A stretch of DNA of 46,738 bases from Candidatus Polarisedimenticolia bacterium. Its GTDB lineage: Bacteria; Acidobacteriota; Polarisedimenticolia; Gp22-AA2. The stretch's first letter is position 1. Every line of letters begins with the position of its first letter. The notes beneath the pieces were generated by a model, which saw nothing but the letters and a program-made list of their open reading frames with translations, was not told the DNA's origin and made no database searches. The stretch spans positions 1-46,738 of the forward strand of contig DASYUH010000021.1 of assembly GCA_036001465.1 (NCBI GenBank), read 5' to 3'. The position numbers were made by a program, and so were the translations under genes. This document shows, piece by piece, positions 1-46,738 of the stretch.

Positions 1-319
1 TGGGCGGAATGTTCGCCACACCCGATTCGAACCGGATCGGCGGAACGACATTCTTCATCTTGACGGTCTCGACTTTCTCGCGGGCGACCTTCCGGACCTC
101 CAGCCGATCGCCCCGCTCGCTGTCGAGCTGCTCCGGGTCCTGCGACCATCGCCGGAAGGGCTGGTCATCGGACAGATGCCGCTCGACCTGCTCGCCCGGC
201 TTGGCCTCCTCAGCCGCCTTGGCCTCGTCTGCCGGCTTGGTCTCTTCGGCCGGAGCGGCGGCCGCAGACGCGGTCAGCAGGAATCCGAGAAGCAGCGGCA
301 GGTAGCGGTGCGTGCTCAT
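1..319 (-). CDS. Exported OmpA-family protein, N-terminal part (truncated by window edge)
   Basis: An open frame of 106 codons runs from ATG at 319 off the left edge. The protein begins with a short basic end and a hydrophobic signal peptide (MSTHRYLPLLLGFLL, likely cut near the AAAAPA stretch). A charged Glu/Lys/Ala-rich linker follows. The last visible stretch, around VVPPIRFESGVANIPP, has the look of the first strand of an OmpA-like domain, which begins with a phrase such as 'I.F..G...I'. It starts 5 bases after the stop of the giant DUF11 gene, so the two are co-transcribed and probably translationally coupled. That neighbour also ends in an OmpA-like domain, so two envelope-anchoring proteins may be made together. 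The OmpA assignment rests on one motif and on context; the peptidoglycan-binding residues lie outside the window. Confidence 0.6.
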   Translation of the reverse strand, partial: MSTHRYLPLLLGFLLTASAAAAPAEETKPADEAKAAEEAKPGEQVERHLSDDQPFRRWSQDPEQLDSERGDRLEVRKVAREKVETVKMKNVVPPIRFESGVANIPP

Positions 320-324
320 GCCGT

Positions 325-3300
325 TCACCCGCCGTCCGGAACGCGCACGTTGGTTTGTTTGGGCGGGGCGCCACGCCGCCAGAAGATCTCAGGCTCGATG
401 GTGAGCCGGTAATACTTCGCCGCATCCCAGGCTTCGGTCACCTGCCGCTTGACCGCTTCCATGCGCCGCTGCACCAGCGACGCCTCCTCCGTGTCGGCGA
501 CGTAGGACAGGCGCAGCACGGACGGCGCCTTGCGCAGCTCCTCGACCAGCAGGGTGAGGCGCGGCCGCCACTGCACGCGGATGTCGGTCGTGCCCGGCTC
601 GAACGCCGCATCGGCGAGGTCGATGGCGACCACGCGGTGAATCGACGCACCGAAATTGAGCCGCAGGGCCTTGCCGCGCGTGGCGCGCTTGATCTGCAGC
701 TGGTCCGTCGACATCCGGAAGCCGCTGGGCAGGGTCCGGTCGTCGAGCTTCAGCACGAAATTGCTGCCGCGGCTTTCGTGGGGCGTGATCGCGCAGGTGA
801 TGTGGTACCGCCCGTACTGATCCGTCGTCGCCTGCAGCCCCCGTGCGGTCACCAGACGCACGCCGGCCAGGCCGCTCTCGCCATCGTCCTGCCGCCCGTT
901 GCGATTGGCGTCGTTGAAGACCTTGCCGGTCACGTCGGTGCAATCGAACGTCGGATCGGGCAGGACGCGCACGGTGGCGGTCGCTTCGCCGGTGATCGCA
1001 GCCCCGGACACGCCGTTCACCACCTGCGCGCGGTTCACGTACTCGCCCTCGGTGACGCCGGCGCCCACGGCGAGCAGCAGTTTCACCGTGCGCACCTGGG
1101 TGCCCGTGAAGTCGAGGCCGCTCCAGCTGAGATCGAGGCCGGCGATCGACGGCTCGGTCGGCACGTCGTCGAGCCGCGCGGAGCCCGCGACGTAGGCGAA
1201 TCCCGCCGGGACGTGGTCCACGAGGTTCACGCCCGTGATCAGCAGGCCGGACACGTTGTTGACGGTGATCACGTACGGAACGAGCTGCCCGCGGGTGACG
1301 TTGAGCAGCGGCGTTGTCTTGGAGATCGTGATCGCGCCGCTCAGCACCGGATCGAGCGGGATGTGGTTGTTGAAGATCTGGTTCGAGCCGGGCGGCTGGG
1401 CGACGACCAGCTGGTTCAACGTCAGAAGGACGTGGTAGCTCGTGCCCGTGCCGATCGGAATCGATGCAGCCGGCGCGGACGCCGAAGTCTGCACTTCGCA
1501 ATACGGGACCGGGAGCGGAACGGCATCGCCCGGGCAGAGCGGCACCGAGAAGGGGGGCGGCAAAGGGCCGGACGTCGGCGGGATGATCTGCGAGTAGCCC
1601 GCGACGTACGTGGTCGGGGGCGCCGTCACCTGGATGAGGTAATCACCGCCGCTCGGGCAGGCCGGGTCGCTGAAGTTGACGTCGAACTTGTAATAGCCGT
1701 CCGCGAGGGTGACCTGCCCCTGCTGGGCCGCATCGTCGAAGCAGCCCGTCGGCAGGGGCGAGCCGCTGCCGGCATTCAGCAGCGTGAGGGTCGCCCCCGG
1801 CACCGGGATGCGCGCCATCGAGTTGTAGACGACGCCGTTCGGATCGATCGGGAGGTTCAGGCCCTGCAGATTGACGCCGGGGGGCACGATGATGTCGGTG
1901 ATCTGCTGCAGGCCGGGTCCGTTCGTGAACGGCGAGGAAGCCCGGCCGAGAAGCGCGGTGTTGATGCCCGCGCCGGGCGCGCGGAACCGCAGCTCGTAGA
2001 CGACGCCGTTCAGGTCGTTCGGCTCGACGCCGAGGATGCGATAGGCGCCGTTTGCGTCCGTGAGCACCGACTGCCACAGCAGGGTGTCGCGGTACAGATC
2101 CACCGTCCAGCCCGCCAGCGCCCGCTCGCCGGAATCGTGGAAATCGTCGAAGTCGGCGTCGTGCCAGGCCGACCCGCTCAGCACGGAGACTCCGGGGATC
2201 CCGCCGACGACGATCGAGACGCTGGCGCTCGCCGTCTGGGTGGGAGTGTTCCAGGCGACCACGCCGGTGTTCGTGACCAGCGTCCCCAGCGCGAGGCCCG
2301 GATCGAGAATGGCCCGGAACCTGAGAACCACGACCGCGCCCGGCGCCAGCGCTCCGTTGACCGCGGCGTAATTGGCGGTGATGGTCGAGCCGGCAACACT
2401 GACGCCTGCCGTCGAGCCGTTCATCGTCGCCGACCCGGGGACATAGGCGAGCTGGCCGGCGGGGAGGGTGTCGGTGAGGACCACGTTGAGGGCGTCGAGC
2501 GCCGCGATGTTCGTCGCCGTGACGACGTACTCGAGAGTGGAGCCGGGAAGGGCCGGGCCGCCGCCGACCACGGCGACCTGCTTCGTGATCGCAAGCTGCT
2601 GGACGGCCCCCACCACCACGACCGTCGGCTCGGGGCCCGTCGCCGGATTGCCATCGCCGTCGGTCAACAGGTTGGGCAGCTCCACGCTGTCGACCACGGC
2701 CTGGTTGACGATCAGCGTGCCGGCGGGCGTGCCGGCGTCGACCAGAAGCTCGAACTGGAGCACGGCCGTTTCCCCTGGCGAGATCGTGCCGGCGCCCGGG
2801 CCCGGAAGCGGCGGCGTCAGGTCGGACGAGCTGATATCGATGCCCGCAGCGAGCGGGGACGTGCCCGCGACATCCGGGACCGCCGTGCCGTTCAGGGTCG
2901 TGCTGCCCGCCACGTAGGTGGTATTCGCCGGAACCGAATCGGTCAGGACGACGCCCGTGGCGGGAATAGTCCCGGAATTCTGCACCGTGATCGTGTAGCG
3001 CAGCGTGTCGAGCGGTTCGACGATGCCCGGCGTTCCCAGATCGTTGGACAGCGCGGCGCTCTTCTCCGCATAGAGCAGCGGGAAGTTGCCGACGATGTCC
3101 CGTGTCGGATCGTCGGGGATCGGCGTGTCCGGGTCGTCGGACGGCTGATCGACGATGCCGCTGGCGACGGCGGTGACGAAGCCCTGGTTCGAGATCACCG
3201 TGCCGTCGGGGACAGTCGGGTTCACGACCACGTCGAAGGTGATGGTCGCGACGTTGGCCGGAGGGCTGGACGCGTCGGCGGGCATCGAGCCCGGCGTCGG

Positions 3301-5454
3301 ATCGCTCGGCGGGTGGATCAGCATGCCGTTCACGAGCGGCGACAGCCCGCCGACGTCCGCGACCACAGTACCGTTCAAGGTCGTGCTGCCCGCGACATAG
3401 GTGGTGTTCACCGGCACCGCGTCGCGCAGCACCACGTTGACGGCGTTCTCGCTGCCGATGTTGGCGACCGTGATGGTGTAGCGCAGCGTCTCGCCGGCGA
3501 GCAGGACGTTCGGGTCGCCGGTGAGGTCGGTCGAGATCTTCTGGATGCGGAAGGCGGGCGCCGAAACGATCGTCACCCGCGTCGGATCCTCGTCGCCCGG
3601 AACCAGGGGATCGGCGGTGCCGTTGACCGTCGGGTCGTCGCTCACGCCCAGGAGCGTGCCGTCGGCCTGGCGGAACGCCGCCTGGTTGGTGACGACCGAG
3701 CCGTTGGCGAGCGCCGGCCTCAGAGTGATGTCGAACACGATGAGGAGCTGGCTGGCCACCGGGAGGCTCAGGTTGCGGACGTCGAGGACTCCGGTGCCGC
3801 TGGGGCCGCCGTTGCTATTCGTGTTGGTGACGTCGGCGCCAGCGGGGACGCTCACGAGGGTCAAGGTGCCGGCCGCGAAGGCCGGCACGGCGTTGAGCGC
3901 GTCCATCACGTCGTCGATGCGGAAACCGGCGAGCGGCTGGTCGGTGGTCTGGAAGCGCAGCGTGTAGCGCAGCGTGTCGCCGGGCGCGGCCGTCGTCGCG
4001 GGATTCGCGCCGCTGGTCAGGTTGGCGACGGTCTTCTCGAAGAAGTAGCCGAAGAGGTCGACCGTGACGGTGTGGGCGTCCTCGTGGTCCAGGACGCCGA
4101 CCGTGCCGTTGGTCAATGTCCGAGTGGAGACCACGCGATCGGGGTTGCTGCTGTCGCCGTTGAACCACTGGATGGCGCCGGCGACGTTGGTGAGCGTGAC
4201 GCCGTCCTGGGTGCCGGCGTCGAGCTGCGTCCGGTAACTGACGATCAGCCGCTCGGTCGGGCCGATCCGCGCCGCGGCCGTCAGCATCGTGAGGTCGAGC
4301 CGGCAGGCGGGCGCGCCGCTCCAGCTCAGCGAGTAGTCGGTGCCGGCGACGAGGGGGCCCTTGCCCGGGACCGGAGTGACGCCGTCGGCCGCGAACACCC
4401 GGGCGCTCAGGATTTCGGGCGTCAGGTCGCACATGCCGCCGGTCGGGCCGTCCGGGAACAGGTCGCGCAGGGAGACGTCCCAGGCGTCAGTCAGCCCCGT
4501 GTTTTGGACGTCGAGGGTGAAGTTGCCCCACTGACCCAGGTTCATCGTCGCCGGCCCCGACTTGTCGACGACCAGCGCCGGCCCGGAGATGGTCAGGGGG
4601 GGCGTGATGCCCCACTCGCCCGGCAGCGGCTCGTAGAACACGTTCTCGATGAGCCGCCCGAAGTCCCACTTGGCGGTGTTGATGAACTGCGTTCCCGGCG
4701 CGTTCACCGGCGTGTTGTTCAGGACGACCGTGAGGTTGATGACGAACTGCCGGCCGGCATCGACGATGGGGATGTTGTCCCAGGTCAGGAGCCCGCCGAC
4801 GTTGGTGAACGTGTGCGGCACCGGCGTGCCGTCGTCGAGCCAGGTGGCGGTGTAGCCCACGAAGCTGAGATCCACCCCCGTGGCGTTCAGGTCGTCGGTG
4901 ATCGTGATGCTGTGAAGGTCGTTCACCGACCCCTGGAAGTTGATGACGGTGCCGGTGGCCGGGTCGAACAGGACCGGGATGATCAGGCTCCAGGTGAAGG
5001 GGACGCCTATGGTGACGAAAGGCGGGCCCGGCGGATTCTGCTTGTCGATCTTCTCGACCGGGATCAGGAGGTTCTGGCAGTTCTGCTTGATGTCGCTGGA
5101 CGAGCCGTTGACGAACCAGATCTTGTTTTTGTGAGACGCGTTGCACGACATGCTGCCCGTGTGCACGACGTTGTCGAAGATGACCAGCACTCCCCTGAGG
5201 GGCCCGAGAAAGCTGAAGTTGCTGGTCAGCGGGTTGGACGCGGGGTAGTTCTGGATCCTGCAATTGCCGTCGATGTTGATCTGGGCGGGAGGGACGGGGT
5301 AATTGACGAAGCCGTCGACGATGCCGCCGGCATCGGCGACGCAGTCGATCGCCAGCGCCGGGGCGGCGGCCAGCAGCGACAGGGTGAAGGCGCACAGCAG
5401 GAGTCCTGTCCAGCTGAAGACCGCCCTCGTGGTGCTCGTGTCGCTCGAGGCCAT
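325..5454 (-). CDS. Giant secreted DUF11/SdrB-repeat surface protein with OmpA-like C-terminus
   Basis: The product is 1709 residues. I chose ATG at 5454 over an in-frame start at 5475 because a G-rich ribosome binding site (5458-5465) lies just before it and the signal peptide ending in APALA then begins properly. At least six DUF11-type beta-sandwich repeats are visible, near residues 290, 470, 635, 790, 950 and 1370, with phrases such as TLRYTITVANIG and PANTTYVAGSTTLNG. SdrD B-like (Cna-B type) modules lie near 1090-1200 (SAWHDADFDDFHDSGE) and 1505-1560 (KVFNDANRNGRQDDGE). Residues from about 1600 to the end look like an OmpA-type domain (AFEPGTTDIRVQW, then RLSYVADTE and QRRMEAVKRQV). 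Such proteins are secreted, often adhesive, and the OmpA-like end could hold it at the peptidoglycan. It is the last complete gene of the ExbB/ExbD/AgmX operon and is preceded by a c-di-GMP riboswitch. Confidence 0.85.
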   Translation of the reverse strand: MASSDTSTTRAVFSWTGLLLCAFTLSLLAAAPALAIDCVADAGGIVDGFVNYPVPPAQINIDGNCRIQNYPASNPLTSNFSFLGPLRGVLVIFDNVVHTGSMSCNASHKNKIWFVNGSSSDIKQNCQNLLIPVEKIDKQNPPGPPFVTIGVPFTWSLIIPVLFDPATGTVINFQGSVNDLHSITITDDLNATGVDLSFVGYTATWLDDGTPVPHTFTNVGGLLTWDNIPIVDAGRQFVINLTVVLNNTPVNAPGTQFINTAKWDFGRLIENVFYEPLPGEWGITPPLTISGPALVVDKSGPATMNLGQWGNFTLDVQNTGLTDAWDVSLRDLFPDGPTGGMCDLTPEILSARVFAADGVTPVPGKGPLVAGTDYSLSWSGAPACRLDLTMLTAAARIGPTERLIVSYRTQLDAGTQDGVTLTNVAGAIQWFNGDSSNPDRVVSTRTLTNGTVGVLDHEDAHTVTVDLFGYFFEKTVANLTSGANPATTAAPGDTLRYTLRFQTTDQPLAGFRIDDVMDALNAVPAFAAGTLTLVSVPAGADVTNTNSNGGPSGTGVLDVRNLSLPVASQLLIVFDITLRPALANGSVVTNQAAFRQADGTLLGVSDDPTVNGTADPLVPGDEDPTRVTIVSAPAFRIQKISTDLTGDPNVLLAGETLRYTITVANIGSENAVNVVLRDAVPVNTTYVAGSTTLNGTVVADVGGLSPLVNGMLIHPPSDPTPGSMPADASSPPANVATITFDVVVNPTVPDGTVISNQGFVTAVASGIVDQPSDDPDTPIPDDPTRDIVGNFPLLYAEKSAALSNDLGTPGIVEPLDTLRYTITVQNSGTIPATGVVLTDSVPANTTYVAGSTTLNGTAVPDVAGTSPLAAGIDISSSDLTPPLPGPGAGTISPGETAVLQFELLVDAGTPAGTLIVNQAVVDSVELPNLLTDGDGNPATGPEPTVVVVGAVQQLAITKQVAVVGGGPALPGSTLEYVVTATNIAALDALNVVLTDTLPAGQLAYVPGSATMNGSTAGVSVAGSTITANYAAVNGALAPGAVVVLRFRAILDPGLALGTLVTNTGVVAWNTPTQTASASVSIVVGGIPGVSVLSGSAWHDADFDDFHDSGERALAGWTVDLYRDTLLWQSVLTDANGAYRILGVEPNDLNGVVYELRFRAPGAGINTALLGRASSPFTNGPGLQQITDIIVPPGVNLQGLNLPIDPNGVVYNSMARIPVPGATLTLLNAGSGSPLPTGCFDDAAQQGQVTLADGYYKFDVNFSDPACPSGGDYLIQVTAPPTTYVAGYSQIIPPTSGPLPPPFSVPLCPGDAVPLPVPYCEVQTSASAPAASIPIGTGTSYHVLLTLNQLVVAQPPGSNQIFNNHIPLDPVLSGAITISKTTPLLNVTRGQLVPYVITVNNVSGLLITGVNLVDHVPAGFAYVAGSARLDDVPTEPSIAGLDLSWSGLDFTGTQVRTVKLLLAVGAGVTEGEYVNRAQVVNGVSGAAITGEATATVRVLPDPTFDCTDVTGKVFNDANRNGRQDDGESGLAGVRLVTARGLQATTDQYGRYHITCAITPHESRGSNFVLKLDDRTLPSGFRMSTDQLQIKRATRGKALRLNFGASIHRVVAIDLADAAFEPGTTDIRVQWRPRLTLLVEELRKAPSVLRLSYVADTEEASLVQRRMEAVKRQVTEAWDAAKYYRLTIEPEIFWRRGAPPKQTNVRVPDGG

Positions 5455-5457
5455 GAA

Positions 5458-5505
5458 CCCCCCCCGTCCACTCACCAGGCGATCGCATCGCCAATGGGAC
5501 CGGGG
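5458..5505 (-). promoter_or_regulatory. Possible ribosome-binding-site sequestering stem (riboswitch expression platform)
   Basis: In the RNA, CCCCGGTCC (bases 5505-5497) can pair, with one bulged base, with GGACGGGG (5469-5462), which contains the Shine-Dalgarno tract of the DUF11 gene. The loop holds a smaller hairpin, GGCGAT/ATCGCC. No U-tract follows any hairpin here, so control of translation is more likely than transcription termination. This is a pairing seen by eye and is inferred, not demonstrated. Confidence 0.4.
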
Positions 5506-5524
5506 CAGTCCATGTTGTGGACTG
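5506..5524 (-). other. Perfect hairpin abutting the riboswitch aptamer
   Basis: In the minus-strand RNA, CAGTCCA and TGGACTG form a 7-bp perfect stem with a 5-base loop (CAACA). It starts immediately after the 3' strand of the aptamer P1 stem (5525), so stacking on, or competition with, P1 is possible. No run of U follows, so it is not an intrinsic terminator. It may be the switching element of the expression platform. Confidence 0.5.
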
Positions 5525-5619
5525 GATTCCGGCGGTCCCGCCGTCCTATGGCCCCCTGGGCCCGTTAGACCGGTGACTTTGCGTGGCCATCTTTCAATGG
5601 CTTTGCCTTTGTCAGAATC
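5525..5619 (-). promoter_or_regulatory. c-di-GMP-I (GEMM-I) riboswitch
   Basis: The minus strand carries the GEMM-I core in order. P1 is GATTC (5619-5615) closing with GAATC (5529-5525). GGCAAA (5607-5602) is followed by a 6-bp stem GCCATT/GATGGC capped by a GAAA tetraloop (5595-5592). Next comes ACGCAAAG (5584-5577), then CCGGTCTAA ending near 5565, then a GGCCC/GGGCC hairpin, then TAGGACGGCGGG (5548-5537). Aligned to the Vibrio cholerae Vc2 aptamer, the base matching G20 is G (5607) and that matching A47 is A (5580). Both contact the ligand, and G20 points to c-di-GMP rather than cGAMP. The aptamer sits in the 218-base gap between the AgmX gene and the DUF11 gene, upstream of the latter. 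Whether binding turns expression on or off cannot be read with certainty. Confidence 0.92.
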
Positions 5620-5672
5620 GCGTCGGAAATCAACGAATCAGATTCTCGGGTCCTCCCATTCGGCTGCCGGCG

Positions 5673-6677
5673 TCACGCCGCCGGCAGGAAATCGATCGGG
5701 TAGACGATCGTCAGGGCCTTCACGCCCTCCTTCGGGCCGAAATTGATCGTCCGGACCCGGGCCACGACCTGAGTCGCGAGATCCGGCGCATCCATGTCCG
5801 ACGACTGCAGCACGCACATCGACACGCTGCCGTCCGGCTCGATCGTCAGGCGCAGCACCATCTGGCCGCGCAAGGTGGGGTTGTTGCGCAGCTCGCGGTT
5901 GTACAACCGGTAGAACGACGCCTTGTAGCGGTCGAACACAATCTGTATCTCTTCGTCGGTGCGGGCAGGCCCCGGCCCGTTCGCCAGCGGCCGGTCGCCT
6001 CCGCCGATGCCGGCGATCGAGCTGGTCGCGTGGGTCCCGCCGCCGCCCCCGCCGGGTCCGTTACCGAATCCACCGCCCGAGCCGCCTCCGCCGCCGCCTC
6101 CCACGCTGCGGCTCAGCGAGGCGATGTTGATGCCGCCGCTCGACCCCGGCGTATTGGTCGTCAGCGTGGAGCGTGACGAGGACCGGCCCACGTCCTCGGC
6201 GGCGCCGTAACGCGCATCGGCTCCGAGACGCGGCGCGACCTTGTCCTGTGCCAGGCTCGCGAACTTGTCCCGGAACGCCAGGATGCCGGCCTTTCCCACC
6301 CTCTGCTGTCGCAGCGCCTCCGCCCCGGGCCCCTGCTCGGGACCTTGCGGGAGCTCCGGCTTCCCCGGCCCGACGGGGCCTTCCGGGAGGTCCGGTTTCG
6401 GCTTCGGCGCGGGCGGAGGCGGGCTACCCCCCATCCGGGGCCCGGCCGGGATTTCCGCCTTCGGCAGGGGAGCCGGGACCGCGATCGGCGCTGGACGATG
6501 GAAGACCACATCCACCTGAGGTTTGATCGGCTCGCTGCGGATCAGCGCCTCCGCCGGGATCAGCATCACCAGGATGAGGGCGAGGGCATGCAGCGCGCAG
6601 CTCGTCATCATGCTGCGGGCGGACGGCGCCCCGTACGTTACAGACAGTGTTTTTCTGGATTCCACGGTTGGAGCCAA
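5673..6677 (-). CDS. AgmX/PglI-type TonB-like energy transducer
   Basis: The protein has 334 residues. The start is TTG at 6677: GAGGTG lies 5 bases upstream, overlapping the stop of the preceding exbD. An N-terminal membrane anchor (about residues 24-45) is followed by a proline-rich periplasmic stretch (about 50-125), a strikingly glycine-rich linker (about 190-235) and a C-terminal domain (about 250-334; IVFDRYKASFYRLYNREL, LRLTIEPDGSVS) of the AgmX/PglI kind, a TonB-C relative. Family members couple inner-membrane ExbB/ExbD proton-motive work to partners in the periplasm or outer membrane; in Myxococcus they correspond to GltG/GltJ of gliding motility. The adjacent exbB-exbD-exbD genes and downstream OmpA-like proteins fit that role. 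There is no TonB-box receptor nearby, so classical siderophore uptake is unlikely. Confidence 0.85.
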   Translation of the reverse strand: MAPTVESRKTLSVTYGAPSARSMMTSCALHALALILVMLIPAEALIRSEPIKPQVDVVFHRPAPIAVPAPLPKAEIPAGPRMGGSPPPPAPKPKPDLPEGPVGPGKPELPQGPEQGPGAEALRQQRVGKAGILAFRDKFASLAQDKVAPRLGADARYGAAEDVGRSSSRSTLTTNTPGSSGGINIASLSRSVGGGGGGGSGGGFGNGPGGGGGGTHATSSIAGIGGGDRPLANGPGPARTDEEIQIVFDRYKASFYRLYNRELRNNPTLRGQMVLRLTIEPDGSVSMCVLQSSDMDAPDLATQVVARVRTINFGPKEGVKALTIVYPIDFLPAA

Positions 6678-6686
6678 GGAATCACC

Positions 6687-7154
6687 TCAATCGGTCGTGA
6701 TGAATTCGATCGTCAAATCGTCGATGCTCGATTTCGCGAGATCGACGATGCGCAGGACCCCCTCGTAGTTCAAGCGGTTGTCGGCCGCGAGGAACAGCAC
6801 GCGCTTCTCCGGCGGCAGGTCGCCCAGGATCATCGCCACGCTCGCGGGCAGGTCGGCCGCGGGGATCTCGCGATCGGCCAGGGTCACGCGACAGTCGGCC
6901 GGAAGCCCATCCCCTGCCGGCGGCTCGAGGATGCGGCACGCCGTGGGCACGATGCTCAGGATGAGCTGCATTTCCTCGGCCTGCGCGGGCACAGGATTGG
7001 CGGAGGTCCGGGCGATGTTGGCGTCGTAGCCCTGCAGGAGCAGGGGGACGACGACCATGAAGATGATCAGCAGCACGAGGACCACGTCCACGAGCGGCGT
7101 GACATTGATCTCGCTTTTCAGATCGGAGCCGGATACGTCACTGTTGAGCTGCAT
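6687..7154 (-). CDS. exbD: ExbD/TolR-family proton-channel subunit (second copy)
   Basis: The product has 155 residues. It has a short cytoplasmic end, one transmembrane helix carrying the conserved proton-pathway Asp (INVTPLVDVVLVLLIIFMV), and a periplasmic domain ending in LTIEFITTD. With ExbB it should form a motor that converts proton flow into movement of the periplasmic domains. It starts 4 bases after the stop of the first exbD, with GGGGGA as ribosome binding site. The periplasmic domain differs from that of its neighbour and has an inserted stretch with two Cys (CRILEPPAGDGLPADC) that could form a disulfide. Paired, unequal ExbD proteins match AglQ/AglS of the Myxococcus gliding motor. 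Confidence 0.93.
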   Translation of the reverse strand: MQLNSDVSGSDLKSEINVTPLVDVVLVLLIIFMVVVPLLLQGYDANIARTSANPVPAQAEEMQLILSIVPTACRILEPPAGDGLPADCRVTLADREIPAADLPASVAMILGDLPPEKRVLFLAADNRLNYEGVLRIVDLAKSSIDDLTIEFITTD

Positions 7155-7158
7155 GATT

Positions 7159-7581
7159 TCAGTCCCCCTTCCCCTCGGTGCCGATACGCTTGGCGATCAG
7201 CCCCACCCCGTGGAAGCCGGCCTGCTCGACCGCGAGCATGGCCTGCCGGACTTCGCCCAGGCGGAGCCGCGCGTCGGCCCGGATCACGACCCTGGGATCG
7301 GGGTTGTCGCCCGCCGCGGCGCGCAGGCCTTCCTCGAAACGGTCGGCCGGGAACGACTGATCGTCGATCCACAGCCCGCCGGCCTCGTCGATCGTGACAA
7401 GGATGCGGTTCCGCTCGTCGCCTTGATCGCGCGGCTTCGCGGTGTCCGGCAAGGTGACATCCGGTCCCTTGCTCAGCTGCGGCGCCATCACCATGAAGAT
7501 GATCAGCAGCACGAGCACCACGTCGACGAGCGGCGTGACGTTGATGACCGCCTGCAGGCTGCTCGGCTCACCGAGCCGCAT
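7159..7581 (-). CDS. exbD: ExbD/TolR-family proton-channel subunit (first copy)
   Basis: The product has 140 residues. I chose ATG at 7581 over a longer frame to 7620 because GGAGAAGG lies just upstream and the longer form adds only an arginine run. It overlaps the end of exbB by 14 bases, so translation is coupled. One transmembrane helix bears the conserved Asp (VINVTPLVDVVLVLLIIFMV), followed by a TolR-like periplasmic domain (VTIDEAGGLWIDDQSFPADR, DARLRLGEVRQAML). It is the partner of the upstream ExbB and probably forms a mixed dimer with the second ExbD. Confidence 0.93.
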   Translation of the reverse strand: MRLGEPSSLQAVINVTPLVDVVLVLLIIFMVMAPQLSKGPDVTLPDTAKPRDQGDERNRILVTIDEAGGLWIDDQSFPADRFEEGLRAAAGDNPDPRVVIRADARLRLGEVRQAMLAVEQAGFHGVGLIAKRIGTEGKGD

Positions 7582-8290
7582 ACGCCTTCTCCGCCGCCTT
7601 GACCATCGCCGCCTTGCCATGCGGCGCCATGATCTCCGGCACCTTGAACAGGTGGTTCACGAGCTGGGACGATGCCCGGTTCAGCTCGACGTGGAACGCC
7701 TCGAGCCTGCCCGTGTAGTGGTTGAAGGCGACGACGGCCGGGATCGCGACGAAGATGCCCAGGGCCGTCGCGACCAGGGCCTCGGCGATACCGCCCGAGA
7801 CCGCAGCCATCCCGCCGGACCCCGTGGCCGCGATGCCCCGGAAGGCGTTGATGATGCCGACCACGGTGCCGAACAGGCCGATGAACGGGGCGATGGAGCC
7901 GATCGTGGCGAGAAACCCGAGACCCCGCTTCAGCTGGATCAGCGTCTCGGACATCGCGTCCCTGAGCGCGCTCGTGACCAGCTCGAGCGAGGCGATGGGA
8001 TCCCCCCCGGTCTGGCGCACGCCTTCGTACTCGAGGACGCCCGCCGAGACCACCTGCGCCACGTGGGACACCTGGTGCGCCTGCAGGGAGTCGATCAGCT
8101 CCTGGATCTCCCCCCCGCGGAGGAAGGTCACGAACACGGGCCTGAACTTCTGCGTCTGGCGCGAGGCCGCGCGGAAACGGCGGTGCTTGTCCACGATCAG
8201 CCCCACCGAAAAGATGGAGATCGCGGCGAGGCAAATCATCACCGCGGCTCCGAACAAGCCGACGTTTCCCAGCAGCTCCGTGAAACTCAT
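7568..8290 (-). CDS. exbB: MotA/TolQ/ExbB proton channel protein
   Basis: The product has 240 residues, usual for the family. It has a near-perfect ribosome binding site (AGGAGGTAG). There is an N-terminal helix (about residues 8-30), a cytoplasmic loop, and two adjacent helices in the second half with the family pattern (SIAPFIGLFGTVVGIINAF, then EALVATALGIFVAIPAVV), which carry the Thr residues of the proton path. It should form the pentameric inner-membrane stator around an ExbD dimer and power the AgmX-type transducer. It is the counterpart of AglR in the Myxococcus gliding motor and of TolQ in general. Downstream exbD overlaps it. Confidence 0.95.
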   Translation of the reverse strand: MSFTELLGNVGLFGAAVMICLAAISIFSVGLIVDKHRRFRAASRQTQKFRPVFVTFLRGGEIQELIDSLQAHQVSHVAQVVSAGVLEYEGVRQTGGDPIASLELVTSALRDAMSETLIQLKRGLGFLATIGSIAPFIGLFGTVVGIINAFRGIAATGSGGMAAVSGGIAEALVATALGIFVAIPAVVAFNHYTGRLEAFHVELNRASSQLVNHLFKVPEIMAPHGKAAMVKAAEKAYAAR

Positions 8291-8292
8291 GA

Positions 8293-8712
8293 CTACCTCC
8301 TGTGCGGCGCAGCAGCGGGCTGCGCGGCGTCGTGACGTGTCGTTGTGGACCTGACCTCGTAGTAACTCAGCACCCGCATGAACACTTCTTTGTCGATGGG
8401 TTGCCTGGAGTCGTCGAGCATCGTCGAGGAGCCGAGCGAGGCGCCGATCTCCGAGCTCTTCCAGGGGACGATGACCAGCGCCTTGGGCGCTTCCTGATTG
8501 CCCAGGACGGACATCCCGGAGAGCGATTTCGCGTCTTCCTTCTTCTTCTTGGCGTCCGCTTCCTTTTGTTCCTTCTGTTCCTTTTGTTTCGCGGCCTCTG
8601 TCCTCTGCTCCTGCTCCTTGGTGGGGGCCGCCTCGGGCTTGGCCTCGGGAGCCTCATCGGCCAGCGCCACGCCCGTCGCCAGCAGCAGCACCAACAACCA
8701 GCTCCGGCTCAT
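8293..8712 (-). CDS. Small charged exported protein of the ExbB/ExbD operon
   Basis: The product has 139 residues. The start at 8712 shares an ATGA overlap with the stop of the upstream TPR lipoprotein gene and begins a clear signal peptide ([18 protein letters not shown]). A highly charged Lys/Glu-rich stretch (about residues 25-65, probably a long helix) follows, and then a conserved-looking domain ([32 protein letters not shown]). I do not recognise the family. Its fixed position between a TPR lipoprotein and exbB suggests a periplasmic partner of the motor; this is context only. Confidence 0.75.
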
Positions 8713-9416
8713 GGTTTCTCCTGCGGGTTCTTGCGATTGCGAAGGTCGGCAATCCATTTGACGACCTCGGCGTCGTCCGGAACGATCCGGCTGTACGCCT
8801 CGTAATGCTTCAGCGCGCAGGCGGAATCCGCGAGATACAGGTCGCAGAGAATGGCGAGGTTCCTGTGCGCGAAATGAAAGTCCGCGAACTGCTCCAGTGC
8901 GGCCTCGTAGCTGGCGCGCGATTCCTCAAACTTCCCCTTGCGCCGCAGCACCAGGCCGAGCTCGTTGTAGGCGTCGGGGTGTCGTGGATTCAGCTCCAGC
9001 GCCTTGCGCAGGCTGGCCTCCGCGTGCTCCAGGTCGCCGGTGCGCGCGTACGCGATGCCGAGATCGATGTGCGCCGCCGTCACCTCGGGGGCCCGTTCGA
9101 CGACCTTGAGCAGCAGGGCGATGCCCGGCTCGTACTTCCCGTTCTTCAGCATGCGCACGGCCGACTCGTAGTCGTCGCGCACGTCGGCCGTGACCTGCAC
9201 GGGCTGCGTGATCGTGAAACCGCCTGGATCCTGCTCGACCTTCGCCTGCCCGAGGCTCGCAGGCGAGTCACCCGGCTCGGGCGTCGTGACTTTGGGGGAG
9301 CGCGCGGCGCAGCCGACGACGAGGGCCGGCGCGAGCAGCACCGGAATGACGGCGCGACGCATGCTTCGGCGCATCGTCTTCGTGGAGCGGCTCTCATCGA
9401 GGATTCGCATGCTCAT
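8709..9416 (-). CDS. TPR lipoprotein of the ExbB/ExbD operon
   Basis: The product has up to 235 residues. Starts at 9416 or 9410 are both possible; GAGGGG ends just before 9416, so 9410 has the better spacing. A lipobox (LVVGC) marks it as a lipoprotein. Residues about 85-200 contain TPR-type helix pairs ([40 protein letters not shown]), a protein-protein interaction scaffold. Its size and type recall GltE/AglT-class TPR lipoproteins of gliding systems. The signal peptide coding region is almost identical at the DNA level to that of the next TPR gene upstream (see repeats at 9306 and 12460). Confidence 0.88.
9306..9346 (-). repeat. 41-bp duplicated signal-peptide segment, copy 1
   Basis: These 41 bases match 12460-12500 at 39 positions (by eye). 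Both copies encode the hydrophobic core and lipobox ([10 protein letters not shown]) of neighbouring TPR lipoproteins whose mature parts differ, so this is a duplicated or gene-converted export signal. Confidence 0.85.
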
Positions 9417-9420
9417 CCCC

Positions 9421-12400
9421 TCAGTGGTCCACGGCCGGCGGCGCCTCTTGCGTCGCGGGAGGCGGCTCGGCTTGAGGCTTCGCCTCGGCGCCGCCCGGTG
9501 TCGGACCGGAAGGCTTCGGCACGGGGCGCCGGTACACGTACCGGTCGATCGCGTCGAGGAAGCCGTCGCTCGCTTCCTGTTTCGCGTAGCGCCCCGGCAC
9601 CATCACGGCGAGCCTGCCGAGGCTCTTCTCGATCCATGGGCTGACGACGCCTTTCTGCAGCAATTCCAGGTTCTTCTTGTGCGTCGCGATCGCCTTTTCC
9701 TCGAACGGGAACGCCTGCTCGTCGAGGGCCTCCTCGTACGCGGTCAGGTCCTCGGGCTGCAGGTCGGTCGGCCGCTCCGACTCCGCCAGGGCCCGGCTGA
9801 AGTCGAAGTAGGTCTCCGCCAGGTAATACGTCGCGGCCGCCGTCACGTCGGCGATCTCGTAGTCCACCAGCCGATCCATGGCCTCGATCGCGGCATCCAT
9901 GCGCTGCTGCTTCTCCTGCAGGCTGGCCTCGAACGGCTGCCGCAGCTTGACGGTCGTGAACTCCTGGTAGACGTGCTCCGCGAGGACCAGCGCCGAACGT
10001 CCGGCGAGCGTCCGGGTGCGAGCGGTCCTCTCGGGTCCGGCCTTCGCATCGATGCGGACGATCTCCTCCAGCTCCTGCCGGTAGAGCGACTCGTCGTTCG
10101 CCGCCTTGTGCAGCCCGGCGATCTTGAACCGGGTGTCGAGGGCGGCTTCGAGCGGCTTGGGAAACTGCTTGACGTAGCGCGTGTACACGTCCAGCGCGCG
10201 ATCCGGGGCCTTGGACTGCTCGTAGAGGTCTCCCGCGACCAGCATCGCCTCGCTGCGCAACGCCGGATCCTCGGCCTGGGATGCGATCCGCTCGTATTCG
10301 CCGGCGGCGCGCGACAGCTGGCCGCTCTGCTTGTAGGCGAGGGCGATCTGCCGGGTGGCCTCGGCTTGAAGCTTGTGCTCGGGGTAGGCGGTGCGGAACG
10401 CTTCGAGCACGGTCGCGGCCGCCGTCCAGTCCTGCAGCCGGATGAGCGCAGAGCCCGCGTCGAACTCGGCCGCCGGACGGATGGTTGAGGTGGGCGCGGC
10501 CGTGCGTATCCTCAGGAAGTGGTCGGCGGCCGCGCGATAGTCCTGCGCCTTGTTCGCGATCTCTCCCTGCTTGTATATCGAGGCGGCGAGGTTGTCGACC
10601 AGCGCGGCGCGCGCCTTGTCCTCCTCCGGCGTGACCGCCAGCACCTGGGTGTAGGCCTGCTCGGCCTTCGGGTACTCGGCGAGCTCGAACGAGCCGTGCG
10701 CCACCACGATCCACGCGGCGCGCCGGATGGCGGCCTCGGCGCCCGGATAGGAATCGATGACCCGCTGGGCCACCGTGATGGCGGGCTGGAAGTCCTTCAT
10801 CTCGTACAGGTCGTCGGCGGCCGCGCCAAGGACGACTGCGGCCCGTTCGTGGCCCGGGAACGAGTCGGCGAACTTGAGCGAGCTCGCGATGGTCTCGCGC
10901 CTCACGGCGTCCTTCTGCGCTTCGTCCGTGATCTTCAGCTGCTCGCGGAAGGCGTAGATCGCGCTATAGCCCGCGTCGGCCGATTTCGCGTGCGGGGCGT
11001 AGCCGTAGGCCGTGCGCTCGTACTGCTTGGCCGCCTCGCCGAAATCCTTGTTCTCGAGGAGAAGATCGGCGAGCTGCAAGTTGAGCGATGGCGAATCGGC
11101 GTCCGTCGGGAAGGACTTGAGGTACTCGCCGTACCATTGCAGGGCCTCGCGATAATTCGCCGGCTTCTCGTCGGCCAGCTCCTTGTTCTGATACTGGGCG
11201 TGGTAATGGTTGGCGAGGTCCTTCAGGGTGGACTTCAGGTAGCCGATGACCTCAGCCGACTCCTCGGGCTTGAAGTGCTGCCAGTACTCGGCCTGCAGTC
11301 CGTACGTGGACGCGAACTCCTTCTTGGATTCCAGCACGAGCTTGGGGAATCCGCCCTGGGTGAAGGTCTCCACCACGCGCATGCTGAAACGCGGCGCGGC
11401 GTGGTGGAACGGATAGAGCCCCACGAACGTCCTGTAGGCCTTCGCCGCGTCGTCGTAACGCAGCTTGCTCAGGTAGTGCTCGCCCAGGCTGCTGTAGACG
11501 CGGTCCTCGTAGTCGCGATGCCCGAACTTGGAGAAATACTCCGGGACGGTCTCCGGCCCGCCGAGGTTGGTGAAGCTCAGGCTGATGACCCGGTAGGTGT
11601 CCGCGACGCGGCGCTCGTCGTCCTCCTCGTGCGTCTCATCGAACTTGTAGCCGTTCGCCACCTTGTAGTCGAGCAGCGCCATGTACTTGTTCAGGGCCTC
11701 CTCGTAGAGGTCCTGCTTGTAGAGCGTCCAGCCAAGCTTGTAGAGGGCGAGCTCGTGGTACGTCGGGTCGTGGCCCTGGCTGAGGATTGCCGAATAGGCG
11801 GCCTCGGCGTCACGGAACCGTCTCCGCGTGTAGAAGTATTCGCCCCGCCTGAACTGCACTTCGTCGATGTGCTCGGACTGCGGGTTCACGCGGATCAGGC
11901 GCTCGATGGTTTCCATGGCCTCTTCGGTGCGGCCGAGCTCGTCGTAGGCCCGCGCCTTCTGATAGAGGACCTGGTCGGTGTGCTCGTAATTCGGGTACTC
12001 GGTGAGCAGCTTGTCATAGAGGGCGATCGCCTCGAGCGGGCCCTTGGGATCCGCATCGGCGCCCTCCGCGCCGGGCGGCAAGGCGCCGGCCGTGCCGCCT
12101 GCCAGTGACACGTCCTGCGCGGTCGTCCGCCGCTCGAAATCCTGCTCGGACTCGGACGTGCCGGCGGTCGCGGCCGTGGCGGCCGGCCTTTCGGCCTGCA
12201 GGACCGAGGAGATCTGTGTGAATCCAGGTGCGGCCATTTCCCGTGGCTTGCCGTCGCCCGCCTTGAGCCCGAACTGCTTTTCGATCTGCAGGTCCGCCAG
12301 GCGTCGCATGGCCTCGGGGGTCATCTGCGTCTGCGGCGTCTCCTCGAGGAAGCGCCGGTAGCCGAGCATCGCTTGTTCGAGACCCTGCTCCACCGTCGCC

Positions 12401-12516
12401 TCCTGCAGGTCCGGCTTCACGTTGTGCAGCTCCGCCAGCGTCCCCTTGGTGGGTTGCGAGGCGCAGCCGACGACGAGAGCCGGCGCGAGCAGCATCGGAA
12501 CGGCGAGGCGGCGCAT
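9421..12516 (-). CDS. Large TPR lipoprotein (1031 residues)
   Basis: I chose ATG at 12516 because it overlaps the stop of the upstream gene (TGATG) and begins a lipoprotein signal with a lipobox (ALVVGC, Cys18); the longer frame to 12882 is a shadow. Nearly the whole mature protein is alpha-helical TPR solenoid, with pairs such as [40 protein letters not shown] and [20 protein letters not shown]. The C-terminus is proline-rich ([17 protein letters not shown]). It is presumably anchored in the outer membrane and acts as a scaffold for the proton-driven complex, in the manner of the large TPR proteins of Agl-Glt/Nfs clusters. I recall similar long TPR lipoproteins with an early 'TLAELH' phrase in gammaproteobacteria; that similarity is from memory. 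Confidence 0.9.
12460..12500 (-). repeat. 41-bp duplicated signal-peptide segment, copy 2
   Basis: This is the partner of the copy at 9306-9346, with two mismatches. It lies in the signal peptide of the 1031-residue TPR lipoprotein. Confidence 0.85.
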
Positions 12517-14399
12517 CAGGGCTTCTCCACGGCGGGCTGGGCGTGCGCGGCCCGGTCGTAGCTGTCGGCGACGCCGTAGCGCGCCTGGGTCTGCTGGTCC
12601 AGCAGGCGTCCCCGGCGGGCGGCGAGCTGGTTGATGGCGACGGTCTCGATCAGGCGTCCCTGCCGCGCCATCACGTCCTCGACGCGCTGCAGCGCATCGC
12701 CGACGCGCTCGCGAAGCCGCTCGATCTGGGAGTCGTAGCCGACGTAGCTGTGCGTCGCCGCCTGCCGGGTCCTGACGAAGGCGTCGTACTGCCGCGTGAG
12801 CGCGTCGACATGCGTATTCAATTCGTTCAGGTGCACGTGGGCCGCGGTCAGCCGCTCGGGGTACTCGGTGTCCAGCCGCCACGTGAGCGCGCCGCGCAGC
12901 CGGGCCGCGCGTTCCCGAAGCGCGGCCGTTCCGGGACGATTCGAGCGGCCGAGCTGCTTGTCGATGAGGGCGAGGCGCTCGCCGGCGATCCGCTCGTCCG
13001 TGGTCGCCAGATACTCCGGCCGCGGCGCGGTCAGCATCGCCTGCAGTCGCTCGCCGACGTGCTTGCGCTGCTCGAGGCGGAGGCGCATCCTCGAATCCAG
13101 CTCGCGGAACTGCGCGTCGACCTCCGGCAGCAGCGGCTTGTAGTTCTGCCCGCGCAGCCGGATGATGTCGTCGAACGCGTCGAGGCTGGTCTTCCAGGCC
13201 CTGAGCCTCGACTGCAGATCCTCGAGGTCGAGGTAGTTGTGCAGGGCGGTCTGGAAGTCGTGCGAGGCCATCAATTCCAGCAGGTAGTAGGTTTCAGGCG
13301 CATCGGGCAGGTTGCGCAGGCGGACGACCCAGGTTTCGTCCTGCCGGCTCTCCTCGCGGATCAGCGCATTGAGAAAGCGCCCTTCCCTGATGCTGGCGAT
13401 CGAGGCGTCGATTCTTGCGATCTGGTTGCTGTACAGCTCGAGCGCGCGCCCATACATGAGCGCGGCGCGGCCCGGCAGGTTCAGGCTGACGAACGCATGC
13501 GGCACGGCAAGCATGGCCTCCTGGACCGCGGCATCGGTCGGCTCGCGATCCACCAGGAGGTTCCACGGAACGAGCGCACGGTCGTAGTGTTCGCCCGTGG
13601 CCTCGGCCCAGCCCGCCCGCAGGAGAGCCTGGTTCGAAAACGGCCCTTCGAGGCGGACGCGGTCCAGCGACTGTTTCGCCCGCTCGGAGTTCGCCGACTC
13701 GAACAGGATGGTGCCGAGCACCAGGTTGGACTTGTCGCGGATCGCCAGATTCGCGCTGTCGCCGGCCTCCAGACGCCCGGCCTTGTCCAGCTGCTCGATC
13801 GCCTTCTGCTGCTGGCCGTCCTGCAGCAGCGCGATGCCGAGGTTGTAGTCGGCAAACCCGGCCAGGCTCGGATCGCTTTTCATCTGCGTGAGCACCTGGA
13901 CGGCCTCGCCCGGGTGGCCCGTCGCCATGAAGATGTTCGCCCGCAGCAGCTCGACGTCGCCCCTTATCTTCTCGGGCACCGGACCCTCGATCCGCGCCAG
14001 CGCCTGCTGCGCGTCGTCGAGCTGGTCCTTCTGGAAGTGGATCCGGGCGAGCCTGAACGCGGCCTCGTTCCGTACGGATGCGTCGACCGCGCCTTCGAGC
14101 ACCGCCTTGATGGCGCGCCCTGCGCGCAGGTGCATGCGGTAGTTGAGCTCGAAGTCGCCGACCGAGAATTCGGCGTCGTTGATGTGATAGTGAAGCGTAT
14201 CCAGCCTGGGCTCGTCCAGAGCCCGGTACTGGGCCAGCTCGGTGTCGAGCCGCTGGATCGCATCGAAAAACTGGCCCTGGTAGGCGTGGAAGAGCACCTC
14301 GCCGAAGTAGAGGTCCTTCAAGTCAGCGCACACGGCGGGACGGGCCGCAAGCCCCAGGGCCAGGCCGAGTCCGAGCAGGTACCGTGGCGCTCGTTGCAT
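12516..14399 (-). CDS. Exported TPR protein with coiled-coil C-terminal half
   Basis: The product has 627 residues. A Sec signal peptide (GLGLALGLAARPAVCA) is followed by TPR-like helix pairs through about residue 330 (EAAFRLARIHFQKDQLDDAQ, ADYNLGIALLQDGQQQKAIE). The second half is long, charged and helical (DSRMRLRLEQRKHVGERLQA, ESQIERLRERVGDALQRVED), likely a coiled coil. The gene follows the 181-residue protein gene by 3 bases and overlaps the next TPR gene by one. A periplasmic scaffold in the ExbB/ExbD/AgmX machine, similar in kind to GltD, is the most likely job. No enzyme motif is seen. Confidence 0.85.
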   Translation of the reverse strand: MQRAPRYLLGLGLALGLAARPAVCADLKDLYFGEVLFHAYQGQFFDAIQRLDTELAQYRALDEPRLDTLHYHINDAEFSVGDFELNYRMHLRAGRAIKAVLEGAVDASVRNEAAFRLARIHFQKDQLDDAQQALARIEGPVPEKIRGDVELLRANIFMATGHPGEAVQVLTQMKSDPSLAGFADYNLGIALLQDGQQQKAIEQLDKAGRLEAGDSANLAIRDKSNLVLGTILFESANSERAKQSLDRVRLEGPFSNQALLRAGWAEATGEHYDRALVPWNLLVDREPTDAAVQEAMLAVPHAFVSLNLPGRAALMYGRALELYSNQIARIDASIASIREGRFLNALIREESRQDETWVVRLRNLPDAPETYYLLELMASHDFQTALHNYLDLEDLQSRLRAWKTSLDAFDDIIRLRGQNYKPLLPEVDAQFRELDSRMRLRLEQRKHVGERLQAMLTAPRPEYLATTDERIAGERLALIDKQLGRSNRPGTAALRERAARLRGALTWRLDTEYPERLTAAHVHLNELNTHVDALTRQYDAFVRTRQAATHSYVGYDSQIERLRERVGDALQRVEDVMARQGRLIETVAINQLAARRGRLLDQQTQARYGVADSYDRAAHAQPAVEKP

Positions 14400-14402
14400 C
14401 GA

Positions 14403-14948
14403 TTACCATTCCCCCAGAGCGATCGGAGCGTTGCCGGAATTCGGTGCGGCCAGCGTCAGCCCGACCAGCTTCGGCTTCACTTCCTTGCGGAAGCTGAAGT
14501 GCTCTGTGCGGCTGAAGTCCGCGCCGCCCCCGAGCTTGCCGTCGACAAGCACCTCGAGCTTGTGATCCCCGGTCGCCACGTTGCCGACGTAGATCCGCTG
14601 CACGCCCCCCTTGCGCAGGGCCTCGAGCTCCTTGAAGCTGTAGATGTAGTGCGCAACAGGCTGGCCGTCGATCTGGAGCCGGACGGCGTCGAGGCGCATC
14701 GTGTCGCCCTTGGCCAGCGCGACGAAGATCGCGACCTGCGTCCCCGACGGATACAGCAGCTTCTCCTCCAGCCGGCTCAGCTCCGCCGCGATGCGGAGGA
14801 CGTCCGATTTGATCTCCTGGACCTGTTCGTCGAGGCCCCGCATCTGCTGCTGGTCGTTTTGCTCCGCCGAGCCGGGCTCACCGCCCAGGCAGAGCAGGAG
14901 CGCAAAAAATCCGGCGAGGGTGTTCGCGATCCGGTTGCGTGGGGCCAT
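14403..14948 (-). CDS. Small exported coiled-coil/beta-domain protein, first gene of the operon
   Basis: The product has 181 residues. ATG at 14948 is preceded by GGGAGGA with good spacing; the longer frame to 15143 has no such site. A hydrophobic signal peptide (about residues 7-28) is followed by a short coiled coil (DEQVQEIKSDVLRIAAELSR) and a beta-rich domain (GTQVAIFVALAKGDTMRLD, GVQRIYVGNVATGDHKLEVL). I do not recognise a named family; similar proteins are, from memory, sometimes mislabelled AraC regulators, but no DNA-binding helix is present here. It leads the operon and probably makes a periplasmic part of the complex. Confidence 0.8.
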   Translation of the reverse strand: MAPRNRIANTLAGFFALLLCLGGEPGSAEQNDQQQMRGLDEQVQEIKSDVLRIAAELSRLEEKLLYPSGTQVAIFVALAKGDTMRLDAVRLQIDGQPVAHYIYSFKELEALRKGGVQRIYVGNVATGDHKLEVLVDGKLGGGADFSRTEHFSFRKEVKPKLVGLTLAAPNSGNAPIALGEW

Positions 14949-15019
14949 GGCGTTCCTCCCTAATGAATGTCGCCGCCGGGTCGCCCGCCAGAGCGCCCGA
15001 CATCGAACCCTCCCCGAAA

Positions 15020-15049
15020 AACCTAGGTTCGAACGCGTGCCTCGATCAA
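15020..15049 (-). promoter_or_regulatory. Candidate sigma70-type promoter of the ExbB/ExbD/AgmX operon
   Basis: On the minus strand TTGATC (15049-15044) is separated by 18 bases from TAGGTT (15025-15020). The predicted start near 15013 gives a leader of about 65 bases to ATG at 14948. The -10 is imperfect, so this is tentative. It overlaps an inverted repeat (15003-15032). Confidence 0.35.
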
Positions 15050-15327
15050 GCCGATCACCAAGTCGTTCTTTCCCTGACGCTGCTCGGCCGATCGGCCTTG
15101 GCCGCCCGCAGCGGCGCCCAAAGGCTTGCAATGGCCCTGCCAAGAACGAAGTCGGCCATAGGAGCCTCCGACGGCCGGAAAATGGAGAATTCGGGTTGTC
15201 CCGGTGACAATGTGGTTATCGCGGCCATCAATTTTGTAAGCGTCGCGTCGGTTCGCCGGCAGGGCGTGTCCCGCCGATGGACGCGCCCGCCGTCGTCGAT
15301 CCCGATGCCCCCGGCGCGGCGTAGGGG

Positions 15328-15342
15328 GGCGTCAGTGACGCC
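15328..15342. repeat. 15-bp perfect inverted repeat
   Basis: GGCGTCA and TGACGCC flank a single central G. The two-fold symmetry and short length fit an operator for a dimeric regulator, or a tight hairpin. No regulator can be named. Confidence 0.6.
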
Positions 15343-15404
15343 GAACGCGAGAAGAGACTGTGAGCGCGAACCCGGCAGGCCTGCGAGGTGATGGCGAATG
15401 GTTG

Positions 15405-15423
15405 CGATCGAGCAGCTCGATCG
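15405..15423. repeat. 19-bp perfect inverted repeat
   Basis: CGATCGAGC and GCTCGATCG flank one central A. It lies 77 bases beyond the mrcB stop. It could be an operator or a stabilising 3' hairpin for the mrcB mRNA. No U-tract follows, which argues against a terminator. Confidence 0.65.
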
Positions 15424-15499
15424 AGAGCGATACTCGGAGGATGCTTGCGGCTAGTTCACGCGCGCTATGCGGCGACCACGAACGAGCGAATGAAGCCCG

Positions 15500-17839
15500 C
15501 TAATCCCTGCTGAACCAGTTCACCAGCCGCGTCACCCACGAGTCCATCCCGCCGCGGTGCGTCTCGCACTCGGGCGGCTCGGTCCCCTCGATGAAGATCT
15601 CGGTGACCGAGTCGGGGCAGCGGCCTTGCGACTGCTGGCCGGTGGTGGGATCGATTTCGAGCTCGACGATGCCGGGGGGGACCTTCCAGCGGCGATCGTC
15701 GTCGATGCCGGCGCCGCGGGCGATCTGGGCCCAGATGGGGAGCGCCAGGACGGCGCCTCCGAGACGGAGCGGGCGGTTGTTGTCGAAGCCGACCCAGGCG
15801 AGGCCCAGGAAATCGGGGCTGAAGCCGACGAACCAGGCGTCGCGGCCCTCGTCCGTGGTGCCGGTCTTGCCGGCGAACTCTCCCTGGACGCCGTACGACC
15901 AGATGCCGGCGCCGGTCCCCTTGCGCACGACGTCGCGCATGAGGTCGAGGGTGAGGTACGCCGCCTGCGGGGTCGAGGACTGCTCGGACGGCTGCACCGG
16001 GACGGACGAGGTCTTGCCGCCGTCGTCGACGACGGCGACGAGGGCGCGCGGCAGGACGCGCGTGCCGAGGTTGGCGATCGTGGTATAGGCGGACGCGAGC
16101 TCCAAGGGCACGATCTCGAACGTCCCGAGCGCGATCGAAGGCACGGCCTGCAGCGTGCTCTCGATGCCGTCCTGATGGGCCGACCGGACGATGTCGCGCA
16201 GGCCGATCATCTCGGCCGCGCGGATGGTCGGGACGTTCAGCGACTCGGCGAGCGCCTGGCGGGCGCTCACGGGGCCGCGGTACTCCTGGTCGAAGTTCTG
16301 GGGGGCCCAGGCCTCGCCGTTGACCTCCATCTCCAAAGGGGAGTCATCCAGGACGGTCGCGGCGGTGAACAGGGGAGTGTGCTCGGACTGGGCCTTCAGG
16401 AACCCGGCCAGGTAGACGAACGGCTTGAAGGCCGATCCGGGCTGGCGGTGGGCCTGGGCGATACGGTTGAACTGGCTGCGGGCGTAGTTGCGGCCTCCGA
16501 CCATCGCCAGGATCGAGCCGTCGGACGGGCGCAGGGCGACGAAGGCACCTTGCAGCTCTCCTCCTGGCAGCGGACGGAGGTGGCGATAGTCCTTCTCGTA
16601 CTGCGCCAGGCTGGCCGCGATGACCTTCTCGGCGCGCGCCTGGATCAGGGGATCGAGGGTGGTGAAGACGCGCATCCCGGTGTGCGAGGCGGGATCGCGC
16701 AGCCCTTCTTCCTGAAGCCTCTGGGCGATGTAATCGATGAAGTACGGCGCGTGGCGCCCGTCGGAGGCAGGCTCGGGGCGCAGAGCGAGCGGCGTCGCGG
16801 CTGCATCCATCTGCTGCTGTTTGGTGATGAGGCCCTCCTCGAGCATCAGCTTCAGGGCCAGGTTGCGGCGCTCGCGCGCCTCGCGGGGATGGCGGTACGG
16901 GTGGTAGCGCCCCGGCGACTGGATGAGGCCGGCGAGCAGGGCCGATTCGGGCAGGTCGAGGTAGCGGACGTCCTTGCCGAAGTAATGCTGCGAGGCCGCG
17001 CCGACGCCGATGATCGAGGTCGGCCCGCGCTGGGCCAGGTAGATCTGGTTGAGGTAGCGCTCCAGGATCTCGTCCTTGCTGTGGAACGCCTCGAGGCCGA
17101 CCGCCGCGAGGGCCTCCCAGATCTTGCGCGGGAAGGTCCTCTCGCCGCCGGGATAGAGGTTCTTGGCGAGCTGCTGGGTGATGGTGCTTCCTCCCTGCAC
17201 CACCTCGCCGCTTTTGACGTTGGCGAACAGGGCCCGCAGGGTGGCCCGGGGGTCGATCCCGGTGTGCCCCTTGAACCTCCGGTCCTCGATGGCGATGACG
17301 GCGTCGAGAAGCGTCTTCGGCAGGTCGTCGACCGACACGGCGAGCCGCTCCTCGGTGACGTTGCCCGACAGCGTTCCGAGGGACTCCGGCTCGAGCAGCG
17401 CCTGGTCCAGGTTCTCGCCGCTCTCGAGATTCTCGATGTGGCTGACGCGGCCGAAGGAGGTCTTGACGCGCAGAGGCGTCGCCTCGGTCTTCCCCCACGG
17501 GTATTCGAAGGCGTTGAGGTAGATCTCGGTCGATCGGAACCGGACCGAGTACTCGCCGGGCGTGGCGGGGTGTCCTTCGACCTTCCGGTAGCCGAGGCGG
17601 CCGAGCCGCTCCTGCAGGTCGTCGCGGACGATCGCCACGTCCTCGGCCAGGACGAACGGAGCGGAGAAGACGCGCGCGGGGGCGGCCGCCTCCATGTGGG
17701 CGAAGCGCCAGTTGCCGTCGATGAAGGCGAGGGTCAGGAGGCCGGCCAGGACGAGCGCCACGGCGAGTCCGAGGCGAAGCAGGATTCGGGTCGGGTTGAG
17801 GCGCTTCCAGCCGCCTGCACCGTTCCGATTCAATGGCAT
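15500..17839 (-). CDS. mrcB: Class A penicillin-binding protein 1B (glycosyltransferase/transpeptidase)
   Basis: The product has 779 residues, typical for PBP1B. A cytoplasmic tail and one transmembrane helix (about residues 20-41) are followed by a UB2H-like domain (about 58-130) that in E. coli receives the activator LpoB. The GT51 domain follows, with predicted catalytic Glu185 in AIEDRRFKGHTGID and the motif QGGSTITQQLAKNLY. The transpeptidase domain has all three motifs: SAFK (Ser469, Lys472), SLN (533-535) and KTG (658-660). It polymerises lipid II and cross-links peptidoglycan at the outer face of the inner membrane. GGGAG sits 4-5 bases before the ATG. No LpoB-like gene is recognisable in the window. 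A second peptidoglycan enzyme (dacB) lies near 35 kb. Confidence 0.96.
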   Translation of the reverse strand: MPLNRNGAGGWKRLNPTRILLRLGLAVALVLAGLLTLAFIDGNWRFAHMEAAAPARVFSAPFVLAEDVAIVRDDLQERLGRLGYRKVEGHPATPGEYSVRFRSTEIYLNAFEYPWGKTEATPLRVKTSFGRVSHIENLESGENLDQALLEPESLGTLSGNVTEERLAVSVDDLPKTLLDAVIAIEDRRFKGHTGIDPRATLRALFANVKSGEVVQGGSTITQQLAKNLYPGGERTFPRKIWEALAAVGLEAFHSKDEILERYLNQIYLAQRGPTSIIGVGAASQHYFGKDVRYLDLPESALLAGLIQSPGRYHPYRHPREARERRNLALKLMLEEGLITKQQQMDAAATPLALRPEPASDGRHAPYFIDYIAQRLQEEGLRDPASHTGMRVFTTLDPLIQARAEKVIAASLAQYEKDYRHLRPLPGGELQGAFVALRPSDGSILAMVGGRNYARSQFNRIAQAHRQPGSAFKPFVYLAGFLKAQSEHTPLFTAATVLDDSPLEMEVNGEAWAPQNFDQEYRGPVSARQALAESLNVPTIRAAEMIGLRDIVRSAHQDGIESTLQAVPSIALGTFEIVPLELASAYTTIANLGTRVLPRALVAVVDDGGKTSSVPVQPSEQSSTPQAAYLTLDLMRDVVRKGTGAGIWSYGVQGEFAGKTGTTDEGRDAWFVGFSPDFLGLAWVGFDNNRPLRLGGAVLALPIWAQIARGAGIDDDRRWKVPPGIVELEIDPTTGQQSQGRCPDSVTEIFIEGTEPPECETHRGGMDSWVTRLVNWFSRD

Positions 17840-17917
17840 GCGACTCCCTCACAGCCCCGGGGGATGAGCGAGCGGAGAACTAGGGTATCACGCCGCGGCG
17901 GCCAGGGGGAGGACGGC

Positions 17918-19003
17918 TCAGCGCTCCGGGACCTGGGGGCCGCGCTGCAGGTCGTCCTCGTAGGAGGCCTTGAAGATGGCCGACAGGTCCCCTTCGAGGA
18001 CGTCCGTGGGCATCGAGGCGCGGTCGAGGATCACGCGGTTGCGCGAGGCCTGCTTGGCGCGGTAGAGGGCCTGGTCGGCGGCCTTGAGGAACTCGCTCTC
18101 GTCGTGCACCTGGGCGTTGGCCGGCACCGACGCGACGCCGGCGCTGGTGGTGACCCGGACGAGCGACTCCTTGTACTTGTAGACGTGCTCCTCGGCGGCC
18201 TTGCGGACGCGCTCGGCGACGATGGCGGCGCGGATGCCATCGGTGTTCGGCAGGACCATCAGGAACTCCTCGCCGCCGAACCGGCCGACGATGTCGGTGG
18301 TGCGCGCGCTGGCGGTCAGCAAGTTGCCGAACTCGCGCAGCACCTGGTCGCCGCAGTCGTGGCCGTACTTGTCGTTCACTTCCTTGAAATGGTCGAGGTC
18401 GAGCATCGCGACCGAGAGCGGCGTGCCGTAGCGCTGCGCCCGCTTGAACTCTTCCGCCAGGCGGCGCTTCAGGTAGCGATCGTTCAGGAGGTTGGTGCGC
18501 TCGTCCGTGACGGTCAGCTTGAGCAGGCGCTCGTTGGCGTCGCGCAGCTGGCGGTTGGCGCGCTCGAGCGACGTGTACAGGTAGCGCTTCTTGAGCGACG
18601 AGCGCAAGACGGCGTCGAGCTCGTCGAAGTGGAACGGCTTGACGATGTAGTCGTCGGCGCCGCTTTTCAGGCACTCGACTTTGCTCTTCACGTCCCGCTT
18701 GACGGTCATCACGACCACGGGGACGGTGGACATGACGCGGTCCCGCTTGATGGCGCGCATCACCTGCATGCCGTCGGGCGGCGGGATGGCGAGGTCCAGA
18801 AGCACGAGGTCGGGCCGGTCCGACTGCACGCGGGCCAGGGCCCCCTGGCCGTCGCCGGCGCTCGTGACCTCGTAGCCCCCCATGGTCAGCCACTGGGTGA
18901 GCAGATCGACGCTGTCCTGGTCGTCGTCGACGACCAGGATGCGCAGCTTCCGCGTGGCCGCCACAGGGGTACGCGGCGGAGTCGTGGTGGAATCGCCTTG
19001 CAT
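17918..19003 (-). CDS. Response regulator with GGDEF domain (diguanylate cyclase)
   Basis: The product has 361 residues: a REC domain (about residues 19-135; acidic pocket Asp26-28, phospho-acceptor Asp70 in LVLLD, Lys122 in VKPF), a short coiled-coil linker (about 138-162), and a GGDEF domain (about 163-330) with the active-site motif GGEEF at 243-247. An allosteric inhibitory site RxxD (Arg234-Asp237) lies at the standard distance. It should make c-di-GMP from GTP when phosphorylated and dimerised and be product-inhibited, like PleD or WspR. No histidine kinase is adjacent. It has its own promoter (19056-19086) and a hairpin that covers the ribosome binding site. The riboswitch at 5525 is a natural local target. 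Confidence 0.95.
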   Translation of the reverse strand: MQGDSTTTPPRTPVAATRKLRILVVDDDQDSVDLLTQWLTMGGYEVTSAGDGQGALARVQSDRPDLVLLDLAIPPPDGMQVMRAIKRDRVMSTVPVVVMTVKRDVKSKVECLKSGADDYIVKPFHFDELDAVLRSSLKKRYLYTSLERANRQLRDANERLLKLTVTDERTNLLNDRYLKRRLAEEFKRAQRYGTPLSVAMLDLDHFKEVNDKYGHDCGDQVLREFGNLLTASARTTDIVGRFGGEEFLMVLPNTDGIRAAIVAERVRKAAEEHVYKYKESLVRVTTSAGVASVPANAQVHDESEFLKAADQALYRAKQASRNRVILDRASMPTDVLEGDLSAIFKASYEDDLQRGPQVPER

Positions 19004-19007
19004 GGAG

Positions 19008-19029
19008 GCCCCCCGAAGTCCGGGGGGGC
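19008..19029 (-). promoter_or_regulatory. Hairpin covering the ribosome binding site of the diguanylate cyclase gene
   Basis: In the RNA a run of C (19028-19022) pairs with the G-run (19014-19009) that is the only Shine-Dalgarno-like sequence before ATG at 19003, with an extra G-C pair and a 5-base loop. Such a GC-only stem should limit translation unless opened. Confidence 0.55.
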
Positions 19030-19055
19030 TTCATCCTCTCCCCGGTCGGCTGGGT

Positions 19056-19086
19056 ATTCTATACCACCGGGCGGATGGTGCCGCAA
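19056..19086 (-). promoter_or_regulatory. Candidate promoter of the diguanylate cyclase gene
   Basis: TTGCGG (19086-19081), 17 bases, then TATAGAAT (19063-19056) on the minus strand. Predicted start is near 19049, giving a leader of about 45 bases that contains the SD hairpin. Confidence 0.5.
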
Positions 19087-19148
19087 CGTGATAATCCAGA
19101 TTTGATGCGGGTTTGCGACGATCTGTCCGTCATCTGGACGTCGCGCTG

Positions 19149-20222
19149 TCAAGGAGGTGGCGCGCCGTTTCCGGCCCCCCAGGAGAGGAAGGCGTCGCGA
19201 TTCTCGCGGTACGCCCGCGCGGCCAGTTCCGGGTCGAGGAGGGCCACGTTGAAGGAGCCGATCGAGGGGACCCATTCCGGCTTCGGGATGTCGGGCAGGA
19301 AGGTCACGAGCGGGCAGTCGTTCTGTCCGAAGAGCCACGCCCCTTCGGTCGCGAACAGGTAGCCGAAGAGTCCCTTGGCCTGCTCGGGATGGGGCGCCCC
19401 CCGCATCAGGACCGCGACTTGCGGGGGGACGACCGTCCCCATCCCCATGCGGTCGGCGAACAGAATGTTGATCGGCTCCGCTTCGCGCCTGGCGCAGATC
19501 GCCTCGTCGAGACCGAGCATGCCCCACGATGCCTTCCCCGATGCCACGAGGCCGCGCACGGCGCGGTCGTCCTCGACGATGGCGGTCCCGTTCGATTGGA
19601 GCGCGGCGAAAAACGTCCGGGCCCGTTCCTTCCCCCACAGGGCGTACAGGGCGGCGGCGTGGAAGGCCGGCGCCCCGGAGGCGATGCGCGGCATCGCGCC
19701 CCGGCCGGCCCAGGGGGCCCGCGCCAGCTCGGAGGTCTCCCCCGGGGCGTCCTCCTGCTTCATCAGGTTGGTGTTGTAGATGAACACGCGCGGGTTGGCG
19801 GCGAAGCCGATCCAGCGGAACTGCCGGTCGTGGTACTGCGCCGGGACCGGGCGCGCCCCGGCCGGCCGGAACGGCACGGCCAGCCCCTCGTCGACAAGGT
19901 CGATCGCCGCGAGAGGGGAGTCCCCCCAGAAGAGGTCGACTCGCTTCTGCGCCGCTTCCTCCTTGAAGGCCGGCATGAATCGATCCCCGAGCGTGTCCCT
20001 GTAGTTGGCGGTGACGATGATGCCGGTCTGCTCCTCGAATGTCTTGAGGACCGGCCCCGCCGTGCGCGCCGGCGCCTCGACGTACACGACGAGCGAGCCG
20101 CCGGCCGGTACCTTGACCGCCTCTTCGGGCGGAAGGTTGGGCGCGCTCCCCCCGCAGCTCGAGGCGAGGACGAGCAGGGCGAGAGGGCTGACGGAGAGGA
20201 AGATTCGGTGAGGTGCTTTCAT
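19149..20222 (-). CDS. Extracellular solute-binding lipoprotein (iron(III)/Fbp-like)
   Basis: The product has 357 residues from ATG at 20222, chosen because it begins a lipoprotein signal with lipobox LASSC. The mature part has the layout of a type II periplasmic binding protein of the ferric-ion/spermidine group (VVYVEAPARTAGPVLKTFEE, DLFWGDSPLAAIDLVDEG, IGFAANPRVFIYNTNLM). Members bind Fe3+ or small organic ions and deliver them to an ABC permease. No permease or ATPase gene is adjacent, so it is an orphan here and could instead be a sensor. The ligand cannot be read with certainty. A good promoter lies so close to the ATG that the transcript would be almost leaderless. Confidence 0.85.
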   Translation of the reverse strand: MKAPHRIFLSVSPLALLVLASSCGGSAPNLPPEEAVKVPAGGSLVVYVEAPARTAGPVLKTFEEQTGIIVTANYRDTLGDRFMPAFKEEAAQKRVDLFWGDSPLAAIDLVDEGLAVPFRPAGARPVPAQYHDRQFRWIGFAANPRVFIYNTNLMKQEDAPGETSELARAPWAGRGAMPRIASGAPAFHAAALYALWGKERARTFFAALQSNGTAIVEDDRAVRGLVASGKASWGMLGLDEAICARREAEPINILFADRMGMGTVVPPQVAVLMRGAPHPEQAKGLFGYLFATEGAWLFGQNDCPLVTFLPDIPKPEWVPSIGSFNVALLDPELAARAYRENRDAFLSWGAGNGAPPP

Positions 20223-20232
20223 CGGGCCGTCG

Positions 20233-20261
20233 ACTCTAGCAGCCCCGCACGGGGTCTGCAA
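20233..20261 (-). promoter_or_regulatory. Promoter of the solute-binding protein gene
   Basis: TTGCAG (20261-20256), a 17-base spacer, then TAGAGT (20238-20233) on the minus strand. Only 10 bases separate the -10 from the ATG, so the expected leader is about 4 bases. The spacer holds a small palindrome CCCCGTGCGGGG. Confidence 0.6.
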
Positions 20262-20305
20262 GCGTCACCGCCGGCGATTTGTTTCTGGCGTCTGCAACGC
20301 GGCGG

Positions 20306-23300
20306 TCAGGGACAGGAGCGCCCGGTCCGGGGTGTCCCGCTCGAATCGGACCCCAGCGGCCCCTCTCCGTCGGGACAGGCGTTCTGGGCTCTTACCAGGT
20401 AGTAGGAGGCGGTCCCCGTGACCGGCGTTTCCGCGTCGGTGACCACGGGGCCGGTGGAATCGGAGACCGCGCAGGTCGACCCCGAGACGAAGTCACGCGG
20501 ATCGCCTGAGCGCAGGACATCGTACAGGATGGATGAGGCGCCGGGGCTCGCCGGCGGCTCCCAGGTGAGCGATGCCTGGTCGACGAAGGTGACGTCGCGA
20601 ACCTCGCCCGGGGCCGCCCAGGAACCCGGGTCCGCATCGTTGCAATCGGTCCCGGCATCCACGTAGCCGCCCGGAGCGGCGCAGGCGCGCAGGGGTTGAG
20701 CCGGGTCACCGAGGCCGTCTCCGTCCCCATCGGGATAAAAGCGTGCGACGCAGGCGCAGTACCGCCCTCCGGAAGCGACAAAGGCGAAGGGGCCGACCGA
20801 GCCGCCCCAGACGATCATCTGCGTGCCCGTCCAGATCGCCGTGGGTCGGAGACGTCCCGTCGGCGCCCCAATCACCGTGGTCGGCGTCCAGGTGCCGGCG
20901 ACCGGATCGAACCGTCCTCCGTCATTGAGGAGGAAGTCCGGGCTATCCCCCGCTCGGTTCACCCACCCACCCCAGACGATCATCTCGTCACCGGTCCAGA
21001 CGGCCGCGCTGTGCCAGCGGCCGGTCGGAGCGTTCGTGGTCGGCAGGTGGCCGGCGAACCAGTAATCGGTGGACGGGGTATAGCGCCCGCCGGTGTTGGG
21101 GAAGCCACCGACCCCCTGGCCTCCCCAGACGATCATCTCCCGTCCGGTCCACACGGCCATATGCTCGGCGCGGGCGCTCGGCGCATCCGTCATCGACAGG
21201 GTCGACCAGGTGTTCATCGCCGGGTCGTAGGACCCGCCCGAGTCCATGAACGTCGTGCTCGCTCCGCCCCAGACCAGCATCCTGCTGCCCGTCCAGACCG
21301 CGGTGTGCTGCTGCCGGCCAGCCGGCTCGCCGAAATTCGAGGTCGGGGTCCACGCGTCGGTCGAAGGGTCGTATGCCGCACCGGTGTCGAGGTAGGTGCG
21401 GGTGAAGGTCGGCGGGTCGTAATGCGAACCGCCCCAGATCACCATCCGGCTGCCGGTCCAGACCGCCGTGTGATAGGCCCGGGGCGACGGCGCCCCGTCC
21501 GTGGGGAGGAGACGCCACGTATCCCCGATCGGGTCGTAGCGGCCGCCGGTGTCGAAATCGGGGCTGCCGCCGCCCCACACGATCATCTCCTGCCCGCTCC
21601 ACACGGCCGTGTGACCGTACTTCGCTGCGGGGGGCGCACCCGCGCTCGCGATCGGGCTCCAGGCGTCGATGGCAGGATCGTAGCGTCCCCCCTCGAGGTC
21701 GAGGGAAGGGTAGGCGCCCCCGCCCCAGATCAGCATCAGGTTCCCGGTCCAGACAGCCGTGTGGCCCTGCCGCCCGCGCGCGGCGTCTCCCGCGAATGTG
21801 GGCGTCCACGTGTCGCTGCCGGGGTCGTAGCGCCCGCCCGTGTTGGTCGGTCCGGTGAGCTCCGTTCCGCCCCAGACGATCATGCGATCGCCGGTCCAGA
21901 CGGCGGCGTGCTCGTTGCGCGGCGATGGGGCGTTGATGGTCGACATCGGCTTCCACGAGTTCCGCATCGGATCGTAGCGGCCGCCGGCGCCAGCCAGCCC
22001 GCCGCCCGCGGCGTACCCCCCCCAAACCAGCATCTCTCTCCCGGTCCATACGGCCGTGTGCCCGTGGTCGCCGGGGGCTGCGTTGACGGTCGACGTCGCC
22101 ATCCAGGTGTTGTGGTCGGGATCGTAGAGCCCTCCCGACGATTGGACGCCGGACTCGATCTCCCCGCCCCAGACGATCATCACCTCGCCGGTCCAAACCG
22201 CCGTGTGCCGGTCACGTGGAGTCGGGGCATTGAAGGTCGACATCGACTGCCATGTGTCGCCGACCGGATCGTAGATCCCGCCCGTGTCGAAGCCTGAGAC
22301 GGGAATCGAATTCGACTCCCCGCCCCAGACGATCATGCGGCTCCCGGTCCAGATGGCGGTGTGGGCGTGACGTCCCTCCGGAGCATTGACTTCGGAGGTC
22401 GCGCGCCAGGTGTCGGTGGCGGGATCGTACAGGCCGCCTGTTCTGAGGCCGTAGGTGCCGCCCCAGACGATCATGTCCTTGCCCGTCCAGACCGCCGAGT
22501 GTTCCGCCCTCGCCCGGGGTGCGCTGTCGGTAGAGGTCGGCCGCCAGGTGTCGGTCACCGGATCGTAGCGGCCGCCGGTATTCGTCAGCTGCCCGTCGGG
22601 GAAGGCGAATCCGCCCCAGACGATCATCTCGCTGCCGGTCCAGATGGCGGTGTGGAAGTAGCGCCCCGCCGGCTCGCCGATCGGGCTCATCGGCGTCCAG
22701 GTATCGGTCGCCGGGTCGTACCGGCTGCCCGAGCCGAACAGGTTGTAAAGAAGGTTGTGGCCCCCCCACGTCAGAAGCAAGCTTCCCGTCCAGACCGTCC
22801 GCGGGCCGGAGCGCGGGTCCGGCACGTCGTCCATGCCGCCGTTCTCCCAAACATCCCCGACCGGGCAGGAGGACGAGACTGGGAGGGGGCTCGCGTCCGA
22901 GGCCACCGCCTGAACCGCGCCGGGATCCAGCGTCGGCTCGACCGAGGTCCACCAGTCGTCCCACGACCGCCGTGCGACCGCGCCGCGATGGATGTCGCCG
23001 TCGGACTCGAAGAAATTCCGGATCAGGCGATTGACCAGGCTCGGTCGCGCCAGGCATTCCTGGATCAGCAGAGGATCGTCGCCGAGCGCCGCGTAAAGCT
23101 CGCGCAGGCGATCGGGCATGCGACTGTCGCGCGCCAGCCGCTCCGCCTCGCTCCGCAGCATGGTTGCGGTCACCGGCGTATGCCAGATCCGCTCGAGGGC
23201 GGCCGATTGGCGGAGATAGGTCTGGACCTTTCGGGCAAGGACGTCGCGCGGAACCGCCGCCTCGAAGGGGGCAGTCGCGTCGATCTGGTGGGAATAGTAG

Positions 23301-23443
23301 ACGCGCTCGATCGCTTCCTGCGCTTTGAGCCGCTGGGCGAAACCGAGATCGCGAACCGTGGCCGGGGCCGCGTGGAGGGCTTCGCCCCCCAGAAGCACTG
23401 CGGCGCAAACGACCGAGTGGAACCGAATCGGCAGACGACACAT
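20306..23443 (-). CDS. Secreted kelch-repeat protein (14 repeats) with MopE-type motif and Fn3-like end
   Basis: The product has 1045 residues with a signal peptide ending near ALHAAP. Residues about 27-190 form a helical domain (LRQSAALERIWHTPVTATML, LYAALGDDPLLIQECLARP) that resembles the N-terminal part of some Acidobacteriota secreted proteins; its function is unknown to me. Then come 14 kelch-type repeats of about 50 residues (about 205-880), each with a core like HTAVWTGREMIVWGG and RYDPATDTW. Fourteen repeats could fold as two seven-bladed propellers. Near residue 900 a DGDGDGLGD...TDCNDADP segment matches the MopE metal-binding motif family, and an Fn3-like domain closes the protein (TGTASYYLVRAQNACPDGEG). 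It is probably a surface or secreted binding protein. It has a strong promoter at 23473-23501. Confidence 0.9.
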   Translation of the reverse strand: MCRLPIRFHSVVCAAVLLGGEALHAAPATVRDLGFAQRLKAQEAIERVYYSHQIDATAPFEAAVPRDVLARKVQTYLRQSAALERIWHTPVTATMLRSEAERLARDSRMPDRLRELYAALGDDPLLIQECLARPSLVNRLIRNFFESDGDIHRGAVARRSWDDWWTSVEPTLDPGAVQAVASDASPLPVSSSCPVGDVWENGGMDDVPDPRSGPRTVWTGSLLLTWGGHNLLYNLFGSGSRYDPATDTWTPMSPIGEPAGRYFHTAIWTGSEMIVWGGFAFPDGQLTNTGGRYDPVTDTWRPTSTDSAPRARAEHSAVWTGKDMIVWGGTYGLRTGGLYDPATDTWRATSEVNAPEGRHAHTAIWTGSRMIVWGGESNSIPVSGFDTGGIYDPVGDTWQSMSTFNAPTPRDRHTAVWTGEVMIVWGGEIESGVQSSGGLYDPDHNTWMATSTVNAAPGDHGHTAVWTGREMLVWGGYAAGGGLAGAGGRYDPMRNSWKPMSTINAPSPRNEHAAVWTGDRMIVWGGTELTGPTNTGGRYDPGSDTWTPTFAGDAARGRQGHTAVWTGNLMLIWGGGAYPSLDLEGGRYDPAIDAWSPIASAGAPPAAKYGHTAVWSGQEMIVWGGGSPDFDTGGRYDPIGDTWRLLPTDGAPSPRAYHTAVWTGSRMVIWGGSHYDPPTFTRTYLDTGAAYDPSTDAWTPTSNFGEPAGRQQHTAVWTGSRMLVWGGASTTFMDSGGSYDPAMNTWSTLSMTDAPSARAEHMAVWTGREMIVWGGQGVGGFPNTGGRYTPSTDYWFAGHLPTTNAPTGRWHSAAVWTGDEMIVWGGWVNRAGDSPDFLLNDGGRFDPVAGTWTPTTVIGAPTGRLRPTAIWTGTQMIVWGGSVGPFAFVASGGRYCACVARFYPDGDGDGLGDPAQPLRACAAPGGYVDAGTDCNDADPGSWAAPGEVRDVTFVDQASLTWEPPASPGASSILYDVLRSGDPRDFVSGSTCAVSDSTGPVVTDAETPVTGTASYYLVRAQNACPDGEGPLGSDSSGTPRTGRSCP
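20795..22815 (-). repeat. Tandem kelch-coding repeats, 14 copies of about 150 bp
   Basis: Copies of a plus-strand core near CGCCCCAGACGATCAT recur at about 20806, 20968, 21124, 21267, 21431, 21572, 21722, 21870, 22020, 22168, 22322, 22460, 22614 and 22765. The spacing is 138-164 bases, always close to 50 codons. Strong DNA conservation suggests expansion by recombination. Confidence 0.9.
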
Positions 23444-23472
23444 CGGCCGCTCTCAAGAATGCCAGTGTTGCA

Positions 23473-23501
23473 ACCCTACGGTCACAACGGATGGCTGTCA
23501 A
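23473..23501 (-). promoter_or_regulatory. Sigma70-type promoter of the kelch gene
   Basis: A consensus TTGACA (23501-23496), 17 bases, then TAGGGT (23478-23473). The start near 23466 gives a leader of about 22 bases with GAGAG before the ATG. It overlaps the divergent promoter of the small cysteine-rich gene. Confidence 0.65.
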
Positions 23502-23508
23502 GTACAAT
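23481..23508 (+). promoter_or_regulatory. Candidate promoter of the cysteine-rich protein/amidohydrolase operon
   Basis: GTCACA (23481-23486), 16 bases, then TACAAT (23503-23508). The -10 is good and the -35 modest. It interleaves with the kelch promoter on the other strand, so the two could exclude each other. Confidence 0.45.
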
Positions 23509-23524
23509 CTGCGTGGCGGGCGGC

Positions 23525-23869
23525 ATGCTCCGCCGCGCCGAGCCGGAATGCATTAGAATGTCCCCCATGGGTTCAGCGAGGGGGCAACTCCACACCATCA
23601 TCGTCCCGGCGGAGCCGGAAGGCGCCGACGAGGCCGGCCGCGCCAAGCGACGGCTTCTTCTCAAGTGCAACTTCCGCCCCGCGGACGCCGATTTCTTCTG
23701 CTGGAAATACGGCGTCTGGTACAACCTCCTGGACTGCTGCTACCGGCACGCGCGCGAGACCTACCCGGGATGCGCCCCCTGCGGGCAGGGGGCCAGCAAT
23801 CTGAAATCGAACAAGGAGCGCTACCTGGCGCTCCGGTCCCCGGGTGATCGGCGCCGCAACGGCCGCTGA
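23525..23869 (+). CDS. Small cysteine-rich protein of unknown function
   Basis: The product has 114 residues from ATG at 23525; ATGs at 23558 and 23567 are alternatives (about 103 or 100 residues), and none has a strong ribosome binding site. The central part is rich in Cys and aromatic residues (CNFRPADADFFCWKYGVWYN, then LLDCCYRHARETYPGC and APC), giving at least six Cys within about 45 residues, a pattern of a metal- or disulfide-stabilised mini-domain. There is no signal peptide, so a cytoplasmic zinc or cluster site is more likely than disulfides. It ends 14 bases before the proposed CTG start of the amidohydrolase gene and is probably translated together with it. I do not recognise the family. 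The coding call rests on the residue pattern, the promoter and the position. Confidence 0.65.
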   Translation: MLRRAEPECIRMSPMGSARGQLHTIIVPAEPEGADEAGRAKRRLLLKCNFRPADADFFCWKYGVWYNLLDCCYRHARETYPGCAPCGQGASNLKSNKERYLALRSPGDRRRNGR

Positions 23870-23883
23870 AGCGGAGCCCTGCC

Positions 23884-25539
23884 CTGGATCTGATCATCGC
23901 CCACGGACAGGTCATCGATGGGACCGGCAGGCCGGCCTTCGAGGCGGACGTCGCCATCGAGGGGGACCGGATCGTCGCCGTCGCCCCCGGCCTGGCGGAC
24001 GCGGCAGGGGCGGAGCGGATCGAGGCGCGCGGCCGCGTCGTGGCCCCGGGGTTCATCGACCTGCACTCCCACTCCGACCTGTGCCTGACGCTCCCCCTCG
24101 AGAGGCAGGCGCCTCTTCTCGAAGGGCGGGTGCGCCAGGGGATCACGACCGAGCTTCTGGGGAATTGCGGCATCGGCTGCGTGCCGCTTTCCGGCGGGAC
24201 GAAGCCGGACGTCGAGCGGGTTTGCGGCTTCATCACGCCGGACGGAGTGGCGTGGAGCTGGTCCTCGTTCGCCTCGTACCTGGACCACGTCGAGGCCCAG
24301 CGGCCCCTGCTGAACGTCGCCTCCCTGGCGGCGCACGGGCCGCTGCGGCTCCTGGCGATGGGGGCGCGGGCGGGCCGACCGGCGCCCGACGAGATGCGCG
24401 TCCTCGAGCGGCTTGCCGGCAAGGCGGTCGCGGAAGGGGCCTTCGGGGTCTCCTTCGGCCTCATCTACCCTCCCGGGCAGTTCGCCGACACCGACGAGCT
24501 GGTGGGTGTGGCGCGCGCCGCGGGAATGGCCGGCGGGTTCTCCGCTTTCCACCAGCGCGGCAGCAGCCGCGAGACCCTGACGCAGGCGGTCGAGGAGCTG
24601 CTCGAGGTCGGGCGGCGGGCCGGCGTCCCGGTGCACCATTCGCACGTCGAGACGGTCGGCCGAAGGGCCTGGGCGGGGACTCCGGACATCCTGGCGGCCG
24701 AAGAAGCGGGGCGGCGCGAAGGGATCGACATCACGGCGGACCTCATACCCTATACGGCGGTGTGCACGACGATGCTGGCGCTGTATCCTCCCTGGTCCCT
24801 GGACGGGGGCGTTTCGGCGTTTCTCGAGCGGCTTCGGGACAAGGAGCTGCGGCGGCGCATGAAGCGGGAGGTCGCCGAGGCCGCGGCGTCGTGGCCTCCC
24901 TGGGAAGGGGAGGGGCGCTGGACGATGAACATCGCGCGCGAGTGCGGCTGGGACCACATCCGCCTGGCGCACGTCGACGGCGCGGCCAACAAGAAGGACG
25001 AGCATCTGACGATCGCCGAGCTGGGGCGGCGGCGCGGCGCCGACCCGTTCGACGCCCTCTCGGACCTGCTTCTGGAGGAGCGCGGCGTCGCCACGCAGCT
25101 GATCTTCGGGATCTCGGGGGACGAGACGACGGACGAACCGCTGCTTCCGCTGCTGCGCTCGCCGCGGCTGGCGTTCGTGACCGACGCCTGGGAGATCGGC
25201 AAGGGGTTTCCGCACCCGGGGGCCTGCGGCGCCTTCCCCCGGGTCCTGGGGCACTACGTCCGGGAGAGGAGGCTCCTGTCCATGGAGGAGGCGGTGCGCA
25301 AGATGACCTCCCTGCCGGCGGAGCGCCTGGGGCTGCGGGATCGGGGAGTCGTCCGGGAGGGGTGCAAGGCCGATCTCGTCGTCTTCGATCCGGCTGCCGT
25401 CGCCGATCGCTCCACCTTCACCGAGCCGCGGCGGCACGCCGCCGGGATCGATGACGTCCTGATCAACGGCCGGCGCGTGGTGCGAAGCGGCGCCTTCCGG
25501 CCGCAGCCGGCGGGCAGGGTCCTGAGGAGGGGCGCATGA
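23884..25539 (+). CDS. D-aminoacylase/N-acyl-D-amino-acid deacylase-like amidohydrolase
   Basis: The product has 551 residues. No ATG, GTG or TTG lies in frame between the stop at 23845 and 24040, yet the standard N-terminus (LDLIIAHGQVIDGTG) is clearly encoded before 24040. CTG at 23884, with GGAG 7 bases upstream, is therefore the likely start. Metal-site residues of the family are present: HSH (His61, His63) in GFIDLHSHSD, Cys95 in LLGNCGIG (the D-aminoacylase bridging Cys), His223, the HHSH group (251-254) and Asp434. The end (GAFPRVLGHYVRERRLLSME, KADLVVFDP) is typical. It hydrolyses N-acyl groups from D-amino acids or a related amide or peptide; the substrate is not known. It overlaps the next gene by ATGA. 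The absence of a signal peptide suggests a cytosolic enzyme. Confidence 0.9.
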   Translation: MDLIIAHGQVIDGTGRPAFEADVAIEGDRIVAVAPGLADAAGAERIEARGRVVAPGFIDLHSHSDLCLTLPLERQAPLLEGRVRQGITTELLGNCGIGCVPLSGGTKPDVERVCGFITPDGVAWSWSSFASYLDHVEAQRPLLNVASLAAHGPLRLLAMGARAGRPAPDEMRVLERLAGKAVAEGAFGVSFGLIYPPGQFADTDELVGVARAAGMAGGFSAFHQRGSSRETLTQAVEELLEVGRRAGVPVHHSHVETVGRRAWAGTPDILAAEEAGRREGIDITADLIPYTAVCTTMLALYPPWSLDGGVSAFLERLRDKELRRRMKREVAEAAASWPPWEGEGRWTMNIARECGWDHIRLAHVDGAANKKDEHLTIAELGRRRGADPFDALSDLLLEERGVATQLIFGISGDETTDEPLLPLLRSPRLAFVTDAWEIGKGFPHPGACGAFPRVLGHYVRERRLLSMEEAVRKMTSLPAERLGLRDRGVVREGCKADLVVFDPAAVADRSTFTEPRRHAAGIDDVLINGRRVVRSGAFRPQPAGRVLRRGA

Positions 25540-28500
25540 GCGCGACGGCGGGTCGCGGCCTCCTGGCGGCGGCCGTCGTCGGCTCCGTCGCGGCGGCCTT
25601 GATGTGCGCGGGGGCCGCGACTCCGGGCCCTCCGGCCGGAACGGCGACCGCCATCGACGACGTCATCCGCGCCAACAACAGGGGCGCGGCCCTCATGGAG
25701 CAGTTCAAGCACGCGCAGGCGGTGGACGAGTTCAGGAAGGTCACGGCCGGCGCCCCCGGCTGGGCGCCGGGGTTCGTGAACCTGGGCCTCGCGGCCCTCT
25801 ACGCCCGCGACGCGGCCGGGGCGAAGAGCGCCTTCCTGGAGGCGGTGCGCCTCGATCCGGCCCTGCCGCACGCCCACTACGGCCTGGCCCTGCACTACAA
25901 GAATGACGGGAAGACGCAGGAGGCGATCGAGGCGCTCCAGAAGGCCCGGTCGATCGATCCGGAGGACGGCGACATCCTGTACAACCTGGGGCTCCTGCAT
26001 GCCCGGCAGCGCCAGTTCGAGCCGGCGATCGCCTCCCTGACCCGGGCGCGCGAGGTCGACCCGAACAGCATGTCGGTGCGCTATCAGCTGGCGCGGGCCC
26101 TTTTGCAATCCGGCCGGCAGGCCGACGGCAACCGGGAGATGGCGGCCTATCAGAAGCTGGCGGCCAACCCGAAGTTCGCCGTCCCGACCGGCACGCAGTA
26201 CGGCGAGGCGGGCCGCTACGCCCTGGTGATCACCGACTACCGCGCCCTCGGCGGGCCGCCGTCGGCGCCGCCGCCGATCGAGATCCGCTTCAGCGATCAG
26301 AGCGCGGCCTCCGGGATCACCTTCCGGCACGGCGGGCCCGGCGGCGATCCTGACGGCGGCCCGGCGGGCACGCGCGCCGGCGCGGCGCGCTACGGCTCCG
26401 GCGTGGCGATCGGCGACCTGAGCGGCGACGGGCGCCCCGACCTGGTGTTCGCCAATGCCTCGGCGGACGGCAAGGCGCGCCCCGCCCTCTACCTGAACAA
26501 GGGGGGGCTGGCCTTCGAAGCGGCCGCGTCCGCGCTGCCGTTCGAGGGGGCCGGCATGGCGGCCGCCCTCGGTGACTTCGACAACGACGGCGACGCCGAC
26601 CTCTTCCTCACGCGGCTCGGAGGGACGGCGCTCTTCGAGAACGACGGCCACGGACAGTTCAAGGACATCACGGCCAAGGCGCATGCCGCGGTGGCCGGGT
26701 TCCCGGTCGGAGCTTCGTGGGGGGACATCGATCATGACGGCGATCTGGATCTTCTGATCGGAAGACTCCGCCGGCCGGGGACGCAGGAGAACGCCACGCC
26801 GGTCCTCCTGCTCAACAAGGGGAACGGCACGTTCGCGGACGGCACGGTGTCCATGAAGATCTCGGGGCCGGCCCAGGGGACGGTCGGGGCGGTGTTCGCC
26901 GATTTCGACGCCGACCGCGACATCGACCTGGCCCTGTCGTCGGCGGGGGGACAGGACTCGCTCCTGGACAACAGGCGGGACAAGGGGTTCACGGCGCGCG
27001 GCAAGGACGCGGGCCTGGCGTCCAAGGGGGCCGGGCGCGGAATCGCGGCCGGTGACGTCGACGGCGACGGGCTGGCCGACCTGGTGTTCGCCTCGGGGAC
27101 GGGGGAGCCTCTGCGACTGTACCTCAACGGTCCCACGCGGCTGTTCACCCCTCGGGAGATCCCGAATCCTCCCGGGGCAGGGGCCTTCGGGGTGGTCCTG
27201 TTCGACGCCGACAACGACGGGGACCTCGACCTGTTCGCCGCCGGCTCGGCTCTCGCCCTCCACCTCAACGACGGATCGGGCCGGTTCCGGGACAAGTCCG
27301 AGGCCACCGGCCTCTCCGGGATCGCGGTCAAGGACGGCCGCGGCGCCGCGGCGGCGGACCTGGACGGCGACGGCGACCTCGACCTGGTCGTGACGCAGAA
27401 TGGCGGGGCGCCGATCCTCCTGCGCAACGAAGGGGGAAACCGGAACCGCTGGCTCGAAGTGGTGCCGCGCGGCCTCAACAGCAACAAGGAGGGGATCGGC
27501 TCCAAGATCGAGGTGCTCGCCGGGCCGACCTGGCAGCGCCGCGAGGTGCAGGCCGGCGGAGGCTACCTGTCGCAGTCCCCCCCCGAGGCGCACTTCGGGC
27601 TGGGGGAGAGAGGGGTGGCCGACGTCGTCCGGCTGATCTGGCCGGGGGGCGTCCTGCAATCCGAGCTGGACGTGCCGGCCGGACAGCGGGTCGAGGAGAA
27701 CGAGCTGGACCGCAAGGGATCGTCGTGCCCGCTGCTGTTCGCCTGGAACGGCAGGAGGTACGGCTTCGTGACGGATTTCCTGGGCGTGGGGGGGCTGGGG
27801 CTCTGGATGGCGCCGGGTGTCTACGGCACGCCCCAGCCGGAGGAGTACGTGAAGATCGAGCCGGACGCGCTCCAGCCGACGGACGGCGCCTACCGGCTGC
27901 AGCTGCTGGAGAATCTCGAGGAGATCACCTATCTCGACGAGGTGAAGCTCGTCGCCCTGGATCACCCGGACGAGATCGACGTCTATCCCCTGGGGGCGTT
28001 CGGCGAAAAGGAGCGCCAGCCGCACCGCGTGCTGGCCGTGAAGCGCGACGCGCGCGTCTTCCCGGACCGCGTCCACGACCACAACGACCGGGACGTCACG
28101 GACACGATCCGGAAGATCGACCGCCTCTACCCGGACAACTTCCGGCTGGACCGGCTCGCCGGGTACGCCGAGATGCATCACCTGACCCTGGAGTTCCCCG
28201 AGCCGGTCCGCAAGCTCGAGCGGCCCGTCCTCTTCCTGTACGGCTGGGTGGACTTCGAGTACTCCTCGGCCAACTACGCCGCCCACCAGAAGGGGATGGC
28301 CCTGACGCCGCCCGTCCTCGAGATGATCGACAAGGACGAGAACGTCTTCCGCCCGGTGCTCGATCCGATGGGATTCCCGCCCGGCCTTCCGCGCATGATC
28401 AGCGTCGATCTCCGGGGGCTCGCCCCTCTGGCGTCGCGGCAGCTGCGGCTGAGGACGAACATGCGCATCTACTGGGACCAGATTTTCATCGCGGAGCCTC

Positions 28501-29000
28501 TGTCCGAGGAGGAGCTCAAGGAGAAGGTCAAGGTGGCCGAGATCAGGCCGGCCGGCGCCCACCTGCACCGCAGAGGCTTCCCGCGGGAGCACAGCCCCGA
28601 CGGACGCGAGCCCAAGATCTACGACTACTCCATCCTGGACAACACGCAGCCGTTCCGGGTCATGACCGGGGACTACACCAGGTTCGGGCGCGTGACCGAT
28701 CTCCTGACGCGGACGGACGACCGCTTCGTCATCTTCGGCAAGGGGGAAGAGGTCAGCCTGGAGTTCGCCACGAAGGGGCTCCCCGAGGTGCCGCGCCGCT
28801 TCAAGCGCAGCTTCATGCTGTACACCAGCGGCTACTGCAAGGACATGGACCCGCACACCGCGTTCTCCGAGACGGTCGAGCCGCTGCCGTTCAAGGGGAT
28901 GTCGGCGTACCCGTATCCGGAGGGGGAGCGCTACCCGGACGACCCCGAGCACCAGGAGTACCGAAAGACCTGGAACACCCGCAAACTGCAGGGTCGCTGA
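25536..29000 (+). CDS. Exported TPR / seven-bladed FG-GAP / ASPIC-UnbV protein with unassigned C-terminal half
   Basis: The product has 1154 residues. After a signal sequence (to about residue 28) come TPR units (about 45-190; LGLAALYARDAAGAKSAFLE, YGLALHYKNDGKTQEAIEAL). Exactly seven FG-GAP/VCBS blades follow (about 285-625), each with a calcium-type motif such as GDFDNDGDADLF, consistent with one closed propeller. An ASPIC/UnbV domain (about 632-705; GIGSKIEVLAG, VVRLIWPGG) comes next. Residues about 725-1154 form a large domain I cannot assign (FAWNGRRYGFVTDFLGVGGL, LLENLEEITYLDEVKLVALD). It overlaps the amidohydrolase gene by 4 bases and is followed at once by an ABC exporter. Extracellular binding or assembly is likely; no catalytic motif is seen. 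Confidence 0.88.
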   Translation: MSATAGRGLLAAAVVGSVAAALMCAGAATPGPPAGTATAIDDVIRANNRGAALMEQFKHAQAVDEFRKVTAGAPGWAPGFVNLGLAALYARDAAGAKSAFLEAVRLDPALPHAHYGLALHYKNDGKTQEAIEALQKARSIDPEDGDILYNLGLLHARQRQFEPAIASLTRAREVDPNSMSVRYQLARALLQSGRQADGNREMAAYQKLAANPKFAVPTGTQYGEAGRYALVITDYRALGGPPSAPPPIEIRFSDQSAASGITFRHGGPGGDPDGGPAGTRAGAARYGSGVAIGDLSGDGRPDLVFANASADGKARPALYLNKGGLAFEAAASALPFEGAGMAAALGDFDNDGDADLFLTRLGGTALFENDGHGQFKDITAKAHAAVAGFPVGASWGDIDHDGDLDLLIGRLRRPGTQENATPVLLLNKGNGTFADGTVSMKISGPAQGTVGAVFADFDADRDIDLALSSAGGQDSLLDNRRDKGFTARGKDAGLASKGAGRGIAAGDVDGDGLADLVFASGTGEPLRLYLNGPTRLFTPREIPNPPGAGAFGVVLFDADNDGDLDLFAAGSALALHLNDGSGRFRDKSEATGLSGIAVKDGRGAAAADLDGDGDLDLVVTQNGGAPILLRNEGGNRNRWLEVVPRGLNSNKEGIGSKIEVLAGPTWQRREVQAGGGYLSQSPPEAHFGLGERGVADVVRLIWPGGVLQSELDVPAGQRVEENELDRKGSSCPLLFAWNGRRYGFVTDFLGVGGLGLWMAPGVYGTPQPEEYVKIEPDALQPTDGAYRLQLLENLEEITYLDEVKLVALDHPDEIDVYPLGAFGEKERQPHRVLAVKRDARVFPDRVHDHNDRDVTDTIRKIDRLYPDNFRLDRLAGYAEMHHLTLEFPEPVRKLERPVLFLYGWVDFEYSSANYAAHQKGMALTPPVLEMIDKDENVFRPVLDPMGFPPGLPRMISVDLRGLAPLASRQLRLRTNMRIYWDQIFIAEPLSEEELKEKVKVAEIRPAGAHLHRRGFPREHSPDGREPKIYDYSILDNTQPFRVMTGDYTRFGRVTDLLTRTDDRFVIFGKGEEVSLEFATKGLPEVPRRFKRSFMLYTSGYCKDMDPHTAFSETVEPLPFKGMSAYPYPEGERYPDDPEHQEYRKTWNTRKLQGR

Positions 29001-29001
29001 T

Positions 29002-30003
29002 ATGACAACCGCGATCCGGGCGGAAGGCCTCTCCAAGGTCTACGTCAAGAGGCGCTCGCTGCGCGACCTGGTCCCGCACCCGTTCCGCCGAGCCGAACGG
29101 ATCACGGCTCTCGCGGACCTGAACCTCGACGTCCAGGCCGGCGAGTTCTTCGGGCTTCTGGGCCCGAACGGCGCCGGCAAGACGACCCTGCTCAAGATCC
29201 TGGCCGGCCTGGTCCTGCCGACCTCCGGCCGGGCGCTGGTGCAGGAAGTGGACGTGGCCCGGGACGATCAGAAGGTCAAGCGGGCGATCGGGTTCATGAC
29301 CTCCGACGAGCGCTCGTTCTACTGGCGGCTGACCGGCAGGGAGAACCTGGAGTTCTTCGGCCGGCTGTATGGGCTGGGGGCCGCGGAGGCGCGGCGCGTC
29401 TCGGCCACCCTCCTCGGCGTGGTCGAGATGGAGCCCCAGGCCGACCGCGCCTTCATGGGCTACTCCACCGGCATGAAGCAGCGACTGGCGATCGCGCGCG
29501 CGCTCCTGCACGATCCGCCGGTCCTCTGCCTCGACGAGCCGACCCGCAGTCTCGACCCGATCGCGGCCAAGCACCTGCGGCGCTTCGTCCTCGATCGCCT
29601 CAACCGCGAGCGAGGGAAGACGGTCGTGCTGGCGACCCACAACCTGCAGGAGGCGGAGGAGCTGTGCGGCCGGCTGGTCGTCCTCGACCGCGGCCATATC
29701 CTGAAGGAGGGGAGCGTGGCCGCGATCACCGCGGGGCTGCCCGGCAGGGACGAGTACATCCTGGCCGTCCGCGGGCTTCAGGACCCGCCGGCCGGGGCGC
29801 GCTGGCGGCTTCGGATCGAGCGCCGGGACGGCGATATGGCGCGGCTCCTGGCGGAGGTGGACCGGGACGGGACCGCCTTCTCCGACCTGCTCGCGGCCAT
29901 CCTGGCGGCGCGCGCCACGATCGTCTCATGCGCGCGGCGCGAGCCGAGTCTTCAGGAAGTCTTCGATCGCATGTCCCCGGACGAGGAGAGGGCCGCACGG
30001 TGA
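29002..30003 (+). CDS. ABC-2 type exporter, ATP-binding protein
   Basis: The product has 333 residues. Walker A is GPNGAGKT (54-61), the signature motif is YSTGMKQR, Walker B with catalytic Glu is VLCLDEPT, and the switch His is in ATHNLQEAEEL. The D-loop reads TRSLDP where TSGLDP is usual. The start is one base after the stop of the previous gene, and the stop shares GTGA with the permease gene, so the three are one unit. A C-terminal extension of about 100 residues follows the core domain, as in Wzt/DrrA-like subunits, and may bind the cargo. It energises the permease encoded next. The cargo is unknown; the upstream amidohydrolase and small Cys-rich protein are the available hints. Confidence 0.94.
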   Translation: MTTAIRAEGLSKVYVKRRSLRDLVPHPFRRAERITALADLNLDVQAGEFFGLLGPNGAGKTTLLKILAGLVLPTSGRALVQEVDVARDDQKVKRAIGFMTSDERSFYWRLTGRENLEFFGRLYGLGAAEARRVSATLLGVVEMEPQADRAFMGYSTGMKQRLAIARALLHDPPVLCLDEPTRSLDPIAAKHLRRFVLDRLNRERGKTVVLATHNLQEAEELCGRLVVLDRGHILKEGSVAAITAGLPGRDEYILAVRGLQDPPAGARWRLRIERRDGDMARLLAEVDRDGTAFSDLLAAILAARATIVSCARREPSLQEVFDRMSPDEERAAR

Positions 30004-30806
30004 TCGCGCTGCGCACGCTTCCGGCCTTCATCAAGCGCGACTTCCTGATCGAGGCGTCCTACAGGACGTCGTTCGTCATGCAGGCGTTCGGCATCTTCTT
30101 CTCCATCCTCATCTGGTACTTCGTGTCGCGGGTGGTCAACGCCCCGCCGACGACCCCCGGACTCGAAGGGGTGGACTATTTCTCCTACGTTCTCCTCGGC
30201 CTGGCGCTCCTTCATTACCTGTCGTCGGCGCTGGTGTCGTTCGGCGGCAAGGTGCGGGGGGAGCAGATGACCGGGACGCTGGAGGCGATGCTGGTCACGC
30301 CGACCTCGATCGGCACCATCGTCCTGGGGTCGTCCCTCTGGGACTTCCTCCTGACGTCGATCAAGGTCCTCGCGTACCTCGTCATCGGCCGGCTGTTCTT
30401 CGGCGTCGTCATCCACCTGGACAACCTGCTGCCGGCCCTCCTGGTCATCGCCCTGACCGTCCTGGCATTCTCCGGGATCGGCATCCTGTCGGCCGCCTTC
30501 GTCCTCTATCTGAAGCGCGGCGACCCGATCACCTATCTCGTGGCGAGCGGATCGGCGCTGGTCGGCGGCGTCTTCTATCCCCCCGAGGACATGCCGTGGC
30601 TCGGGGGCTGGTCGCGCTTCCTGCCGATCACCTACGCCCTGCGCGCCCTCCGGAGGTCGCTGCTGCGCGGCAGCCGGTTCTCCGAGATCCTGCCGGACAT
30701 CGAGGCGCTCTTGTTGTTCGTCGCGGTCCTGATGCCTTTCGGCATCGTCGCCTTTCGCTTCGCCGTGCGCAAGGCCCGACAGGAGGGCTCGCTGGTGCAG
30801 TATTGA
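30000..30806 (+). CDS. ABC-2 type exporter, permease
   Basis: The product has 268 residues, starting at GTG (30000) in a GTGA overlap with the ATPase stop. Six hydrophobic segments can be seen (for example FVMQAFGIFFSILIWYF, LVIALTVLAFSGIGILSAAF, LLLFVAVLMPFGIVAFRF). The loop VGGVFYPPEDMPW is typical of the ABC-2 family (LPS, antibiotic or polymer export). With the ATPase it forms a two-plus-two exporter in the inner membrane. Its last codons contain the -35 box of the icd promoter, so the operon probably ends here without a separate terminator. Confidence 0.92.
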   Translation: MIALRTLPAFIKRDFLIEASYRTSFVMQAFGIFFSILIWYFVSRVVNAPPTTPGLEGVDYFSYVLLGLALLHYLSSALVSFGGKVRGEQMTGTLEAMLVTPTSIGTIVLGSSLWDFLLTSIKVLAYLVIGRLFFGVVIHLDNLLPALLVIALTVLAFSGIGILSAAFVLYLKRGDPITYLVASGSALVGGVFYPPEDMPWLGGWSRFLPITYALRALRRSLLRGSRFSEILPDIEALLLFVAVLMPFGIVAFRFAVRKARQEGSLVQY

Positions 30807-30831
30807 AACGCGCCGGGCGCTGTGCTAGATT
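30803..30831 (+). promoter_or_regulatory. Sigma70-type promoter of icd
   Basis: TTGAAA (30803-30808), 17 bases, then TAGATT (30826-30831). The -35 overlaps the stop codon of the ABC permease. The start near 30838 leaves a leader of about 90 bases with a perfect 7-bp hairpin (30884-30901), and it rules out any translation start upstream of that point. Confidence 0.7.
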
Positions 30832-30929
30832 CGACCCTCATTCCTGAAGACAGGACGCCCGGGACGTCACGCGCATGGAACGAGGCCGCGGCCACGCGGC
30901 CGGAAGCGGGTGCGGGGGAGACCGTCAAC

Positions 30930-32177
30930 TTGAAATTCGAAAAGCTGAACGTGCCGCTCGAAGGGAAACGCATCGACGTCGTGGAGGGGAAGCTGCGCGT
31001 CCCGCCGAACCCGATTCTCCCTTTCATCGAGGGGGACGGCATCGGCCCCGACATCTGGGCGGCCGCGCGCCGCGTGTTCGACGCCGGCGTCAAGAAGGCG
31101 TACGGCGGCAAGCGGCAGATCCACTGGTTCGAAATCTACGCCGGCGGCAAGGCCCGCGACAAGTACGGCGAGTGGCTGCCGCAGGACACCATGGAGGCGA
31201 TCCGCTACTACACCGTCGCCATCAAGGGGCCGCTGACGACGCCGATCGGCGGCGGCTACCGCAGCCTCAACGTCTCGCTGCGGCAGGAGCTCGATCTCTA
31301 CGCGTGCATCCGCCCGATTCGGTATTTCGAGGGGGTGCCGTCGCCGGTGAAGCGGCCGCAGGACATCGACCTGACGATCTTCCGGGAGAACACCGAGGAC
31401 GTGTACGCCGGCATCGAGTGGCGCGATGGCACGGAGAAGTGCCGCAAGGTGGTGGAGTTCCTCAACCGGGAGATGGGCTGCTCGATCCCCGCCGACTCGG
31501 CCATCGGCGTGAAGACCATGAGCGCCCGGGCCACGAAGCAGCTGGTGCGCAAGGCGATCCGCTATGCCATCGAGCGCAAGAAGCCGAGCGTCACGCTGAT
31601 GCACAAGGGGAACATCATGAAGTACACCGAGGGAGCCTTCAAGGAGTGGGGCTACCAGGTGGCCAAGGAGGAGTTCCCCGAGTTCACGCTGACCGAGGAG
31701 GAGGCCTCGAGGCTCGCGAAGCCGTCCGCCAGCAAGGTGGTGATCAAGGACCGCATTGCCGACTCGATCTTCCAGCAGATCCTGATCCGCCCGACCGACT
31801 ACTCGGTCATCGCCACGCCGAACCTGAACGGCGACTACCTCTCCGACGCGGCGGTGGCCCAGGTCGGCGGCCTGGGGCTGGGGCCCGGGGCGAACATCGG
31901 CGACATCACGGCGGTCTTCGAGGCGACGCACGGCACCGCTCCGGCCTACGCCGGACAGGACAAGGTCAACCCCGGATCGCTCATCCTGTCGGGCGCCATG
32001 ATGTTCGAGTACATGGGCTGGCGCGAGGTCTCGGACCTGATCGTCGAGGGGATGCGCCTGGCGATCAAGACCCGGCGCGTGACCTACGACCTGGCCCGGA
32101 ACATGGAGGGGGCCACGACCGTCAAGACCTCCGAGTTCGCGAACATCATCATGTCCCAGATCGAAGAAGCCCACTGA
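30930..32177 (+). CDS. icd: Isocitrate dehydrogenase, NADP-type (homodimeric)
   Basis: The product has 415 residues from TTG at 30930, chosen because GGGGGAG lies 9-10 bases upstream, the length matches the E. coli enzyme (416), and the longer frame would begin inside the promoter. It converts isocitrate to 2-oxoglutarate and CO2. The substrate loop [13 protein letters not shown] includes Ser112, matching the E. coli Ser113 that AceK phosphorylates, and the Arg residues that bind isocitrate. The coenzyme region reads [17 protein letters not shown]: Tyr (E. coli 345), Tyr391 and Arg395 equivalents are kept, but Lys344 is Ala. NADP is still more likely than NAD, but affinity may differ. It is followed by mdh after 28 bases. 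Confidence 0.96.
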
Positions 32178-32205
32178 GAGCCAACCGTCAGCCGGGGGAG
32201 CGTTC

Positions 32206-33132
32206 ATGCGTAGAAAAGTCTCGATCATCGGCGCCGGCAACGTCGGCGCCTCGGCGGCGGAGCGGATCGCCCTGCGCCGCCTGGCCGATGTCGTCATGGT
32301 CGACATCGTCGAGGGCCTGCCGCAGGGCAAGTCGCTCGACCTGAACGAAGCCGGCCCGGTCGACGGCTACGACATCCGCCTCACCGGCAGCAACGGCTAC
32401 GAGGAGACGCGAGACTCGGACGTCGTCGTCATCACCTCCGGCCTGCCGCGCAAGCCCGGCATGAGCCGCGACGATCTGCTGCAGAAGAACTTCGAGATCG
32501 TCAAGAGCGTCACCCAGGAGGTGGCGCGCCGCTCGCCGCGGGCCATCCTGATCGTCGTCAGCAATCCTCTGGACGCCATGGCCTGGACCGCCCTCAAGGT
32601 CAGCGGCTTCCCGCGCGAGCGCGTCCTCGGCATGGCCGGCGTCCTCGACTCGGCCCGCATGCGCTTCTTCATCGCCGACGCCCTCGGCGTCTCGGTCGAG
32701 AACACCCACGCCTTCGTGCTCGGCGGCCACGGCGATTCGATGGTCCCCCTGCCGCGCTACTCCACCGTGTCCGGGATCCCGATCACCGAGCTTTTGCCCA
32801 AGGACAAGATCGACGCCATCGTGCAGCGCACGCGCGACGGCGGGATCGAAGTCGTGAACCTTCTCAAGAGCGGCAGCGCCTACTACGCCCCGGCATCGTC
32901 CATCGTCCAGATGGTCCAGGCGATCCTGCTCGACGAGCACAAGATCCTGCCGTGCGCCATCTACCTGAACGGCGAGTATGGCTACAAGGATCTCTTCATC
33001 GGCGTGCCGGCCCGGCTGGGGGCGCAGGGGCTCGAGAAGGTGATCGAGATCAAGCTCACCGCCGAGGAGAAGTCGGCGCTCGATCGCTCCGCGGAGTCGG
33101 TGCGGGAGCTGGTGTCGAAGCTGAAGGTCTAG
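32206..33132 (+). CDS. mdh: Malate dehydrogenase (LDH-like type)
   Basis: The product has 308 residues, with GGGGGAG just before the ATG. It oxidises malate to oxaloacetate with NAD. The Rossmann glycine motif is GAGNVGAS, and Asp33 at the end of strand two (VMVDIVEG) indicates NAD rather than NADP. Substrate residues are Arg82 and Arg88 in [12 protein letters not shown] and Arg151; Arg at position 82 marks malate rather than lactate specificity. The catalytic His is 175 in GGHGDSMV. It is in one unit with icd. Its TAG stop and the stop of the convergent gene share the palindrome CTAG. Confidence 0.97.
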
Positions 33133-34589
33133 TCGCAGGCATCCCCGACGCCGTCGCCGTCACGGTCCTCCTGGCGCGGGTTCGCGATGCCCGGGCAGTT
33201 GTCGTCGCACGCGACGCGCTCGCCGCCGGTGCAGGGGTGATCGGTGAAGCCGCCGCTGCCGTCGCCGTCGTTCGGCACGCCGTCCTCGTCGAAGTCATCC
33301 AGGTTCACGCTGCGGGTGAAGATGTCCATGTCGCCCGAACGGCTGCCGGACCAGATCGGATGGATGCGGCCGCCTCCCGCCGCGGCCTGGTTGTAGTCTC
33401 CGGCGAACCCGTAAGACGTGACTCCGTAAGGGGCATCCGAGACCCTGATGCTGGGCCCGAAGCGCGCGCCGCCGTCCGTCGACGTCGCCTGGTAGACGGC
33501 GTAGGTCAGATTGGCGGGGTCGTCGCGTCGATCGAGGAAATGGACGTGGACGCGCCCCTTCCCATCCACGGTGACGGTTGGAAGAAACTGATCGGCGCCG
33601 TTCCCGGCGCGGTCGTCGTTGACGCGGACCGGGTCGCTCCAGGTCGCTCCGCGGTCCTCGGAGTGGCGCAGGAGGATGTCCGGGTCGCCGAAGCGAGCAT
33701 CGGTCCAGACGACATAGAGCCACCCGCGATGTGGGCCGTTGCTCCGATCGACCGCCAGGGCCGGAACCATGGGGTTTCGGACGTTGCCCTGGAGCGGATC
33801 CGGCGCAGTGCGTACTTCCGGCTCGACGGTGAAGTCGTCCGTCCACGACGCCCCCCCATTGAAGGAGCGATCGAAATAGATCCTTGCGGACACGTCGTTG
33901 TTGTCCCAGACCGCGTAGACCTCCCCCTCGGGGCCCACGGCGAGCATGCAGTGGTTTCCGACGGAATGCGCCGGGTTGGAGATCCCCCGCGCCCTGGTGA
34001 AGGTCCTCCCGCCGTCCAGGCTCCGCGAGAAGGCGATGTCGAAGTTGACCCTGCCGCTGGTCAGGTAGTCGGCCCAGACGACATAGAGGGCGCCGGTTGC
34101 GGGATCCGCGGCGAGCCACGGCTTGTCGGCGATGTATTCGAAGGGGATCTCCGACACGAACTGGAACGACTCGCCGCCGTCGGTGGACTTGAACAGCGGG
34201 AAATGGTCTTCGGCGTCGAACGCCAGGACGGCCAGGAAGAAATTGCCCCGGCCGTCCTCGGCGAGCACGGGATCGAAATGATCGTTGAAGCCGGTCTCCA
34301 GCCGGCGGCTCGTCCAGGAGGCTCCACCGTCCTTCGTCCAGGCGTACTCGAGGTGGTAGTCGGAGAATTCGGGCCCGGGCTCGCGTTCGAACCAGGCCGC
34401 GACGAGACGGTTCGCGTCGCGAGAGCTGATGGCGATCGTCGTCTCGAATTGATCGAGACCCGACGCGTCCTGATTGACGCGTACGTCGGCCGGCTGCTTG
34501 GGCTTGCCGGCCTGCGCAGGTGGGAGCCACAGCGCCACAAGGAAGGTTGTCATGAGGGCCATGGACCAGGAAGAGATTGTGGAACGCAT
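33129..34589 (-). CDS. Secreted Asp-box (BNR) propeller protein with thrombospondin type 3 repeats
   Basis: The product has 486 residues. ATG at 34589 follows GGAGGT closely and starts a good signal peptide ([18 protein letters not shown]). Six Asp-box motifs are visible ([60 protein letters not shown]), which fits a six-bladed sialidase-like propeller. The C-terminus has calcium-binding thrombospondin type 3 repeats ([22 protein letters not shown]). I could not confirm the arginine triad or nucleophile of true sialidases, so it is better called sialidase-fold than sialidase. It is an extracellular protein, and its gene converges with mdh with overlapping stops. Confidence 0.88.
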
Positions 34590-34681
34590 CGTGACCTCCA
34601 GGCGAGGCGATGGACCCGGCACCACGGCGGCCCGAACACCTCCGGTGCGGCGCGGGTGATGCAGTCAACCTCGGTGAGGTA

Positions 34682-34710
34682 CCTGTACGGCGTCCGTGCG
34701 CCTGCGTCAA
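34682..34710 (-). promoter_or_regulatory. Candidate promoter of the Asp-box protein gene
   Basis: TTGACG (34710-34705), 17 bases, then TACAGG (34687-34682), in the 146-base gap after dacB. The -35 is good and the -10 is weak. It gives a leader of about 85 bases. Confidence 0.45.
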
Positions 34711-34735
34711 CCTGAAACCACGCCGGCTCCGGGCC

Positions 34736-36388
34736 CTAAGGAGGACTGTTGCGGCTGCTGCCTGCGTGCTTCGGCGCCTGGTCGCTTCTCGGAGTCGGTG
34801 CGGGAGGCGGTGTCGAGGCATCTGGCCTGATCTCCGGAACGCCGCTCGCGGCCGGCAGGCCGAGGTCGGTGTTGGTGCTGCCGGCGATCTCGTCGACGAT
34901 GCGGTCGATGGCGCGGTGCACGGCGTCGATCGTGCCGCGCGGCCGGTTGGCGAGGACGGCGAAGGCGAGGACCCGGCCGTCCTTGTTCGCGGCGTAGCCG
35001 GCAAGCGTCAGGGCCCCCGCGACCCGCCCGGTCTTGGCGCGTATGCGACGGCGCGAACCTTCTCCTCCGAAACGCTCGTCCAGCGTGCCGTCGGCGCCAC
35101 CGATCGGCAGAGACGAGATCAGATCGGTGCCGATCTCGAAATCGGCCCCCGCGCGCGCCAGGACCTCGGCGAGCAGGCGCGCCGGCAGGCGGTCGTCGTC
35201 CGACAGGCCGGAGCCGTCGGCCAGCCGGGTCCCCTCCAGATCGATCCCGAGCCCGGCGAGATAGCCGCGAATGACCTCGAGCCCGCCGGCGGTTGTGCCG
35301 GGGGTGCCGACGAACTGGGCGCCCAGCGTCTTGACGAGCATCTCCGCCATGAAGTTGTTGCTGTTCTTGTTCATGTCGCGCACCAGGCTGCCGAGTGGGC
35401 GCGACTCGTGGGTGTGGATCTCGCGCGCCTTCTCGGGGACGGAGCCGACGGCGAGATTGCCGCCAATCTCGATCTGCTCCCGCTTCGCGATCTCGCGGAA
35501 GGCGGTGAGGGCGTATTGCGGCGGCTCCTCGACGGCGCGGTTGAAAAAAGCCGGCCCGCTGCCGCGCCGGATCGTGCCGCTGACCACGAGGGCGTTCCGG
35601 CCCCCCTCGAAGGAGCGCGTCACAGCGAGAGATGTCGGGCCGGCTGTCGTCAGGGCGCGGTTCATGACCTGGAAGTAAGACGCGGCCGGCGAAAGGGTCA
35701 GATCCGGGCGCGCGCCCAGGATCGGGGACGGGTCGATGGTCACGGTGACCACGTTGAAATTGCAGGACAGGGCGCCAATGGGCGCGTTGTACCAGGAGTC
35801 GGCCGAGGGCTGGGGCCAGCCGGTAGGGCGCCTGACGGAGTCGAAGTAGGACTCGTCGGCGACCAGGTCCCCCTCGACCTTGCGCAGGCCGAGGTTCGCC
35901 AGGCGCCTCACCACGAGCCACCACGATTCCCCGACGAGATCCGGGGCCCCCGAGCCCTTGATGTACAGGTTCCCCGCGATCGAGCCGGACCCGTCGATCG
36001 GCGTGTCGGCGTAAAGGCTCGTCCTGTAGACAAATTCCGGCTTGAGCAGCGCAAGCGCCGCGGCGGTCGTCAGGATCTTCTGGGTCGACGCCGGCTGCAA
36101 GGGCCGGTTGGCCTGGCGCAGGAAAACCGGCCGTCCCTCGGGCAGCAGGAGGACGGCGACGCCCGTCTCGTCCGGGTTCAGGACGGGGGCGCGCATCATC
36201 ACCGAGAGGCGATCGGAGAGAGGCGTCGATGCGGGCGCCGACTCGGGCCCGGCCGGAGCGCCGGCGGTGGGTGCTGCGAACGCACCGGGCGCGGCATCAA
36301 GGTCCGCGAGCGAGCCGAGGAGCCACAGGACCACGGCAGGACCAGCCGCGCGGTGACGCCTCTCGGCTGGGGGTGGAAACTTCGGCAT
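34736..36388 (-). CDS. dacB: D-alanyl-D-alanine carboxypeptidase/endopeptidase, S13 family (PBP4)
   Basis: The product has 550 residues from ATG at 36388, with GAGG 8 bases upstream; the longer frame to 36466 would start at or above the promoter. An N-terminal signal or anchor (about 15-40) and an Ala/Pro-rich linker precede the enzyme. The three penicillin-binding motifs are present: STQK (Ser101, Lys104), SNN in MNKNSNNFMAEML, and KTG in RAKTGRVAGALTLAGY near the end. The large insertion between the first two motifs is characteristic of S13 (EGDLVADESYFDS). It trims pentapeptides and opens DD-cross-links in the periplasm. It diverges from sucC through a shared promoter region. Confidence 0.95.
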   Translation of the reverse strand: MPKFPPPAERRHRAAGPAVVLWLLGSLADLDAAPGAFAAPTAGAPAGPESAPASTPLSDRLSVMMRAPVLNPDETGVAVLLLPEGRPVFLRQANRPLQPASTQKILTTAAALALLKPEFVYRTSLYADTPIDGSGSIAGNLYIKGSGAPDLVGESWWLVVRRLANLGLRKVEGDLVADESYFDSVRRPTGWPQPSADSWYNAPIGALSCNFNVVTVTIDPSPILGARPDLTLSPAASYFQVMNRALTTAGPTSLAVTRSFEGGRNALVVSGTIRRGSGPAFFNRAVEEPPQYALTAFREIAKREQIEIGGNLAVGSVPEKAREIHTHESRPLGSLVRDMNKNSNNFMAEMLVKTLGAQFVGTPGTTAGGLEVIRGYLAGLGIDLEGTRLADGSGLSDDDRLPARLLAEVLARAGADFEIGTDLISSLPIGGADGTLDERFGGEGSRRRIRAKTGRVAGALTLAGYAANKDGRVLAFAVLANRPRGTIDAVHRAIDRIVDEIAGSTNTDLGLPAASGVPEIRPDASTPPPAPTPRSDQAPKHAGSSRNSPP

Positions 36389-36421
36389 CGCGACAAGAGC
36401 CTCAGGAAGAACCGCACGCGG

Positions 36422-36450
36422 ATCGTAGCAGAGCAACAAACGCCTGTCAA
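36422..36450 (-). promoter_or_regulatory. Sigma70-type promoter of dacB
   Basis: A consensus TTGACA (36450-36445), 17 bases, then TACGAT (36427-36422). Start near 36415, leader about 26 bases. Confidence 0.75.
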
Positions 36451-36465
36451 AACAACGGTTTGACA
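36445..36465. repeat. Inverted repeat joining the dacB and sucC -35 boxes
   Basis: TGTCAAA (36445-36451) and TTTGACA (36459-36465) are perfect 7-base arms around 7 bases. Each arm contains one of the two divergent TTGACA boxes. The symmetry may be a by-product of two consensus -35 boxes, or a shared operator. Confidence 0.7.
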
Positions 36466-36488
36466 CGATCCGGGCGCGATGCTATATA
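36460..36488 (+). promoter_or_regulatory. Sigma70-type promoter of sucCD-ndk
   Basis: TTGACA (36460-36465), 17 bases, then TATATA (36483-36488): close to consensus. The sucC ATG begins 8 bases after the -10, so the transcript should start at or within about 3 bases of the start codon. Confidence 0.8.
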
Positions 36489-36496
36489 GGGGCGCG

Positions 36497-37660
36497 ATGA
36501 AAATCCACGAATATCAGGCGAAGCAGATCCTCAAGCGCTTCGCGATCGAAATCCCGAAAGGGGACGTCGCCTTCAGCCCGAAGGAGGCGTTCGCGATCGC
36601 CGCGCGGCTGGGGGGGCGGTGCGTCCTGAAGGCGCAGATCCACGCCGGCGGCCGCGGCAAGGGGGGCGGCGTCAAAGTGGCCGACGACGCGGACAGGGCC
36701 GAAGGCCTGGCACGGCAGATCATCGGCATGAACCTGGTGACGCCGCAGACCGGGCCCCAGGGGAAGAAGGTCAGGCGCCTCCTGGTCGAGGAGACGGTGG
36801 CGATCGCCCGCGAGATCTATCTTGGCGTGACGCTCGACCGGGGCCGATCCGTGCCGGTCGTCATGGCTTCGGCGCAAGGGGGGATGGAGATCGAAGAAGT
36901 CGCGCGCAAGGATCCGAAGGCGATCCTGATCGAGCCGGTCGATCCGGTGATCGGATTCCGCCCGTTCCAGGGGCGGCGGATCGCCTTCGCGCTCGGCCTG
37001 TCGGGGGACCAGGCCGCCGGGGCCGCCCGGCTGATGCAGGCCCTGGTGCGGGCGTATCGCGAGACCGACGCGTCCCTGGCCGAGATCAATCCGCTCGTCG
37101 TGACGGCCGCGGGGACGCTGGTGGCGCTCGACGCCAAGATGACCTTCGACGACAACGCCCTCTTCCGCCACCCGGAGATCCGCGATCTGCGCGATCCGGA
37201 CGAGGAGGACCCGCTCGAAGTGGAGGCCTCGGCCCACGCGCTGAACTACATCAAGCTGCAGGGGAACGTCGGGTGCATGGTGAACGGCGCGGGGCTGGCG
37301 ATGGCGACGATGGACATCATCAAGCTGGTGGGGGGCCAGCCGGCCAACTTCCTGGACGTGGGCGGCGGGGCCACCTCCGAACAGGTCGCCTCGGCGTTCA
37401 AGATCCTGATGGCCGACAGGAGCGTGAAGAGCGTCCTGATCAACATCTTCGGCGGGATCCTGCGCGGGGACATCCTGGCGCGCGGCCTGGTCGAGGCGAT
37501 CCGCCAGGTCAACGTGCGGGTGCCGGTCGTGGTCCGGCTCGAGGGGACGAACGTCGACGAGGGGAAGCGCATCCTGAGCGAGTCGGGGCTCGACTTCACG
37601 CTGGCCGACGGCATGCTGGACGCGGCGAAGAAGGTGGTCGCCCTGGCGGGATCGCGATGA
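36497..37660 (+). CDS. sucC: Succinate-CoA ligase, beta subunit
   Basis: The product has 387 residues, as in E. coli (388). The start at 36497 gives the standard N-terminus [15 protein letters not shown]; a longer frame from 36479 would overlap the -10 box. An ATP-grasp domain lies in the first 240 residues ([18 protein letters not shown] nucleotide-binding region) and a C-terminal CoA-ligase domain follows ([35 protein letters not shown]). With SucD it interconverts succinyl-CoA and succinate with ATP or GTP formation. It overlaps sucD by ATGA. Its mRNA is probably leaderless; AGGGG just before the ATG would then lie largely outside the transcript. Confidence 0.97.
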
Positions 37661-38562
37661 GCATCCTCGTCGATCAGGGGACCCGCGTAGTCGTGCAGGG
37701 GATCACCGGCCGGGAGGGGACGTTCCACTCGCGCGGCTGCCGAGAGTACGGCACGAAGATCGTCGCGGGGGTCACCCCCGGCCGGGGCGGGTCGGTGCAC
37801 GAAGAGGTCCCGGTCTTCGACACGGTCAGGCAGGCGGTCGAGAAGACCGGCGCGGAGGTTTCGCTCATCTTCGTGCCTCCCGCGGCGGCCGCCGACGCCA
37901 TCCTCGAGGCGGCGGACGCCGGCATCCGGCTGGCGGTGTGCATCACCGAGGGGATTCCGACCGCCGACATGACGACGGTCAAGGCCGCGCTGGCCGCGGG
38001 GAGCATGCGGCTCATCGGGCCGAACTGCCCGGGCATCATCTCCCCCGGCAAGTGCAAGATAGGCATCATGCCGGGGTACATCCACAAGCCCGGCCCCGTG
38101 GGGGTCATCTCGCGCAGCGGGACGCTGACGTACGAGGCGGTCGCCCAGCTGAGCGGGCGGGGCATCGGACAGAGCACCTGCATCGGCATCGGCGGCGACC
38201 CGATCATCGGCACGACCTTCGTCGACGCCCTCGGCCTGTTCAAGGACGACGCGGAGACGCGCGCCATCATGCTGATCGGCGAGATCGGCGGGACCGCCGA
38301 GGAAGAAGCGGCGCGCTACGCCGCCCGTGAGCTCCGGAAGCCGTTGGTCGCGTTCGTGGCGGGGCAGACCGCCCCGCCCGGCAAGCGCATGGGGCACGCC
38401 GGGGCGATCATCGCGGGCGGGCACGGCACGGCGGCCGAGAAGATGGCGGTCCTGAAGGAATGCGGCGTCCGGGTTCTCCAGAGCCCCGCCGAGATCGGCG
38501 AGGCCGTCGAGGCCGCGCTCAAGGAGAGCGGCCGCCCAGGCGGCGCGGGGGGGAAAAAGTGA
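37657..38562 (+). CDS. sucD: Succinate-CoA ligase, alpha subunit
   Basis: The product has 301 residues. A CoA-binding Rossmann domain ([20 protein letters not shown]) is followed by the ligase domain, with the phosphohistidine His247 in [12 protein letters not shown] and the motif [11 protein letters not shown]. It forms the catalytic partner of SucC. Its start overlaps the sucC stop (ATGA) and its stop overlaps the ndk start (GTGA), so all three are translationally coupled. Confidence 0.98.
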
Positions 38563-38981
38563 TCGAGAGGACTCTGTCGATCGTGAAACCGGACGGCGTC
38601 GCGAAGAACCTGGTCGGCGAGGTGGTGCGCCGGTTCGAGGCGGCGGGCCTCCGGGTCGTCGCTCTCAAGATGACGCGCCTCGACCGCCGCGAGGCGGAGG
38701 GGTTCTACCACGTGCACCGGGAGCGCCCGTTCTTTCCGTCCCTGGTCGAGTTCATGACCTCGGGGCCGATCGTGCCGATGGTCCTGGAGGGGGAGGAGGC
38801 GATCGCCACGGTGCGCCGGCTGATGGGGGCCACCGATCCCGCCAAGGCCGATGCGGGCACCATCCGCCGGGACCACGCCGCCTCGATCGAGAAGAACATC
38901 GTCCACGGATCGGACTCCCCGGCGACCGCCGGCTTCGAGATCGGGTATTTCTTCAACGCGCAGGAGATTCCCCCCCGCTGA
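38559..38981 (+). CDS. ndk: Nucleoside diphosphate kinase
   Basis: The product has 140 residues, the family norm, from GTG at 38559 that overlaps the sucD stop. It balances nucleoside triphosphates by a ping-pong phosphate transfer. The N-terminal signature is [15 protein letters not shown], and the phosphorylated His116 sits in NIVHGSDS. Co-transcription with sucCD makes sense because the ligase can produce GTP that Ndk converts to ATP, an association also known physically in other bacteria. Confidence 0.97.
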
Positions 38982-39015
38982 CCGGGGCCCTCCAAGGCGC
39001 ATCCTCCGAGGCCAG

Positions 39016-40884
39016 ATGAAGGACCTCCTCCGGCTCCTGCGCTACGTCCGGCCGTACACCGGAAGGCTGGCCGCGGCCGTCGCCTGCTCGATCCTGATCT
39101 CCCTCGTCTATCTCGGTCTCCTCGGCCTGATCCAGCCGATCCTGGACGAGGTCCTGCCGCGCAGCGCGATCGCGCCGGCCGCCACGGCCGGCAAGCTCCA
39201 TCCGTTCGAGCCGATCCGCCGCCTGCTCGGCCCGGACGGAGCGCTGGCCCCCTTGACCTCCTGGGCCGGCCGCCGGCACGGCGAATCGGCCGGGACGGTC
39301 GCTCTCGTCGCCGTCACGATCATCGTCCTGTTCGTCTTCAAGGGGCTGTTTACCTATCTGGCGTCGTACCTGACCCGCTGGACGGGGCTGCAGGCGGTGC
39401 GCGACCTGAGGGCCGACCTGTACGCCCGCATCCAGCGGCAGTCGCTGGCGTTTTTCTCGGACCATCCGACGGGGTCCCTGATCTCGCGGGTGGTGAACGA
39501 CGTCGGACGGCTGCAGAAGCTGGTGTCGGGGGACCTGGCGGACATCTTCCGCCTGGGGGCGGTGGTCATCGGCCAGGCCGCCTGGCTGTTCTACCTGAAC
39601 TGGCGACTCGCGTCGTTCTGCCTGATCCTCCTTCCCCTCGTGGTCTACCCGGTGGCGCGCTTCGGCTCCCGGCTGAAGGCGACCAGCCGCCGCAGCCAGG
39701 AGAAGATGGGGGACCTGGTCAGCATCATGAAGGAGGGGATCATCGGCACGCGCGTCGTGCAGGGATTCGGGATGGAGGACTTCGAGATCGACCGCTTCGG
39801 CAAGGCGCTCGACCGGATCCAGTCGGCCGAGAAGCGGGCGGCCAGGGTGATGTCGCTGACGGCGCCGGTCCTGGAGATGATCGGCGCGATCGGGGCCGCG
39901 GCCCTGTTCCTGTACGCCGGCCGGCGCATCGCCGCCGGCAAGCTGTCTCCCGGAGAGTTCGCCACCTTCATCGCGGCGCTCTGGATGATCTACGCCTCGC
40001 TCAAGAACCTGGTGAAGATCAACAACGAGGTGCAGCAGTCGATGGCGGCCGCCAGCCGGGTGTTCGAGCTCATGGACCTGCCCAACCTCATCCGCGACAA
40101 GCCGGGGGCCGCCGACCTGCCGCCGTTCAGCGGACAGATCGAGTTCCGGGACGTGCAGTTCCACTACGGCCAGGCCCCGGTCCTGCAGGGTCTCGACCTC
40201 ACCGTTCCCGCCGGCACCGTCGTCGCCCTGGTGGGCAGCAGCGGCGCCGGCAAGTCGACCCTGGTGAACCTGCTCGCCCGCTTCTATGACGTGACCTCGG
40301 GGGCCGTCCTGATCGACGGGGTGGACATCCGCGACGTCACGCTGTCGTCGCTGCGACGGCAGATCGGCCTGGTGACCCAGGAGGTCATCCTGTTCGACGA
40401 CACGGTGCGCAACAACATCGCCTACGGCCGCACCGGCGTCTCGCCGGAATTGATCGTCGCGGCCGCGCGGGCGGCGCACGCCGAGGCGTTCATCGAGGCG
40501 CTGCCGCGCGGCTACGACACGCCGCTCGGCGAGGCGGGCCACCGCCTGTCCCTCGGCCAGAGGCAGAGGATCTCCATCGCCCGGGCGATCCTGAAGGACT
40601 CGCCGATCCTCATCCTGGACGAGGCCACCTCGTCGCTCGACATGGAGTCGGAGGCCGAGGTCCAGATCGCCCTGCAAAACCTGATGTCGGGACGGACGGT
40701 GTTCGTCATCGCCCACCGCCTGTCGACCATCCGGCGCGCCGACGTCATCCTCGTCCTCGACCAGGGGCGGATCGTCGAGCGCGGCACCCACCCGGAGCTC
40801 CTGGCCCGCCAGGGGCTGTACGCGCGGCTCGACGCCCTGCAGTTCCGCGACGACACACCGCCGGCCGAGGCCTCGGTCCTTTGA
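39016..40884 (+). CDS. MsbA-like lipid A/lipid ABC exporter (fused permease-ATPase)
   Basis: The product has 622 residues. An N-terminal six-helix type IV exporter domain runs to about residue 370, with an unusually long first periplasmic loop (about residues 45-95) for MsbA. The ATPase follows: Walker A GSSGAGKST, Q-loop in GLVTQEVILFDD, Walker B ILILDEATSSLD and switch His in IAHRLSTIRRAD. The signature motif reads LSLGQ instead of LSGGQ. MsbA moves lipid A-core across the inner membrane. Downstream glycosyltransferases and a PAP2 phosphatase support a lipid or glycolipid cargo. It shares TGATG with the next gene. Confidence 0.9.
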   Translation: MKDLLRLLRYVRPYTGRLAAAVACSILISLVYLGLLGLIQPILDEVLPRSAIAPAATAGKLHPFEPIRRLLGPDGALAPLTSWAGRRHGESAGTVALVAVTIIVLFVFKGLFTYLASYLTRWTGLQAVRDLRADLYARIQRQSLAFFSDHPTGSLISRVVNDVGRLQKLVSGDLADIFRLGAVVIGQAAWLFYLNWRLASFCLILLPLVVYPVARFGSRLKATSRRSQEKMGDLVSIMKEGIIGTRVVQGFGMEDFEIDRFGKALDRIQSAEKRAARVMSLTAPVLEMIGAIGAAALFLYAGRRIAAGKLSPGEFATFIAALWMIYASLKNLVKINNEVQQSMAAASRVFELMDLPNLIRDKPGAADLPPFSGQIEFRDVQFHYGQAPVLQGLDLTVPAGTVVALVGSSGAGKSTLVNLLARFYDVTSGAVLIDGVDIRDVTLSSLRRQIGLVTQEVILFDDTVRNNIAYGRTGVSPELIVAAARAAHAEAFIEALPRGYDTPLGEAGHRLSLGQRQRISIARAILKDSPILILDEATSSLDMESEAEVQIALQNLMSGRTVFVIAHRLSTIRRADVILVLDQGRIVERGTHPELLARQGLYARLDALQFRDDTPPAEASVL

Positions 40885-42530
40885 TGTCCGTGGCGGCCCG
40901 CCTGTTCAAGAGCGACCGCGCCTGCGTCGTGCTCCTGTTGTTTCTCGGGCTCGTGCTCTTCTCCACCCAGCTGGGGGGGCACGATCTCTGGGCCCCCGAC
41001 GAGCCCGACATCGGCGAGGTCGTGCGGGAGATCCACCTCACGGGCAACTGGCAGGTCCTGCACGACAACGGCGAGCTGTATTTCGAGAAACCGCCCCTGT
41101 ACCCCTGGCTGGCGGCGCTCTTCGCGCTCCCCGCGGGACGCCCGACGGAATTCACCCTGCGGCTTCCCTCGAGCCTCGCCGCCCTGCTCGGACTGCTCGT
41201 CCTGTTCCATCTGGGGAGGGGACTGTTCGGGAGACGGACCGGGGCCCTGGCCGCCGTCATCCTGGCGACGACCTACGGCTACTTCATGGAGGCGCGCTGG
41301 GCGCACCCGGACATGCTCTGGACCTTCTGGCTTCTGCTCTCGGCCCTGGCCTTCCACCTCGCCCATGAGCAGGCGGGGGCGGTGGAGTGGCTGACCGTCT
41401 TCTATCTCTCCCTCGGTTTCGCCAACCTGACCAAGGGACCGCACGGATTGCTCATCCCGCTTCTCGCGGTGACCGTGTTCCTGGCATCGACGCGCGATCT
41501 CGGCTTCCTGAAACGCATGGGGCTCTGGTGGGGGGTTCCGCTTGCGTTGCTGCCGGCCGGATTCTGGGTCGCCGCCTACCGGAGCACCGGAGAGAGATTC
41601 CCGCTCGAGGCGCTCCTGCTCCGGCTGGGACACCGCTTCACCAGCGGCGAGCACCACGCCCAGCCGTTCTACCACGTCTTCGCCAGCCTGCCGGCGGAGT
41701 TCTTTCCCTGGGTGCTTCTTCTCCCCTTCTCGCTGTGGCACACCTTCCCGCGCCGGGGCGGGCGGCCGGACAGGGACAACGCCTATCTCTACTCGTGGAC
41801 CATCGTCATCTTCACGGTCTTCGCCGCTTCGGTCGAGAAGCGCGGCGTCTACCTGCTGCCGCTTCTCCCCTTTCTCGCCCTCCTCGTGGCCCGGACATGG
41901 GACCTGGCGCTCATGGGCTGGGACCCGTCGCCGGTCGATCGCCCGATCACCTGGGCGCTGGGCGCGGCGCTCCTTCTGGCGGCCGGCGGCGCGGGGGTCG
42001 CCCTTCCCAGGATCGCGCGCGAGGCCCCCGCGCTCCTGGCGCCGGCGGCGGTCCTGGCCGGGGCCTGTGTCGTCACCGCCGTCGCGGCCCTCGTCGCGCA
42101 CCGGCGCTTCGGCGGCGGGGCGGCCCTCGGGGCGTTCGCCGCCGGCTTGACCGCGATCTACCTGACGATCGCCATCCAGGTGATGCCGGCGATGGACCCT
42201 TACAAGTCGGCGCGGGCGTTCTGCCGCCGCGTCGTCGCCGCCGTTGGCGGGGCGCCCCTGGCCATGTACCCGGACTACCGCCCGACCTATGTCTACTACA
42301 CCGAGAGGTTCATCCCGGTGCTCAAGACACGGGAGGAGCTGCGACGCCACCTCGCCTCGGAGCGGCGCGCCTTCTGCCTGATCGAGGACAGCGTTCTTGC
42401 CGCGGAGAAATGGGGGCTCGACGCCCGGACGGAAATCGTGGACCGGCAGCGGGTCGGGCACCGGGAGATGCTCCTCGTGGCCGGCGGATCGAAGGACGGG
42501 ACGGGGGCGGCGGGAGGACAGAGGCCTTGA
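40884..42530 (+). CDS. GT39-family (ArnT-like) membrane glycosyltransferase
   Basis: The product has 548 residues with about 11-12 membrane segments. The first periplasmic loop has the catalytic acidic motif after helix one ([15 protein letters not shown]; Asp39-Glu40) and [13 protein letters not shown], both typical of the ArnT/PMT family. Such enzymes move a sugar from an undecaprenyl-phosphate carrier to lipid A, protein or another acceptor on the periplasmic face. A soluble C-terminal domain of about 130 residues follows. It overlaps the msbA-like gene and the PAP2 gene. The sugar and acceptor cannot be told. Confidence 0.92.
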
Positions 42531-43498
42531 GGCGGGCGTCGGACCGCGCGCGCCCCGGCCGGATGCCCGGAACGGCTCCCAGGCTCGTCGCGGCGGTCGT
42601 CCTCCTTGGGGCAATGTGCGCGGGCGATTCCCCGGTGTGGGCGGGCGCCTTTCCGGCGCGGGCCGAGGACCCCGGGGAGCCATCGCCGGCCCGGCCGGCC
42701 GACGCCCCCCTGGAGTGGCGGCAGATCGCCCGGGACGCGCGCTACGTCTGCGGCAGGCCGGCGCAACTGGACGGTGCCGGCTGGGCGAAGCTCCTGTCCG
42801 TCCTCGGGGCCGGCGCCGCGCTCTATCTCGTCCGCGATGAGGTCCGAGACGCGGTGCAGCGCAACCGGACCGAGTCACGCGACCGCTTCCTGGACGACGC
42901 GCGCACCATGGGGAAGCTGGGAACGCCGTTCACGGCGGCGCTCGGCTTCTATCTGGCCGGGCTGGCGCGCCGGTCGCGCTACGACTCCGAGACCGGCGTC
43001 ATGATCCTGGAGACCCTGGCCTTCGCGGGGGTGATCACGGGAGCGTCGCAACGGGTGATCGCGAGCGACCGTCCGGAGGAGGGCGATCGCGTCCGCTTCC
43101 TGAAGCCGAACGGCCACAGCATCTCGGGGGACGTCACCATCGCCTCGTCGATGCTCGCGCCCATCATCGACCGCCACCTCCGCGTCGACCGGGACGACAC
43201 GCGGGGGACGCGCTTCTGGAAGCGTTTCGGGGCGTGGGGACTGTACGGCGTCGCGGGCCTGACGGCGCTGCAGCGGATGGACCGGGACCGCCACTGGGCG
43301 CCGGACGTGTTCCTGGGCTACGCCAACGGGCTCGGCATCGGGAGGATGGTGGTCGACTCGCACCGGGGCGGGCGCACATGGCGGGACGCGCCGGATCCCG
43401 GGGACGCGCACGAGCGCCCTGCCGCCGAAGGCGGGCCGGGGCGGGGACGGGTTGCCCTCGGATTCACGCCCGGCGGCGTGCGCATCACCTGGAACTAG
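42527..43498 (+). CDS. PAP2-family membrane phosphatase
   Basis: The product has 323 residues from TTG at 42527, which overlaps the previous stop and follows AGAGG; ATG at 42563 is an alternative without a ribosome binding site. A signal or anchor helix comes first. The PAP2 motifs are recognisable: SDRPEEGD (motif 1, with Gln in place of the usual Lys seven residues before Arg-Pro), NGHSISGD (motif 2, where PSGH is standard) and [12 protein letters not shown] (motif 3 with catalytic His). The family removes phosphate from undecaprenyl diphosphate, phosphatidyl lipids or lipid A (LpxE). Its place among glycosyltransferases and an MsbA-like flippase favours one of these lipids. The altered motif 1 makes activity slightly uncertain. 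Confidence 0.85.
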
Positions 43499-43502
43499 AA
43501 GG

Positions 43503-44579
43503 ATGCGCCTCCTGTGCGTCCTCAATGGCGGAGCGGATCACCCGAGCAGCCGCCTGCGCGTCCTGCAGCACATCGAACTTCTAAGAGGGCGCGGCGTCGA
43601 GCCCGACGTCTTCGTGGCGAAGGGGACGAGGGCGGTCGACCTCGTCGACCTGGCGGGGCGCGCCCGGCGCGCCGACCTCGTCCTGGTGCAGAAAAAGCTG
43701 TTCGCCCGCTGGAAGCTGCCGCTCCTCCTCGGTCCGGCGCCGGTGCTGTTCGACCTGGACGACGCCGTGTTCGCCGTCAGCCCCGACGAGCGCGAGCGCT
43801 TCGGCGAGGAGCGCGCGACCCGGCGCGCCGAATCGCGCCGCCTTCGCCTGGCCTCGGTCCTGAGACGCAGCCGGGGAGTCCTGGCCGGCAACCGCTTCCT
43901 GGCCGAATACGCGCAGCGCTTTGCCGCCGACGTCACCGTCCTGCCGACGGGCGTCGATCTCGCCCCGTTCCCAGACGATGCGATCCGCCGCGCGCGACGG
44001 ACGCGGCGCGAGCGCGCCGCCGGGATGCGGATCGTCTGGATCGGAAGCCGTCCCAGCCTCAGGTATCTCGGGGAGCTGGCGGAGCCGCTCCGCTTGGTCT
44101 CGCGGAGCCATCCGGCGATGCGCTTCGTCCAGGTGTGCAACGCCTTCGCCGACCTCCCGGGCGTGCCGACCGAGACGATCGCCTGGAGCCGGGAGGGGGA
44201 GGCGGGGGCGCTCCTCGACTGCGACATCGGCGTCATGCCGCTCGACGAGAGCCCGTTCTCGCAGGGGAAGTGCGGGTTCAAGATCCTGATGTACTACGCC
44301 GCCGGGTTGCCGGTCGTCTGCTCCCCGGTCGGCGCCAACCGCGATCTGGTCGTGCACGGGGAGACCGGCCTGTTCGCCCGGACGGAGGAGGAGTGGGCGT
44401 CGGCGCTCGGCCGCCTCCTGGCCGATCCCGATCTCTGCACCGCGATGGGGGATCGGGGCCGGACGCTTCTGCGGGAGCGCTACGAGGCGACGGTCATCGG
44501 CGGGCGGCTCGCGGATCGAGTCGCGGCGCTGGCTGGGGCGCGGAGCAGCGCGCCTGGGGGCGGCGCGGCGTCCCGATGA
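43503..44579 (+). CDS. GT-B fold glycosyltransferase (group 1/GT4-like)
   Basis: The product has 358 residues from ATG at 43503, 4 bases after the PAP2 stop. The N-terminal half has a Rossmann-like acceptor domain (RLRVLQHIELLRGRGVEPDV), with FDLDDAVF in the middle. The C-terminal half carries the nucleotide-sugar-binding pattern PFSQGKCGFKILMYYAAGLP and VVCSPVGANRDLV, ending in a region like GT4 enzymes. It transfers a sugar in the cytoplasm, probably to a lipid-linked glycan processed by the neighbours. The donor is not known. Confidence 0.9.
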   Translation: MRLLCVLNGGADHPSSRLRVLQHIELLRGRGVEPDVFVAKGTRAVDLVDLAGRARRADLVLVQKKLFARWKLPLLLGPAPVLFDLDDAVFAVSPDERERFGEERATRRAESRRLRLASVLRRSRGVLAGNRFLAEYAQRFAADVTVLPTGVDLAPFPDDAIRRARRTRRERAAGMRIVWIGSRPSLRYLGELAEPLRLVSRSHPAMRFVQVCNAFADLPGVPTETIAWSREGEAGALLDCDIGVMPLDESPFSQGKCGFKILMYYAAGLPVVCSPVGANRDLVVHGETGLFARTEEEWASALGRLLADPDLCTAMGDRGRTLLRERYEATVIGGRLADRVAALAGARSSAPGGGAASR

Positions 44580-44583
44580 GGCC

Positions 44584-44604
44584 GGCCCCGTGGCGCGGGC
44601 CTTT
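44584..44604. terminator. Weak candidate terminator between convergent genes
   Basis: GGCCC (44584-44588) and GGGCC (44597-44601) can form a 5-bp stem with an 8-base loop, followed by TTT on the plus strand. It lies in the 24-base gap between the GT1 gene and the ICMT-like gene. The short T-run makes it doubtful. Confidence 0.3.
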
Positions 44605-45197
44605 CAGGGATGGCCGCTCTTCCAGATCAGGATGCCGAGCACCAGGAGGATGCCCGTGAGGACCAGAGGCTCCTGGTTGCGCACCATGAGGCGGAACGAC
44701 CAGGACTCGTTGCCGCCGGGATAGCGCTCGAGGGCGGGGAGGAGGATCGGCACGCTCCTGCGATACTCTTCGAAGGCGGCGCCGTGCAGCCGCGCGAGGC
44801 GGCCCCCCTCGACCCGGAGCTTGCGCGGAATGTAATAGAAGAAGAAGACGGCATAGCCGGCGACGAGCAGCACGAGGTTGAGGTAGCCGTCGATCCGCGC
44901 AGCGATCCCGAGCCCCGTGAGGATCAGGAGCCGGCCGAGGTAGAGCGGGTTCTGCGTGTAGGCGTAGGGGCCGGACGTGATCAGCCGGACCGATTTCGTC
45001 AGGTGTCCCGCCGCCCAGAGGCGCAGGGTCTCTCCCAGGAGGGCGAACGCGGCCCCGGCGGCGACCAGGGCGGGCGTCGGGCGCGAGATCCAGATGAGGA
45101 CGCCGATGAACGCATACACGGCCACGAGCCGGATCCGGCCGAGCGCCTTGCTCCTTTCCGGCGCGCGCGTGTCTGCGGGGGACGTGTCGTCGGTCAT
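44604..45197 (-). CDS. ICMT-like membrane methyltransferase
   Basis: The product has 197 residues from ATG at 45197; a start at 45263 would overlap the divergent gene. Hydrophobic helices alternate with the family motif SGPYAYTQNPLYLGRLL, where the isoprenylcysteine carboxyl methyltransferase/phospholipid methyltransferase group binds S-adenosylmethionine, and a later helix ends EEYRRSVP. Bacterial members methylate lipids or unknown small hydrophobic substrates. A further C-terminal helix (EPLVLTGILLVLGILIW) is present. The gene is on the opposite strand to its neighbours and is a single-gene unit. Confidence 0.85.
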   Translation of the reverse strand: MTDDTSPADTRAPERSKALGRIRLVAVYAFIGVLIWISRPTPALVAAGAAFALLGETLRLWAAGHLTKSVRLITSGPYAYTQNPLYLGRLLILTGLGIAARIDGYLNLVLLVAGYAVFFFYYIPRKLRVEGGRLARLHGAAFEEYRRSVPILLPALERYPGGNESWSFRLMVRNQEPLVLTGILLVLGILIWKSGHP

Positions 45198-45216
45198 CCA
45201 GGAGCGGGCATCGTAG

Positions 45217-46738
45217 ATGGACGAACGGGTGGCTGTCAACGAGGAGGCGCGCGGGCCGGACACGACCGGCCGGGCAGGGCTCCTGATCCTCGTGGCCGTG
45301 GGGCTCGTCCTGTTCTTCTGGCGCCTGGGCTCCCACGATCTCTGGCCTCCCGACGAGCCGCGCTTCGCGCTCGTGGCGCAGGAGATGCGGGAACGCGGCG
45401 ACTACGTCGTCCTGTCGCTCAACAATCACCTCTACACCGACAAGCCGCCCCTCTTCTTCTGGGCGATCAACGGCTTCGGGCGGCTCCTGGGCGGCATCGA
45501 CGAATGGGCGGCGCGGCTGCCGTCGGCGGTCGCGACGCTCGCCGCGATGCTCCTCATCGCCCGGCTCGGGGCCTGGCTCTACGACCGGCGGACCGGGATC
45601 ATCGCGGCCCTGGTGTTCGCGACGTCGCTCCAGATCGTGGCGCGCGGCCGCTGGGCCTCGATCGACATGACCCTCAACCTGTTCGTGCTCGCGGCGATCC
45701 TGCTTCTCTGGCGGGGACGCGTCAGGCCCCAGGGAGGCGCGGCCTCGATCCGGGTCGCCTGGGTCATGATGGGGCTCGCCACCCTGGCGAAGGGGCCGGT
45801 CGGCCTGATCCTGCCGCTCCTCGCGGTCGTTCCTTCCTGCTTGATCGAGCGCGACTTCAGGGCCGCCCGGAGAATCTTCCTCCCGTCCGGGCTGATCCTC
45901 TTCGTCCTGGTCACCCTGTCGTGGTTCGGTCCGTTCGCGATGCGGCTGGGCCCGCGCGAGGCGATCGAGGTCTTGATGCACCAGAACGTCGAGCGCTACG
46001 TCAGCGCCTGGAACGCCACCCACCCGGTCTGGTTCTACCTGTGGCGCTTCCCTTCGGGGTTCTTCCCGTGGATCGTCTTCCTGCCCTGGGGGGTCGCGCA
46101 GGCGTTCGCCGCGGACGAGAAGGATCGGCGGGGCGCCGCCCTCTTCCTGGTCACCTGGATTGCGGCCATCCTCCTGTTCTTTTCGTTCTCGACGGGGAAG
46201 CGCGGCGTCTACATCATCCCGCTCTACCCGGCGGCGGCGATCCTGGTCGCCCGGCTCCTGGCGCGGGGATCCGAGCATGCCGGCCCGGCCGCAGCTCCCG
46301 AGGCGGCGAGCCGACGCCTGCGGACGCCGCTCCTGATCTGGGCCTCGATCGCGGCCGTCCTGGCCGTGGCGATCCCGATCGCGACGCGCCGGCACCACGC
46401 CGAGATGGTCCCGCTGGCGGCAGGCATCGGGATTCTACTGGCCGCGGGGGGGATCGCGGCCGCCGTCCTGCACTCACGATCGCGCGGCGTGCTGGCGGTG
46501 GCCACGCTCATCGGATCTCTCGTCCTGGTCGTCCTGATCTCGACGGAGCGGGCGCTGCCTTTCGTGAACCGGCACGAGAACATCCGGGGCTTCGCGCAGC
46601 AGGTCCGGGCCAGCCTCCTGCCCGGCGCGCCGTTCGCGACCACCGAGGAGAAGCGCGACGCCTGGGTCTTCTACACCGGACGGTTCGCCGAGGAGACCGA
46701 CACGCCCGAGGCGATCGCCGACTACCTGGCGCGCGACG
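45217..46738 (+). CDS. GT39-family (ArnT-like) membrane glycosyltransferase, truncated at window end
   Basis: An open frame of 507 codons runs from ATG at 45217 to the right edge without a stop. After a short cytoplasmic end comes a hydrophobic helix and the acidic motif SHDLWPPDEPRFALVAQEM, then DKPPLFFWAINGFGRLLGG. This is the same plan as the GT39 gene at 40884 ([18 protein letters not shown]), so they are paralogues. About 10 or more membrane helices follow, with FSFSTGKRGVYIIPLYPAAA near residue 330, matching the [11 protein letters not shown] stretch of the paralogue, and the start of a soluble C-terminal domain. It should use an undecaprenyl-phosphate sugar. It starts only 19 bases from the divergent ICMT-like gene. 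Confidence 0.92.
   Translation, partial: MDERVAVNEEARGPDTTGRAGLLILVAVGLVLFFWRLGSHDLWPPDEPRFALVAQEMRERGDYVVLSLNNHLYTDKPPLFFWAINGFGRLLGGIDEWAARLPSAVATLAAMLLIARLGAWLYDRRTGIIAALVFATSLQIVARGRWASIDMTLNLFVLAAILLLWRGRVRPQGGAASIRVAWVMMGLATLAKGPVGLILPLLAVVPSCLIERDFRAARRIFLPSGLILFVLVTLSWFGPFAMRLGPREAIEVLMHQNVERYVSAWNATHPVWFYLWRFPSGFFPWIVFLPWGVAQAFAADEKDRRGAALFLVTWIAAILLFFSFSTGKRGVYIIPLYPAAAILVARLLARGSEHAGPAAAPEAASRRLRTPLLIWASIAAVLAVAIPIATRRHHAEMVPLAAGIGILLAAGGIAAAVLHSRSRGVLAVATLIGSLVLVVLISTERALPFVNRHENIRGFAQQVRASLLPGAPFATTEEKRDAWVFYTGRFAEETDTPEAIADYLARD

Follow-up and report, generated by a model that had tools for sequence, protein, structure and literature searches.

A c-di-GMP-I aptamer between motor-type and surface-protein genes in Acidobacteriota, predicted to switch off the surface module

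The gene cluster in the window

The window, i.e., the whole stretch of 46,738 nucleotides analysed here, carries on its minus strand a cluster with the following order: a conserved ORF, a TPR protein, a large TPR protein, a TPR lipoprotein, a Lys/Glu-rich protein, ExbB, two ExbD proteins, an AgmX-type protein, an aptamer, a giant protein and one further gene. The conserved ORF (14403..15143), recognised by its conservation across loci, lies directly 5' of the gltC-like gene. The TPR proteins in the gltC position (12516..14399) and in the gltD position (9421..12882, start uncertain) are both conserved in motor operons; the former matches the GltC model only with E 0.004, and the latter has TPR matches. 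They are followed by a GltE-like TPR lipoprotein (8709..9416; TPR families, GltE model 1.3e-12), a small Lys/Glu-rich secreted protein that is kept in most operons of this kind (8293..8712), an ExbB/TolQ-like proton channel (7568..8290; PF01618 2.7e-32, TolQ model 8.3e-52), two ExbD/TolR-like proteins (7159..7620, PF02472 5.4e-23, and 6687..7154, PF02472 4.4e-11) and an AgmX/PglI/GltG-like TonB-type transducer (5673..6677; NF033768 2e-16, GltG model 4.4e-10). The coordinates of the first ExbD-like protein are those of its ORF; its true start probably lies close to the stop of exbB. In the stretch that runs from the TPR lipoprotein gene through the AgmX-type gene, adjacent genes overlap or are separated by no more than about 10 nt. 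It should be noted that the profile matches to GltG, GltE and GltC are all under the NCBIfam cut-offs; orthology of the motor genes to GltC, GltD, GltE and GltG is likely.

A core of Agl/Glt genes (AglRQS, GltC, D, E, G and one extra gene) was described as clustered in non-gliding Gammaproteobacteria and Geobacter, where its function was called unknown (Luciano et al. 2011, PMC3169522). The window holds the same kind of set, i.e., clustered genes for an ExbB-type, two ExbD-type, a TonB-like and three TPR proteins, together with one extra gene. It differs in belonging to Acidobacteriota and in the addition of the giant gene, an OmpA-domain gene and a riboswitch, none of which is mentioned in the passages of that paper considered here.

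The giant secreted protein (325..5454, 1709 aa) consists of a signal peptide, a conserved N-terminal domain, DUF11 repeats (Pfam 7.4e-31), SdrD_B domains (4.9e-13) and a C-terminal domain, of which the last ~90 residues are modelled as beta-alpha-beta-alpha-beta. An earlier note, made from the sequence alone, had described this protein as DUF11/SdrB/OmpA. The DUF11 and SdrD_B part of this description agrees with the Pfam matches and the structure models, whereas the OmpA part does not: PF00691 was found by Pfam neither in the whole protein nor in 24 C-termini, and no OmpA protein was among the matches listed by PDB sequence search, Foldseek (also for the last ~90 residues) or VIA-align. The OmpA domain was detected in the next gene instead. 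Only the start of this gene is present (2..319), since it is cut by the contig end; it begins after a gap of 5 nt and, according to tblastn, is kept in nearly all loci. Its full-length orthologues are ~1700 aa long and contain two Pfam OmpA stretches (PF00691 7e-19 and 1.8e-24 in two of them), with a long C-terminal region that appears barrel-like by eye. The product is presumably the outer-membrane partner of the giant. Thus, at least two genes of a surface module follow the riboswitch, and its control would not be limited to the giant, in contrast to what had been proposed.

The aptamer and its predicted ligand

The element between the two modules is a genuine c-di-GMP-I (GEMM-I) aptamer on the minus strand. 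The Rfam search that the earlier note had suggested yielded a match to RF01051 at 5617-5528(-), with 65.5 bits compared to a gathering score of 35 (E 1e-10), that spans the full model (positions 1-87) and is the sole gathering-level Rfam match across the 46.7-kb window; four RF01051 matches are found in the whole genome. All the aptamer motifs listed in that note are present, and the P1 helix (GAUUCUG/CGGAAUC, 5619-5613 with 5531-5525) closes the aptamer at 5525..5619, i.e., exactly at the ends given there. In 23 orthologous aptamers, the P1-P2-P3 helices are paired in 94.6% of cells. Both-sided changes were found in 10 pairs, compared to a mean of 4.7 in shuffled controls (none of the 500 shuffles was as high) and to 2-6 pairs when the structure was slid along the alignment; P3 is mostly invariant and is, therefore, uninformative for covariation.

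Positions G20, A47 and C92 of the Vibrio cholerae element Vc2 are contacts of c-di-GMP (PMC4744006). The equivalent columns, as taken from our own alignment to Vc2 numbering, are invariant in 23 of the 23 orthologous aptamers, and this conservation of contact positions predicts c-di-GMP, rather than cGAMP, as the ligand. Sensing of 3',3'-cGAMP could be considered because cGAMP-selective GEMM-I variants are known in Geobacter (PMC8835794; PMC9262584), and some relatives of the locus are in Desulfuromonadales. We regard it as highly improbable: cGAMP binding is permitted by the change of G20 to A (PMC7288161), and this mark of cGAMP-type variants is absent, the equivalent position being G in the window and in all 23 orthologues.

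The genome contains about 18 GGDEF genes. One of these, a gene for a response-regulator/GGDEF diguanylate cyclase at 17921-19003(-), is located upstream of the cluster in the same orientation, and a PBP1-type gene separates it from the cluster; no full orthologue of this GGDEF gene was found in the flanks of the other loci compared.

Placement of the aptamer across genomes

About 53-55 nt separate the aptamer from the stop of the upstream AgmX-type gene (5673), and 71 nt separate it from the start codon (ATG) of the downstream giant (5454); it is located between these two genes and not at the head of the operon, in agreement with the earlier note. Five more genomes of the class share the order AgmX - aptamer - giant; they range from members of the same genus to members of other families. 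In total, nine of the 41 class genomes have the giant; the aptamer accompanies it in six of the nine and is absent in three.

Using the N-terminal domain of the giant, we scanned 84,980 species genomes and obtained 33 loci. One of them (L042) ends before the relevant region and was left out; thus, 32 further loci were counted. The aptamer is directly upstream of the giant in 20 of the 32 (40.8 to 83.3 bits with our own model), and the remaining 12 comprise one degenerate remnant (12.8 bits) and 11 loci without an aptamer; loci in which the giant has no aptamer before it include L035, L036 and L052. The remnant (L066:9692-9800) is a decayed GEMM-I element that still precedes the giant gene, and it is a candidate for a recent loss. 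The hosts are labelled as Acidobacteriota, Gammaproteobacteria, Myxococcota-type Deltaproteobacteria and Desulfuromonadales; they are mostly MAGs, and their labels may be imprecise. A named isolate, Peristeroidobacter agariperforans KA5-B (L053), also has the aptamer and the cluster. On a tree of the N-terminal domain, the presence of the aptamer requires 7 changes, with L042 entered as "none", i.e., as missing data; this is consistent with an aptamer that was anciently present and was lost several times. At eight giant loci without GEMM-I, no other known RNA class was found by Rfam. One locus (L061) has two aptamers (2155-2256 and 9206-9307), each before a giant-type gene, apparently as a result of duplication of the surface gene.

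Motor genes are upstream of the aptamer in most aptamer-bearing loci. In Acidobacteriota and Gammaproteobacteria, the placement is conserved, and no aptamer was found at the head of the operon in the loci searched. The Desulfuromonadales have a permuted order. One genome (G060) shows the arrangement aptamer - giant - OmpA-domain gene - conserved ORF - gltC - gltD - gltE - Lys/Glu gene - AgmX, and a second genome (G061) repeats it from the OmpA-domain gene onward on the contig analysed. Here, the motor genes have shifted from upstream to downstream, and the aptamer of G060 still adjoins the giant. This permuted order provides the strongest argument for assigning the riboswitch to the surface module. 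Because the aptamer of G060 heads the surface genes and the motor genes come after them, the riboswitch may control both modules there; the split between motor and surface would be a trait of the acidobacterial and gammaproteobacterial order and not of every member. The proposal that the riboswitch separates the outer part of the machine from its motor is, thus, in line with the conserved placement in these two groups and does not extend to the Desulfuromonadales.

We infer that the modules of the window are co-transcribed. It is conceivable that the giant and its neighbour are instead transcribed from a promoter of their own, located between agmX and the aptamer, so that motor and surface modules are separate transcripts. 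Several gammaproteobacterial loci have 200-250 nt between the agmX stop and the aptamer, which is room enough for a promoter. However, the gap is ~53 nt in the window, most leaders of its type have a similarly short one (9-112 nt), and in acidobacterial relatives without the aptamer the giant begins 14-48 nt after agmX. In addition, neither a minus-strand terminator nor a sigma-70-like promoter was found in 5000-16000, although the sigma-70 consensus says little in this phylum, the promoters of which are possibly outside the coverage of the scan. We consider separate transcripts unlikely.

The same placement in distantly related bacteria suggests a signal that acts on the surface parts apart from the motor. 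A related question is whether the two modules work together. The surface module could be a mere neighbour, i.e., the motor and surface genes could be ordinary envelope genes, with no action of the motor on the giant. The giant retains its aptamer under the changed gene order, and a gltC-like gene was not found in the L054 genome; both observations would fit such a neighbourhood. On the other hand, the giant, the OmpA-domain gene and the core genes are linked in two orders and in several phyla, and a neutral neighbourhood rarely keeps such a linkage, so that mere adjacency appears somewhat unlikely to us. If motor and surface proteins form one machine, c-di-GMP would decide whether a Glt-like machine receives its outer-surface module, with the motor left in place, and the orphan Glt core of non-gliding bacteria would handle giant DUF11 and OmpA-domain proteins. 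We propose this tentatively, at somewhat less than even odds. The Glt core of non-gliding bacteria, of unknown function in the 2011 description (PMC3169522), would then gain a testable role and a signal from the conserved link between the giant, the OmpA-domain gene and a c-di-GMP sensor.

Expression platform and relation to known systems

The switching strand of the window, GGGACCG (5533..5539, minus strand, as are all the elements below), is the 3' strand of P3 and can pair with CGGUCCC of the linker (P=0.99 in a transcript that ends before the Shine-Dalgarno site, SD). Directly after P1, the linker contains a potential hairpin, CAGUCCA...UGGACUG (5506..5524), which is seen in the sequence and forms in several orthologues. 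It is followed by an anti-Shine-Dalgarno arm, CCCCGGUCCC (5496..5505), and by the Shine-Dalgarno region, GGACGGGG (5462..5469). In the aptamer-constrained fold, the arm pairs with GGACGGGG (5469-5462), for which the mean unpaired value is 0.17 in the constrained ensemble; the arm also complements the switching strand, and the pairings are mutually exclusive.

For 16 leaders of the same type as that of the window, free folds were compared to folds in which the aptamer helices were enforced; because the leaders are related, the counts below do not represent independent trials. Enforcing the aptamer makes the SD less accessible in 14 of the 16 leaders (mean difference 0.14, compared to 0.00 for shuffled linkers), and its mean unpaired value in the enforced state is 0.17 versus 0.39 for shuffled linkers. 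The masking arm and the SD covary: the pairing is CCCCG/CGGGG in the window and CCUCG/CGAGG in most others, and L053 has a long extended stem. The hexamer CGGTCC, which is complementary to GGACCG of the aptamer, is found in 9 of the 16 linkers, compared to 0.78 expected. In transcripts ending before the SD, the probability that the linker captures GGGACC is 0.99 for the window, and it reaches 0.59 or more in 12 of the 16 leaders; L029, L041, L046 and L063 show little capture. The energies of the duplex between aptamer strand and linker, compared to shuffles, are not significant in most single loci; thus, the argument rests on the recurrence of CGGTCC and on the ensemble folds. For the full-length leader of the window at equilibrium, the SD-masked fold is favoured, with 0.17 unpaired whether or not the aptamer is enforced, and this equal masking implies that switching in the window would require kinetic (co-transcriptional) control.

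The platform is different in other groups. The two Desulfuromonadales leaders examined have an intrinsic terminator, the 5' arm of which can pair with the 3' strand of P1 before the terminator is complete, predicting that this platform is also OFF. In gammaproteobacterial leaders, it is the start codon that is masked, by a different arm; the aptamer has a mixed effect on access there, and P1 is weak in several of these leaders.

We propose the following scheme. At high c-di-GMP, the aptamer would lock GGGACCG into P3, and the freed arm CCCCGGUCCC would mask the ribosome site GGACGGGG. At low c-di-GMP, GGGACCG would capture CGGUCCC at a stage when the ribosome site has yet to be transcribed, and translation of the giant and of the neighbouring OmpA-domain gene would proceed. 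Only the downstream module would be under the control of the riboswitch, which would work mainly at the level of translation, as an OFF switch that is set co-transcriptionally; the motor may be expressed constitutively. We assign a probability of roughly 0.6 to this reading, i.e., a c-di-GMP-I riboswitch at the joint of a two-module operon that exerts kinetic, translational OFF control on the surface module only. Our confidence in the OFF direction is moderate, and it rests on co-transcriptional folding and recurrent pairings. The results suggest that c-di-GMP regulates the surface parts independently of the motor and probably turns them off.

The opposite direction, in which the same riboswitch at the same place exposes the ribosome site upon binding of c-di-GMP, would be expected if the giant were a biofilm adhesin. 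Static folds of the window fail to separate the two states, and control of surface adhesins by GEMM-I elements is known elsewhere, as the earlier note had stated: Vc1 regulates gbpA positively (PMC4744006). However, the loss of SD access in the 14 leaders, the anti-SD and capture pairings and the Desulfuromonadales terminators all give OFF, and Vc2, which has been described as the best known switch of the GEMM-I class, is classed as a translational OFF switch (PMC9262584). An ON switch is, in our estimate, quite unlikely.

The comparison to these two systems illustrates what is particular to the window. Vc2 (RF01051) resembles the window element in the three-helix aptamer, the contact bases and the translational OFF logic (PMC9262584), which is predicted here; it differs in that the window element is embedded in a cluster that resembles an operon, with motor genes of the inner envelope on one side and surface genes on the other, and in that the switching strand of the window is predicted to be the 3' strand of P3 with a separate anti-SD arm. 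Like the window element, Vc1 is a c-di-GMP-I aptamer that forms part of the leader for a secreted surface protein (PMC4744006). It is located in a 5' leader beside its own transcription start and acts positively, whereas the window element has motor genes upstream, at least two surface genes after it and a predicted negative sign. The riboswitch class is known, and its placement appears undescribed in the literature searched: in the open literature, we found no description of GEMM-I within a cluster of the Glt type or ahead of giant DUF11 genes, an absence that is weak evidence because the search covered mainly open journals. A paper in which DUF11, c-di-GMP and a riboswitch occur together (PMC11224092) does not concern riboswitch control of a gene of this kind. 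If the proposed scheme is true, the locus would be a clear natural case of a riboswitch that divides one gene cluster by cell compartment.

Other GEMM-I aptamers in the lineage precede different genes. Two aptamers of the same genome, L003 (C94:29513-29587) and L004 (C45:32827-32905), as well as L017 and L022-L026, are found before secreted proteins that appear by eye to be subtilisin-type peptidases; in this subtilisin-like group, the start codons are only ~25-45 nt past the aptamer. In L001, L005 and L010-L012, the gene after the aptamer encodes a conserved secreted protein with a length of at least about 480 aa, and in L013 and L016 it precedes proteins with several CxxCH-like motifs that resemble multihaem cytochromes. 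The aptamers L011:339-418 and L018:1501-1578 have A at the position equivalent to G20 and are possible cGAMP-type switches. Finally, L005 and L028 (G004:C215:415-494 and 878-958) are two GEMM-I matches that lie within 550 bases of each other on the same strand of a single contig and may represent a duplicated leader.
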